DNA of 64,000 nt from Brienomyrus brachyistius (taxonomy: Eukaryota > Chordata > Actinopteri > Osteoglossiformes > Mormyridae): assembly GCF_023856365.1 (NCBI RefSeq), contig NC_064541.1, positions 26,886,214 to 26,950,213 of the forward strand. The letters are read 5' to 3'. The position numbers were made by a program, and so were the translations under genes. The notes beneath the pieces are model-generated. The model was not told the origin of the DNA and ran no database searches. It saw only the letters and a list, made by a program, of their open reading frames with translations. Position 1 is the stretch's first letter. Each line of letters begins with the position of its first letter. Below, piece by piece: positions 1-64,000 of the stretch.

Positions 1-812
1 TTGCTTAACCTACATTCTTTCAGGAAATAGCAAGCCGTTAAAAACAGCCACTAAACAGTTTCATAAGCTCACTTACAATGGGTCAAACGTAAAAACACTT
101 CCTCTTTCATACATTCTTGTCCGAGTTGCCCCTGTGCCGTAATTTCAACATGGCGGCTTATACACTCAACAGTAATTCTATTTTACAAATCTTTTAAAAT
201 GTTTATTTTGTTAAATGTAATAATAATTATAAATGCAAGTGCACGTGTTCGATTTAGAGAATACCATATCGTGACTGTAAACAGTATCCTAGCAGCAATA
301 TCAGATTTTTTCCAGACTTGCTAGTGTTTTTTGGTTTGTCTGTAGTTTTTTTGCCTCTCGAAAAAAGAACATCGCTATGAATGTACTAAAATATTTTATA
401 AAGCTTTTAATGTGGTTTGACTAGTTTTGTTTGTCTCTCGGAAATAATCTTACTCCAAAACTGCTAAAATATAAAGCAACAACACACAGCAGCGTATTCA
501 TGTTTGTTCCGAGTTGTGGTAGCTCGAACGGGAGATTGTCGGACGTGATGTCCACTCAACTCAGAATTTCCGAGTTCCGAGAGATAATCGAACGCACCAT
601 TAGACATGAAACTTAAAACCCAAATGCTAATTGAATGTGAGACGTGAACATCACTGCTTTGAGGTTGTACAGAATGTAATAGCAAGCTTCCAGACACTAG
701 AGGTCACTGTTGGGGTGCCGGGAAAGGGCCTGGCAGGATTTTTGCTAGAATGAGGCCTGGTGTAAAAACCCCTGGGGGGCGGCACTGCTAACATTCTGTC
801 AGACCAAAACTC
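1..812. other. Upstream region, no gene recognised
   Basis: AT-rich sequence with no convincing coding exon. The short open frames here have no family features. It may hold the promoter and any non-coding first exon of the GGCT gene that follows, but I see no clear TATA or CCAAT arrangement that fixes a start site. Confidence 0.5.
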
Positions 813-3800
813 ATGCCCCACCCAGCCGCCAGCGATTCACGCTTCTCTCCTCCGCCTCCCTGCCTGGGTATTCTCACACTCCTCTTCCTCCTGTTCCTCC
901 ATTTCCTCTTCCTGTGCCCCTCAGAAGCTGCTGACAGTATGAACCAGGCATCCTTCCTGTACTTCGCCTATGGGAGCAACCTGCTGAAGGAGAGGCTGCA
1001 GCTGGAGAATCCCTCAGCCAAAGCGCTCTGCGTGGCCCAGCTTAAGGTACGTGACCCCTGGCTTCCTGTAAAGCAGGCGAGCAGCTGTCAGCATGTTACC
1101 AGGCTGCTAACCCATTCCGCATGCTTATTCAAAGATCTCTAGACTCCAGTCCTCTACACTGTTATTGTTATTTCTGTTACGGGCTGTAACTGCTAATAGT
1201 GTAGCCTATAAAAATTGTCTCTTGTGGGACTGTGAACATTGTTACTGTGTAGTGCCACTGCTCAGACTGTAACTGTTACTATTAGGTCTGTCTGTTTATG
1301 ACTGTAATCATTACGGATCATACTGTTAGACTGCAACTTGTAAGACTCTTATTCTATGTTCTGGGTACATTTGAAACTATATGTTAAGAACATAAGAACA
1401 TAAGAACTATACAAACGAGAGGAGGCCATTCGGCCCATCAAGCTCGCTTGGGGAGAACTAAACTAATAGCTCAGAGTCGTTAAAATCTTATCTAGCTCTG
1501 ATTTAAAGGAACCCAAGGATTCAGCTTGCACTACATTATCAGGAAGGCTATTCCATACTCTGACTACACGCTGCGTAAAGAAGTGCTTCCTTAAATCCAG
1601 CTTGAAATGTTCTCCCGCTAATTTCCACCTATGGCCACGAGTTCGTGTATTTAAACTAATGCTGAAGTAACTATTTGGTTGAACAGCATCCAAACCTGTT
1701 AGAATCTTATATACCTGGATCATGTCCCCCCTAATCTCCTTTGCTTGAGACTGAACAGATTTAGCTCAAGTAACCGTTCCTCGTATGACATTCCTCTAAG
1801 ACCAGGAATCATTTTTGTGGCCCTACGCTGCACCTTTTCTAAGGCCACAATGTCCTTTTTAAGATATGGTGACCAAACCTGCACACAATATTCTAGGTGA
1901 GGTCTCACCAAGGAATTGTATAATCTTAGCATTACCTCCCTTGACTTAAACTCCACACACCTGGAGATATACCCCAACATCCTATTGGCCTTTTTTATTG
2001 CTTCCCCACACTGGCGAGAATGGGACATGGAAGCATCAACATACACACCAAGGTCTTTCTCATGATCAGCTACCTTTATTTCAGTGACACCCATGAAATA
2101 CCTGTACTTTATATTTCTGCTCCCTAGATGGAGTACCTTACATTTATCGACGTTAAATTTCATCTGCCAGGTATAGGCCCAGTTACTAATTAAATCAAGA
2201 TCCCGCTGTAGCTGCTGAGCCACTAATTCAGTATCTGCTACACCACCCACCTTGGTGTCATCTGCAAATTTCACCAGTTTACTGTATATATTGGTATCCA
2301 TATCATTTATGTAAATTAGGAACAATAGTGGTCCTAAAATCGAACCCTGCGGTACCCCACTATGAACGCAAGCCCACTGTGACATTGTGCCTCTTATAAC
2401 TACTCGCTGTTTCCTATCTGTTAACCAGTTATCAATCCAGGTCGCTACGGTACCTAAAATACCAGTCGCTTTGAGTTTAAGTAGGAGCCTCTTGTGGGGG
2501 ACAACATCAAAAGCCTTTTGGAAATCTAAGTAGATGACATCATAGGCCTTCTTATCATCAACTTCCTGAGTAGCTTCCTCAAAAAACTCCAACAGATTTG
2601 TTAAACAGGATCTACCTCTCCTAAATCCATGCTGGCTATCCCGCAAAATGTTATTGGAGTCCAGGTAATCTATCATTTTCTCTTTGATTAAAGCCTCCAT
2701 AACTTTACCAGTTATACAAGTTAGACTGATTGGCCTATAGTTAGACAAATTACTTCTATCCCCTTTTTTGAAAATAGGCGTTATGAAGGTGTGCTTCCAA
2801 TCAGAAGGTACCACACCTTCAGATAAGGATTCTAGAACTATGATTGTTTTCATGATATACATGTCTGGTAGGACTCTTACTTCCAGTGTTTCAACTTATT
2901 TTTCTTAACTGTTTTACCTTACCTAAGTGTTACCAATAGGACTGAAACTGTTAAAGGTGTTGCCATTAAGTCTATACCTATTAGCATTGTATGAAGGCCA
3001 AGGTTTGGACTGTAACAACTAAAATTTCCCCCAACGATCGACGAAGTGGTTAGTCTCATCGCTGAGCTGCCACCATTGGAACTGTCACTGTCAGCATTGT
3101 GCCAACCCAAGCATGTGACGCTTGCAAACAATGTGTTTTTAGGTGAGTTTCAGCAGAGTGACAGCTTTGTTGGACATTGTCTTTATGGCGAGGAGAACCC
3201 CAGCTACACAGACACGTTCACTGCTAAAAGAATGAAAACCGCTGTGTTTTGCGGGACTAGGACAAAAATGGCCTTTTGTCACTGCCACAGATGCGTGATC
3301 ATGCACCACGGCCACACCTATGAGAGTTTATGCCACGTGTCATGGCAGTAGAGATCCGCAGTAATCCAGAGTGTGACAGAGACGAGTCAGTGAATTACTC
3401 AAATAGGCCTTACAATCTACAGAAAATACATCACTAACCTCCTTCCTCTTTTTTTCCAGGACTATAAGCTGGCGTTCGGGAACCACCGGGGATTGCCAAG
3501 CAAACGCTGGCATGGGGGCGTGGCCACCATCGAGCACAGTCCTGGGGAAGATGTGTGGGGCGTGGTGTGGGAAATGAACACTGATGACCTTGAGTCCTTG
3601 GATAGGCAAGAATGCTCTTAATGTGTGTTTAATCGACCCGGTGACGAGAACTTCTAAGCCTGGCCCCTGAAGATGTGTTAAATCTGGTCTTCAGTTTACC
3701 AGCAGCATTAAGTAAACTGAACCTTAGCGCATTCATGACATTGTTAAAGAGGGAATATACAGAATGTGATGATATTCCTTACCTTTTCCCTTAACTGATA

Positions 3801-5259
3801 AGTAAAAGATCATGTAAGACAGTGTTACATTTCATGAGTGACACAGGGGCAGTATCTGTGTGTCCTCTCTACCTGACCAGACAGGAGAACGTGAGGTTCG
3901 GCACCTACAGCCCTGTGGAGGTATCAGTATGGGCATCCGGACAGGAGATCCCGAGTCGTACCTACATCATGAACAGCTGTGTGTACGCCTCGCCTTCCCA
4001 ACAGTACCTGAAGGTGCGACACTCCCTCCCCTGTCCGATACTCCCCTCCGACACTCCCTTCATCGCTTCCTTTTCTTCAGGACGCCTAGAGTGAACGCGG
4101 AGACACACTTTGCATGAGGCGGCGGATAACAAACACCGAGTGTTTATTTGGAATGCAAAGAAAGAAAAATAGACAGACGAACCAAGAAAAAAAAAATCAC
4201 TAAAAATATTTTTCGAAGCAGTTTAAGAATTGTAAAAGGCTTTGGGATTTTTGTGGCCTTTATACAAGAAAGCATGATTCTGATAACAAAAGGAAGATGG
4301 ACAGATGGAATGGAAATATGAATTAAATATCAATTTACTGCAAGTGCATGTTGAAGGAAATATTTTGCAAAACAATAAGAAACATTTTACATTGTGCTTT
4401 ACATTCTGAACATGAAGAGCAAGGTGTTTTGAGTTACCATCATTTAAAACTGCAAAACTAAACAAATTATTAAAATCAGCTGACTGGCTGCTCTCAGCAA
4501 GCCATTATGACATCATCTGTTGGGCTGGATGCCTGGGTGTGGCTGTCCTTTGTATGGCTGTCCTGACCCTGACAATCCATTGTGAGGCTGAGATAATGGT
4601 TTCAGTGGCAGTTCATTTAGGGCTTTGGAAGCTATTGAATACAATTCTGTCCACAGGCCCTACATCCTGCCTGCTCTGAAGAATATGCCTTCCATATTTT
4701 GTCAATGATAGACACCTGGCACTTCGGTTTGACTGAAGATAAATATGTCAGTTGCTTGTCTGCCTGTGTTTGTCAAGATTCAGGATGATTCTGCACCGGT
4801 TTTGAGGGTTAACAAGTACACTAACAATCAGCCCCTGCTGTAAACGTCAGGTGCCTCATGGTAGCACTGTAGCCTCACACATAAAGAGTTACGGTTTTAC
4901 CAATGGTAAAAAAAAATGTAAAAATACGTGCCTGGGGTTGGGGAGGGGTCACTAAAAATCACCATCCAAGGGGACAGTCAGGCGCATATTTTCTATGTTA
5001 GGGATCTCAGGGTCCTCTTATGAGAGTTGATTTCCTTCAATTCAAACACTTTAATTTCGGTCTACGGTTCATTTCTACCTGGTTCCCACTCTCCCAGGTT
5101 ATCGTTATGGGCGCGGAGCAGAATGGTTTACCGGAAGACTATCAGAAAAAACTAAGGTCCATTCAGACAAATACCTACGAAGGGACCCTAGTTGTGATGG
5201 ATGAACTGGATAAAGCCGTCAAAAAGTCGAGGAAAAAAGTCAATCATCAGTCTGACTAG
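813..5259 (+). CDS. ggct: Gamma-glutamylcyclotransferase (GGCT), copy 1, four coding exons
   Basis: GGCT converts gamma-glutamyl amino acids to 5-oxoproline plus the free amino acid in glutathione turnover. Coding exons are 813-1046, 3460-3605, 3881-4013 and 5098-5259, giving 224 aa (human about 188). Visible motifs are FAYGSNLL in exon 1, HGGVATI and VWGVVW in exon 2, and the catalytic-type Glu in RQEN, built across the exon 2/3 junction where human has QEG. MGAEQNGLP is in exon 4. Exon 2 ends in a GC donor (GC-AG intron); the others are GT-AG. A CR1 LINE sits in intron 1. The start is uncertain. ATG 813 adds a Leu/Phe-rich stretch that could be a signal peptide, but the same bases read as a polypyrimidine tract ending in cag at 923, so the coding exon may instead begin at 924 with ATG 939, giving a human-like cytosolic enzyme. 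There are no classic N-glycosylation sequons. Identity is firm; the N-terminus is not. Confidence 0.92.
1384..2870 (-). mobile_element. CR1-like LINE, 5'-truncated, in GGCT intron 1
   Basis: On the minus strand a long frame (2862-1720) encodes a reverse transcriptase with the SGVPQGSILGPLLFLIYIND block and a FADDTKVGG catalytic box, as in the CR1/L2 group. A one-base frameshift near 1725 separates it from the C-terminal part (1723-1463), which carries the TRTRGH and RVVRVWNSLP motifs typical of the end of CR1 ORF2. The 3' end is an octamer repeat (TTCTTATG on the minus strand, 1384-1410), a hallmark of CR1-type LINEs. The endonuclease domain is absent. The element is dead but fairly young, since only one frame break is seen over about 1.4 kb. 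Confidence 0.9.
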
Positions 5260-5438
5260 CAATGCCTTTTCTGGTACAACCATATCTGTGCACCCTTTCA
5301 CGTAGGCCTTGGTTGTTTTAACCATGATACGCACCTGTCACGTACAAGTGGCCATCTGTCTGCAAGCCCCACTAGATGTCTATGTGTCAGCAAAGGTAAC
5401 CTGCAATAGAAAAATTGTTTGTCTACATTATGGGAGAA

Positions 5439-5444
5439 AATAAA
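5439..5444 (+). promoter_or_regulatory. ggct: Poly(A) signal of GGCT copy 1
   Basis: AATAAA lies 180 bp after the GGCT stop codon and is followed by a T-rich stretch. Confidence 0.6.
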
Positions 5445-6289
5445 ACTGCATTTCTTGATTTCTTGCATTTATTTGTATTTGTGCTGTCATAGGTCAGTCC
5501 TGCTCACGGTACGTTTTTCCTTCAGATGAAATAAAAGGCTGTAAACACCAAACAGTAAAGCAAATAAAAAAAAAAGGGAAATTCAATGTCAGGCCTACCC
5601 ATATAGATTATCACTTTATTTGGACAAAAATGACTTAGCTGTGCATGTAAATGTACTGATTGTTTCTTTCTGCAGGTTTGTGATACTCCTGTGATCCCCT
5701 TCGGGGTAAACTTATAAGCCAATGAATAGACAGGTCTTCACACCAGTGGTCAATCGCAATGTTAATGCTGGGGTCATTCGAGCCTCTTTGTTCACCTGGG
5801 GGTTGGGGAGGGCAAAGCCTTCCAACAAGGCAAGAATTCTCTAATTCTCTAGATCTTCATAATATTATGTTATATTGGTTTAAGACAGAGACCATTAAAT
5901 CAGTCACACTTAAACCACTGAAATGGGCATCAGCATGTACATTTATTAGACACTAACATTAGACAATCAGCTTTTCCCATTGTGCCTTTCTCTGTGACCA
6001 TTTGGGACCTGGGGCAGGGGCCAGGAAGCAGGAAGAGAAGGGGAGAGGGCAGGATGGGTTTATGGTCAGTGGGTCCTCCAGGATCTGCCTGCGGGCTCTT
6101 TGTGACTCAGTGGGGGTTAAGATGAGGTTGCTGATGTGCCGATCTGATGGCCTTTGCCGCGTATCTTTGGAGCCGAGCCGGTGGTTTCCTCCCGGGTGAC
6201 AGGGTCAGAAATGTGAACAATTGAAAGCTCATATTAATGTATCTTTGGTAACACTTTACTTGACCGGGCACAAACGATGGAGTACCATG
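5445..6289. other. Intergenic, no gene seen
   Basis: No coding exon or recognisable repeat was identified. 6000-6200 is moderately GC-rich with open frames in several phases but no family motif. Confidence 0.4.
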
Positions 6290-6600
6290 TTATTATCCAT
6301 CCATTTACTGAAACCACTTACCTGGTTCAGGGTAGTAGGGGTTCCAGAGTCTATGGGCACAAGGCAGGAAAGAACCCAGGATGGGGTGCCAACCCATCGC
6401 AGGGCAGACTCACACAGGCACACCTACGGGCAATTTGGTATCTCCAATCAGCCTTGGTATGTTTTTGGAGAGTAGCCAGAGGAAACCCCACAATGACATG
6501 GGGAAAACATGCAAACCCCACACACATGGAACCCTGGAAGAGAGTCGAACCCAGGCCCCAGTGGCATTAGACAATTACAGTACTAACCACTGCACCACCT
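6290..6600 (-). mobile_element. Diverged GATG-tailed tRNA-SINE
   Basis: Starts with the inverted tail (tccatccattt), passes the cacaaggcaggaa and gaggaaacccca blocks and ends in an inverted tRNA-like head (accactgcaccacc). It is clearly older than the copy that follows it. Confidence 0.75.
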
Positions 6601-6727
6601 GTATTGTCAGACAGTATGCTTGTGTTATGCATTGTAAGCATTATACAAGATGATGTCACAGGCCCATCCTTCTGCTTTGTCAGTGAATTTACTACTTTGA
6701 ATTTACACTCTCTGTATATGTTTTGGG

Positions 6728-7090
6728 GGCGGCATGGTGGTGCAGTGGTTAGCACTGTCGCCTCACACCTCTGGGACCCGGGTTCGAGTCTCCGCCTGGG
6801 TCACATGTGTGCGGAGTTTGCATGTTCTCCCCGTGTCGTCGTGGGGTTTCCTCCGGGTACTCCGGTTTCCCCCCACAGTCCAAAAACATGCTGAGGCTAA
6901 TTGGAGTTGCTGAATTGCCCGTAGGTATGCATGTGTGAGTGAATGGTGTGTGAGTGTGCCCTGCGATGGGCTGGCCCCCCATCCTGGGTTGTTCCCTGCC
7001 TCGTGCCCATTGATTCCGGGATAGGCTCCGGACCCCCCGCGACCCAATAGGATAAGCGGTTTGGAAAATGGATGGATGGATGGATGGATG
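6728..7090 (+). mobile_element. Full-length GATG-tailed tRNA-SINE
   Basis: The head contains a pol III A box (TGGTGCAGTGG) and B box (GGTTCGAGTCT). The body has the gcatgttctcccc, gggtactccggtttcc and ccaaaaacatgctgagg blocks and the tail is (GGAT)n. Imperfect target duplication: tgtatatgtttt on the left and tgtatgtttta on the right. This is the reference copy for the family in this window. Confidence 0.88.
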
Positions 7091-7693
7091 TGTATGTTTT
7101 ATGTAAATAAATTTACATAAGAATACGTAAAAAATATGTGTTACACTGGAAATATGTAAATAATCTTGTCTTGAGTGCAATTCATGCAATACATTATTAT
7201 AACACTTATTTATTGGCACAACAAACAAGTATAACTAACTTTTGTTCAGAGCAGATTTTAGTGTAAATCACATAAACAATTATCTGATTTCCGCTTGTTC
7301 GCCATTTGTCTGGTACTCGTACCACACTCTTACAGGCCTAAATGTAAGTTTAAACAGACATTTTAGACTTAGGTCTATCTTGTTACCAAAAACAAGAGAA
7401 GAATTCAACATAAGTATAACATAATCCATGTATATATATTTCGTTTTATTTGGAAACATTTCAAAAGAGTCAAAAATGTATAACATAGGACAATAGGCCT
7501 ATTTAGTTTAATCGTCACTAAGCATACCTGAAATGTAAATTTTTTCCTTCACTCATTTCCAAAACAAATGTAATTTGTTTAACCAAAACTCAAAGTCAAA
7601 AAGGGACAGGCTGAGTTTAAAGGGCGAAGTCAGCTGCTTTCATCCTCAGACCGAAGGCAGCGCGCAGTACATTGACACTCAGCTCGTCCTAGG
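7091..7693. other. Upstream region of GGCT-like copy 2
   Basis: AT-rich sequence without a recognised gene. The last about 90 bp before ATG 7694 are GC-richer and probably hold the 5' UTR of the next gene. No clear TATA box. Confidence 0.4.
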
Positions 7694-10457
7694 ATGGCAC
7701 CTTTGTTTGCGTGTGTTTTGCTTTTATTAAGTTTGCTTCCGAAAGAGGTGCAGTCGATAAAACACAACGAAACGGTCACATCAAACTCGACGAATGGCAA
7801 CGGATATTTTATGTACTTCGCGTACGCGAGTAATTTACTAAAGGAAAGGCTTCGCCTCAACAGCCCTTCTGCGGTCTTTAATAGCACCGGGAAGCTTAAG
7901 GTAGGCAAACTATTTGATGTCTATTTTCATGTTTTCTAAACCATATTAGCTTCTCGTTTAGATCCACGTAAAATGTATTAGGCTATTTAAAACATTTTTT
8001 TATTTTGGGGAGAAAAAGGGCAGTCCGTCCTCAGATATTCATACAGTTTGAATAATAATATAACAACGAATAAGAGAATCATTTCCCCGTTAGTTTTCTC
8101 GTATTTTTAAGCTTAAGTCTTTAAGTAGCTGGTGTTAAAAATGAACTATTGGTAAAAGCAAGGCAAAGCTAGAAACTCGATCTAAACCTATTAATTTGAA
8201 TGTAAATTCAATGCATTTAAAATATAAAAAAGACGTTAATCACTTTGCAGAACGGAGCGATTTGCTCATAATGAATATCACAGTATTGCCAGGCTCCCAG
8301 AGTTACAGGGCCTTATTGATTTTCTGCTGTTTGCTGTCCATGAACTCATGAGGGCTTGTGAGTTAAATATTGTTTACCGATGTACTGACTTCGCCCATAA
8401 TATGGTGATGTATAGGCAGTAATTACGTTAGGATGATTGGCAACTATTATACATTTATTATGTTTACCAGTTTACCTAAACCTGTATTTCGTGTAACGTA
8501 AATAATGCACGTTTCACATAGTCGTAATAATACGGTTAGGGTTTGTAGTGAACATGACACTGTTGAAACCTGAGATCAGGTAAATCGGTTTTTAAGATAT
8601 TCCTATGTTGAGGCTGAACCGAATCCCGCCATAGGAGCGATTAATAGTTCCAATTAATATAATTTTTTGAGCACGACGCTTTTGTCATAAGACCTCTGCA
8701 GCTGCGCAGAGTGTGTTGGATCTGGCCAACCAGGACCGTAATTGGGGAACCCGGCATTACTGTAACTAACTTCATTCAGGTAACTATGATTCTGTTTTTC
8801 TTGGTGTTTCAGGGTTATGCCTTAAAGTTTGGGCTTTGGGGTGACCTGATGAACAATGAGACCGTGTGGCAAGGCGGGGTGGCCACTGTCGAAGAGCAGA
8901 AGGACAGTGAAGTCTGGGGAGTTATCTGGAAGATTAACAGTGAGGATCGCAGAAATCTGGACAAGTAGGTGACCTGGACAGGGGGGGGGGGGGGGGGGGG
9001 GTTCTGTGCTCTACTGCACCTGGAGCGAATGCTCCTAATGCCCTAGGAACCAAGTCGCCAGAGGTCCGTCTCCAAACAGTAGCTATGCACGCCCTCAAAT
9101 GTGTCATGTGATCAGAGGAGTGGTCTAAGAACTTAGCCATCAATCCTATAAGTAACACAGGCTACACCATTATCTGAGGCGGCGTTGACTTGGCCCCCCG
9201 TCAGTGTCATCCCCTGAGATCACGGAAATTCATCTTAATCTTAAACGTGGCCTGGGCTCCACATGGGCTTCCGCTGCTCCTGTGTGCAGGTGTGAAACTG
9301 CTACAATGCCAGTGACCAAATGTTTTTTCCCGCCGTTCACTGGAACAGAAAGTGAAGTCAACAATATTTGGAGAGCCAGGTTCCTAATTAGTGCTTATGT
9401 CATAGGGAGGTCTCTAAGGCCTCAGGTGAAAAGCACTCTCATGAAACATGCGTATGACTTGGTGTTTTTCTGCTTCAAGGCAGGAAGGTGTGGACCGTGG
9501 TCTGTACCGCCCCCTTGAGGTGAATGTGAACACGACCTATGGAGAGATCCCGTGTCATTTATACCGAATGAATAACTTCACATCTAAGGTTCCCTCGCCT
9601 CAGTACAAGCAGGTAGGCCTGTTCCAGGTGCCAGACACCTTTCAGAATATCACAGCTGATTCACTGCTCTACATAAATGGCAAATGACATAGATCTCTGG
9701 TCTCTTTCCCTCAATGTTAATGTTAAATTAAAAAACGCACAGAATGAAAGTTCACAAACTAAGCAGCTGTCAGTGTATTTGAACTGATTTTCTCCTCTGT
9801 GTTAGAGTCCCAGCACCTCACACTTGTAGTCTTGATTTCTGCTCACACCTGTGTGCGGGTTTATGCGTTTTCCCTGTGGATGTGCAACTTTACTCTGGGT
9901 GCTCCAGTTTAGAATCTTTTTTTTTTTTTTTTTTTTTTTAGAATTTAGTGATCAGTGACGACACACAAACAAAAGATGTGTCCTCTGCATTTAACCAATA
10001 TGCGATATCGTGACATAGCAGGGGGCAGCTGTTTTAGCACCCAGGGAGCGGTACCTTGCCGGTTGGGGTTTCAAATCAACAGCCTTACAACTACAAGTGG
10101 GCTTCCATAACCATTAGGCTACCACTGCCCATTTTTAAGCGCATCACCTTTTATAAATTGCAGGTATCCATCGCCTTCTGCATTGTGTTTCCTGGGAAAG
10201 CCTCCCAAGTTCCATTTGACACTGTATGGGATAAACCATTCCGAATGATGCCCGCTTAAGTCGCGTTGCGCGTTTGTGGATTTTAATAACTTTCGCAGGT
10301 CCTGTGCATGGGCGCTGAGCAGAACGGCTTACCCCTGGATTACGTGAAGAAACTTTGTACCCTGGAGACCAACAACAGCAATAGCACCTCCATGCTGCAT
10401 AAAATCTTTCCTGCAAAGCACCGTGAGAAAATCCCGTCTCACGTAGGTCAACCTTGA
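7694..10457 (+). CDS. Secreted-type gamma-glutamylcyclotransferase-like protein, copy 2
   Basis: Coding exons 7694-7900, 8813-8964, 9480-9612 and 10299-10457, all GT-AG, give 216 aa. Intron positions and phases match copy 1, and exon 3 is 133 nt in both, so this is a tandem duplicate. ATG 7694 has a good context (aggATGg) and opens a typical signal peptide (charged-poor start, ALLLLSLLP-type core, cleavage near VQS). The mature part has eight N-X-S/T sequons spread over all four exons. The catalytic-type Glu is kept (KQEG), as are the MGAEQNGLP and GGVATV blocks, but the oxoproline-loop motif is YASN instead of YGSN. I infer a glycosylated, secreted or luminal GGCT relative with possibly altered substrate use. 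Alternative: a catalytically weak binding protein. Family assignment is firm; location and activity are inference. Confidence 0.9.
8980..9001 (+). repeat. Poly(G) tract
   Basis: About 20 consecutive G directly after the exon 2 donor region of GGCT copy 2. Its length in the assembly is unreliable. Confidence 0.9.
9917..10131 (-). mobile_element. tRNA-like SINE with poly(A) tail
   Basis: On the minus strand the head begins TGGGCAGTGGTAGCC with a degenerate B box, and the element ends in a run of about 23 A (T at 9917-9939). It shares blocks such as gtgtcctctgcatttaacc with the copy at 27.43 kb. It lies in intron 3 of GGCT copy 2. Confidence 0.75.
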
Positions 10458-10688
10458 TGACCGCAAGTTTCCCTGCTGTATAGGACAGGAAGACAGAATA
10501 CAGAAAATGGTAATTTTGCATTAACCCCATCTAACAGGTACAATTCCTCCATAATGGTTTTCATTTGGAGTGTGTAACGCAAGTGTAGTTATGAAGCCAG
10601 TAAAATATGCTGTATCTTTTGTACTAATCCAATGCGGCTGTTAATCATTATGTGAAAGGGAGCTGGTTGAAAGCTTGGATATTACTGA

Positions 10689-10694
10689 AATAAA
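10689..10694 (+). promoter_or_regulatory. Poly(A) signal of GGCT-like copy 2
   Basis: AATAAA 232 bp after the stop codon of copy 2. Confidence 0.55.
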
Positions 10695-11174
10695 ATCATA
10701 TGAAGCATAATGTTTTTGCGAGCTGATGTTTCAGTTATTCATTAAATCATTGACTGATTATTACTGTGCCCTGTGTCTGTGTAGTTTGCGTTCTTCCTAT
10801 GGTTGAGTATATTTTCTCTCAGTACTCCAGGTTCTTCCAAATTCCGGCAAATTTGTGTTAGTCACATTGCTTTATGCTATGTGCTTCCAAGGATAGGTTA
10901 TAGGATCACGACAGCCTAGTACCGCATAGAAGGGGGGGGGGGAGTTAGACGACCTGGACGCCGGAGTGCCGGTATCCAGCTGGTTTTCTGTCCTTACTGC
11001 CTGAGATTATTTTTTTTTTAATTTGTTTAAAATAAATAGCATTATGTGAATTTAGATGTGCCCTACACTCTGTAAACTGAACTTATATATTCCTCTGGAT
11101 AGTCCGGTTGCACTTCAACAACCAAACATAGAAAAAAACATACAATTCATGAGAAGAAGTGGTTTCCAAGGCTA

Positions 11175-11330
11175 CTTTAAGGTAAGACAATACAAACTTC
11201 ATTGATCCCAGGGTAAAATTTTTGAAAAAGCGTTTCTGCCTGATTTTGAACCCGGCTTCGGTGGGGCAGGAAGGGCATCATTTTACCGAACCGATATTAT
11301 CACACTGCGGGTGCAATTAAAATGAAACAC
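11175..11330 (-). mobile_element. Short SINE-like repeat
   Basis: Contains ttcattgatcccagggt and an inverted B-box-like gaacccgg block. A related, diverged copy lies at 14,830-14,955 (ttattgatcacggggc, gaaccgggga). Classification is uncertain. Confidence 0.5.
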
Positions 11331-11779
11331 AATCACATGAGCAGGCTCCAGTCCATCGGCCGTTCGGGCGCACGTTTCACAAACAGCGACGGAAGTTAGC
11401 ATTAGCATAGTTAGCAACTATGGTTTTGGGAAACGCACACCGGAAGGTATCTCAGTCGTAAATAGAGGATCGTCTGTATTCTCTTTCTTGAATCCTCAGC
11501 AAATGCTATTGGCTACGGAGGGTGTTTTGTGATGATATTTAACATATTAATATGTCATTTAAATTATATTTTATATTGTCATTTTAACAAAAATACTGTT
11601 TATAGATAGATCATTTAATGAGTGAGCATTGTGACACCTGGCAAAATGGGACAGTTAAACTTTACAGTTAATGTATGCGTCTGGTAATACGATATTTTCT
11701 GTTTTAAATAGTGTTCAAGGGGCATTAAAGTATTCATAGCTTAGATATATATTAATGTGTCTCTCCCCCCTCCCCAATA

Positions 11780-12330
11780 TTCAGATGTGCTCACAATGCC
11801 CACCCAAAAACTACCAAAATAATATACATAAAAACAAATTTGCTGTCCCACCCTGGGCAGATTGACTCGGGAGGCTTGTCCTTCCATCAGCTGGGACACC
11901 AGGGAAGTCAGCAGATCTACCTGCTGCTGGAGTTGCTGGGTCTCCGCGGGGTCCATACTGTCTTGGCGGAGTATTCTGTTGTGACCGGAAAGCAGGCAGG
12001 AGGCAGACCCCATATTGCAGAAGAACAGGAGCTTTGTTAGATAAAGCCAAGTCGGGAATCCAAAGTCGTGGTTGGGATGGAAGCAGGAGGTTGAAAGCCG
12101 GGGAGGTCAGTCCTACAGGGAGGCACGGAACTAGACGACGAAGGGGAAGGAGGAATGATGGAGACGGGACAGGAGTGCAGGACAGGGCAGGCAGGTGAGA
12201 CAAGAGTTTGCTTGGTAATGCTCCAAAACATGGCAACAATACTTCGCAACGTATGCGAGAAATCATCCGCTTTAAGAAGCGGAACTAACCAGGGAAATTG
12301 CCCGCAACTGCTACAGTGTGGGCGTGAGAA
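11780..12330 (-). mobile_element. Ty3/Gypsy 5' end: leader and gag start
   Basis: On the minus strand an ATG at 11956 opens MDPAETQQLQQQ, the start typical of fish Ty3/Gypsy (sushi-ichi-like) gag. The stretch before it resembles leader and LTR sequence. The gag frame is lost within about 45 codons. No protease or polymerase is attached, so this is a fragment. Confidence 0.65.
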
Positions 12331-12665
12331 ACATCATCAGGCCCAATGCCAAACCTGCGTGAAGTTGCCCCCCTTCACCATATGTTTCAGGTTTCAACCA
12401 AACTGTGGCCTGTACTACGAAGTGGGGTTACTGGCTTATTGGGGTAACTTTGCAAGGAACTTGATGACGTGTGGTGTAACTTCCATTTTTGTTGTGGAGC
12501 ACTCATCTCTATAGTGCTTGTAAACCTTATTGTTGTGTCTATAATTAGGCACCTGTGTGTGTGGCTGTGTTTAACCAATTGGATCATGGGTGCGTTTATT
12601 TGAAATGAAAATGAACAGACTTAGAAAGCTTTTGTTTTGAAATTGCAAGGAAGTGACATCATGAT

Positions 12666-13692
12666 ATATCCATCCGTCCATTTTCTAAACTGCTTGTCCT
12701 CCTGGGTCGGGGGGGGGTCCGGAGCCTATCCCGGTGGGGGAAACCGGAGTACCCGGAGGAAACCCCACGACGACATGGGGAGATATTGCAAACTCCTCAC
12801 ACATGTGACCCAGGCGGAGACTCGAACCCGGGTCCCAGAGGTGTGAGTGTGGAAGTAAAATTGGACATTGGTAGGCCTGGGAGGGGGGGCATATTGGGTC
12901 TGTTATGTCTTAGGCCTTAGGCAAGAAGAGATTGTTTTAAATACTGTGTGACCTCGCTTCGCGATAGCTGCCTGCAGTAAGTTCCGCAGACCCTGAAGAA
13001 AGCTCGGACCTTGGAGAGGCAGACAAGGGGGGGGGAGAAACCACCTGCAGGAGGAGATTCGAAGCTGCCCCAACTGGTGCACAGTGAGTTATAGCTTTAT
13101 AGAATAGTTGTGGCAGACAATATATAGCAAGCTATGCAGTAGTGCAAATGTATAAGTAGCTATGTTAATCATACTAATCATATATTAACCATGTATTTGC
13201 AGTGATTCAATGACAAGGATGTCAATATGTTAATCATTAATCAATTGAACACCCAAACATTAATTGTGATTCAATGTCATATGATCAATATCTATATACA
13301 TATCTCAAGTAGAGTCTAGAAGCCGAGACAGATTCCGGTAAACTGAGCTAGATGGGTGGATTTTACCTTGTCACCAAGGTGAACCAATAGAGCAGGAGAA
13401 TGGTGTTATACATTTGAGCTCGGTTTGTTGGTGTTTCGTGACCAGTCAGGATTTAGAGTTCCTTATTGGGAATTGGGAGTTATGGTTTATCAACTGGTTG
13501 CTCTGTGAGCTTCGGGTGACTTGGTACCAAGTACCAGAGTGTGACGGGAGGCTTTGCTGAGTTGCTTGAATAAAAGAGATTTCCTTTACCCACCAAACTG
13601 AGAGGTCCGACTTTTATTCTAAGTGTTATATTTAAAATTTTTCTACCACATGAGGCAACAGTGCTAACCACTGCACCACCATGCCACCCCAT
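12666..13692 (-). mobile_element. GATG-tailed SINE split by an LTR insertion
   Basis: The inverted tail and body lie at 12,666-12,847 and the inverted tRNA-like head at 13,651-13,692 (ctaaccactgcaccaccatg). The two halves join exactly if the intervening LTR and one TGAG are removed. Confidence 0.85.
12848..13650 (+). mobile_element. Solo LTR of a retrovirus-like or Gypsy element
   Basis: 803 bp bounded by TGTGG and CCACA, the inverted TG...CA ends of an LTR, with a 4-bp target duplication TGAG at 12,844-12,847 and 13,651-13,654 inside a SINE. An AATAAA at 13,569 sits about 80 bp from the 3' end, as expected for an LTR R region. No internal coding region remains. The first about 55 bp recur at 47,214. 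A 4-bp duplication fits ERV1 or some Gypsy lineages; I cannot choose. Confidence 0.8.
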
Positions 13693-14424
13693 CATCATGT
13701 GTTTCTGTGTCAAATGTATACAAGTGTGTTTAGTGTTTTGCAAATCACGGTGTGTACTGTTTTGCAAAAAGTGTGAAGCTGACAATGTGCAAATCTGGGC
13801 TAGTGTTGAGTGTTAGGTTTCGCTAAATGTGATAAAGTTTTAATTTTAGTGTATAAGCAAAAAAATTGTAATAGTGTAGAAAATATGCTGGGACCCTTGG
13901 ATTTTTTTATTTTGGACTATTCGTATCAGCTCATATAAATGTTTAATTCATAACCAAAAGTTGAAAAATTCCACTGTATACTCGTGTAGGTCATTGACAT
14001 GACACAGTCAGGTAGAAATTATATACATATAACTCTTACGTGGTTATTGGTGTCAGGAGAAAAATGTAAGCCTAAGAATAGACAGTAATTTATTATAATA
14101 CATTTGTAAGCGGGGTTTTTTAAAATGAACTGATTATTTCATTAATTAACTGAGAGCAGCGAATTATCTTTTATGCTGTTATCTGAATTTATGAGAAAAT
14201 CACTGGATCTGGTGGTAAATGAAGCAAATCAGCTAACATAACAAATCCCAAATTAAACCATGGGCTAGCTATATCTTTCAGATCTGAGCCGAATTAATAT
14301 TTGATGTTAATTAAATTCAATTAGCCCTCTTTGACACCAAGGAACTCGATCTCTCCCTCAAGTGAATGATGAAAGCGATATTGCTCTATAACTCGCGTTA
14401 CAGTTTGTATCAGCGCCTGCAGTG

Positions 14425-14557
14425 TGACCAATCAGCGCGCTCGTTTCGTTGGCCAATGATATTGATCCTGAGAGTTCATCTGCGCTACGGGGCGTGTTTC
14501 TCTCCTCGGGTGTTTGGAGCGGTGCGGCTCGGGGGGAAAATGTTACTGCGCTGTCTG
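14425..14557 (+). promoter_or_regulatory. nod1: NOD1 promoter and 5' non-coding exon
   Basis: Two CCAAT boxes (14,428-14,432 and 14,453-14,457) about 25 bp apart precede a GC-rich segment without a TATA box, ending at a strong donor (CTG|gtaagt, 14,558). The exon contains ATG 14,540. If spliced to the acceptor at 15,707 this ATG runs to a stop at 15,762-15,764, giving a 24-codon upstream frame instead of NOD1. The transcription start itself cannot be read from the sequence. Confidence 0.65.
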
Positions 14558-14829
14558 GTAAGTTTCTTGATATCCAGATAGTTGAACAAGAAGCATTACG
14601 TATAAGGTAGTTAATAGAATTACATGTGAGAGCCTGTGCATTCATTAGATCCACTTGCTCTTGTTCGTGTTAAAACGCGTCCGTTTTGGATACATTAATA
14701 CATAGAAAGGTAGATATGTACTCATCAGGTTACGCTTTGTGTCTTTTGACAAAATGAAAGTGTGGTTTCGCTTCACTTCTAGGTTCTAAAAACCTATAAT
14801 TTATGTGAAGTGATTTCCAGGCGTTCTTT

Positions 14830-14955
14830 AAGATAAGACAAGAGCAATATTATTGATCACGGGGCGAAAAAAACCTTGTTTACACTAGCAACACATTTCC
14901 ATCCGATTTCGAACCGGGGACCACTATATTACGGAAACTTACGTTAGCGACACTG
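14830..14955 (-). mobile_element. Short SINE-like repeat, second copy
   Basis: Diverged relative of 11,175-11,330, in NOD1 intron 1. Confidence 0.4.
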
Positions 14956-15747
14956 CTTATATTGTCGATTGGTTTCATAAATTAAAAAGTAAATGTTTAA
15001 ATTGAACTGCCTGAAAGTTTTTAAACCTTTCCATCTCGAAATAATGACAAGATATTCTTTCTGTCCAAGTGTTTAACTCTGATGGGTTCTAATTGTTTGG
15101 TGGATCTGGCATCTAATACAGGACGTAATAAACCTGTTCTCGTAGATGGATGGATGTTCATTTAATGGAACAAATAAACAAAATCAAGTTCATGTACTCA
15201 TCTTGAAGGACCTGAATCTTGCAGTGGTGGCAATATATAGATTATAGGCTTCCTTCTACCCTCTTTCTGATAAGAACTTATTCAGAACACTTTTTCAGTA
15301 TAGATCATCAACAGGCCAATCCTACCACAGTATCATTTCGGACGTAAAAGCCTGCTTGTAGTATATGGCTCCAGCTTGAGTTTGGGAACCACTGTGTTAC
15401 AAATGGTATCAATACTGCATCTATATTTCTAATCTACTGGTATACAGATCAACAGCTACATTTTTTTAACCCTGTGTGCAGTGCTGCAACGACAAGGCAT
15501 ATTCTACACAGTATTGTACAATTAAACTGTTTAAAGCAGATAAGAGGATAAGAAGAATCCTGGAGAACATATCAGCAAGCTCTGTGTACCTTGTAATATG
15601 CTTTATTACTTTTGTACCGTACTCTGTAGATGCATTCTTGTAGTGTAACATTTCAGTTAACCATTAACAAAGAAGAAATATCAATTTTTTCTATTTCCCA
15701 TTTCCAGCCAACCTTCACTCGCTTTGAGATGACAGTAGACGCATCCC

Positions 15748-18700
15748 ATGCATGTGGGTGGTGAGGGTGAGCCAGCGGATGCCATGCTGTGCGGCCCAGG
15801 CATGGAGGTGACCCCCAGGAGCCCTGCGTCCACCTGCAGGTTGCTCACAGTGCACAGGGAACTGCTGGTACATCAGGTGAAGAACGTCCAGTGCATTCTG
15901 GACAACTTCCAGCGCAGTGGCTACTTCTGCTCTGAGGACGTGGAGATCGTATTGCGTACCTCCACTAGGCCTGACCAGGTAGGCCACACTCGCATTCCCG
16001 CGCACACACAGGCAACTCTGCTTGTCACCATGGGGTTTCCAATAGCTTGAAATTTATATTACTCAGATGCGTAAGATCCTGGAGCTGGTCCAAAGCAAAG
16101 GGGAAGAAACCTCGGAATACTTTGTGTACATTCTCCACAAGATCTGCGACGCCTTTATTGACCTACAGCCTTGGCTTAGGGATGTCCAGTATGAGCCCTC
16201 CAGCTTCATCCAGCAAATACCTGTGCATAACACTGACCCAAGTAAGTCTTTCTATTAGCTTCACACCCTTAAGGTCCAAGGTTGTGTCTATCCTCCTACA
16301 GCAGGTTATTTTGCAGCAAATTATTTATTTACATATTTAAATTATAGCAGATGAAGTGATCACATAACATCTGTATAACCACGGCAGCATCCACCCAGCC
16401 ACGCTTCCAGTCTCTGTAGCAATTGCCAGGTTAAACATCTCATACATGCCATATGATATTCATATTCAGCTTACAATATTTACTTGGGTTCATCATAAAT
16501 CGCGGGGTATTTGTATTAAAAAAAAAAAACCTCCTTGCTTCACTGAGTATCCAGCCGAGTTTAAACATGCACACTGAGCCAAAGCTCTCTCGCAGTCAGC
16601 AGATACACTGAGAAGCTGCGACATGAGCTGGGACGTGACACCCAGTTCATCGTGTCCTACTCCCAGAAGGAAGAGATCCCTCTGGAGAACATGTATACAG
16701 ACACCCTGATGGAGATGCTCAACGAACGCAACGAGAACCTCGAATACGTTAGTAGTGTGGAACAACTCCTCGACGACACTGGGGCCTTCAACAAGCATGC
16801 TGATACCATCTTAATAACTGGCGATGCAGGCATTGGCAAGTCCATCCTGCTCCAGAAGGTACAGAACCTATGGTCCAAAAGGGAGCTGATGACTGGGGCC
16901 AAATTTTTCTTCAAGTTCCGATGCAGGATGTTCAGTTCTTTCAAAGAGACAGATGAGATTTCCTTGAAGGACCTCCTATTCAAGCACAATTGCTACCCAG
17001 ACAATGATCCAGATGGGGAGATCTTCAGTTATATTCAGAGGTTCCCTGAGACGGTGCTCTTCACGTTTGATGGCTACGATGAGATAAACCCTGACTTCGA
17101 CTTGGGTAACATGCCTGAGGTGGTGTCCCCAGAGGATAAGACCCACCCGCTCCTACTACTCATGAACCTTCTCAGTGGAAAGTTGCTCAAGGGATCCCTG
17201 AAAATTCTCACTGCTCGAACAGGAACTGAGGTTGAAAGTCGGGTGCTGAAAAAGAAAGTGTTTCTCAAGGGGTTCTCACCAGAGCACCTCAAGCGATACA
17301 CCGCCCTGCACTTCCCAGAGAGGGAGTACAGGGACCAGGTGTCTGTGCAGTTGGAGGCTAACCCCCACCTCTGCAGCTTGTGCTCCATCCCCTTGTTCTG
17401 TTGGATCATCTTTAAGAGCTTCAAGCACTTCCGTGCTATGTATGATGACTTTGAGCTTCCTGAAAGCTGTGTGACCATCACCAAAGTTTTCCTGCTGCTG
17501 TCCGAGGTCTTCCTCAGCCGCTTGTCTACCCCCAACATGTTGAAGAAGAGCACCCGCTGTACCAGTGACATGTTCAAAGCAGGACTTCAGGTTTTGGCAG
17601 CTGTGGCGAAGCTGGCACTCCTTGGCATGCGGAAGGGCAAGTTTATGTTTGATTATAATGAAATCGCTGCCTGTGGCGTCAGTGAGGATGACCTGCAGGT
17701 AGGCTTCCTGAGGCCGGTTGACCAATATGATGGCTGCGGGCAACCTGCCACCTTTGAGTTCCTGCACGTAACCCTGCAGTCTTTCCTGGCTGCCTTTAGT
17801 CTCATACTGGAGGAGGAAATGAAGTCCAGGGAGATCTTGGAGTTTTTCTCTGAGTGTGAATACCGGAAAGAGTCTCTCTTCTCCTGTGGTCCATGCCTTG
17901 GGGGTTCCAAGCCCCGTCAAAGTGACCCCTTTCAAACTAATGAGCATCTCCAGTTCACCAACCTCTTCTTGTGCGGACTGCTCTCTAAGCCTAATGGCAG
18001 CCTACTGGAGCACCTGCTTCCCCCGGCCTCTTTGCGCAAGAAGAGGGGAGTTCTAAAATCTTACTTGTCCAAAACCGTGAAGTCACATCTGCAGGGCCTG
18101 CCACGCTACACAGGTGAGACCGGGGACAAAAAGGTACATGTGATGGGCAACTTCCTGTGGATGCTGCGCTGCATATTCGAGACCGCCAGCGAGGATGTGG
18201 CCCGACTGGCTGCCAGGGGCATCTCAGCTGACTACATAAAGTTGGCCTACTGCAACATGTTCTCCGCCGACTGTGGTGCTCTCAACTTTGTGCTGCACCA
18301 CCACCGCAAGCGTCTGGGCATAGACATGGACAACAACAATATCAGCGACTATGGCATCAAGCAGCTGCGCCCATCTTTCAGCAAGATGACCGTGGTGAGG
18401 TGAGTCAATGCCATACCTTGGGGCTAAAAGAGGACACTGTGGAAAAAGATGAGGAAACAAGGACAGGGGTAGCTGTCAACTCAACGACCATTAAAGTTGG
18501 CCGATTTCCTGCCTGTGTAGAAGCATACAGCACTGTCTCTTTCCATGTTCAGGCTGTGCGTCAACCAAGTCACAGACAGCAGCATGGAAGTGCTTGCAGA
18601 GGAGTTGGTGAAGTATAAAGTGGTCACAGTCCTGGGGTAGGTCAATACACATATCAGCTGTGGTCAATGATGTCACCCCAATGATTAACTTATAAACAGG

Positions 18701-19100
18701 GTCCGAAATTGACACCAGGAAGGTGCCAAATGAGGGTGGATTTTCCGTTTGGCAAGTAAATTCCAGAAGACTAGCCACACTAGCAGGATAGGGTTTGTAC
18801 TAACTCACTTGGTAACAGTTAACTTGACAGGACATAAATACTTAGTAGTACCTCAATTACTGCTATACAAATCATGAACAAATATAGTTGAACTTGAGAT
18901 AAAACGTGCATCACAATTCATTAATGATGAATTAACATGAGAAAAGTTTGCAACTAAGACTTGGTTTGCGGTTAATTCATAAGTAATAGTATGATACTAT
19001 TTGTGCCCCGTCGGGTAGAGTGTTACCAGTTGTGTAATGAAACTATCCTCTGAGAGGCTGTAGTGCATTTGATTTGTGCACGTGTACACACGCATGCACA

Positions 19101-19143
<43 letters not shown>

Positions 19144-22100
19144 TTGTATTCATATCTTTGTGCGAACCATCCATTCATTTCAATTGGTATAACTCTAATC
19201 CCAACTATGACACCCTTAACCCCTACCCAGCCCTAACCATAACCTTAACCATAAGTAACCAAACTAAATACAAGACTATTGGCATTTTTAGTTTTTTGAT
19301 TGCGGTCAGATTTTCATAAAATTGAATTTCTCATTGTGGGAAGCAAAACAATTATTCCCGCAACGTTAAAATAACAGATTTTTATCGCATTGCTGTTGTC
19401 ATTTGATCCCCACAATGTAATTATATGCACACACACACACACACATCGGCCCTGCTTCCAAGTGCCTCCCTGAACCTGGCATTTTTATCTAAGCCTGTCT
19501 AACCAACCATCTGACAAAAACTGCAACCAGACAATAAACAACAGAAGCAGAGTAGGGGCGGCTCTTCACAGAATGTGGGTAACTATCATTTGCCGCCAGT
19601 CTGCTGCTAGTTACCGTCAGGCTAAGTAAAAGTGATGTAGTGATGAAGTTGTAAGCCAACCTTTAAAATGAAAACAAATGCATGAGCGACACACAAAGGA
19701 ATTCGGGTTGGTCAGTGGATTTAAAAAAAAAATTTTTAACTACCAACCACCTTGGCTAGTGAGTCAAAAAGTTAATTTCGGACGCTGCTTATAAAGAACC
19801 CCTTGGTTGTGAGAAAATGCTGACATATTTTAATCAAATGTTCTATTACACAGACTTTACAAGAATCACATTACAGATGTTGGAGCCAAACTGGTTGCTC
19901 AGATCATTGAGCAGTGCCCAAGTTTGAGAATCGTCAAGTATGTTCTGTTTTTAAAACTTTAGTCTGTTTTGCTATATGCGGTTAATAGTAACGAATATCA
20001 TAAATAATATATGTGGGTATTTCTAGAAATACAAATTCTATCACTTTTAAAGAATACAGGTTTAGTTTCAATGCTGCTCGTATGGCTAATGTCATGTACA
20101 TCTATAAATCTGGGTGGAAAATATACTGTAATTATTAAAATTGCCGTATCTTTTGATAAATCCAGTACCTCTAATTGTTCAGTTTACTGTAAACCGCCCT
20201 AGTGTGTGTGACGAGACCTGTGCTTTCACATGTACACTCATCATGATCCTGGTACTTTAGCAGAGATTTTTTCCTTGAATCTGTCATCTGAAAAGGTGTC
20301 ACTAACGTGATATTGGGAGTTTCTGTGGCAGCTGATATCTGAGGAATGGAGTCACCTGTGGATTAAGTGGTAAAATTATACTGTGACATCAGGTGTCGGT
20401 TTGGCAGATGTCTGTAACATACTTCTCATTCTAATGTGAAAGCAATGTCTGGCTTCCGATATTTACCAGCCAGAAAAAGGAACCGTTAGATGTTATGTAA
20501 CAACTAAGCCTTTGGTTGTGGCGACACTAATAATAATAAAAAAAAAAATGGCACTTTGTGTTCTGACGATGTATCCTGGCTCCTTCTCTTTAGACTTGGG
20601 TGTAACAAAATCACCAGTGTAGGGGGGAAGTGCCTGGCCAGTGCGATTCAGAAGAGCAAAACCATCTTTGATATTGGGTAACGTTAAGAAAGCATCGCCT
20701 CGGCCGCCGGTCCCCGTGGGGCCATGTTTCACGGTGCTTTCCCGTGTGCAGGATGTGGGGTAACCCCATCGGAGACGAGGGGGCCGCAGTGTTTGCAGAG
20801 GCACTAAAGAACCACCCCAGCTTGACAAACCTGAGGTGAGCTGCCCCCCCCCCCCCCCCCTTCATTGGGTGGTAAATAGAACAGTCCGTGGGGTCTTTAC
20901 CTTGTTTAAGCGGTAAAGTCATGGGGATGAATTAAGAGAAGGCTGGAGATGAGAGGCAGAAATATGGAAGAGAGGGTTAGGAAGCTGTTTCCAGAAGGCA
21001 GAGAGGAGTTCGGGAGATTTCCCTGGGCTCTTGGAGTCCAGAGCCTCTTTAAGTTCAGTGATTGAACGAGGAGCATCTGGATACGAGAGCCGGGGGAGGG
21101 GTAGGACATCGAGAAACGAATGGGGATTGGAGGGTGGAGAGATGGAGAGTGGGGAGACAGAGGGTGGAGAGAATAAATCTGAAGAATTTCTGAAAACTGA
21201 AAAAGCAGTTGCTTTCCTGAGGGTTAGTGGTGAGAACCCCATCCTTAGTTTTGAATAAAGAGATCATTGAAAATGAATCACATTGCTCAAGTCTGAGAGG
21301 CAATAATTTACTAGCTACAGCTAACTGGAAGAAAGCACACTTGTGATCAGATGAAGAGGAAAGCAGAGACGTATTAAAATTGGCAGGTACAAGAGAGCAA
21401 GAAACAAAGATTTAATCTACACGAGACTGAGATTTGAATCTAGGTGAGAAAATGAGCATTCTGTAAGAGAAAGGTTAACTAAACAGAGGAAGTTGACCAA
21501 ATTCAGATCCTCTACAAATTTACCTAAGGAATGGGTGGAGGGTGGCACCCAGCTACCCAAGAGAGAGGGAGATTTATCCAGAACAGGGTCGTAGATGACA
21601 TTGGCATCAGTTCCGATAATAATCTCAAACTCCTGGAATTTAAGAATGTGGTTTGACAGGTCCAGGAAGAATGAGCTATGAGAGGGGGTGGGAACCTAAG
21701 CGGGCAACAAAGTAGACCTTCCTACCCCCCAGGTCAGAAAGAATATAGCAGAACCTCAAATGGAGAATTCGAATCTAAAGGGACTACCCGACCAGAAAGA
21801 CCACCCTGCATCTCCGAGAAGAAGCTGATGATGGGGAAATCACCTTGTAGAAGCTGGAGGCGGGGAAAGGGCCTCCTCACTCGCCATCAGAGCAGGGCGA
21901 CGACTTCTCCATGCTGCAAAGAGCCGAGCGGGGTCTACGCTGATTAGCAGTCATCTGGAGCGATAAGTGGATCATCCGAATTTGGGTTGGATCACCAACA
22001 AGAAAGTGTTGGACTATGGAAAGGGCGAAAAAGGTGGAAGGGACATGCGGGAGAGCAGAGCTTGGGAGCCATTGGCGACAAGTGTCATATGGTCGCCCAA

Positions 22101-24078
22101 AATAGTGTGTTTTTTTTAGCCATTCAACAATATATCAGTTACTTTTTGCTCGTAATTAACATATGTCCTATTGTTAAATTGTGTGTTTTTTTTTCTGGGT
22201 AAATATGTGTACACTTACTAGCCTGATTAAATAGCTTTAACAGTTTTCTTGGACTGCTGAAGATTTTTGCACAGTATTGTATACTCATAGATGCAACTTT
22301 CCGCAGAGAAACATTTTTTTATAATATAGTTTAATAGTGAACCATAATTTAACACTTTTATGTCAGTTATATTGAGTAATTTTTACGGTTCATCCATCTT
22401 CAAACCGCTGGTCCTGATCAGGGTCATGGTGTCGCCCCGGAGTGTGAGGCACAATACTGGGATATACCCTGGATGAGATGCCAGTTCATTGGCGGATGCT
22501 CAGAGTCATACTCTACGAGTGTGAGGCAGCAGGGCTAACCACTGAGCCACTGTGCTGCTCTATTATTTTTAAATAGTATCATTATTCCTCATTCTGTTTT
22601 AACTGCTAGCAGATACTGCGTTTTCAATGGTGTAGCAGTCACTGTCACTATCCGCCACTCTGGTTACCACGGCTCCTTTCAATTGTCATAAAAGCAATTG
22701 AAATGCTGCCTGGCCAGTATTTTTCTGGGGTGTCTTGATTCTTGAATTGCCACACCCCCTCAGCCTCTCAGCCAATGGTATCACCTCAGAAGGGGGGCGG
22801 AGCCTGGCCGCCGCTCTCAAGGAGAACACCTCTGTTCACATTTTCTGGTGAGCATTGCCTAAGTGTGGCCATTATTATCACACCAGCTTACTCGCTTTGT
22901 TCTTTCTCGCTTTCTTTATACGCAGACTTAGAACTAATGATTGGAGTAAGAATTACAAAGCGAACCGAGGGGTGCAGGCTTTAGAATATACTGTATTATA
23001 GTTGGTTTATATGTCCTTTCTTGCATTTAGCGTTGTTGTTTATATACCTGAGTAGCTGGCATGATTCATTCATGGAAGTGTTTCCTGCTATTTCTGAGGT
23101 TATTTCAGCACACAAACCAGAGTATTATGATCACAGTGTCTGTCCGTGTACTTCGCTCTTCTAGGATGCTCCAGAACGAGCTCACAGACGAGGCAGCAAC
23201 CGCCCTGGCTGAAGCGGTCCGGGTTAACATGGGACTGACCCATCTCATGTGAGGACCTGATCTCATGTGGGCCACTGATCTCATGCGGGCCACTGGTCAG
23301 TTCTGTTGGGATAGCTGGTGTTATGATCCGAAGGAGACGCAAACGCTGAAAGCCTCCTGGAACAAGGCTGAGTGGAGAATGAGTCATCAGTTTTTTTTTT
23401 TTTGAAGCAGTAACAGCTGAGTAATTGTTCCTAGTATTAGCCAATTACAAAATGTCGAAAGCGTTAGGAGTTCATTTTAGGGATCTTTACTGTCAAATGT
23501 CAGGCGTTTTAAAATATAACGATATTATCCTTCATAATCTTAAATCTGATCTCGGGTTGTGTTTTCATTTGTTTTCTCACCAAAGTGAAGGTAAAATAGC
23601 AGAGCTTGGTGTAGCTGGATTGTTCTTTTAGGATTGAGGGGTGGTTTCATTTCTCCAGTATGAATGTGGAATGTGGACAGGCCTGATTGGACAATCTCTC
23701 CACCCCGCACATCTCCCCCACAGGCTAATGAACAACAAGCTAACGGTCAAGGGAGCCAGGGAGCTGGCCGAGGCACTGACTCACAACACGACTCTAAAGG
23801 AGATCTGGTGAGTGGCGCTTCCTTATTCAGCGGAGCGGGGCACTGACCACACGTCCTGGCAACCCTGCCGTTTGTAAGAAGTCATGGTGGAAAGTGGTTG
23901 GGGTTGTGAATGTCCTCATTCTTTATGGTATAAGAGGCCCAGAAGCTGCTGCAGTGCAAGATTACTTTTGTTTTGGTGTCCCCCCCCCCTCCCCTCCCCC
24001 CCCAGTGTGAAAGGAAACCTCATTACTGTGGAGGAAGAGGAGCAGTTTGCGGCAGAGAAAAGACTGCGCTTCTGTTGA
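15748..24078 (+). CDS. nod1: NOD1: CARD-NACHT-LRR intracellular receptor
   Basis: NOD1 is a cytosolic sensor of peptidoglycan-derived iE-DAP that recruits RIPK2 through its CARD and activates NF-kB. Coding exons: 15,748-15,978, 16,067-16,241, 16,596-18,399, then 18,553-18,636, 19,854-19,937, 20,594-20,677, 20,752-20,835, 22,764-22,847, 23,165-23,248, 23,724-23,807, and 24,006-24,078. The first two encode the CARD (HRELLVHQVKN, KILELVQSKGEE). The large exon holds the NACHT with Walker A GDAGIGKS, Walker B LFTFDGYDE and sensor LTARTG, then the winged-helix region. The seven 84-nt exons each encode one 28-residue LRR in phase 2; the last exon caps the array and ends RLRFC. Length is 956 aa from ATG 15,748, or 938 from ATG 15,802, which has the better Kozak context and matches the human start region (human 953). 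Every junction is in frame. GGCT next door supports orthology. Confidence 0.96.
19080..19446 (+). repeat. (CA)n-flanked interspersed repeat
   Basis: A (CA)n tract of about 50 bp, a middle with ccctaaccataaccttaacc, and a second short (CA)n. The middle recurs inverted at 54,155-54,345. It lies in the intron after the first LRR exon of NOD1. Confidence 0.65.
20928..22090 (-). mobile_element. L1/Tx1-like LINE remnant (endonuclease and start of RT)
   Basis: Minus-strand translation of 21,700-21,300 gives an endonuclease-like stretch (IIIGTDANVIYDPVLDKS, followed by a degenerate continuation). 21,242-20,930 gives the start of the RT region (ITELKEALDSKSPGKS...SAFW), as in L1/Tx1 ORF2. It has several stops, is 3'-truncated, and inflates the NOD1 intron between the fourth and fifth LRR exons to 1.9 kb. 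Confidence 0.75.
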
Positions 24079-24092
24079 TAAATTGAACGCGA

Positions 24093-24220
<128 letters not shown>

Positions 24221-24938
24221 ACTGATCACACAAGAGGCACAGGAGGGAACAAGGACCCCGGCCCCCCTCCAGCTGCGAGACACAAAGCAAGACCCACAGA
24301 AGCTGATCGACAGCTATGGACTTGCAGATAAAGATTGAAAAATGTGTTTGCACAGCAGATTCTCATGTGTGTGCTGATTGGAGAGCTACACACGCAAATA
24401 CACTAAACATCATTTTAATAACATGGAATCAATCAGCTATATCTGGGCTTTGCATCACATGCATCTTTTACAGTAAACGCCAAAGTGTCAGCCATTCCAG
24501 AATCAGACTCCCTTCATTTTATCTCTAAAGGCAGATACTGCGAGACACCAGCTGCTCTGACCCATCGGTTTCGCTTCTGGGAGTTTTTCTTGCCAAAAAT
24601 GTTTGAAGTGCAGAAGGAAAAGTGATTGGTTCAGAGAGATTACCAATCAGATTGCAGAGGTGCATGTAACCAGTTACTTATTTTTGTGAATGTATTGTAT
24701 ATTAGGGCTGGATGATACTGCTTTGTAATATTTGAAGTTTCTGTGATTATAAATATATAGCCAAATGAAAGGTTATAACAGAATCTGACAGATAACTCGG
24801 TGGTGCCCTGAGTTGTACCAACAGACACAAAGCAAATCCGGCGAATCACTGGCTTCTGCTCAATATCATTTCTATGGAATACATGTCATGACCTGTTTTT
24901 CTTTGTTTCCCCTCTTCACTTATTTTTGTTTAAATTCT

Positions 24939-24944
24939 AATAAA
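24939..24944 (+). promoter_or_regulatory. nod1: Candidate NOD1 poly(A) signal
   Basis: AATAAA about 860 bp after the NOD1 stop and upstream of the next SINE. Other AATAAA motifs further on (near 25,970) are possible. Confidence 0.4.
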
Positions 24945-25081
24945 CGCGCCACAAGCTCCATGAGTGAATACAACAACACGCACATGAATGATTTTGATCA
25001 CGGGTCTCAGACTAAGAGTCTGCAGGGCTCATCTGACTCATACACACACAACATGTTTTTATTTTACTATCTGACCCTCAA

Positions 25082-25430
25082 ATCCATCCATTTTCCAAAC
25101 CGCTTATCCTACTGGGTCGCGGGGGGGAGCCTATCCAGGAAGCACTGGGCATGAGGCAGGGAACAACCCGGGATGGGGGGCCAGCCCATCGCAGGGCACA
25201 CTCACGCATCAGTCACTCACACATGCACACCTACGGGCAATTTAGCAACTCCAATTAGCCTCGGCATGTTTTTTTGGACTGTGGGGAGAAACTGGAGTAC
25301 CCGGAGGAAACCCCACGACGACATGGGGAGAACATGCAAACTCCACACACATGTGACCCAGGCGGAGACTCGAACCCGGGTCCCAGAGGTGTGAGGCAAC
25401 AGTGCTAACCACTGTACCACCATGCCGCCG
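25082..25430 (-). mobile_element. GATG-tailed tRNA-SINE
   Basis: Inverted full-length copy from tail (aatccatccattttcc) to head (ctaaccactgtaccaccatg). Target duplication gaccctcaa occurs on both sides. Confidence 0.87.
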
Positions 25431-25439
25431 ACCCTCAAG

Positions 25440-27010
25440 TCAATCTTTTAATTTGTACTTGGGATGAAATGGTTACTGGTTTCAGGGTGAAATTCCACAT
25501 GGTTAGTCCAGCGTCAGCCAAAGGTATCAGCTGTTTCCCGACCAGAAGCTGACTGGCACGGCGTGCAGCGTGGGTTTGGTGCCAGTAACAATACGGCACA
25601 AGGCAGTGACAGCAATTTTTCAGCCTTTCAAATGGACTAAGTCTGGCGTGGTCATACTTTGCTTTTAAATCTTCATGACCTCCAACCACTTCCACTTACT
25701 AATAATTGCTCAATAATGCAAACTGAAGCTTTCAGTGTTACCTACTCTAGTTAAAAACACTACATGGCAGTGGCAGGACGCTGTAGTGAAGCCAGCACTT
25801 GTTTTTCCGTCAGTCTCAGAGCTAGTTGAATGTCCGTCTGCTGAGAATGAATTCTGTATATTTGTATTTATATATTCTTGAAACAAAACAGCTTAGACCA
25901 GTTTGTTTCTTTCTTCTGTATGGATTTTCCAGTATAACTGTGATGTGACAGGATTACTTGTATTTGAAATAGAATAAATAGTTGAACTCTTAGGAGATTA
26001 TATGGTTTTCTTTTGTTTGCATAGGTATTTCCTATGATATTATTTTAACGTATATGCAAGCAAGAAGTGCATAGTGCTACTGATTGTATTTTTCAATATT
26101 GAACTTATTATTATTATTGAACAGAGCTCATACGAAAGCAGTCGTGGTAAACTTTACGCAGTTTTTTTTTTACATATACTAAATAATGTTGAAAAGGAAC
26201 CATCTTTAAAATTACAAAGCTTACTAAGTTTAGTTTCTTATGACTAAGTGAAAACGTTTTAGTGCAAGTAATGCATGGTTTGAACGCAGCAGACTATCGC
26301 AATCCCTGCAATGTGAGAATTGCATGCGCAGGAAATGCCTAATGCTGCGACATTTGCAAACAATTTGTTCGCAGGGAAGAAGGTCCCTTGCAGGAACTAT
26401 ACACTCATGTTCATTTCCCTGCAAAGATTTGGGCCCCAGCCCAGCTTCCTCACTCCCTCCCGTCATGAATTACTGTCTAAAGTTGAAAGTTCATGAAGCT
26501 GAAGGGGGAAGGAACTAGTGAGTGAGGGAGAGAGGGGTAGCGCAGATAAAAAGCAGTGACTTACAAAAATGCTATACCTGTATGTATGAAGTCATCACTG
26601 AAGGAGGAGCCCCAAGGCTGCAAACACATTATGCGTAGGTGTCACCTAAGGTGAATTTGAAAGGCTACTCTAAACTAGACTTCCTCACACCCCTGGCGTA
26701 GAGGTCATTTGAGTGAAAATCAGCCCTCAATGACTCTGGGACAGCATTTCAACATCTGCAGTTCAGAAAACCTTCCGGGGCAAAGGAAAGGTAGCGAGGG
26801 AGGGTGGTGCAAATAGGGGTTCTGGGAAGTAGCCTCATTCTTTTCGTTCTTCCGCTTGTCCTCAGAAATATGATTTGACAGCTGCTTCCCTCCACAACTA
26901 TGGACAGCGAGACCCAGCGAGGCATGTAAGGTGTGCTGAAAGTGAGCATTTGACTGGCTCGAAACTGCACCTGGGACTAAACATATACTCCTACTATGAA
27001 CAGACGACCG
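25440..27010. other. Intergenic, no gene seen
   Basis: No convincing exon. A 74-codon minus-strand frame at 26,970-26,749 has no family motif that I recognise. Confidence 0.4.
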
Positions 27011-27014
27011 AGTT

Positions 27015-27140
27015 TCATTTAGCGATGGGAATTCCGGCTCTTAGTGAGCCATATCATTTGGCTCAGTTCCAGAATAAGAGCCGAACGTTTCAACTCCCAA
27101 ATGGCTCTCCGTTTAGTGCCATTTCTGGAGTTTATAATTC
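27015..27140. mobile_element. Possible hAT-type element end
   Basis: gcgatgggaattccggctc followed by complementary GAGCC/GGCTC blocks, a layout seen at ends of hAT elements. The same start motif recurs at 27,693. Tentative. Confidence 0.35.
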
Positions 27141-27429
27141 TGCTAAATTTAGCAATGTTTTGACCTATGACTTGTATTTGTGCACGTATATCGAGAACAA
27201 GAGACCCGAAGGAGTCTTCAATATATGTATTATACTATATTATATTACATTATTATACAGGTCTTTGTCGACCTACATGACTGATTGACTTTATGACCAA
27301 AAATGTGGCCACACCTACGCCCTTTCTGGCAGTGCCTTGTTGCCCAGCATAAATATATGACAGTTTCTGCCACAGAAGTCAGCTACAAGAAAATGGTCAT
27401 TAAAAGGTTGAAAAACACACCAAACAGTA

Positions 27430-27622
27430 GAATTTAATGATCAATTGTCATTGTTGACACACCACAGTAACAAAATGTGTCCTCTGCATTTAACCCATAT
27501 GTGACATAGCAGGGTGCAGGTAATTCAGCACCCGGGGAGCAGTACCTTGGTAGTCGGGGATTTGAACCTATGATCTTTCATTTACAGGTGGGCTTTTCTA
27601 AGCATTAAGCCACCACTGCCCA
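27430..27622 (-). mobile_element. tRNA-like SINE, second copy
   Basis: Shares tgtgtcctctgcatttaacc, the cacccggggagc block and the accactgccca end with the copy at 9,917-10,131. Confidence 0.7.
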
Positions 27623-27689
27623 ATATGATTTAACGAAGCTATAATTTTATCATACAGTATACTATATATATATGATCATTTTTGCAACA

Positions 27690-28315
27690 TTTAGTGATGG
27701 GAATTCCAGCTCAAATCAATTTACTGGTCATTTGGAGCCTGCAGCGGTCGTAAGTCAATGAAGACTTGTATTATTTTATAAACGATTACTCGAATTATCA
27801 GATTAATCAGTAGATTACATGATTATTGATATAATCGATGGTGACAGCCCTACTTAGTTCTCGGTTTTACTATTTATTTTATTTAGAATTTAGAATTATA
27901 TTTCATTTACGTATGCGTTTTGTTTAAGGTAGAGAGGAGTCTGAGGACTGGACATGGCTTGACAGCAATTTAAATACATGTGTACATTATATTTTAAACT
28001 CAAAAAAACTAAAAGTCAAATCTAATGGCAATGACAATTAACTAGAGCTGAATGCAGAAAAAAGATGCATGTTTCCTGAAGCCCTTTAGTTTATGATGAA
28101 ATAGTACATGCCTAATCTCCGCAAGGACTCCCACAATTTTTTCATGATTTTGAATATTTTCCAAATGTGAGACTAGAGTAGGTATGGTGAATTTGGAACC
28201 GATCGCACTCGTAAATCAACGACGACCTGTATTTTATTATGAATGATTACTTGAATCGTCAGATGAATCAGTAGATTACAAGATTACTGAAATAATTCAT
28301 AGTGACGGGCCTGGA
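27690..28315. repeat. Two related direct copies, probably hAT MITE ends
   Basis: 27,740-27,870 and 28,195-28,312 align over about 110 bp (gtaaatcaacgacgacctg, aatcagtagattacaagatta, atagtgacgggcct). The tail resembles the gtgacagccct end common in fish hAT elements. Superfamily not proven. Confidence 0.5.
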
Positions 28316-28679
28316 GCAGGAGTGTCAATTTTGTTTTCCCCGAGAAGAATCCACCCATTTTGTGTATCCAGTTGTCCTACTCAAGGTCACGGGGGTGCGG
28401 AAGCTATGGGGCTAGGGGCACAACCCAGGAAACAACCTCTGTGTATCAACAGCATCCCCCCAGCCGGGGCTATGGCTAATTTACCACTATTATTGTTAAC
28501 ATTTTGTTTTTATAAAAGTTACTCTACACCATTTCTCCCCCATTTAAATTCCAACATTCTGTGAACTGGGGAAAAAAACCAATGGTCTCATCACACTAGT
28601 ATTCCAACAACCATTTACCAATACATAGCATATGAAAAACATCTGAAAATCAACACCAGAAAGATTAAAGGCTGTCCAA

Positions 28680-29400
28680 TCAAATATTCAGTCTGTCAGA
28701 AGGTTTGCATGTGTGTTCTGATCTGTGAACAAGCCCCAGCGATCCTGCAGGCACCACTGCTGAGGGTTTTGGGTGGACCTGGCATTGGGGTATGTGAAGA
28801 ATCCATGTCCATGTGAGAACGTCAGTCCTCTTCAGGGGGGACAGTGACCTCTGCTGGCGTCTCTCTCTTTGGCAAAGTCACTGGTGCATATGATCCTGAT
28901 GTCTGTGCAAAACACATTTGTCAGCTTAACAGCACAGGAGCCTGGACCACTCTGCCTTAGTATGAACCCAGGCAGCCACTGCTGACTGCTGTTACTTCTG
29001 AGGTTTCTCACATAGACACGTTCTCTGGAGCATGGTGGTCATGTCCCTCCTTTTACTTCTCCTGCTTTCTCTCTACTTTTGCCTTCATATCCCATCTGAG
29101 TCACAGTGAACAAGCAGGTTCACTGAATGAAGGAGTTCTTTCACTTCCTTGAAGACTTCCTCTTGCTCTTTGACCCATTGCCACTTAGTGTCTCTGAAAA
29201 GCAGCTTGCAAAGTGGGCTGAAATTTTTGAACAGTCAGGAACAAATTGCCATAGTAATTCCTCATTCTCTAAGATCATCTGAGTTCAATGACACTCTAAA
29301 GGCTTGGGGCCTCCTTAATAGCCCTCGCTTTGTCCTCCACTGTTTGGTGCCAGGAACACACCTTTGCTGAATTATAGCCATTGCCTCAGCGACCTCTGTG
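28680..29400 (-). mobile_element. Ty3/Gypsy pol fragment (RT/RNase H junction)
   Basis: Minus-strand translation around 29,230-29,095 gives FSPLCKLLFRDTKWQWVKE followed by EEVFKEVKELL and HCDSDG, the signature linking reverse transcriptase to RNase H in Ty3/Gypsy elements. The preceding stretch (EAPKP-like block) is also recognisable but broken by stops and frameshifts. Confidence 0.8.
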
Positions 29401-29418
29401 ACCAAAATATCATGAAGA

Positions 29419-29545
29419 TGGGCGGCATGGTGGTGCAGTGGTTAGCACTGTTGCCTCACACCTCTGGGACCCGGGTTTGAGTCTCCGCCTGGGTCACATA
29501 TGTGTGGATTTGCATGTTCTCCCCATGTTCTCCCCAAAATTGAAC
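29419..29545 (+). mobile_element. 3'-truncated GATG-SINE at the edge of the inverted repeat
   Basis: Intact tRNA-like head (ggcggcatggtggtgcagtgg), then body until ctccccatgttctcccc, where it stops without tail. Bases from 29,437 on are part of the inverted repeat shared with 49.35-50.71 kb. Confidence 0.85.
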
Positions 29546-30799
29546 ACTTAAAATGACAAGCTAAGAAAATGGGTTTTTTCATTCGGTTGAATTAACGCCA
29601 GTTCTCGTTAAAGGCTAAGGCAACTGCAGTAGTTTACTGTAAATGTAGGCAATATGGTTCACTGTAAAATAACAGGATTAATGGGTCGGGCAGTGCCAGA
29701 GAATGTAATGCAGTGTACACATGCTCTAAAAATGCAAAGTGCAAATCGGGCAGGTGGTGTGGATCAGGTAGTGATAGGCCCATTAGATTGAACTGTGTAT
29801 CCCTGTCACACTTTTGCAACCCACTAGAGGTCACTCACGACTCGCACCTAGACCGTGGACCAGTGGTTAAGAAACACTATGGTGCTTATTTTAAATGTAC
29901 ATAGAAATTGATGTATATAGAAGTAAACCTGAACACTACCTTAAAATGCATAACATAAAATGCATGGAACAATGTAAAAATAAAAATTTTGATGTGTTCA
30001 CCATTCCTCTGAATGGAAAACCTAGTTATTGATATCTGATTAAGTAAAAATGTCATAAAATCCGTGAGCCAACCTCTGTTTAATGTAGCAACTGAGTATT
30101 CGTCTCTAGTCCTTTCTGAAATAGCACTCACATCATTTTTTGATCAAAAATAAAATAAATAAAATTAAATTAAAAAAATGAACAAGCAGTAAAAGATTTA
30201 TGTGATAGCGTGGTTTTAATAATGAGATATCACACTCAGGACTCACGCTTGCCATTTATTCAACATGCGTGCAGTTTCCATGCTTGGCATGTTCGCATTC
30301 ATGGTACATACGGCTACACACGCTGATTAGGATGACCTTAAACATCAGCTATACCTTCTGGGGGGGTAGCGGTAGTGGTATTGCAGGTGCTATTATGAAC
30401 AGATCGGTCAGGATACCCCAATTTGCATAGGACATAACAAGCACATAGGACATAACAAACCTCTCCCCCCATATCACATTACTGTAAAACAAACAAGAAA
30501 GGTTTTCTTCAGCAAATGCTGCCTAAGTGGTTTCACTCTCTGGGCTCGGAACATATTCAGATTGAGAGGGCACATAGAATATATGTGACCCTCCAGCACA
30601 AAACCGTACGGAAGTCGCATGGAGATGTACAGATTTTCCCGAGCGATTCTAACGTGCAGGATTACACACAGGATTACATTGAATAGTTATCGAAAGAAAT
30701 ATAATTACGTTCGTTATATGGAGAATGACTAAACACGGCGGAAAAGAGCATCTGTATTAGTTTGGAGTTCCTTTAGCAGTCGATCGGTGGCGACTTCCG
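29437..30799 (+). repeat. 1,363-bp inverted repeat, left arm
   Basis: Reverse complement of 49,350-50,712. Positions in the two arms always sum to 80,149, so there are no indels in the parts compared, and long stretches are identical, including three open frames of 63-81 codons. The left edge is in a SINE head and the right edge inside a MITE terminal inverted repeat. No gene is recognised inside. Confidence 0.95.
30581..30799 (-). mobile_element. MITE missing one terminal inverted repeat
   Basis: Same element as at 49,322-49,568 but cut after gcgacttccg in its second terminal repeat, exactly where the long inverted repeat ends. Confidence 0.8.
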
Positions 30800-33110
30800 C
30801 TTGCTTCAGTGGTTCAGGCAAGGAAAAGACAAAAAGGTTTTGTCTCGATCATCCTCACTGAGCTGATTTATGTGAAAAGTCCCGACAGGTGGAGGGTGGA
30901 GAAGGTCCCATTGGCATCTTCCCCGATTAGTGTCCGACAGGCTCACCTCCGCAACCCTACCCCCCATCTCAAGGAGGGGTTTATTTTTTCAAATCAGAAA
31001 GCCGCTTGGCTAGGAGAGCTGAGCCCCCAGTCATATTAATAGTTGTGCTCTGCTGTTGTGAGCCCTGAAACTTTTCCAGGATGAGTGCGTTAAGCTGGCC
31101 AGCGATGCCGCAGCAGGTTTTAACAATGCCTGCCATGTGCCAGACATTACATCACTGAGTCATGACCACCGCATTATGACAGCACGTTATAAGGAGGGTG
31201 AGATCGGCCGTGGCTTAACCATCGCCGTTAACATAGTGAGTGGTGCCGGAATGCCGCGAGAATAGCCCTGGCTAATTAGTCTGCCCGGTGGGACGTTGTG
31301 TGGTGCCTGTCCTTTAACGAGCTCGGGGTCGACCCTCGTCCTCGTCGCAGCTGTAAAGTGTGTTTCTCAGGTGGGTGGTCTTGCTCTATTCACATCAATT
31401 TGAAGAGTAGTGTGCTTTGTTTGGATGCTGCTGTTCCATCCAGAATAGAAAAGGACTGAAACAAAAATGGTCAAATGGTGGTAGAAGCACTGTCCCACCC
31501 CCCCACCAGCATAGCTTCCTTAGAATAGAGCTGGTTGGTGGAACTCTGGGCAGGTTTCCGGCCTGGAAAAATCCACGGTGATGACAGCAGCATCCTAGCT
31601 CAGGGGGAGGTACAGGGTGGGTGCGTATACTGGGGGGTTAGCAGACATACCCCACTCAGGGTTTTTGGGGGGGGCCCAGAAGGAGGGTGTCGGTGGGTGC
31701 TTGGTTTGGTTTGGAAGGGCAGTTGTTGGGGGTGCATGTAGGTCAGATGACGTACTGCAAAGCCCTTGTCATGTAGCCTCCCACCCACAAGGGGCAGCAC
31801 AATCTGACACTGAGGTGACATGGATACAAAACAATAAATCCCACTTGGGCAAAAAAGCAACAATAGGAGACTTTTGGCTGTGCCGTCTTTACTCTGGACA
31901 TTACGCAGTGTGGGGTGTCATTCACAGAGGGTGATAGTAGTTAGAAGCAACTCGTGTTCATCTATTCATTTTGTTTTTTAAGTTGCTTCTTGTAGTAAGG
32001 TTGGTGTCTGCTGCGGATTCCCCATGTGTCTGGGTCTCAGTGTCCTTCACTGTTACTAGCACGGTCAGACAGAGGATGTCATAAATCCAGTCTTATTGGG
32101 GGATGCAAGGGGGAGGTTGGGCAGTCTGCAGTCACTGGAATCTGGGGCCTTAGCGTTAGCATGAGTGCTAAACACACACATGCACCCAGGCGCTGCTTAG
32201 CACAGCATCTCTTGTTCATACACTAGTTTCCTCGCAGGATTTTGCAGGATGTAACGCCGCAGGACACGCCAGTAGTAGGAGGGACGTGCATCTCATGTCG
32301 AGCGAGCCTGTAGCGTGTTGGCAGGCTGCTCGGCGTCATGCTCTACAGTCTGCCGTGCAGTCGACGCAGGCGGCACTGGAAGGTGACACCAGTATCCCCG
32401 TTATATTTGGTAGCAAAATATTTCTGTCTCTGCGCCTGGCTCAGGCACACTCTGTGCTGTAAAGCCTCTGATGGCAGAGCCCCGCAAGCTGATTGGCTGG
32501 GAGTGAATCCGCCCTCCTGTGTGGGCGGGGCTTTGTCAGCACAGGGCTCGACCACCGCCTGTGCCGGTAGCTTGACTGAGAGTAGCAGTCACAGCCAATT
32601 ATTACTTACTGTGGTGGTTTATGTAAATACTAGAGCGGAGGCAAGGGCAGCTATCCTCCGATATCTTTTAACGTCCTTCCAGGCTGAAAGTTGAAGTACG
32701 TAAGAGATGCCCATGACTGACTCCAGGTTCTCAAGGCTGGAAAAGAATAGCGGAGACTGAGGCGGTTGTGTGTTTGAGCTGTGGAGAGTCTCACCCATCT
32801 GGGGAGAGACTGGGCTTGGCCAGAGAGATCTGGAAATTTGGAAGAGAGGATGCGATTCCTAGGGCGTTATAAGCTTAGTGAATCATGTTTGGATGTGGTG
32901 TTTTTTTGTTCTTCCAACTTGTTCCAAAATAATACATAGTACTTCAAGTTATAGAGAGGGGATAACAGGACACATAATAATAATAATTGATACTTTATCA
33001 ATTATTTTATAATTACTTTTATAATTGATAAAATTATGATGACTTTTAGGGAGTGTGTGAATGGTTAAAGTGGGGTAAAATATCAGATGCATTTTCTAAA
33101 CATACTGACA
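30800..33110. other. Intergenic, no gene recognised
   Basis: No exon that I can support. A 76-codon frame at 30,809-31,039 starts at the inverted-repeat edge and has no clear family. 32,480-32,540 has an inverted CCAAT (gattgg) and a GC box (gggcggggc) that could be promoter elements. Confidence 0.4.
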
Positions 33111-33111
33111 G

Positions 33112-33240
33112 GTGGCGTAGTTGTTAAAGGCATGGATTCGTAGCCTGAAGGTCAGTGGTTTGAGTCCCAGGAATAGGCTCCTCTTGTGACGGGTCTAATT
33201 ATATTTCACTGTGGATAAAGGCATTAGCTATGCAGATGTG
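33112..33240 (+). mobile_element. tRNA-like SINE fragment
   Basis: A-box-like gtggcgtagttg and B-box-like ggtttgagtcc at tRNA-like spacing, with no tail resembling the GATG family. Confidence 0.55.
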
Positions 33241-35472
33241 ATGCGGGCGACTGGTGGTTAAAACTGGGAAGTGTCGCGTTCGTCGCTGTGAGTGTACGGG
33301 CGAGTATCCCGTTCCTCATTGCCACCTGTTGTACCAAAGACGTCTATTTGCTGTAATTGCCCTGGTGGAGGGTTTGGTTACTGATGAGAACCGGGAGGGC
33401 TCATAATAGGCCCGTTATGGGTGGCAGCCCATTCGTCAGCACCACATGGTGTGGATCAGATTACGCGCCATTAACAAAATTAATAAGATGCTGCCACGAA
33501 TTGAATTTTTATAAACCAGGGAATAAGGACATCTCTGTCTTGTCGAATGCCTTGTGGGTATTGAGCAAGACCGCACACAGGATCGGCGTCATTTTAACGT
33601 AATCAATGTTCAGCACACGCTGAGGGTTATGGGTAGCTAGCCAAAGCTGTCTGCTCAGGTTTAATGGGGGGGGGGGGGGAAATCAACAACAGTCTTCAGC
33701 CTATCGACTGGTGTTTTACCACCTTACAATTTGCATAGAGTAAGCTGATTGGGTGAAAGCTTTTGCATTACAATTCCTATCTATCTTTCTTTTAAACTTG
33801 AAAATTATGCTGTGTCACATTATTTCAAGTGCAGGCATAAGGTCCAGGAAGTAATTAGCCAGAAAGTCAGATTTTTGTGTAGTTCAGGTGCTTAAACAGG
33901 CACCCTTGGCATCATTTCCTTCCCAGTGTTTATTTGTAGATAACGGAGTGTTCACGCTGTCAGCATCAGACACCATTGGCAGGCATGTTTCCCTACTGGA
34001 CGATGTTACCTCAGTAGTCTGGTCTTGGATAGCAGCGAGATACATAGCAATCGCAGGAAGTGTGAACACATACACATGTACTGCCTCTATGCGAACTTCA
34101 GGCTTAATACCGTAATTTCTCATTTTGTGTTTGGCAACAAAAAAGCAGCTGAATTTGCTACCAGATTTTCTATAGCTGAATAACCACTTTCTGATGCGAT
34201 TGATGGTGTCTACTTTAGTAAGGAAGGGTTATGTGGTGAATCAGTGGTACTGGCTGAGACCCATATTACTGCAGGTGGTATCGGTCCAATATTGTAGTAT
34301 TTTTACCCTTTCTGTAATGCACAGAATCTGTTGTGCATCAGGGAGCCATCGCATGTTATTCAATCTCAGCTGAATGTGAGCCTGGCCGAGATGGTGTTAA
34401 TACCGGAGGGTACAGACAAAGTAAGCGAAAAGTTTCTAACCTGCCCAAGCTTGTTACTTAGTCCTTTTTGTTCAGGAAGCGTCCTATGAGCTCTTGCTTG
34501 TGATTCGATGCTGCTGTTACAGGCTCCTCCCCCCATCTCTGAGAGCCAATAGGAGTTAGGCTTGCTTAGAGCTTGCTGCAAGACCTCAGGATTGCAGTAT
34601 TCATTGAATTTTGGCATAACTTTGAATACACATTATAGTTTCAGAAATGTAGCAGGTGTAGGCTTTTATTGAGTTCTTTGAATTTTCCTGGTAAACCCAA
34701 GCAATTTGCAGCCAAAACTGAAATTTGGACTAAAACCCCATTCTGCCCGTAGTTATGGAAATGTCACGAAATGTTCAACTGGTGAATCCAGAGAGCAGTC
34801 AAATTTTAGACAAACAGCACCCCCTTGTGGCTCTCTTTTAAAAGGTTAACCATGATCTATCATTGTATTACAACCAATCTCATGAAGCAGAGGCTGTTAG
34901 GTCCAATTCATCGTAATAACGAAGCAAGGAGAATGCACTGATTCAACAGACTGGTCTGGGGTATGATTTATCATTCCTCTGTCTGAGTTATCGAGCCAGG
35001 CTTCACTTGACAGCCAATCACTGAGGCTTTTTGGTGCATCCTGTTAGGTAAAGTTATGGATTCACATGGGTATTGATACTTACATAGCCAGTAATGGAGA
35101 TCTCGGCTTTTAGTAAGTAATACAAATTGGATTTTACCTGATACAGGCACTGCTGAATACTTCTTAAAGGTTAGTGCGGCTCATCTGTGGCCTGGATGGT
35201 GAAATGGTTCTCAGACAACAATGAGCTGGATCACCTTTGTGTCTGAACCGTCAGCATTTGCTTCTTATGGAGATGAAGTGCAAAATCTGTGGTGCCCTAT
35301 TATTGGTTCTCCACTTATCCAATCAGCGATCTGCCCTCTGTCTTCATTGAAAACGTGTTCCACTCAACATTTATGGTCGACTTACTGCCTTATACCACCA
35401 GGGGGCAGCAGGGCTGAAAAGCAGAGCGCATCCTTGACGTCTCTTGACCTTTGCCCCCCTGTTTCTCTGCAG
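33240..35472. other. No gene recognised upstream of the ZNRF2 exons
   Basis: I looked for the preceding ZNRF2 exon (zinc-finger part encoding FKCPVC...MDLHLVMCL-like sequence) and did not find it here on either strand. A (G)n tract lies near 33,670. Confidence 0.4.
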
Positions 35473-36114
35473 AGGATGTCCTAACCAAGGATGCAGAGGA
35501 GTGTGCGATTTGCCTAGAGGAGCTGGTCCAGGGGGACACCATCGCACGGCTGCCCTGCCTCTGCATCTACCACAAGGGGTGAGAATGCATGTCTGCTCAC
35601 CTGGCAAATGAATGTCATACCTCCCTGGGGGACGTCTGCAGAAGTCAGTGGGCTGAAAAAGTTCCGGTGGCGTTGGGCCTCTGCCATCATAAACGCATAC
35701 ATGTCCGTCCACCCACCAGCAGAGACGGGCAGAGATGAATGTTTCCACTTCCTGTTTTTACCGCCTCTGAGTGCGCCACTCTGTTACATACAGCAGAGTG
35801 ACTTATGGGCACGGCTGGCACCCCACCAAAGCGGGTCACCTCGGTGGGGGGGGAGCTGCTCTGCGAGGGCCTCGTTTCAGTCACAGCCCTCGGTCTTCCC
35901 TGTACACTGGCTGAAAGCTTCCCAGGGCTGGTCAGTCTGCTGCGCTTAGCCGTGCCCTGACTTGCGAGGAGACGTGGCGTCGCCGACATGGCTGTGTCTG
36001 TGTTTGCTTGGAGCTCATGCTGTTTGGTAACAACATACCTCTCCTCACCCCCTCAGCTGTATAGATGAGTGGTTTGAGGTGAACAGATCGTGTCCGGAGC
36101 ATCCATCAGATTAA
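35473..36114 (+). CDS. znrf2: ZNRF2 RING-finger E3 ligase, last two coding exons only
   Basis: ZNRF2 is a membrane-associated E3 ubiquitin ligase with a C-terminal zinc finger plus RING. Exon 35,473-35,578 (acceptor ctgcag, donor gtgaga) encodes EDVLTKDAEECAICLEEL and the following RING residues up to CLCIYHKG. Exon 36,057-36,114 encodes CIDEWFEVNRSCPEHPSD and the stop. The junction is in frame and the C-terminus is complete. ECAIC, HKGCIDEW and EHPSD point to ZNRF2 rather than ZNRF1. The N-terminal exons (myristoylation start and first zinc finger) were not found between NOD1 and this point. In human, as I recall, ZNRF2 and NOD1 are tail to tail; here they are on the same strand. The fragment may be an inverted, detached gene end, or its 5' exons lie in sequence I failed to recognise. 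Confidence 0.9.
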
Positions 36115-39010
36115 AGAACGCCCTGGCTGTTTGCACAGGTGAGGCTGAGCTGTGTGTGTGTGTTATGTATATGTTTTGTAGGGACAAAATGTCCCTGTCA
36201 GTAGACCTGCTAATATTTAGGAGAACCTTCTTTCTGCTCTGTCCCCCTCTCCAGATTTTGCTCCCTTTTTGTGGATCTGCTCCAATTACGACATGCAGCA
36301 ATCTGATTATGCTCCCCCGTCTTGTTGCCATGGAGACTGCAGCGAATACCGACTGGCACACGCAGAGCAGAGCGGACTCCACAGCGGAGAGACGTACGTG
36401 GCGTCCAAACGAGTTCATACAAGTTCTTGGTTGTGCCAAAACACGTTAAAGCAACCTTCAGGGAACCTCTTGTGACACTTCACACGTTTGTGTTTGCACA
36501 CTGTCTCCTCTCTCTCCACGACAACCTCAGCTGACCCACTGCATTCCAACCTCCGGGGCCATCGTGGCTGCCAGTCCCCTGTCACTGCTGCACAACTGTC
36601 CAATCAGGAAGCAGTGTTGCTGGATCAGCAACCCCCCCCCCCCCCCCCCCTTCTGCTTAGAGACACTTACGCTGGCTTCTGTAAGCAGGCTGGCCGTCTC
36701 AGCTGTTGTTGCTGGAGCAGCAATCCCCTCCTTGATTGTAATCCTGTGAACTCTGAGGCAACCCTTTCTTAACAACCCTCTCCACTAGTGCCTTCGCAGT
36801 CAGACCGTGGGGCATCAGAACTGACAGCAGATGGCGCCAGAGGGAAACGCCTCCTAGCCATCATTTTCCGTTTCGCCACAGGAGGGCACCAGTCAGGTAT
36901 CTTTCATCTGACCTGCTGGTGCCTATGGAGATGTGGCTGACGGAACCCGTGCATGCTCCTGCTGTGAGGAGCCCGTGCCGATGTAGCAGTGTCTCTTTGG
37001 GGAATGAAGCATCGCTGACCCAAACCTGAGCTACGGTGCCTACCCCACTCCCACTCTGTGTCGCTGTACTGTCATTCAGGATAATGCTTTTCTGAATAAT
37101 CCCTCCTGTCAGTACTTGTATGACTCTCCACCAGTCACTCGTGGGAGGCGTTACTACAATCAACAGTTTGTCACCCATGCTCGTAGCTTCCACCGCTCCC
37201 TGCCTTATAAAATTTTTTGTATAAAAAGTCCAGAATTCCCACCCCAGGGAGACTCAGTTAATCGGACAGTCAGCACAGGCAACACTCCAGATGACCTAAC
37301 CATTGCTCAGCTATGCCCCCTGGTGGCAAGTCCCTAACCCAGCCCTCTATAGGAGATGGTCCAGGAGGGCTGTCTGGTTATGAGGTGCACAGCTTTGACC
37401 CTGAAAGTAAGCCATGTGGCTGTCATGATTGTGACGTCGGCAGTGTTACGGATCAGTGCACAGTCACTGAGCATTTCATGATTCAGTGCATCCCAACAGC
37501 TGGCAAAGCTGAGCACTTTGGGCCACAAAATTTGGACGGTCTTGAAGGAGAGAACCTTGGGGGTGCTCGCTGCTAAATGTTCAGTGCTGTAGGAAGGAGA
37601 CCGTGGGAATTTCTAGAGAGGGGAAGCTTGGATAGCTGCAGGGAGTTGTGGTGGAGCTGGGTGGCAAACATGCACGAGGGACGGCTGGATTACGTTTAGT
37701 CTGAGGTATGATGAGAAGGACCCAGTGAGTGTGCATGTTGGAGGAGGTGTTGAGTCTCAGGACAAATGCGGAGCAGCCCGTGGGCAGAGGAAAACTGTGG
37801 TATTTTACGGTTTTACGGTTTAAGTGCTGTCAAGGTGCTAATGCGCTGCTAATGTAACCTTTCACTTAGGGAAGCAGAGAGCCATCCAGTAGAAGTTTAG
37901 TAACTCTGGCCAATCACAGCGCGTCGCTCTCCCTTTAAAATTGACCTATGGGTCATTTTGAGGTTGTTAAATTCTTCCTGTTCTTCCTGTCTGCAAAAGG
38001 TAAAAATCACAAGTTCAATCACAACAACTGAGCTGATTTAACTCCTAATGTAGCTTATTTTGGGAGGACGGTCCTTCTGGGCTGCCTGAATATCTTGGGT
38101 TGGACCTTTTTTGGCATGTGACCGGAAATGCTGGTGTGCAGAGGATTCTGGGAAATAGTGCACAGGTAAGAGTCACGTTGAGCTTAGCAGCAAATAATCA
38201 TTTAAGCACCTTTACTAGATTTAATTGAAATGTTTAAATGCATATTTATGCCATGTAAAACTTTTACATGGATTTTTCTTTCCAAAATGTACATATATAT
38301 TTTCTGCTCGTGTTAAATTTGCCACACCTGAGCCTGCATCGATCCTATTGGATAGGTGTCAAAATCGATCTTTGAAATGATTACAAGGTGTTATTTAATT
38401 TTTATAGTAGGGGCTGAAGGTCCTTGGTGAGGTTTGGTCACCATAGTGCACTTCCTCTGCGATCAGGAGTTCACACATGTTTCAGTCCTTCACGAGGCTG
38501 TGGTGAGCGGACTAACCGTTTCAAGAAGGCGGGGAGGCGAGAGTAGGGGAGTGAGCATGTGGTAAAGCAAAGCCCCATGGTACTTTGTGACAGACCAGAA
38601 GCGTGCATCCAGGAGATTGTGAGCTTTTTATGATTATTTACTTGTTTGTTTGTGACATAACATTCCATTTATGTAAAAAAACATGTACAGAAAAATGAAA
38701 ATAAAGAAGCAGAATCCTTTGAGTCTCTGCATGCTCTTTTGTGGGTAATGCTTGCAGCATGCTGCTCATTTGTTGTTGGGGGGGGGGGGGGCATAGTATA
38801 CGTGTAACCAGGTAAATGAAGAGGAACGACAACAATGGATTGTAAAAAGCTGAATCCCTTCCCAGCACTCGTCCATTAATGTAGATTCGGCTTGGTGGCT
38901 ATTTTAACTAAAGTTTCCTGAGCAACTCCCCAATACCAGCAAGGTAGTGAAAAGGCGTGATTCTTACTAGATCTTAATTACTGTAGCGGCTTTATTTGCA
39001 TGCAATCCTG
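36115..39010. other. No further gene recognised
   Basis: Probably begins with the ZNRF2 3' UTR. Holds a (C)n tract near 36,630 and a (G)n tract near 38,777. Open frames here lack family motifs. Confidence 0.4.
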
Positions 39011-39013
39011 CCA

Positions 39014-39225
39014 TGTGTGGCTCAGTGGACTAAGCCTGTGTGCAAGGCCACTGGTTCAAACCCAGCCTCAGCACGTCTGCGGGTCCGTGAGCCAGACCCT
39101 TAACCTCCCAGCTCCCTGGGGGCCCCCAACAGGCCCTTCGTGGACAGCTCGCTCTGCAAAGAGCAAGTTGAGGGAGGCGTAAAAAAGAATTTCCCCATGG
39201 GGACAATAAAGTATCGATTATTATT
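39014..39225 (+). mobile_element. tRNA-derived SINE with LINE-like 3' end
   Basis: A box TGGCTCAGTGG, B box GGTTCAAACCC, and a tail ggggacaataaagtatcga followed by (TTA)n. Confidence 0.7.
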
Positions 39226-39251
39226 ATCTCCCAACCACTGGCCTGTTCTGC

Positions 39252-42005
39252 ATTTGGACAGGGAGGCATTATGATTCACAACATCTATTTTGTTACTGAT
39301 AAAATAGAAATTAAACAATACTGTAGTAATAACGTGTACCGGAAATCCCCTATGGGGATCATTGACGTATCAATTAATATTAATAATTATAATTATCAAT
39401 ATTAATAATTGTTTATTATTATTGATAATTAATTATTAATATTATTCCATTGTTATTATTACTTAATTTGTCCCAAAAACAGGATCCTGCAGAGGTCTGC
39501 AGTTGTGCAAAAAGCTGTATTTCAACCACCCGTAACAAAAGCTCGCAAGGAGAAATGTTTGGATTGGGATACAAAATACATTGTCAAACTTCCAAACAGT
39601 TGTATTCACAGATGAATGCCGAACACTGGATGATCCAGTGGATGGTTCATGGAGTATGATGAAATCTTGGGAAATTACGTTAAGTCCCTTTAGGGTGCCT
39701 GATGGTGTAAAACTCACTTCTGCAAAATACTGACCATTTCCACCATAGTACAAAAAGAAGAACCATGCATTCCAGAAAAAAAAATATATTTTCATGCAGG
39801 ACAATGCACATCAAAAAACACCATTGGCTCTTTGGTTGCTATGGGGATAAAGCAAGAAAATATCATAGTGTGGCCAGCATCATTCCCCAAAAACCTGTGG
39901 AGCAAACAAAGAACGACGTAGATAATATGAAGTAGATCGGCGCACTCGCTATTCTATGAATGAGATAACGACCTACTTTAGTTACAAAGGCGCAATTCTA
40001 GAATGTCATTACAAAGCAACATTTTCCACAGCTTGGATTAACTACACGCTGGCTAGAACTCAGATTCCATTCAATTGTATAATTATCTTTTAACTGCCAT
40101 AATGTACAAGGCTAAGAAAGTAGTTTACTGCGTGGAGGTGTTTTATGAACAGGCGGGAATTACACGCAGTCCTCGATCCATAGAGGCACATGAAGGTGTT
40201 TCATCCTTTCACCAAAGGCCATCGCTGAACTGGTGGCTGAGTGGGAGATTGCTGGGCAATCTTTCGTAAGAATTATCAAGAAGAATTTGGACAGGGAGGC
40301 ATTATGATTCACAACATCTATTTTGTTACTGATAAAATAGAAATTAAACAATACTGTAGTAATAACGTGTACCGGAAATCCCCTATGGGGATCATTGACG
40401 TATCAATTAATATTAATAATTATAATTATCAATATTAATAATTGTTTATTATTATTGATAATTAATTATTAATATTATTCCATTGTTATTATTACTTAAT
40501 TTGTCCCAAAAACAGGATCCTGCAGAGGTCTGCAGTTGTGCAAAAAGCTGTATTTCAACCACCCGTAACAAAAGCTCGCAAGGAGAAATGTTTGGATTGG
40601 GATACAAAATACATTGTCAAACTTCCAAACAGTTGTATTCACAGATGAATGCCGAACACTGGATGATCCAGTGGATGGTTCATGGAGTATGATGAAATCT
40701 TGGGAAATTACGTTAAGTCCCTTTAGGGTGCCTGATGGTGTAAAACTCACTTCTGCAAAATACTGACCATTTCCACCATAGTACAAAAAGAAGAACCATG
40801 CATTCCAGAAAAAAAAATATATTTTCATGCAGGACAATGCACATCAAAAAACACCATTGGCTCTTTGGTTGCTATGGGGATAAAGCAAGAAAATATCATA
40901 GTGTGGCCAGCATCATTCCCCAAAAACCTGTGGAGCAAACAAAGAACGACGTAGATAATATGAAGTAGATCGGCGCACTCGCTATTCTATGAATGAGATA
41001 ACGACCTACTTTAGTTACAAAGGCGCAATTCTAGAATGTCATTACAAAGCAACATTTTCCACAGCTTGGATTAACTACACGCTGGCTAGAACTCAGATTC
41101 CATTCAATTGTATAATTATCTTTTAACTGCCATAATGTACAAGGCTAAGAAAGTAGTTTACTGCGTGGAGGTGTTTTATGAACAGGCGGGAATTACACGC
41201 AGTCCTCGATCCATAGAGGCACATGAAGGTGTTTCATCCTTTCACCAAAGGCCATCGCTGAACTGGTGGCTGAGTGGGAGATTGCTGGGCAATCTTTCGT
41301 AAGAATTATCAAGAAGAATTTGGACAGGGAGGCATTATGATTCACAACATCTATTTTGTTACTGATAAAATAGAAATTAAACAATACTGTAGTAATAACG
41401 TGTACCGGAAATCCCCTATGGGGATCATTGACGTATCAATTAATATTAATAATTATAATTATCAATATTAATAATTGTTTATTATTATTGATAATTAATT
41501 ATTAATATTATTCCATTGTTATTATTACTTAATTTGTCCCAAAAACAGGATCCTGCAGAGGTCTGCAGTTGTGCAAAAAGCTGTATTTCAACCACCCGTA
41601 ACAAAAGCTCGCAAGGAGAAATGTTTGGATTGGGATACAAAATACATTGTCAAACTTCCAAACAGTTGTATTCACAGATGAATGCCGAACACTGGATGAT
41701 CCAGTGGATGGTTCATGGAGTATGATGAAATCTTGGGAAATTACGTTAAGTCCCTTTAGGGTGCCTGATGGTGTAAAACTCACTTCTGCAAAATACTGAC
41801 CATTTCCACCATAGTACAAAAAGAAGAACCATGCATTCCAGAAAAAAAAATATATTTTCATGCAGGACAATGCACATCAAAAAACACCATTGGCTCTTTG
41901 GTTGCTATGGGGATAAAGCAAGAAAATATCATAGTGTGGCCAGCATCATTCCCCAAAAACCTGTGGAGCAAACAAAGAACGACGTAGATAATATGAAGTA
42001 GATCG
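39252..42005 (+). repeat. Tandem array, 1,033-bp unit, 2.67 copies
   Basis: Units start at 39,252, 40,285 and 41,318; the third stops at 42,005. Open frames repeat at exactly 1,033 bp with identical translations, so the copies are essentially identical. The unit is a degenerate Tc1-like transposase fragment (FTDECRTLDDP, FMQDNAH and WPASFPKNLWS on the + strand) joined to an AT-rich palindromic stretch of about 90 bp (tattaataattataattatc type). It encodes no intact protein. Either a recent local triplication or an assembly effect. Confidence 0.95.
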
Positions 42006-42017
42006 AGCGAGGTCAGA

Positions 42018-43380
42018 CTGTCATACACTGCTCAAAAAAATTAAAGGAACACTTTGAAAACACATCGGATATCAATGGGGGAAAAAAATCATGCTGGATA
42101 TCTATACTGATGTAGACTGGGTAATGTGTTAGGAACGAAAGGATGCCACATCGTTTGATGGAAATGAAATTATCAACCAACAGAAGGCTGAATTCAAAGA
42201 CACCCAGAAAATCAGAGTGAAAAATGATACAGCAGGCTAGTCCATTTTGCTGAAGAATCAGAATCATACTTTGTATGGCCCCCACGTGGTTGTGTGCATG
42301 CCTGACAATGTCGGGGTATGGTCCTAATGAGACCACGGATGGTGTCCAGGGGGATCTCCACTCAGATCTGGACCAGGGTATCACTGAGCTTCTGGACAGT
42401 CTGAGGTGCAACCTGGTGGCATCGGATGGACAAAACATAATGTCCCAGAGGTGTTGTATTGGATTTAGGTCAGGCGAGTGTGGGAGACAGTCAATGGTAT
42501 CAATTCCTTCATCCTCCAGGAACTGCCTACATGCTCTTGCCACATGAGGCCGGGCATTGTCATGCACCAGGAGGAACCCAGGACCCACTGCACCAGCATA
42601 GGGTCTGATAATGGGTTCAAGGATTTCATCCTGATACCTAATGGCAGTCAAGGTGTTGTTGTTCAGTCTGTAGAGGTCTGTGCGTCCCTCCATGGATATG
42701 CCTCCCCAGACCATCACTGACCCACCACCAAACCGGTCATGCTGAACAATGTTCCAGGCAGCATAACGTTCTCCATGGAGGATGTTGGGCCCTCAAGTCA
42801 TCCTCATGAAGTCTGTCTCTGACCAAACAATCAGAAACATTCACACCAGTGGCCTGCTGGAGGTCATGTTGTAGGGCTGTGGTAGTGCTCATCCTGTTCC
42901 TCCTTGCACAAAGGAGCAGATACTCCTGCTGATGGGTTAAGGACCTTCTTCTGCCCTGTCCAGCTCTCCTTGAGTATCTGTCTGTCTCCTGGAATCTCCT
43001 CCATGCCCTTGAGACTGTGCTGGGAGACACAGCAAACCTTCTGGCAATGGCACATATTGATGCACCATCCTGGAGGAGTTGGACTATCTGTGCAACCTCT
43101 GTAGGGTCCAGGTATCGCCTCACGCTACCAGTAGTGACACTGACCGTCGCCAAATGCAAAACTAGTGAAAAAACCATCAGAAAAGGTGAGGAGGGAAAAA
43201 TGCCAGTGGCCTCCACCTGTTAAATCATTCCTGTTTTGGGGGTCATCTCATTGTTGCCCCTCTAGTTCACCTGTTGATAATTTCATTAACACCAAAGCAG
43301 CTGAAACTGATTAACAACCCCCTCCGCTACTTAACTGACCAGATCAATATCCCAGAACTTTAATAGACTTGATGCTGATC
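42018..43380 (-). mobile_element. Tc1-like DNA transposon, inactive
   Basis: Minus strand: an N-terminal half (43,216-42,737) with a helix-turn-helix ([19 protein letters not shown]) and a GRRRSL motif, then a catalytic half (42,717-42,013) with VWGGIS, HDNARPHVA and LPHSPDLNPIQHLWD. The two halves are in different frames. The left end reads cactgctcaaaaaaattaaa next to TA; the right end is too diverged for a clear inverted repeat. A 12-bp direct repeat (cgaggtcagact) flanks the element at 42,008-42,019 and 43,380-43,391. Confidence 0.9.
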
Positions 43381-43913
43381 GAGGTCAGACTCATATTCCA
43401 TAGGAGTCAAAATATGGCAATTTATATTTGCATATTAAACAACTGAAACGATCACGATTCGCATGTAAAGTGCAACGTGAAGAAATGTGTCACATTAGAT
43501 TCCACAGGGGGCATGAAGAAGGTATTAATGTAGGGAAGAGGGAAGCCTGGATAGCAAGGCTGATGTGAAGTTTAACTGACTAATCTGGAGGCAGTCAAGG
43601 AGGTAAGAAGCTCCTCTGCAGTTTTGTCAGTTTGTACTGTTTTTTGTCAATTTGTATTGAATGTCTATGTATGAATGTAGTATATTTATACGTCTAAATC
43701 AAGTACCTTTTAAGTATTCGAGTTTTTTTTTGTTTAACATTACCAATTCACCTAAAGGCACGCTTTAGTACTGAAGGAAGAAACCTGCGTGACATGAGCG
43801 TAGAAACACGCAGACAGCAAATGGCATGAATCAAACCACATCCTTGGAGCAGTCAGGCGGTCAGACAGCAACGCCACCCTGCCATCCACTTCCTGTAACT
43901 GATGCACGAATAC

Positions 43914-43935
43914 TGAGTCACCCCTCCATATAAAT
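43914..43935 (+). promoter_or_regulatory. Core promoter of LU gene A: AP-1 site plus TATA box
   Basis: TGAGTCA at 43,914-43,920 and TATAAAT at 43,929-43,935, 56 bp before the ATG. The same pair at the same spacing precedes copies B and C. An ATTTGCAT octamer lies further up at about 43,424. Confidence 0.75.
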
Positions 43936-43990
43936 GCATGTCACCTTAAGTTCTAAATTGTTCTCCCTGTTTTGCATTTCACTAATCAAG

Positions 43991-46527
43991 ATGAAACTCA
44001 TTGTCAGTCTCGTCATCGCCTGTGTGCTCGTCAATAAAGGTACAGTACTGAATCAAAACGGCTGTTAGCTGTTTCATGGGAGTTTATTGTTTTTTACTTA
44101 ACACTGTTCCATAAGTTTATGTAAATCTGAGTAAAAAAGCCATCAAAAAATTGGTTGTTTTTAATAATGCATGCATGAAAGGGTTAAAATTAATTTCCGA
44201 GTACGACTTTAATACATACTGCCTCAGAAACATTCATGATCGTTTTTATAAATACAAATTGCTTTGTCATAATTTTAAAGGACAGATATTTAATGTGCCA
44301 GAGGAAATGAAATTGCGAGCATGTTGATGTATGTTTTATAGCTGAAGTTTCACAATAATTATGAATGAGGAAACAGGAGCTACACACTTAAAATGAAATT
44401 CTGAAGGCTGACGACTGTAAATCCCCATAATTAAGGCTTTTAAAGCTTTGAATAAAAATGTGAGACGTCAGCATTGTATAAGTGGTCATGTGTATGGTAT
44501 ATGATGTCTATATCTGTCTCATATATATTGTCTGATATTTAATGTGAATATTCTATAGTGTGCTCACTTCAGTGCTATGAATGTGTGGGGAAAGGATGCT
44601 CCCCGAAACAAGTAACCTGCCCATCTGGACAGAACTGTGGGAGCACATATGAGCGTGTCATCAGTGGTGAGTCCATAAAGAAACTTACCTGTTCCTGTGA
44701 CTTACTTGATACCCGATGAACATTATAGAAGAAAATAAAATAAAATAAGTATTGGACAGTTCTCCAGTGACACTCTGCTTTTAGAATAAATGGCTAAATT
44801 GCCTGCTGGCTACACAGAGGTTAGAAATGCTGCTGTTATAACTGTTATACTGCCATAACTTTAAAGAGATCAGATATTTGACCATGTTTAATGTCCCAAA
44901 GTTCTCATTTCTTTAACATTGTTTTTTCACCAAATACTGAAATTTTCTTGCGTAAAATTTAATAAACAAGTTATATAATTCATGTAATTCTTTTCATTCT
45001 CTAGGACAGCGAAATTCATTTGAATTTCAAAGGCGCTGTGTGCAACCTAAGGAGTGTGTTTCTGGCTCACTGAATTTAGGATTTAACAGGATTGAAATTA
45101 CCAACACATGCTGTACTACTGACTTCTGCAATGCTGATACTGCTCCTGGTAATTACAGATGCTTCTACACCAACTGTAATATAAATTATTTAACCCTGTT
45201 TGGATCAGATCAGGATATTGTAATGATTATAAACTACTGGTATACTTTGCACATTTTGAAACAAAACCATCTAAAATAATTGCTTAATGTCTGGAGCCAT
45301 CGAGGTGTTAAAGGTAGTGTGGCATTAAATTAGGTATTAATTAAATGAGGTATTAATTAAATGAGGTGTTAATTAAATGAGGTATTAATTTAATGAGGTA
45401 CTGAAACCAGGTAGATGGGAGAATAATTAAACTAACTTCTTCAAGAAAGATGAGAGAATATTTACAATTACTTGATCATACTGATCTTTTTTAGTAACCA
45501 ATGTCTAGATTATACCCAGATATTATTGTTGACTAACATTGGGGTCATTTATAAATCTTTATCAGTGACTTGGTATTGCTGGTCTTTACTGTAGGTTTTA
45601 GTAGCCAATTCTTCAATGGGAAGAAATGCTTCACATGTTCTGGCAAAGATTGTACATCAATGGTCAGATGTCAGGGAGACGAAAACAGTTGTGTAAAAAT
45701 GACAGGTAAGAGTTTGTCTGACTTTTTAATATAATGCTGTTTATATCGGTGGCCAACAGAATCACCATTCTGTATAACAAGCTGATCTATTATTTTCGCA
45801 GTACAAATATCTGATTATTGATTTCTCCATGGGGTGACATGGTTGTGTAGTGGTTAGCACTGTTGCCTCACACCCCCGGGACCTGGGTTCGAGTCTCCAC
45901 CTGGGTCACATGTGTGTGTGGAATTTGCATGTTCTCCCCATGTCATCGTGGGGTTTCCTCCGGGTACTCCGGTTTCCCCCCACAGTCCAAAAACATGCTG
46001 AGGCTAATTGGAGTTAATAAATTGCCCGTAGGTGTGCCTGTGTGAGTGAATGGTGTGTGAGTGTGACCTGCAATGGGCTGGCCCCTCATCCTGGGTTGTT
46101 CCCTGCCTTGTGCCCATTGCTTCCGGGATAGGCTCTGGACCCCCTGCGACCCAGTAGGATAAGCGGTTTGGAAAATGGATGGATGGATGGATGGATTTCT
46201 CCATTAGCTAAATAGATATATAGTACAAATTAGTAATTTTAAGGACTGTTTCAGAGTAAGTAAAACCTGCTATTCAAGTGTACCTTGCTAATTATTTTTT
46301 ATACTATCCTGTTCTTTTCAGGGATTGGTGAAGGCTATGTTGCAATGTCGAAAGGATGCATTTCCAGTAGTCTGTGTACTGGAGCTGATATCTTTCCAGT
46401 GCACACAAATGATGGCAGAACCACCTATGACTGCTGTAAAGGAGACCTGTGTAACGCAGCTCACAGTCAGGCTGGGCTGAGTTTACTGCTGCTGCTGCCT
46501 CTGGCCGGTTTCAGCCTCTTCCACTGA
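43991..46527 (+). CDS. Two-domain Ly6/uPAR (LU) GPI-anchored protein, copy A
   Basis: Coding exons 43,991-44,039, 44,559-44,666, 45,005-45,148, 45,595-45,705 and 46,322-46,527, all GT-AG and all phase 1, give 205 aa. Exon 1 is a signal peptide ([17 protein letters not shown]). Exons 2-3 form LU domain 1 (LQCYEC to CCTTDFCN) and exons 4-5 form LU domain 2 ([10 protein letters not shown] to CCKGDLCN). The Cys-rich three-finger pattern and CCxxDxCN ends are complete in both. The tail after NAAHSQ is hydrophobic ([10 protein letters not shown]), a GPI signal. The layout matches fish proteins annotated as uPAR-like or PLA2-inhibitor-gamma-like; the ligand is unknown. This is the only intact member of three in the window. 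Confidence 0.9.
44747..45874 (+). repeat. About 1.13-kb segment duplicated inverted at 50,687-51,814
   Basis: Spans intron 2 to the SINE in intron 4 of LU gene A. Coordinates in the two copies sum to 96,561 throughout, and the stretches compared, exon 3 with its intron included, are identical. Outside this interval the A and B genes are only roughly 80-90% alike. Confidence 0.92.
45831..46193 (+). mobile_element. GATG-tailed tRNA-SINE in LU gene A intron 4
   Basis: Full-length copy with an 11-bp target duplication gatttctccat at 45,820-45,830 and 46,194-46,204. The head reads ggggtgacatggttgtgtagtgg. Its first part is fused to another SINE in the mosaic block at 50.69 kb. Confidence 0.9.
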
Positions 46528-46780
46528 ATGGAAATTAACTGGTGTATTTAGATCTGATGTTTCTTAATTTTTATAGTAATATTATGTATTTTTCGGTGTT
46601 CGATTGTATAATCATTTGTATAATCAATTATTTTGAACAATTTTCTGTAAAATCTTTCTGTAACAATTGAATGAACAGACATTTGTCACCATTCTGAGCT
46701 CACAGTGATCAGGATATAGGCGTGTGTGTGGTTTTCCTGTTTATTCTGCAATGTTGTGTGTGCTAAGGATCAGTTGATGC

Positions 46781-46786
46781 ATTAAA
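46781..46786 (+). promoter_or_regulatory. Candidate poly(A) signal of LU gene A
   Basis: ATTAAA 254 bp after the stop codon. Confidence 0.4.
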
Positions 46787-46929
46787 GTAATTGAGAGATC
46801 TAGTCAAGGATTTAATGACATTATTACTCAATTTAGTTTTCCGTTTAGAAGACTAACTAAACACTTGTGCCTGTGCTGAGGCACTGTCACAGGTGCCCAG
46901 TCATTTTACACCAATAATACCTTCATACA

Positions 46930-47212
46930 GGCGGCTTGGTGGCGCAGTGGTTAGCACTGGTGCCTTACACCTCTGGAACTGGGGTTTGAGTTTCCATCCT
47001 ATTCTGTGTCTGTGGGGTTTGCAGGTTCTCCCTGTGTGGTTGTGGTGTTTCCCCCAGGTGCTCCTGTTTCCTCCCCACTAAGGTGAACTGGAGTTGTCAA
47101 ATTGTCAGTAGAAGGGAATGGTGTGTGAGCCCTGTCATGGGTTGCCCCCCTTTCCTATGTTCCCATCACTTCTGGGATATATAGGACATAGGACAAGCAG
47201 GTATAGAAAATG
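46930..47212 (+). mobile_element. Diverged GATG-family SINE
   Basis: Head ggcggcttggtggcgcagtgg, then body blocks with many changes; ends gacaagcaggtatagaaaatgg. Confidence 0.75.
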
Positions 47213-47213
47213 G

Positions 47214-47270
47214 TGTGGAAGTAAAACTGGACATTGGTAAGCCCGGGAAGGGAGGCATCTTGGGCAAATA
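47214..47270 (+). mobile_element. 5' end of the same LTR family as 12,848-13,650
   Basis: tgtggaagtaaaactggaca and the following about 35 bp match the start of the solo LTR at 12,848. The match fades after catcttggg. It abuts the end of the preceding SINE. Confidence 0.6.
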
Positions 47271-47539
47271 GCTTATATACTGTGGTGTTGCTCATAGGCA
47301 GACAGATCAAATAATATTGATTTCTACACATTCTATGAAAAATGTGTCTGGCTTCAAAAGTAACATTCAGTGTAATGGTATATGTGCACTGGAATGGCAC
47401 CAGTGCCAGCCGTCTCCTTCCAGCGGATGGATCGAAGATGTCCTGGTGTGACGTGCACATACAGCAGTTCCCCGACGCTGTCAAACTGAAGACAATGCAG
47501 AAGATGGGCACACAACAGCCAAAAGGCAGAGTTACTCCC

Positions 47540-49340
47540 GCAATCACAATCGCTGCAGACTCTCCCATTTGATCAAATCTTGCTCAACTTCTTTGAATAT
47601 TGTCCAGTAATTATGGTTGAACACAATGCAAATTGATCTTTGTATTGTTATGTCTAAATAAGGAAACTGCTCTTTCACTGGAATAGGCACTGGAACTACT
47701 GCGACCTTAGCCTTATCATTTAACATCATGAGTGATGACTCCACCCAGTTAATTTTATAACCAGCCAAGGTCCCAAACTCCTCCAAAACCACCTGAAGAT
47801 TGACAAGTGATCTTTCTCGACATACAGGTAACCACATCATCTGGTGAAATTGATCCTTATTGATCACTGACTTGATAGCCCTCCGTAAAACTGTGCCCAG
47901 TATATCCCAAAAGATAAATGATAATTCGGGTGGAATCCCATCTAGGCCTGGGGACCTGTCGTTAGTAGTCTGCTTAAGTCTCCGGAGAAACCGGAGTAAC
48001 ATAAATTCATATCACTAATAAATGTTCTAAAAGCATTAGATGCCAATTCTTGTGTGTTAGTAAATGCATGTGAAGATCTACTCAGGTCTAAACTAGTCTT
48101 TTCCACCATTAAGTTTAAATTTCTTCTAACTGAGATTAAAGTATCCTTTGATTTAGTTCCACCATTAGACCTTGTACCTATAATTCTGCAGCAGTTGTGT
48201 GTGTCTGTGCTGCTCAAGTGAATTTCCCCAATACAAGCTACACCCACATCTTCCTCCATAATAGATCCAAACACTTTGCTCTTTTAATCTTTGTGTTCAA
48301 CTCTCTGATATCCCAGCAGACAATATCTAACTTACCCATAATCTATAAAAATTAAATTCTCTGGCATGTAACTCAACACAAAATATGAGACCATATCTCC
48401 TTGAGCATAAAACAACAAAAAGAAACAACTGAGGTGCCCCCCTTTCACCCCCCAGGCCAGCACCCCCCCCCCCCCCCCTCCCGTGATGCTTTGCATCCAC
48501 ATATTGATGTCCTGATGCCCAACTCGACATCATCCCCTACACTAAACAACAAAATACTTCCATAATGGGTTCTAACAGTTATTACTCTCTATTTAACATC
48601 TTGTTCCAACCGGCCCCACAAACAGAGCACAATAACATACTGTACATAATAATAATCTGAGGCGGACATTTCAGGTCCAGGAAGTAAAAATCCAGACCAG
48701 GATTTTGTTTCAACCAACCAGTTGAGCAATAATCAGAATGATGATGAAGAAACATGCTTAGTAACATTAATAAGCTGAATAAACCAGATAGAAAATAGGT
48801 TTTACCATCAATTCTGACCAAAATCTCCTACACAAACCCAAACATGCTTTCTGCACTATTAATGTTCAGCCAAACCAAGTAAATCCACAGGTAGATTATA
48901 ACCACTCACTACTTGAATAAAATCGTTAAGGTAACATCAACTCCTGATGCGGACAGATATTGAAATCATGCCACCTTCTGTACCTTCATTCGCTACAGAG
49001 TTGAGTCCCCTCCGTATGCAGGTCCCTGACCTACAGTAGCCTCGATGTCAGCGCTGAGTTGCCGTCTGAAACCTTCAGGTTCCCCCGCTGTAGAAGAGGA
49101 ATTTTTCTCTCCTTTATAGGTCACCCAGAGCGTGGCTGAATAAATCCGAAACAGTTCCTCCCATTATCTCGGATGGGCTGGTTGTTCCTCCCATTATCTC
49201 GGATGGGCTGGTTGTTCCTCCTGGCATCTCTGGCTCCCTGTAGTGTGACCCGACGACCCTTATACCTCAGCACCTTAAATGTCAGCTTCCTGGGCTTCTC
49301 TGTGTTCCTAGAATGTTGACCATATGTGACCCTCCAGCAC
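47540..49340 (-). mobile_element. L1/Tx1-like LINE remnant (ORF1 and RT pieces)
   Basis: On the minus strand 49,320-49,160 encodes KLTFKVLRYKGRRVTLQGAR, like the end of L1/Tx1 ORF1. 48,002-47,544 encodes RT pieces (SPGLDGIPPELSFIFWD; LEEFGTLAGYKINWVES). The order matches one element read from right to left. Stops, deletions and a 28-bp tandem duplication at 49,155-49,215 show it is dead. It abuts the MITE at 49,322. Confidence 0.75.
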
Positions 49341-49568
49341 AAAACCGTACGGAAGTCGCCACCGATCGACTGCTAAAGGAACTCCAAACTAATACAGATG
49401 CTCTTTTCCGCCGTGTTTAGTCATTCTCCATATAACGAACGTAATTATATTTCTTTCGATAACTATTCAATGTAATCCTGTGTGTAATCCTGCACGTTAG
49501 AATCGCTCGGGAAAATCTGTACATCTCCATGCGACTTCCGTACGGTTTTGTGCTGGAGGGTCACATAT
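49322..49568. mobile_element. Complete MITE with 38-bp perfect terminal inverted repeats
   Basis: Left repeat 49,322-49,359 (starts atatgtgaccctcc, ends gaagtcgc) and right repeat 49,531-49,568 are exact reverse complements. Total 247 bp with no coding capacity. The ends resemble those of abundant fish non-autonomous DNA transposons, but I cannot assign a superfamily. A partial copy lies at 30,581-30,799. Confidence 0.9.
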
Positions 49569-50712
49569 ATTCTATGTGCCCTCTCAATCTGAATATGTTC
49601 CGAGCCCAGAGAGTGAAACCACTTAGGCAGCATTTGCTGAAGAAAACCTTTCTTGTTTGTTTTACAGTAATGTGATATGGGGGGAGAGGTTTGTTATGTC
49701 CTATGTGCTTGTTATGTCCTATGCAAATTGGGGTATCCTGACCGATCTGTTCATAATAGCACCTGCAATACCACTACCGCTACCCCCCCAGAAGGTATAG
49801 CTGATGTTTAAGGTCATCCTAATCAGCGTGTGTAGCCGTATGTACCATGAATGCGAACATGCCAAGCATGGAAACTGCACGCATGTTGAATAAATGGCAA
49901 GCGTGAGTCCTGAGTGTGATATCTCATTATTAAAACCACGCTATCACATAAATCTTTTACTGCTTGTTCATTTTTTTAATTTAATTTTATTTATTTTATT
50001 TTTGATCAAAAAATGATGTGAGTGCTATTTCAGAAAGGACTAGAGACGAATACTCAGTTGCTACATTAAACAGAGGTTGGCTCACGGATTTTATGACATT
50101 TTTACTTAATCAGATATCAATAACTAGGTTTTCCATTCAGAGGAATGGTGAACACATCAAAATTTTTATTTTTACATTGTTCCATGCATTTTATGTTATG
50201 CATTTTAAGGTAGTGTTCAGGTTTACTTCTATATACATCAATTTCTATGTACATTTAAAATAAGCACCATAGTGTTTCTTAACCACTGGTCCACGGTCTA
50301 GGTGCGAGTCGTGAGTGACCTCTAGTGGGTTGCAAAAGTGTGACAGGGATACACAGTTCAATCTAATGGGCCTATCACTACCTGATCCACACCACCTGCC
50401 CGATTTGCACTTTGCATTTTTAGAGCATGTGTACACTGCATTACATTCTCTGGCACTGCCCGACCCATTAATCCTGTTATTTTACAGTGAACCATATTGC
50501 CTACATTTACAGTAAACTACTGCAGTTGCCTTAGCCTTTAACGAGAACTGGCGTTAATTCAACCGAATGAAAAAACCCATTTTCTTAGCTTGTCATTTTA
50601 AGTGTTCAATTTTGGGGAGAACATGGGGAGAACATGCAAATCCACACATATGTGACCCAGGCGGAGACTCAAACCCGGGTCCCAGAGGTGTGAGGCAACA
50701 GTGCTAACCACT
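49350..50712 (-). repeat. 1,363-bp inverted repeat, right arm
   Basis: Reverse complement of 29,437-30,799. Forms the left part of the mosaic block 49,350-51,814. The arms are 18.6 kb apart and enclose the ZNRF2 exons, the Tc1 array and LU gene A. Confidence 0.95.
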
Positions 50713-50732
50713 ACACAACCATGTCACCCCAT
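50613..50732 (-). mobile_element. Chimeric SINE at the mosaic junction
   Basis: Read on the minus strand, the first 20 bp (ggggtgacatggttgtgtag) match the SINE of LU gene A. After the shared 26 bp (50,712-50,687) it follows the SINE at 29.44 kb base for base, including the truncated end. It has no target duplication of its own. Confidence 0.92.
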
Positions 50733-50855
50733 GGAGAAATCAATAATCAGATATTTGTACTGCGAAAATAATAGATCAGCTTGTTATACAGAATGGTGAT
50801 TCTGTTGGCCACCGATATAAACAGCATTATATTAAAAAGTCAGACAAACTCTTAC

Positions 50856-52587
50856 CTGTCATTTTTACACAACTGTTTTCGTCTCCCTGACATCTGACCA
50901 TTGATGTACAATCTTTGCCAGAACATGTGAAGCATTTCTTCCCATTGAAGAATTGGCTACTAAAACCTACAGTAAAGACCAGCAATACCAAGTCACTGAT
51001 AAAGATTTATAAATGACCCCAATGTTAGTCAACAATAATATCTGGGTATAATCTAGACATTGGTTACTAAAAAAGATCAGTATGATCAAGTAATTGTAAA
51101 TATTCTCTCATCTTTCTTGAAGAAGTTAGTTTAATTATTCTCCCATCTACCTGGTTTCAGTACCTCATTAAATTAATACCTCATTTAATTAACACCTCAT
51201 TTAATTAATACCTCATTTAATTAATACCTAATTTAATGCCACACTACCTTTAACACCTCGATGGCTCCAGACATTAAGCAATTATTTTAGATGGTTTTGT
51301 TTCAAAATGTGCAAAGTATACCAGTAGTTTATAATCATTACAATATCCTGATCTGATCCAAACAGGGTTAAATAATTTATATTACAGTTGGTGTAGAAGC
51401 ATCTGTAATTACCAGGAGCAGTATCAGCATTGCAGAAGTCAGTAGTACAGCATGTGTTGGTAATTTCAATCCTGTTAAATCCTAAATTCAGTGAGCCAGA
51501 AACACACTCCTTAGGTTGCACACAGCGCCTTTGAAATTCAAATGAATTTCGCTGTCCTAGAGAATGAAAAGAATTACATGAATTATATAACTTGTTTATT
51601 AAATTTTACGCAAGAAAATTTCAGTATTTGGTGAAAAAACAATGTTAAAGAAATGAGAACTTTGGGACATTAAACATGGTCAAATATCTGATCTCTTTAA
51701 AGTTATGGCAGTATAACAGTTATAACAGCAGCATTTCTAACCTCTGTGTAGCCAGCAGGCAATTTAGCCATTTATTCTAAAAGCAGAGTGTCACTGGAGA
51801 ACTGTCCAATACTTTTTTTATTTTATTTTCTTCTGTAATGTTCATCGGGTATCAAATAAGTTTCTTTATGGACTCACCACTGAGGACACGCTCATATGTG
51901 CTCCCACATTTCTGTCCAGATGGGCAGATTACTTGTTTCGGGGAGCATCCTTCCCAAAAACACTCATAGCACTAGAGTGAGCACACTATAGAATATTTAC
52001 ATTACATATCAGACAATATATATGAGACAGATATAGACATCATATACCTTACACATGACCACTTATACAATGCTGACGTCTCACATTTTCATTCTAAGTT
52101 TTGAAAACCTTAATTATGGGGATTTACAGTCGTCAGCCTTCAGAATTTAATTTTAAATGTGCAGCTTCTGTTTCTTATATAATTATTGTGAAATTTCAGC
52201 TATAAAACATACATCAACATGCGCACGATTTCTTTTCCTTTCGGACATTAAACATGGATAAATATCTGTTCTTTAAAATTATGACAACAACAGCAGTTTG
52301 CGATTGCATTACAAAAAACAATCATGAATGTTTCTGAGACAATGCGTATTAAAGTTGTACTAAGAAAATGAGTTTTAACCCTTTCATGCATGCATTTTTA
52401 TAAGCAGAACCAGCCATTTTTGATGGCTTCTGTTACTGATTTATATAAATTTTCTTAATTTTTTAAAGAATTCTGGAACAGTGTTGAGTAAAATATAGTA
52501 AATTCCTATGAAACCACAGCTTCGATTCAGTACTGTACCTTTATTGAAGAGCACACAGGCGATGATGAGACTGACAATGAGTTTCAT
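50856..52587 (-). pseudogene. Ly6/uPAR (LU) gene copy B, broken
   Basis: Four exons can be traced: 52,539-52,587 (signal peptide), 51,878-51,985, 51,413-51,556 and 50,856-50,966. Splice sites are intact and the phases agree with copy A. Exon 2 has a nonsense codon (TAG where copy A has CAG, five codons into the exon, about residue 21). Exon 5, which carries the end of LU domain 2 and the GPI signal, is missing: beyond 50,687 the sequence becomes the inverted copy of 29.4-30.8 kb. Exons 3-4 and their introns are identical to copy A, while exons 1-2 are diverged. No full product can be made, though a truncated transcript is possible. Confidence 0.88.
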
Positions 52588-52639
52588 CTTGAGTTTCATC
52601 AAATGCAATTCAGGTGAATTACATCTTACAGTTACATAC

Positions 52640-52661
52640 ATTTATATAGAGGAGTGACTCA
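52640..52661 (-). promoter_or_regulatory. AP-1 and TATA pair upstream of LU copy B
   Basis: On the minus strand TGAGTCA (52,661-52,655) then TATAAAT (52,646-52,640), 53 bp before the ATG. The promoter is preserved although the gene is broken. Confidence 0.65.
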
Positions 52662-53299
52662 AAACATTCATGCATCGCTTACAGGAAGTGGATGGCAGGG
52701 TGGCGTTGCTGCCTGACCAGCTGACCACCTGCAAGGTTGTGGTTTGATTCGTGCCATCTGCTGTCTGCGTGTGCAGTTTGCATGCACCCACCATGTCACG
52801 CAGGTGTCTTTCCTGCAGTACAAAAGCATGCATTTAGGTGAATTGGTAATGTCAAGCAAAAAAAACTTGAATACTTAAAAGGTGCTTGATTTATACATAT
52901 GTATAAAGATGTATACGTTCAGACATTCAGTACAAATATAATAAAAACTGCAGAGGAGCTTAATAACTCGTCGACTCCCACTGCCTGTAACTGAATCAGC
53001 CTTGCTATCCAGGCTTCCCTCTTCCCTACATTAATACCTTCATGCCCCCTATGGAATCTAATGTGACACATTTACATGCAAATTGTGATCATTTCAGTTG
53101 TTTAATATGCAAATATAAATTGCCATATCTCGATTCATTCCGGACATATGACACTTACCTCTTTCAAATGCCGCATGAAGTCAGTTGGCTTTATCCCTTT
53201 GAAGTTATTCTACGAATCTCCACTGAACAAAATAATGATTGTTTTTCACCATTTGTGCATCTTGCTCTCCTTTGAGATATACACACTTATACATGTGAG

Positions 53300-53470
53300 A
53301 ACAAAGCCTGGGGCCCGAACACCATTTATCAGCCATTTATCTAGGGCCCCTGGAGCAGTTTTCGGGGTTAAGGGTCATGCTCAAGGCCCAACGGTGATGG
53401 AACTATTCAGCAGACCAAGGGGTTCAAACCGGCAACCTTCTGATCACAGACACAGAGACCCAACCCCCAG
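53300..53470 (+). repeat. Interspersed repeat in the LU copy B upstream flank
   Basis: Blocks gggcccctggagcagttttc and ggttaagggtcatgctcaagg, and an inverted B-box-like end. The same repeat with the same flank recurs at 62,440-62,600, so it was duplicated with the LU genes. Confidence 0.75.
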
Positions 53471-53479
53471 GCACTGATT

Positions 53480-54158
53480 CCATTCATGCACTAAGTAGGG
53501 ACTAAGCTGAAAAGCAAGTTGGAAAAATACATGTTTTAATTAAGTCAGAGGGTGTAGATATTCTATGCATCATCATTGTTTACTGTTATAACACATATAT
53601 TATACAGCTGTTTCTAGCAGTTTTACACTATTTCGCACTTTCGGCTTAAATACCCAACTGAATTTTGTTATTTGAGTACTGGCACAGTTAAGCTGAAAAA
53701 AGCTGCAAAAAAATCCTGTAACTCAATGCTCTATTGTAACTCACTTGGGATAATAGCATCAGATAAATAAATAAAATGTAAAATGAATAAATCAAATCCA
53801 ATAAGTTATCCTTCTGGGCATGATATTGTATTCTTTGTTCGTTCTCTCCAGTTGTTTTTGGAATTGGTAGCGTTTAATCAGAATAAAATATGATCTCCTG
53901 TAGGTCTGTACTGACCAGTGTATTGTTTCTCTTTCAACAAAATCTGGACGAGATGTATGTGGAAATCTTGCTCAAAAATATAGTGGAGTTCAAGAAGGTT
54001 TATAAGTTCATTATCAAGTGTCCTTTGTGAACTTCTTGGAAATTGACTTAGTTCTGGCTCCTGTGTGTCACACAGAGGGTAGAAAGCCTTCTGTCCTGTT
54101 ATTCAGAGAGTCCGTACAGATCAACACCTGGTAAAGAAGTACAGGTAACACTATATAC

Positions 54159-54189
<31 letters not shown>

Positions 54190-54350
54190 ACCCCCCACAG
54201 TGTAATAAAAAGACCTGCTATTTCGACCATTTCTCAGGTCCCCACAAAGATCTGCCAATACAATCAAAAAATTAAAAATGGCAAAAGTCTCATATTTTGT
54301 TTGGTCGCTTATAGCTAAGGTTAGGGCTGGGGGGGGGGGGGGGTTGAAGA
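53480..54350. other. Intergenic; includes a (TG)n-linked repeat
   Basis: No gene. 54,155-54,345 is an inverted relative of the (CA)n-flanked repeat at 19.1-19.4 kb, followed by a (G)n run at about 54,330. Confidence 0.5.
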
Positions 54351-54356
54351 TGAAGG

Positions 54357-54643
54357 TGTCACGATTCGCCGGTAATGCGGGTGATCGCTCAGGCAGGAGA
54401 GCGAGCAAGGAACAGGCAGGCAGGCAGACTTCGGGGTAAATGGGGATTTAATCAGGGTAAGGGCAGGACGGAACACGGGCATCGACAAACATCAATGACG
54501 GACCAAGGACTCAGGCAAGACATGGACTTCAAAGGACAGGATCAATCAAAGTAACAAGACACAGCTGGGTACGATCAGGGAAGCACACGTGGATAATCAG
54601 GGGGGCGTGACACACACGAGGATCGTACGAGCCGGGCATGACA
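54357..54643 (+). mobile_element. Solo LTR, 287 bp
   Basis: Begins TGTCACG and ends CATGACA (inverted TG...CA ends) with a perfect 5-bp target duplication GAAGG at 54,352-54,356 and 54,644-54,648. No internal region. The 5-bp duplication fits Ty3/Gypsy, Copia or BEL. Confidence 0.8.
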
Positions 54644-54649
54644 GAAGGA

Positions 54650-55372
54650 GCAATGCATTCATATTTCTATACATTTTTTATCACAGACACTGTGATAAGG
54701 TGGCATCGAGAACGTTAGAGACTGACAATGAGAGTTCTCTGGGTAAGTGTGAGTATGAGGACAAAGGGAGATGAGTCATGTACTGGGGACAATGGGACTG
54801 TCTGATGTTCCAGCCTGTGCGGTTTGACATATATGAACACAGTTCTATTTTGGACCGCGGTAAACCACTGAAACTGCGGGCACAGGTGTCCCAGTTTTAT
54901 TGTCAGTGTAGTTCTATGTTATACACAATTCTGGTTCAAACGTTTCCAATAATCTGAAACCTAGGTTTCATATTTCTCATAAAAGTTCTATTACATATAT
55001 TTGCTGGTGTTAGAACGATGCCCACGAATTTGGCACATAATGGATATTCCGATAACCAATGAATTTTATGGTCGGCCTAAAATACTGAATAATACTAATG
55101 AAATGGCTGAGGGAGCAGAAAACAAGTTTAGACTGACTCTTTATACACAGAACTTCTCAACTTGTGTTTCTTTTTTATAATTAATCTTCGTATCTGCAGA
55201 TAAGTGCACACACACAAAGCACTGACACAGAATCACCCAAGTCTCAGAACATTGCTCAGACATCAGACAACAATCAGAAAGAAAAAGTCTGCATTTTCCT
55301 ATAAAAAGGGAAAATGTTGTCAACAGTCCATCAAACACAAAGGAAAATACAAATGAGAAACTCAATGCATAG
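54650..55372. other. Intergenic, nothing recognised
   Basis: No exon or repeat that I can name. Confidence 0.4.
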
Positions 55373-55710
55373 GGTCGGCATGGTGGTGTAGTGGTTAGCA
55401 GTTGCCTCACACCTCTGGGACCCGGGTTCGAGTCTCCACCTGGGTCACATGTGTGCGGAGTTTGCATGTTCTCCCCATGTCGTCGTGGGGTTTCCTCCGG
55501 GTACTCCGGTTTCCCCCCACAGTCCAAAAACATGCTGAGGCTACTTGGAGTTGCTAAATTGCCCGTAGGTGTACATGCGTGAATGAATGGTGTGTGAGTG
55601 TGCCCTGCGATGGGCTGGCCCCCCATCCTGCCTCGTGCCCATTGCTTCCGGGATAGGCTCCGGACCCCCGCGACCCAATAGGATAAGCGGTTTGGAAAAT
55701 GGATTGATGG
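55373..55710 (+). mobile_element. GATG-tailed tRNA-SINE
   Basis: Near full-length; head tcggcatggtggtgtagtgg, tail ggattgatgg. Target duplication aaactcaatgcat/aaattcaatgcat with one mismatch. Confidence 0.88.
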
Positions 55711-56390
55711 AAATTCAATGCATTATAATGTCTTTCGCAACAATCACCCCAAGTGTCATGTCCTGCCCTGGCTGACCTTCCTGTCTCCTCTCTGGCATGG
55801 CTCTAACAAGCCACACCTGGTGCTTGTTTGCCTTACCTCTCATTCCTGCCTTCATGTTAACCACTCCCAGCTGCCTCTCATTAGCTCCCTCATTAGTCCT
55901 ATAATTAAGTGCTTACCAATCCTATGGTTCCCCTGTTCTGTCACTGTGTCTCCCTGTTGCCTGTGTTCTAGCCTCCCTTTTTAATCCCATGCGGTCCTGT
56001 TTTCTCTCCAGTTTTGTTCAACCCTTTCCAATATTCAAACATATTCCCTGTTGTTTGGCTCAAAGCCTGCTCCCGTGTCCTCCATTCTACTGGGCCATGA
56101 TAGAATGATGGAACTCTGTAAGCCCGAGATCGCTATTGTTTGTTTCAAGTGTATTTAACACTGCTCGCATAGCCAATGTGTACCTATCTTTAGAGAGGAT
56201 GGCCCATCTCCGGGAGCTCCAGGGACGCATAGCCCTCGCGGACAAAGTGAATGCTCTGCACCCCTCTGAGATGGAGTCTGCAGCCAAAGAAGAGCCCATC
56301 CCCAGAATGGCTATGACCAGGAAGGTGCCACCTTGTTTGGGCTTCAGGCATGGGTAGAGATGCTGCTCCACCCACTAGCTCCACAACAGC
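55711..56390. other. Unclassified, possibly old retroelement sequence
   Basis: C/T-rich stretch, then a 73-codon frame (56,136-56,357) with an ERMAHLRELQGRIALADK segment that I do not recognise. It leads into a Gypsy pol fragment. Confidence 0.35.
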
Positions 56391-56394
56391 TCAA

Positions 56395-56580
56395 GTCAAG
56401 CAGTGGACACTTAAAGAGGAGACTCTCTCTCAAGTGTTACTCTGGTGTCTGAAAGGATGGTCTAAAGAGGTGGGAATGGAGTTCAAAGCTTACAGCCAGA
56501 GAAGGCTGGAACTTGGCATGAAGGATGGATGTGTGCTCTGGGGAGCTAGAGTAGTTGTTCCAAAGATGGGAATGGACTAG
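56395..56580 (+). mobile_element. Ty3/Gypsy pol fragment (pre-integrase linker)
   Basis: Frame with TLKEETLSQVLLWCLKGW, then YSQRRLELGMKDGCVLWG and RVVVPK, the stretch between RNase H and the HHCC zinc finger of Gypsy integrases. It stops just before the zinc finger and 42 bp before the LTR that follows. Confidence 0.7.
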
Positions 56581-56878
56581 AATAGAATAGAAAAGGAAGT
56601 ACAGTCCCGTCACACATGCCAGTGTAACAGTGGACATTTTGTTATTTCCACTTGCACTCTTGTGGGAGCTTAAGTTTTCTCATGCACTGACCTCTGGTGG
56701 TATCGGGTAGAACTGCTGGGCTCTCTCAGCGCATGGCTGATATATCTCGAGCTGTGCTACCCTGCGGAATCCCAACTTTCTGCTGTTTTGTGCCAGGAGA
56801 ATAAAATGGCTGCATGGTCCCACGACCCCTCGTTCCTTGAGTTAGAAAACCACAACGCATACCGAAGAGGGGTTAGGG

Positions 56879-56897
56879 TGGTGCCGTGACTCGGATT
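56879..56897 (+). other. Primer-binding site complementary to tRNA-His
   Basis: TGGTGCCGTGACTCGGATT equals the reverse complement of the CCA-tailed 3' end of vertebrate tRNA-His as I know it. It sits about 20 bp after the presumed LTR end. Confidence 0.7.
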
Positions 56898-57231
56898 TCA
56901 TCTCATCCAGCATTTGCTGTTCATCGTGGGACAACGCAGTGATTTTCGTCAGCCAGCTGGATCGCAAAGGCGAGCTTGGTTTGCATAGCAATAACGTAAC
57001 TGGGTGCGCAATTTGGCTTGTGTTTGGTGCGGTGCAGGTTAGCTGGCCATTTTTGTATGACGCGAGGTAAAGGGAACTTTAATAACACGCCATTACAGAG
57101 TGAAATGTGAACGAACTGTTGATCTTCTGTGTGTTGCTTTAGCTCTTTATTTTTCGCCACTGATTTTTTTCATTATTTCGTTTTGTTAGTTTAGTTTTTT
57201 TTTCTCGCTCTCTCTCTGGTTAAAGTCAGTA

Positions 57232-58660
57232 ATGGATGATAGTCGCAGAGTACGTGCTGGGTGGGCTAGCGATGTTGTGGGTGCAGGGGGAGTGTATGTT
57301 CCTCCTGACATGGGCCGTGGGAGGGCACAGACACGTTATCCTGAGCGGTTAGCTACTCCACCTGGCCCTATAGATCTAACGGGCACTGATAACATGCATA
57401 GTGATGGTGCATGCGGGGGTGGTGTATTATTTCCTAGTGATGGCCCGGCTCCCCTCACCTCCACTCCTATCAGTCCTTCTTTTGAGACAGAGAACACACT
57501 TAATCACTTAGGCGTTATGATCACTGAATTAGGTAAACACATAGGTGACACTGTCACTGCCCGTTTATTGTCTGATAGATACTGTGGTTCACAAGCTTTC
57601 ATACATGACACTGATAACAGACGTAGCCACCAGCCCCAGAATGCTACAGAGGATATGTCCCAGCTTAATATGGTGTTCAAGTCAGAAGTTAAGGACCCGC
57701 CCACATTTCGTGGTGATAATACAGATAAGTGCACAGTGAGTGAATGGGAAGGTCTCATGGAGACATTTCTTAAGAAAAAAAAAAGTTGCTGTAACAGACA
57801 GAGCAGATGAACTACTAAGTAAACTGATGGGCAGAGCTAAAGATGTGGTCAAAATAGCCCTTAGGAGCGACCCCTCTCACAACACCGCTCAGCACCCCGA
57901 AATCATTTATGCCATTCTAAAACAGCTCTTCAGTGATATCTCATACTCATGCATGCCACTTGCAGACTTTTACAGCACATTGCCCAAACAAAAGGAGGGG
58001 GCTCTTGATTACTGGGTCCGTCTTAACAAAGCAGCTGATGTAGCTGACGAGTGTCTGCAGCGCCAGGGTAAGAGGATGGAGGACATGAATAAAGAGGTAG
58101 CAATGATGTTTGTGCGCCACTGCCCCGATCAATCTCTTGCCATGGTGTTCAAAAGTAAACTTGTTGAACAGTGGACAGCTAAAGAGGTTCAGGAAAGGAT
58201 TGATGAGCATCAGAGTGAGATCAAGACTAAACGCATGGAAGTCAGCTGTTTGTCAAGACAGAATACTGTGCTCTTACACAGCAGCGAACAGGGCTACAGT
58301 GTGGTCGAGTCTGAGTGTGCGCTGCAGTCCAGCAAACGGAGTGTAGAGCATCCACGTAGCTCTGATGTCACTGGGCTCACTACACAAGCCAGTGTGGACA
58401 AGATGACTGATATGCTTAGTAAAGTCCTGGAAAGTCTCAATTCCCTCCATGCTGCTAAATCTTCCAGTGCTCCACGTGGCAGAATTGAGCGTAGCAAATG
58501 TCGTGTCTGTGGTGAGGGATCTCACTCCACAGTTGAGCACTGTAGAGCTCACCGTCTGTGTTTCGGCGGTCACAAGCCTGGTCACATGAAACAATCCTGC
58601 CCATCAACGGCTCAGCCGGCCCCAGCCAGTGTGCCGCCACTCTCCCCTCAGTCAAACTAG
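57232..58660 (+). pseudogene. Retrotransposon gag, split by a poly(A) frame change
   Basis: The first part (57,232-57,810) and second part (57,740-58,660) are two frames of one gag that meet at a run of ten A (57,775-57,784). The second part carries the capsid-like helical region and ends with two zinc knuckles, CRVCGEGSHSTVEHC and CFGGHKPGHMKQSC, which bind the element RNA. The run could be an assembly or sequencing indel, a real mutation, or a slippage site; a break in mid-capsid argues for a lesion. Confidence 0.75.
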
Positions 58661-59664
58661 ATACCCTGCATTTGGAGAGGGGCAGTGTGGGCAGCTGTAA
58701 TGTATCCCTAAAACGGTCTTTTGATTTAGAAGCCATGTTTGAATCAGTTAAGCAATCTTTGCCAAGCACCGCTACAGTCGTTATGCAAAATACACCACGT
58801 TTGCACACGAGTGACAGTCTGTTTTATACCCCTGTAGTTATAAATGGAGCAACCACTGTTAGAGCCATGCTTGATACTGGATCTATGGCATGCACTATTA
58901 ATGAGGATGTCGAGAAAAAATTAACAGAGACTGGTTCATTGGATTACGATGTGAAGTCCAACACTGATATTGTCTTGGTAGGACGTGGAGGAAAGTTTGT
59001 TTATCCTAAGAGAGTCTGTGACCTTCAGCTTGACCTTTATGGATGTACCGTCATCGTGCCCACACTGGTAGTGCCTGGGCAGATTGATGAGTTGATCATT
59101 GGTACAAATGTGATTAAGTTTGTGTCCCACAAACTCAAGGACTGTAATATGTATTGGAAAGTTGTCTCCACCCAGTGTAGCTCAGATGTCAGAGGGGCCC
59201 AAGATGACTTTATCGCTATGCTTGCTGGCCTGCACAAGTGGGCAGGGGATGACATGCCTGACAAAGTTGGTACAGCGAAGCTTCGCCAAGCTGTTACTCT
59301 TCTACCAGGCCATGAACATCTTGTTTGGGGAAAGCTGCCAGAAAGCTCACATGGCCCGCCAGGCTGTACGGTTATGGTTGAGCCCACCAGATCTAGGGCA
59401 GTCCCAAGAAACATTTTAGTGGGGCGTGTAGTCACGCCATTGTGGGGGGATGGGTGGGTTCCCATGAAGATAGTGAATCCGACTGACAAGCCTGTTGTGC
59501 TCAGGAGAAATGCCAAAGTGGCTGATATTCATCCCTGTCTCGCTCTTGAAGATATGTTAGACTGTGAGCCCCTTCACCTTGCATTTAATGGCCAACAGAT
59601 TGAGAGCAACACAGAGATACCTAGCGCCAACATTGCAGACATGATAACCCTACAGCTTTTGTAG
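58558..59664 (+). CDS. Retrotransposon aspartic protease and linker, 3'-truncated pol
   Basis: Frame in -1 phase to gag with a 103-bp overlap. VVINGATTVRAMLDTGSMAC contains the DTGS active site of retropepsins; VGRGGKFVYP and IDELIIGTNVI follow as in Gypsy proteases. The remaining about 170 residues (LPGHEHLVWGKLP, RNILVGRVVTPL) are the linker that precedes RT in this group. The frame stays open to the truncation point, so decay is limited. Confidence 0.78.
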   Translation: MFRRSQAWSHETILPINGSAGPSQCAATLPSVKLDTLHLERGSVGSCNVSLKRSFDLEAMFESVKQSLPSTATVVMQNTPRLHTSDSLFYTPVVINGATTVRAMLDTGSMACTINEDVEKKLTETGSLDYDVKSNTDIVLVGRGGKFVYPKRVCDLQLDLYGCTVIVPTLVVPGQIDELIIGTNVIKFVSHKLKDCNMYWKVVSTQCSSDVRGAQDDFIAMLAGLHKWAGDDMPDKVGTAKLRQAVTLLPGHEHLVWGKLPESSHGPPGCTVMVEPTRSRAVPRNILVGRVVTPLWGDGWVPMKIVNPTDKPVVLRRNAKVADIHPCLALEDMLDCEPLHLAFNGQQIESNTEIPSANIADMITLQLL

Positions 59665-59865
59665 CTATAAATGGTGACACTAAAAATGCCAAACTTCTGT
59701 TCAATCTTTACAGAAAATTAAGAATAATTGATTATACAAATGATTATACAATTTAAAATCAAAACACACATTATATTACTATAAAAATGAAGAAACATCA
59801 GTTCTAAATACACTAATACATTTAAATCACGTTTTAAACTGACAATGGAACATTTGTAAAGCCAC

Positions 59866-60980
59866 ATTTCAGTGGAAGAAGCTGAAACAGGCCAGAGGCA
59901 GCATCCACAACAGCAAACTCAGCCCAGCCTGACTGTGAGCTGCGTTACACAGGTCTCTTTCACAGCAGTTAATGGCGTTTCCACCAAAGCTTGCATTTAG
60001 CAAAACCATATTACCAGCTCCACCACACAGACTACTGAGAATTCATCCTTTCCATAGTGTAATAGAGCTTTGTAATATCCCTGAAAAGAACAGGATAGTA
60101 TAAAAATAATTAGCAAAGCACACTTGAATAGCAGGTTTTACTCTGAAACAGATCATAACCTCTGTGTGGCTAGCAGGCAATTTAGCCATTTATTCTAAAA
60201 GCTAAGTGTCACTGGAGAACTGTCCAATACTTTTTTAATTCTTCTTTTTTCCTTAATTTTGTTCTATAACATTACAGGTATCAAGTAAATCAGCGATACA
60301 GGTAAGTTTCTTTATGGACTCACCACTGAGGGAAACTGATACACTCCCACATATCTTTCCAGATGGGCAGGTTACTTGTTTCGGGGAGCATCCTTCCAAC
60401 GGACAGTCATAGCACTGGAGCGAGCACACTATAGAATATTTGCATTAAATATCAGACAATATATATGAGACAGATATAGACATCATATACCATACACATG
60501 ACCACTTATACAATGCTGACGTCTCACATTTTCATTCTAAGCTTTAAAAGCCTTAATTATGGGGATTTACAGTGGACAGCCTATTTTTAAGTGTGCAGTC
60601 CCCTTTTCCTCTGTAATTATTGTGAAACTTCAGGTATGAAACATACAGCAACATGCTCACAATTTCTTGACAATAAAAGCTGTTTGTATTTACAAAAAAC
60701 AATCATGAATGTTTCTGAGACAATGCGTGTTAAAGTTGTACTAAGAAAATAAGTTTTAACCCTTTCATGCATGCATTATTAAAAACAGAACCAGCCATAT
60801 TTAATGCTTTTTATTACTCAGATTTGCATAATTTTTCTTAATTAAAAAAAGAAATAGGGAACAGTGTTAAGTGAGATAAAGCAAATTCCCATGAAACCAC
60901 ATCTCATAGCCATTTGGATTGAGTACTGTACCTTTATTGAAGAGCACACAGGTAACGATGAGACTGACAATGAGTTTCAT
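59866..60980 (-). pseudogene. Ly6/uPAR (LU) gene copy C, exons 3-4 deleted
   Basis: Exon 1 is 60,932-60,980 (MKLIVSLIVTCVLFNKG) and exon 2 is 60,324-60,428 ([19 protein letters not shown]; one codon shorter than in A). The exon 5 equivalent lies at about 59,870-60,080. Intron 2 runs directly into intron 4 sequence near 60,159, so exons 3 and 4 are gone. Exon 5 has TGA where copy A has the Cys codon of KGC. The hydrophobic GPI tail is still readable afterwards. All introns are phase 1, so exon 2 to exon 5 splicing stays in frame until that stop. Confidence 0.87.
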
Positions 60981-61028
60981 CTTGAGTTTCATCAAATGCA
61001 ATTCAGATTACATCTTACAGTTACATAC

Positions 61029-61050
61029 ATTTATATAGGGGAGTGACTCA
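61029..61050 (-). promoter_or_regulatory. AP-1 and TATA pair upstream of LU copy C
   Basis: Minus strand TGAGTCA (61,050-61,044) and TATAAAT (61,035-61,029), 48 bp before the ATG, same spacing as in A and B. Confidence 0.65.
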
Positions 61051-61058
61051 TAATATTC

Positions 61059-61211
61059 GTGCATCTGTTACAGGAAGTGGATGGCAGGGTTAGTGAAATG
61101 CAAAACAGGGGAATTACTGTGCATCTGTTACAGGAAGTGGATGGCAGGGTTAGTGAAATGCAAAACAGGGGAATATCCGTGCATCAGTTACAGGAAGTGG
61201 ATGGCAGGGTG
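61059..61211 (+). repeat. 60-bp tandem repeat, about 2.5 copies, at the copy C promoter
   Basis: Units start at 61,059, 61,119 and 61,179 (gtgcatctgttacaggaagt...). Copy B has one unit-like sequence at the same place, so the expansion is private to C. Confidence 0.9.
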
Positions 61212-62046
61212 ACGTTACTGTCTGACCGCCTGACTGCTCCAAGGTTGTAGTTTGATTGCTGCCATCTGCTGTGTGCATGTGGAGTTCGCATGCACCCATC
61301 GTGTCACTCAGGATACTTCCTGCAGTACTGAAGCATGCATTTAGGTGAACTGGTAATGTCTAACAAAAGAAACAAATCAAGCACTTAAAAGATACTCCAC
61401 TCTGCATTTATACCTAGACATTTCATACAAGTATAAATATATTCAAATAAACTTGCGGAACAGCTTCCTAACTTCTTAACTCCCCCTGCCTCCTAATTAA
61501 TCAGCCTTACTGTCCAGGTTTCCCTCTTCACTGCATTAGTACTGGCTTCATGTCCCCTACAAAATCGAATGCAACACTTTTCTTCGCATTGTAGTTTACA
61601 TGGAAACTGTGATTATTGGGTGGAATGCGGACTCTGAGGCGAGGGCTCTGTGTCAGTAATTGGAAAGTTGCTGCTTCAAATCCTGTGAATGTCGGGAGTG
61701 ATCCTACTCCCGTGAATCCTTAACCTGTAATTGCTTAACCCTGGGTTTGATGCTAAACTACATCCAGCCCTGCAACCAGATCCTCCAACTTATTAGGAAA
61801 ATTTGGGGGTTGGTGGCAGGATTGGCACTCCAGCCACTGGGAAAAAAAACTCACTGTCCCATTTGACTAGTGTGGTTCTGAGGTATCACCTGCCGCATGG
61901 TTCCACTCGGGTTCTCATCCCTGAGGTGGTTTGTTGTGTGGTGGATGTGGCAATGTGCTGTAATGAGTGTGTGCTCTTTACCTCTCCTCTGTAATTTTAA
62001 TTGCTTAATATGCAAATATAAATTGCCATATTTTGATTCATACAGG

Positions 62047-62266
62047 TTTCCTCCGGGTACTCCGGTTTCCCCCCACAGTCCAAAAACATGCTGAGACTAA
62101 TTGGACTTGCTAAATTGCCCATTGGTGTGCATGTGTGAGTGCGCCCTGCGATGGGCTGGCCCCCCATCCTGGGTTGTTCCCTGCCTCGTGCCCATTGCTT
62201 CTGGGATAGGTTCCGGACCCCCCGCGACCCAGTAGGACAAGCGGTTTGAAAAATGGATGGATGGAT
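62047..62266 (+). mobile_element. 5'-truncated GATG-SINE with 12-bp target duplication
   Basis: Starts inside the body (tttcctccgggtactcc) and ends in (GGAT)n. Target duplication gattcatacagg at 62,035-62,046 and 62,267-62,278. The paralogous site upstream of LU copy B (about 53,135) is empty, so it inserted after the B/C duplication. Confidence 0.93.
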
Positions 62267-62439
62267 GATTCATACAGGACATACGGCAATCTTACCTCAA
62301 GCACCCCAGGAAGTGAGTTGGCTTTATCCCTATGAACTAATTCTACGAATCTCCACTGAACAAAATAATGATTGTTTTTCACCATTTGTGCATCTTGCTG
62401 TGCTTTGAGACATACACACATATACATGCGAGAACAAAG

Positions 62440-62600
62440 CCTGGGGCCCGAACACAGGGTCAGCCATTTATCTAGGGCCCCTGGAGCAGTTTTCAGGGTT
62501 AAGGGCCATGCGCAAGGGCCAATGGTGATGGAACTATTCAGCAGACCAAGGGGTTTAAACCAGCAACCTTCCGATCACAGACACAGAGACGTAGGGGCTA
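62440..62600 (+). repeat. Interspersed repeat in the LU copy C upstream flank
   Basis: Paralogue of 53,300-53,470 with the same flanking sequence. Confidence 0.75.
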
Positions 62601-62639
62601 CGTTCGTCATCTTGGGATTAAAGTTTTCCTCATAGAAAT

Positions 62640-63735
62640 GAATGGAGAATCCCCACAAAGATGTGTGTGTGTGTATGAGTGTGTGTATTGTAGTACCACT
62701 GTATGTGGAAGGTCATTTGCATATCCCAGCTGGCTCACGAGTCGTCGTAAATAGCCCCTGTGTGCAATCGATCTCCCCGATTACTGGTGTCAGTGGGGAT
62801 GCCAGAATCAGTCCCACTGGCGTTGCTGGAGTGGATGCTCTTCACCAATGTCCAGCAAGTCCGCTCCAGCCTGGCAGAGCTGCAGGCAGCGTCGACACAG
62901 TAAGCAAAGAGAGGCGGTGGTGAGGAAGCTGGGCAGGACTTGGAGATTGTCTGCTGGTGATGCAGGAGGAGAAGGAACCGCTGCTGCCTGGAAACCCAGA
63001 CCAGAGCCACCAGCAGATGAGCAGGGGACCGCGGGTACAGGTGTCCCGGCCCTGAGTTCATCTTCACTGTAGCTGCCACTGCCTACTGAAGGATTTCCTT
63101 AGTGAATTTGTAGATATTTCATTATGTTCATTTAGTTCACTCATCTATATCTTTCATGTTTCTTATTTTTATATTTCTTTCTGATACTCGCTCATCATGT
63201 TTTTTGCCTCTCATACAACTCACTCTCACCAAGGCCATCTGACCCACTGGCTCCAGGAGTCTGTACGAAGACCACAGATAAAGGGCCTGCTTCCCTCGGT
63301 GGGTCAGTCAGTCAGACAGACAGACACAGATACACACTGAATTGGTCGTGTGTAAACGTCTTTCTGTAACATCTTCATTCTGTCTTAATAAACTGCTTAA
63401 GCTTAATAAACCTGCCTCATCATTCAGCTAAAAGAACCTGAGGTTTCACTGAAGAAATCTATCAGTGAGAGACAAGGCCGAGAGACTAATTAATGCTGGA
63501 TGACTGAAGACAACAATTAAGTGCGCAAATCAACGGAGGTAAGATCTTCCCCCTGTCTTTAGCTGAAGGTTGAAAATAGACTCTCTCCTGCTTAAACACC
63601 AGATCAGAGATTTGTTTGATGAAGAAGAACTACTAAACATAGCTAATTGTGAGATATCTTTATTTGTTTTGAGCTCAAAAAAGATATTTAGACTATAAAG
63701 AAGTTTTTCTGTTGCTGTAACGGGGTAGAAACAGC
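62640..63735. other. Unclassified region
   Basis: Contains two short GC-rich frames (ATG 62,800 with LLEWMLFTNVQQVRSSLAEL before a possible donor at 62,899; ATG 62,959 with MQEEKEPLLPGNPDQ). I recognise neither. 63,300-63,430 has two AATAAA motifs and looks like LTR or UTR sequence. Confidence 0.35.
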
Positions 63736-63739
63736 ATTT

Positions 63740-64000
63740 CTTAGAAATAGATCCCTATATAAAACGCAGGATTTTAGTGATCTACAATATCATTCAGAAT
63801 ATCAACATACCTTCATGGGATAAAACCAGAGCAGCCTGGGAACAAGACCTAAGTGTTGAAATCAATGATGGAAATTGGCGACATATTATTAAACAGATGC
63901 ACACTTCTTCTTTCTGCCTTAGACACAACCTAATACAATTTAAAGTAGTTCATCGTTTACATTTCACAAATGAAAGATTGGCTAGAATTTACCCTGGCAC
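63740..64000 (+). mobile_element. L1/Tx1-like LINE ORF2, C-terminal region, runs off the window
   Basis: An open frame to the window edge reads WDKTRAAWEQDLSV, HTSSFCLRHNLIQFKVVHRL and NERLARIYPG, typical of the post-RT part of L1/Tx1 ORF2. The rest lies beyond 64,000. Confidence 0.8.

Follow-up and report, generated by a model that had tools for sequence, protein, structure and literature searches.

Ly6/uPAR gene copies and neighbouring features

The window, a 64-kb stretch of Brienomyrus brachyistius DNA, was examined together with 60 kb of flanking DNA (124 kb in total, with the window coordinates extended outward), in which no ambiguous base (N) occurs. It contains copies of a Ly6/uPAR (LU) gene, and the features discussed below are listed in Table 1. 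The intact copy, LU-A, has a complete 205-aa frame with AG/GT intron borders and matches PF00021 in two stretches (E 2.2e-11); CD59 and snake-toxin-like models, which share the same fold, also match it, and distant CD59 matches were obtained among solved structures. Further copies lie within the window at 50.6–53.1 kb (B) and 59.7–62.6 kb (C), and outside it at 70–74 kb (E) and 93.3–96.4 kb (D). LU-B is a pseudogene, since an in-frame stop interrupts its own exon 2 and a search for exon 5 at B found none; its exons 3 and 4 are open and are letter for letter those of LU-A.

Table 1. Positions of the gene parts, repeats and copied segments (window coordinates)
Feature	Position	Strand	Remarks
SINE-29	29,420..29,528	+	5' part of a SINE, truncated at 3'; marks the left end of segment 1 in P
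Segment 1 copy in P	29,437..30,799	+	Ends in a truncated MITE, cut after 219 of 247 bp
Joint of segment 1 and Q copy	30,797..30,799	+	Both sides have CCG
Inverted copy of locus Q	30,797..44,210	+	Q runs from 110,216 down to ~95,229, outside the window
Tandem unit array	39,252..42,009	+	2.67 copies of a 1,033-bp unit that is single in Q
LU-A	43,991..46,527	+	Intact five-exon gene model, 205 aa, two Ly6/uPAR domains
SINE-A	45,831..46,193	+	Sits in the final intron of LU-A, with GATTTCTCCAT on each side
Whole MITE	49,322..49,568	-	247 bp, across the block edge; identical 38-bp terminal inverted repeats, ATAT on both sides
Segment 1 of the block	49,350..50,712	-	Equals 29,437-30,799
Hybrid SINE in B	50,621..50,730	-	5' part from SINE-A, 3' part from SINE-29, 26 bp common to all three between them
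Segment 2 of the block	50,687..51,814	-	LU-B exons 3-4, introns and SINE 5' end; equals 44,747-45,874
B's own part of LU-B	51,815..52,587	-	Exons 1-2; in-frame stop in exon 2

At 16,565–18,403 the same DNA has a long open frame in which NACHT, NOD2 winged-helix and NLRC4 HD2 domains are found, an NLR-type immune gene, and at 57,190–59,664 a retroviral-type aspartyl protease domain occurs in overlapping frames, the remnant of a retroelement. Reverse-transcriptase sequences are present as well, and with the immune gene, the transposase and the SINEs they suit a fish genome. Outside the window, a 781-bp unit is repeated in tandem about 13.4 times (77,803–88,305, L011–L012) between LU copies E and D. 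No Rfam family matched at its gathering score, and no tRNA was found.

The block in LU-B and the SINE at its joint

The sequence-only reading had described in B a composite block of two inverted segments that match distant DNA and meet inside a SINE, and both its coordinates and the nature of the joint were borne out. Segment 1 (1,363 bp) and segment 2 (1,128 bp) are maximal exact matches to their counterparts, with neither gap nor mismatch, and overlap by 26 bp (50,687–50,712) inside the SINE, where the bases are identical at all three places. The whole block, 2,465 bp, shows no difference from the matching segments, and at such a length a chance match is out of the question. In LU-A, segment 2 corresponds to exons 3 and 4, introns and the start of SINE-A. 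When the 985-Mb genome was searched for the block, 40 of 1,267 candidates were scored, and copy counts are therefore lower bounds; among those scored, segment 1 was found only in B and in the region named P here (29.4–44.2 kb), and the only other long relatives of segment 2 were gene copies of the same cluster. Bases 50,129–50,181 of segment 1 also weakly match 93,002–93,056 in the opposite gene orientation, which was taken as a short repeat. Genome-wide, no second long copy was found of the B flank (47.3–49.32 kb; 40 of 2,252 candidates scored), except for one short repeat, or of the left flank of P (27.5–29.44 kb; 40 of 1,765 candidates scored), and therefore no empty site was readable. The B flank includes a short interspersed inverted-repeat element (48,650–48,728) with dozens of relatives among 40 candidates scored, in rows at 78–97% that are often paired on both strands.

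The SINEs at these loci, which we take to be of fish type, were compared with a consensus built from six copies, in which one row (s55) stood in the wrong orientation and its numbers were given no weight. The first 18 bases of the B SINE differ from the consensus at four positions (4/18), all of them private changes of SINE-A, while SINE-29 has 0/17, and the 3' part of the B SINE bears the private changes of SINE-29. Since its 5' changes are those of SINE-A and its 3' changes those of SINE-29, B is a recombinant of two SINE insertions, with the switch within 50,687–50,712. The two parents lie 16.4 kb apart in the present sequence and differ from each other, SINE-29 having fewer alterations and lacking its 3' end; its homology extends beyond segment 1 to 29,426, with two mismatches. 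Copies of GATTTCTCCAT stand on both sides of SINE-A (45,820–45,830 and 46,194–46,204, read by eye), and SINE-A is lacking from locus D (Q). No exact second copy of the left target-site duplication of SINE-29 was found within the 124 kb.

The earlier description also had identity stopping abruptly at both outer edges, which does not hold at 44,747/51,814, where loci A and B remain alignable as far as 43,412/53,128, at about 83–94% identity by region (gaps excluded), because both are copies of one gene. Between A and B we counted 0/1,084 differences over 44,747–45,830, and 16/249 and 32/267 in two windows leftward. To the left of the 44,747 edge B differs from D by 47/512 and to the right by 6/254, a fall (p = 2e-4) that A does not show in its own distance to D (19/529 to 6/254, p = 0.5), with window limits that we picked ourselves (44,211, the end of the Q copy, on the left and 45,000 on the right). 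Taken as a whole, segment 2 differs from D by 68/1,059 in both A and B, which is below the value for the left side of B and above that for the left side of A (19/529), so that A changes level too and the sign of a direction is weaker, and mixed, over the full segment. The edge test, the duplications flanking SINE-A and the pseudogene state of B make copying of segment 2 from A to B the better reading, and this direction is more secure than that of segment 1 into P.

Region P, locus Q and the MITE at the segment 1 edge

According to the sequence-only reading, the block may reflect a circle or tandem duplication of the present 29.44–45.87 kb, and the order of segments 2 and 1 is indeed the one expected from the junction of either. 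The proposed donor, however, fails on its contents, since its middle, from 30,797 to about 44.2 kb, is a copy of the distant inverted locus Q, and on its supposed boundary at 30,799, which is the joint of segment 1 with that copy. Locus Q lies beyond the window and could not have been noticed in that reading. A genome-wide search and the flanking DNA located the parts of P that match Q at 30,797–40,288 and from 42,005 to about 44,200, which makes P a recombinant between segment 1 and the far copy Q. The right end of the Q copy falls within 44,060–44,211, inside the LU gene, between the last bases of high identity and the first cluster of differences. Locus Q is retained at about 95.2–110.2 kb and was thus copied, not moved.

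P and Q differ by 27 substitutions in 8,446 bases over 30,797–39,251 and by 3 in 1,612 over 42,598–44,210, a total of 30/10,058 in the two long stretches compared, and divergence is higher in the stretches between (9/1,030 and 10/588). It is uneven along P (chi-square p = 4.5e-7, for four windows chosen after the profile was seen). The 9/1,030 is the difference between the tandem unit of P and its Q counterpart (101,755–100,720), which occurs once; among the P copies of the unit there is no substitution (BLAST: 0 mismatches, one gap). By visual reading, as for all joint overlaps and target-site duplications here, the two internal tandem joints of P (40,285 and 41,318) are identical, with ATTT common, and the joint at about 42,000 has 1 bp common. 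A 3.3-kb part of Q (97,435–100,719) is absent from P. Two overlapping frames at 42,013–43,219 form the remnant of a Tc1-like transposase, with a DDE_3 domain in the one that was scanned, the other being assigned by eye.

The identity edge at 30,799 is exactly the P/Q joint, and the MITE is cut there and whole in the block, so that 28 bp of it are present in B and missing from P. At least 13 other long relatives of the MITE (175–247 of 247 bp) were found in the 985 Mb (40 of 136 and 40 of 1,267 candidates scored), and elements sharing only its 38–42-bp ends are commoner in the same match list. When all 13 were aligned, both ends were legible in nine; L021 has a broken right end and L025–L027 are without one end. 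The target-site duplication of the family is 4 bp of A/T, which by eye is ATAT in seven of the nine, and as a test of a single insertion at B it proved uninformative. As the family is rare, an independent MITE at the B edge is unlikely. Fold-back copying was also rejected as the source of the MITE end in B: its start and its stop would have to fall precisely on the P/Q joint and on the end of the MITE, and the bases that follow in B are GGTCAAC, whereas fold-back would copy ATTCTATG. In B the MITE is thus in its unbroken state, which gives the comparison a polarity. Because the identity edge coincides with the P/Q joint, the data suggest that this edge of segment 1 arose when P was made and does not mark where a piece destined for B was cut out. 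Among the MITE relatives, L025 and L026, 16.4 Mb apart on contig C5, lie in 1,201-bp stretches that are identical throughout, which are either another recent duplication or a larger repeat.

Comparison with known mechanisms and weighing of explanations

Our literature searches, aimed at mechanisms rather than the locus, found no paper on the present locus, and the rearrangement is of a known kind, here in well-resolved form. In circular-DNA-mediated segmental duplications, as described by Chicote et al. 2020 (PMC7450558), sequences that lie side by side in the ancestral locus form the ends of the derivative, and the duplications measure 22–3,918 kb; 16 human cases have been characterised, a case in cattle is cited, and in the eight cases with joints resolved to base level no homology is reported there, its absence being treated as an additional, not a specific, feature. 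As in those duplications, the ends of the donor are joined here in circularly permuted order: 45,874 and 29,437, which would be the ancestral ends A and D, meet in B within 26 common bases. Unlike them, only the ends are common (2.5 kb), the donor middle comes from a third locus, the derivative ends (30,799 and 44,747) lie 13.9 kb apart in the supposed ancestor, with mostly Q copy between them, and the joints lie in SINE/SINE and LU/LU homology. Duplications produced by break-induced replication (BIR) and microhomology/microsatellite-induced replication, described in yeast by Payen et al. 2008 (PMC2518615), resemble the present case in their mixture of homologous and short-homology joints, template switching and chimeric genes at joints, and differ from it in that ours is deduced from sequence alone, in the germline and in a vertebrate-type gene cluster; the related MMBIR/FoSTeS models are discussed in PMC7450558. 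The non-homologous joints of P have short common bases (CCG, ATTT twice and 1 bp) and the template Q is still present, and a replication-based duplication appears to fit the joints better than a circle.

Segment 2 also resembles the tracts left by interlocus gene conversion (e.g. PMC3790853), in that 1.1 kb of full identity lies in paralogues that are about 6–17% diverged on the left, and both of its ends are homologous, the left one LU/LU and the right one SINE-A against the SINE joined to segment 1. It departs from such tracts at its right end, which falls outside the paralogous sequence, in a pair of SINE insertions unrelated to each other, and also in that the gene so patched is without its last exon. 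The hybrid SINE marks the switch much as chimeric Alu/Alu junctions do (PMC6902434 and PMC10835926), with the difference that the element is a fish-type SINE whose parents are 16.4 kb apart today.

In the reading that we prefer, and to which we give an even chance, the LU copies and their flanks would recently have been rewritten by ectopic, replication-type repair, either gene conversion or BIR with template switching, and the block would be one visible piece of this. A conversion tract would have written 44,747–45,874 of the intact A into pseudogene B, ending in LU/LU homology on the left and SINE/SINE homology on the right. Separately, P would have been assembled through a single series of switches. 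Synthesis would have begun by copying SINE-29 and segment 1 at the B locus, moved into Q by a 3-bp switch, produced the tandem unit there by switching backward twice at 4 bp, then switched forward and come back to LU-A through LU/LU homology. No circle is needed to explain the block. The direction of segment 1, from B to P, is one that we infer; because the left flank of P has no LU match better than E 2, an origin at the B locus has left no direct trace there.

The opposite order is unlikely but deserves attention: segment 1 with its whole MITE would be native to P, B would have gained segment 2, SINE, segment 1 and MITE, perhaps with the flank, from the ancestral P through a template switch in the SINE or a circle of the ancestor, and a later Q copy would have replaced the stretch of P between 30,797 and 44.2 kb, truncating the MITE. 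One SINE switch then accounts for both halves of the block and their order, the presence of the whole MITE in B alone is explained, and the B flank beyond the MITE could be the sole survivor of old P sequence, in line with the search in which, among 40 of 2,252 candidates scored, no second long copy appeared except one short repeat. Against it, the block would be older than the P/Q copy and yet without a difference. If the 30/10,058 is used as a clock, a common age would give about four differences between B and P in segment 1 and none is seen (P = 0.017), which favours a B/P copy younger than P/Q and so counts against the preferred reading too, unless the P/Q divergence is allelic. For the whole 2,465-bp block P(0) = 6e-4 (Fisher p = 0.002, with 31/10,060), with the same proviso. 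An order with the whole block before the Q copy is therefore disfavoured. The unevenness of the divergence, together with the lack of substitutions among the P tandem units, hints that much of it is a difference between haplotypes, and dating by it was given little weight, being unlike a pure clock. It is only slightly probable that a single recent event, one broken fork in the LU cluster, made all the zero-difference features; such a fork would have copied A, jumped from SINE to SINE, copied the B flank, broken the MITE, run 14 kb through the other haplotype's Q, passing almost three times round a 1-kb loop on the way, and ended back in LU-A.

An assembly artefact, with misjoins or repeat collapses among inverted near-identical copies, is rather improbable. 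It would accord with the several junctions in repeats, the zero differences and the 1,033-bp and 781-bp tandem arrays nearby, but there is no N in the 124 kb, the host contig C9 measures 30 Mb (however joined), and the 3–4 bp shared at 30,799 and 40,285 are presumably too short for an overlap-based misjoin. We see little prospect that B was patched from the present P with every switch by homology, the last from MITE to MITE, B already having a MITE at 49.3 kb. This would fit a B/P copy younger than P/Q, and such a switch would be invisible because the last 23 shared MITE bases and the 28 further ones in B resemble the common sequence of the family (by eye); however, it requires an independent MITE of so rare a family in the right place and orientation. 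Most improbable is a circle or tandem duplication of the present 29.44–45.87 kb, opened and inserted inverted at B. While the segment order and a junction inside direct SINE repeats would suit it, the identical sequence in B consists of the two ends without the 13.9 kb between them, and the published joints of this type, where resolved (8/16), are reported in PMC7450558 to be without homology. The copied edge, moreover, coincides with the P/Q joint, and as the MITE of P is truncated at 30,799, this donor could not supply the 28 bp found in B, a contradiction unless a MITE of its own already stood there in B.

At this locus the sequence that looks like the donor of a segmental duplication proves, at base resolution, to be a mosaic as well, and a transposon cut short at one joint helps to judge which event came first. 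Overwriting of a donor by a third copy can produce or imitate the segment order typical of circles, a point of relevance wherever circular intermediates are deduced only from the order of segments. Pseudogene B and its supposed donor, about 20,000 bases away, each contain parts of the other and of a third copy further along, most likely through repair synthesis that jumped between similar sequences and not through a simple circle of DNA; a single fork, if true, would have made two reciprocal mosaics and given a dead gene live exons. Our results suggest that intact exons have been written into a pseudogene of a multigene family.
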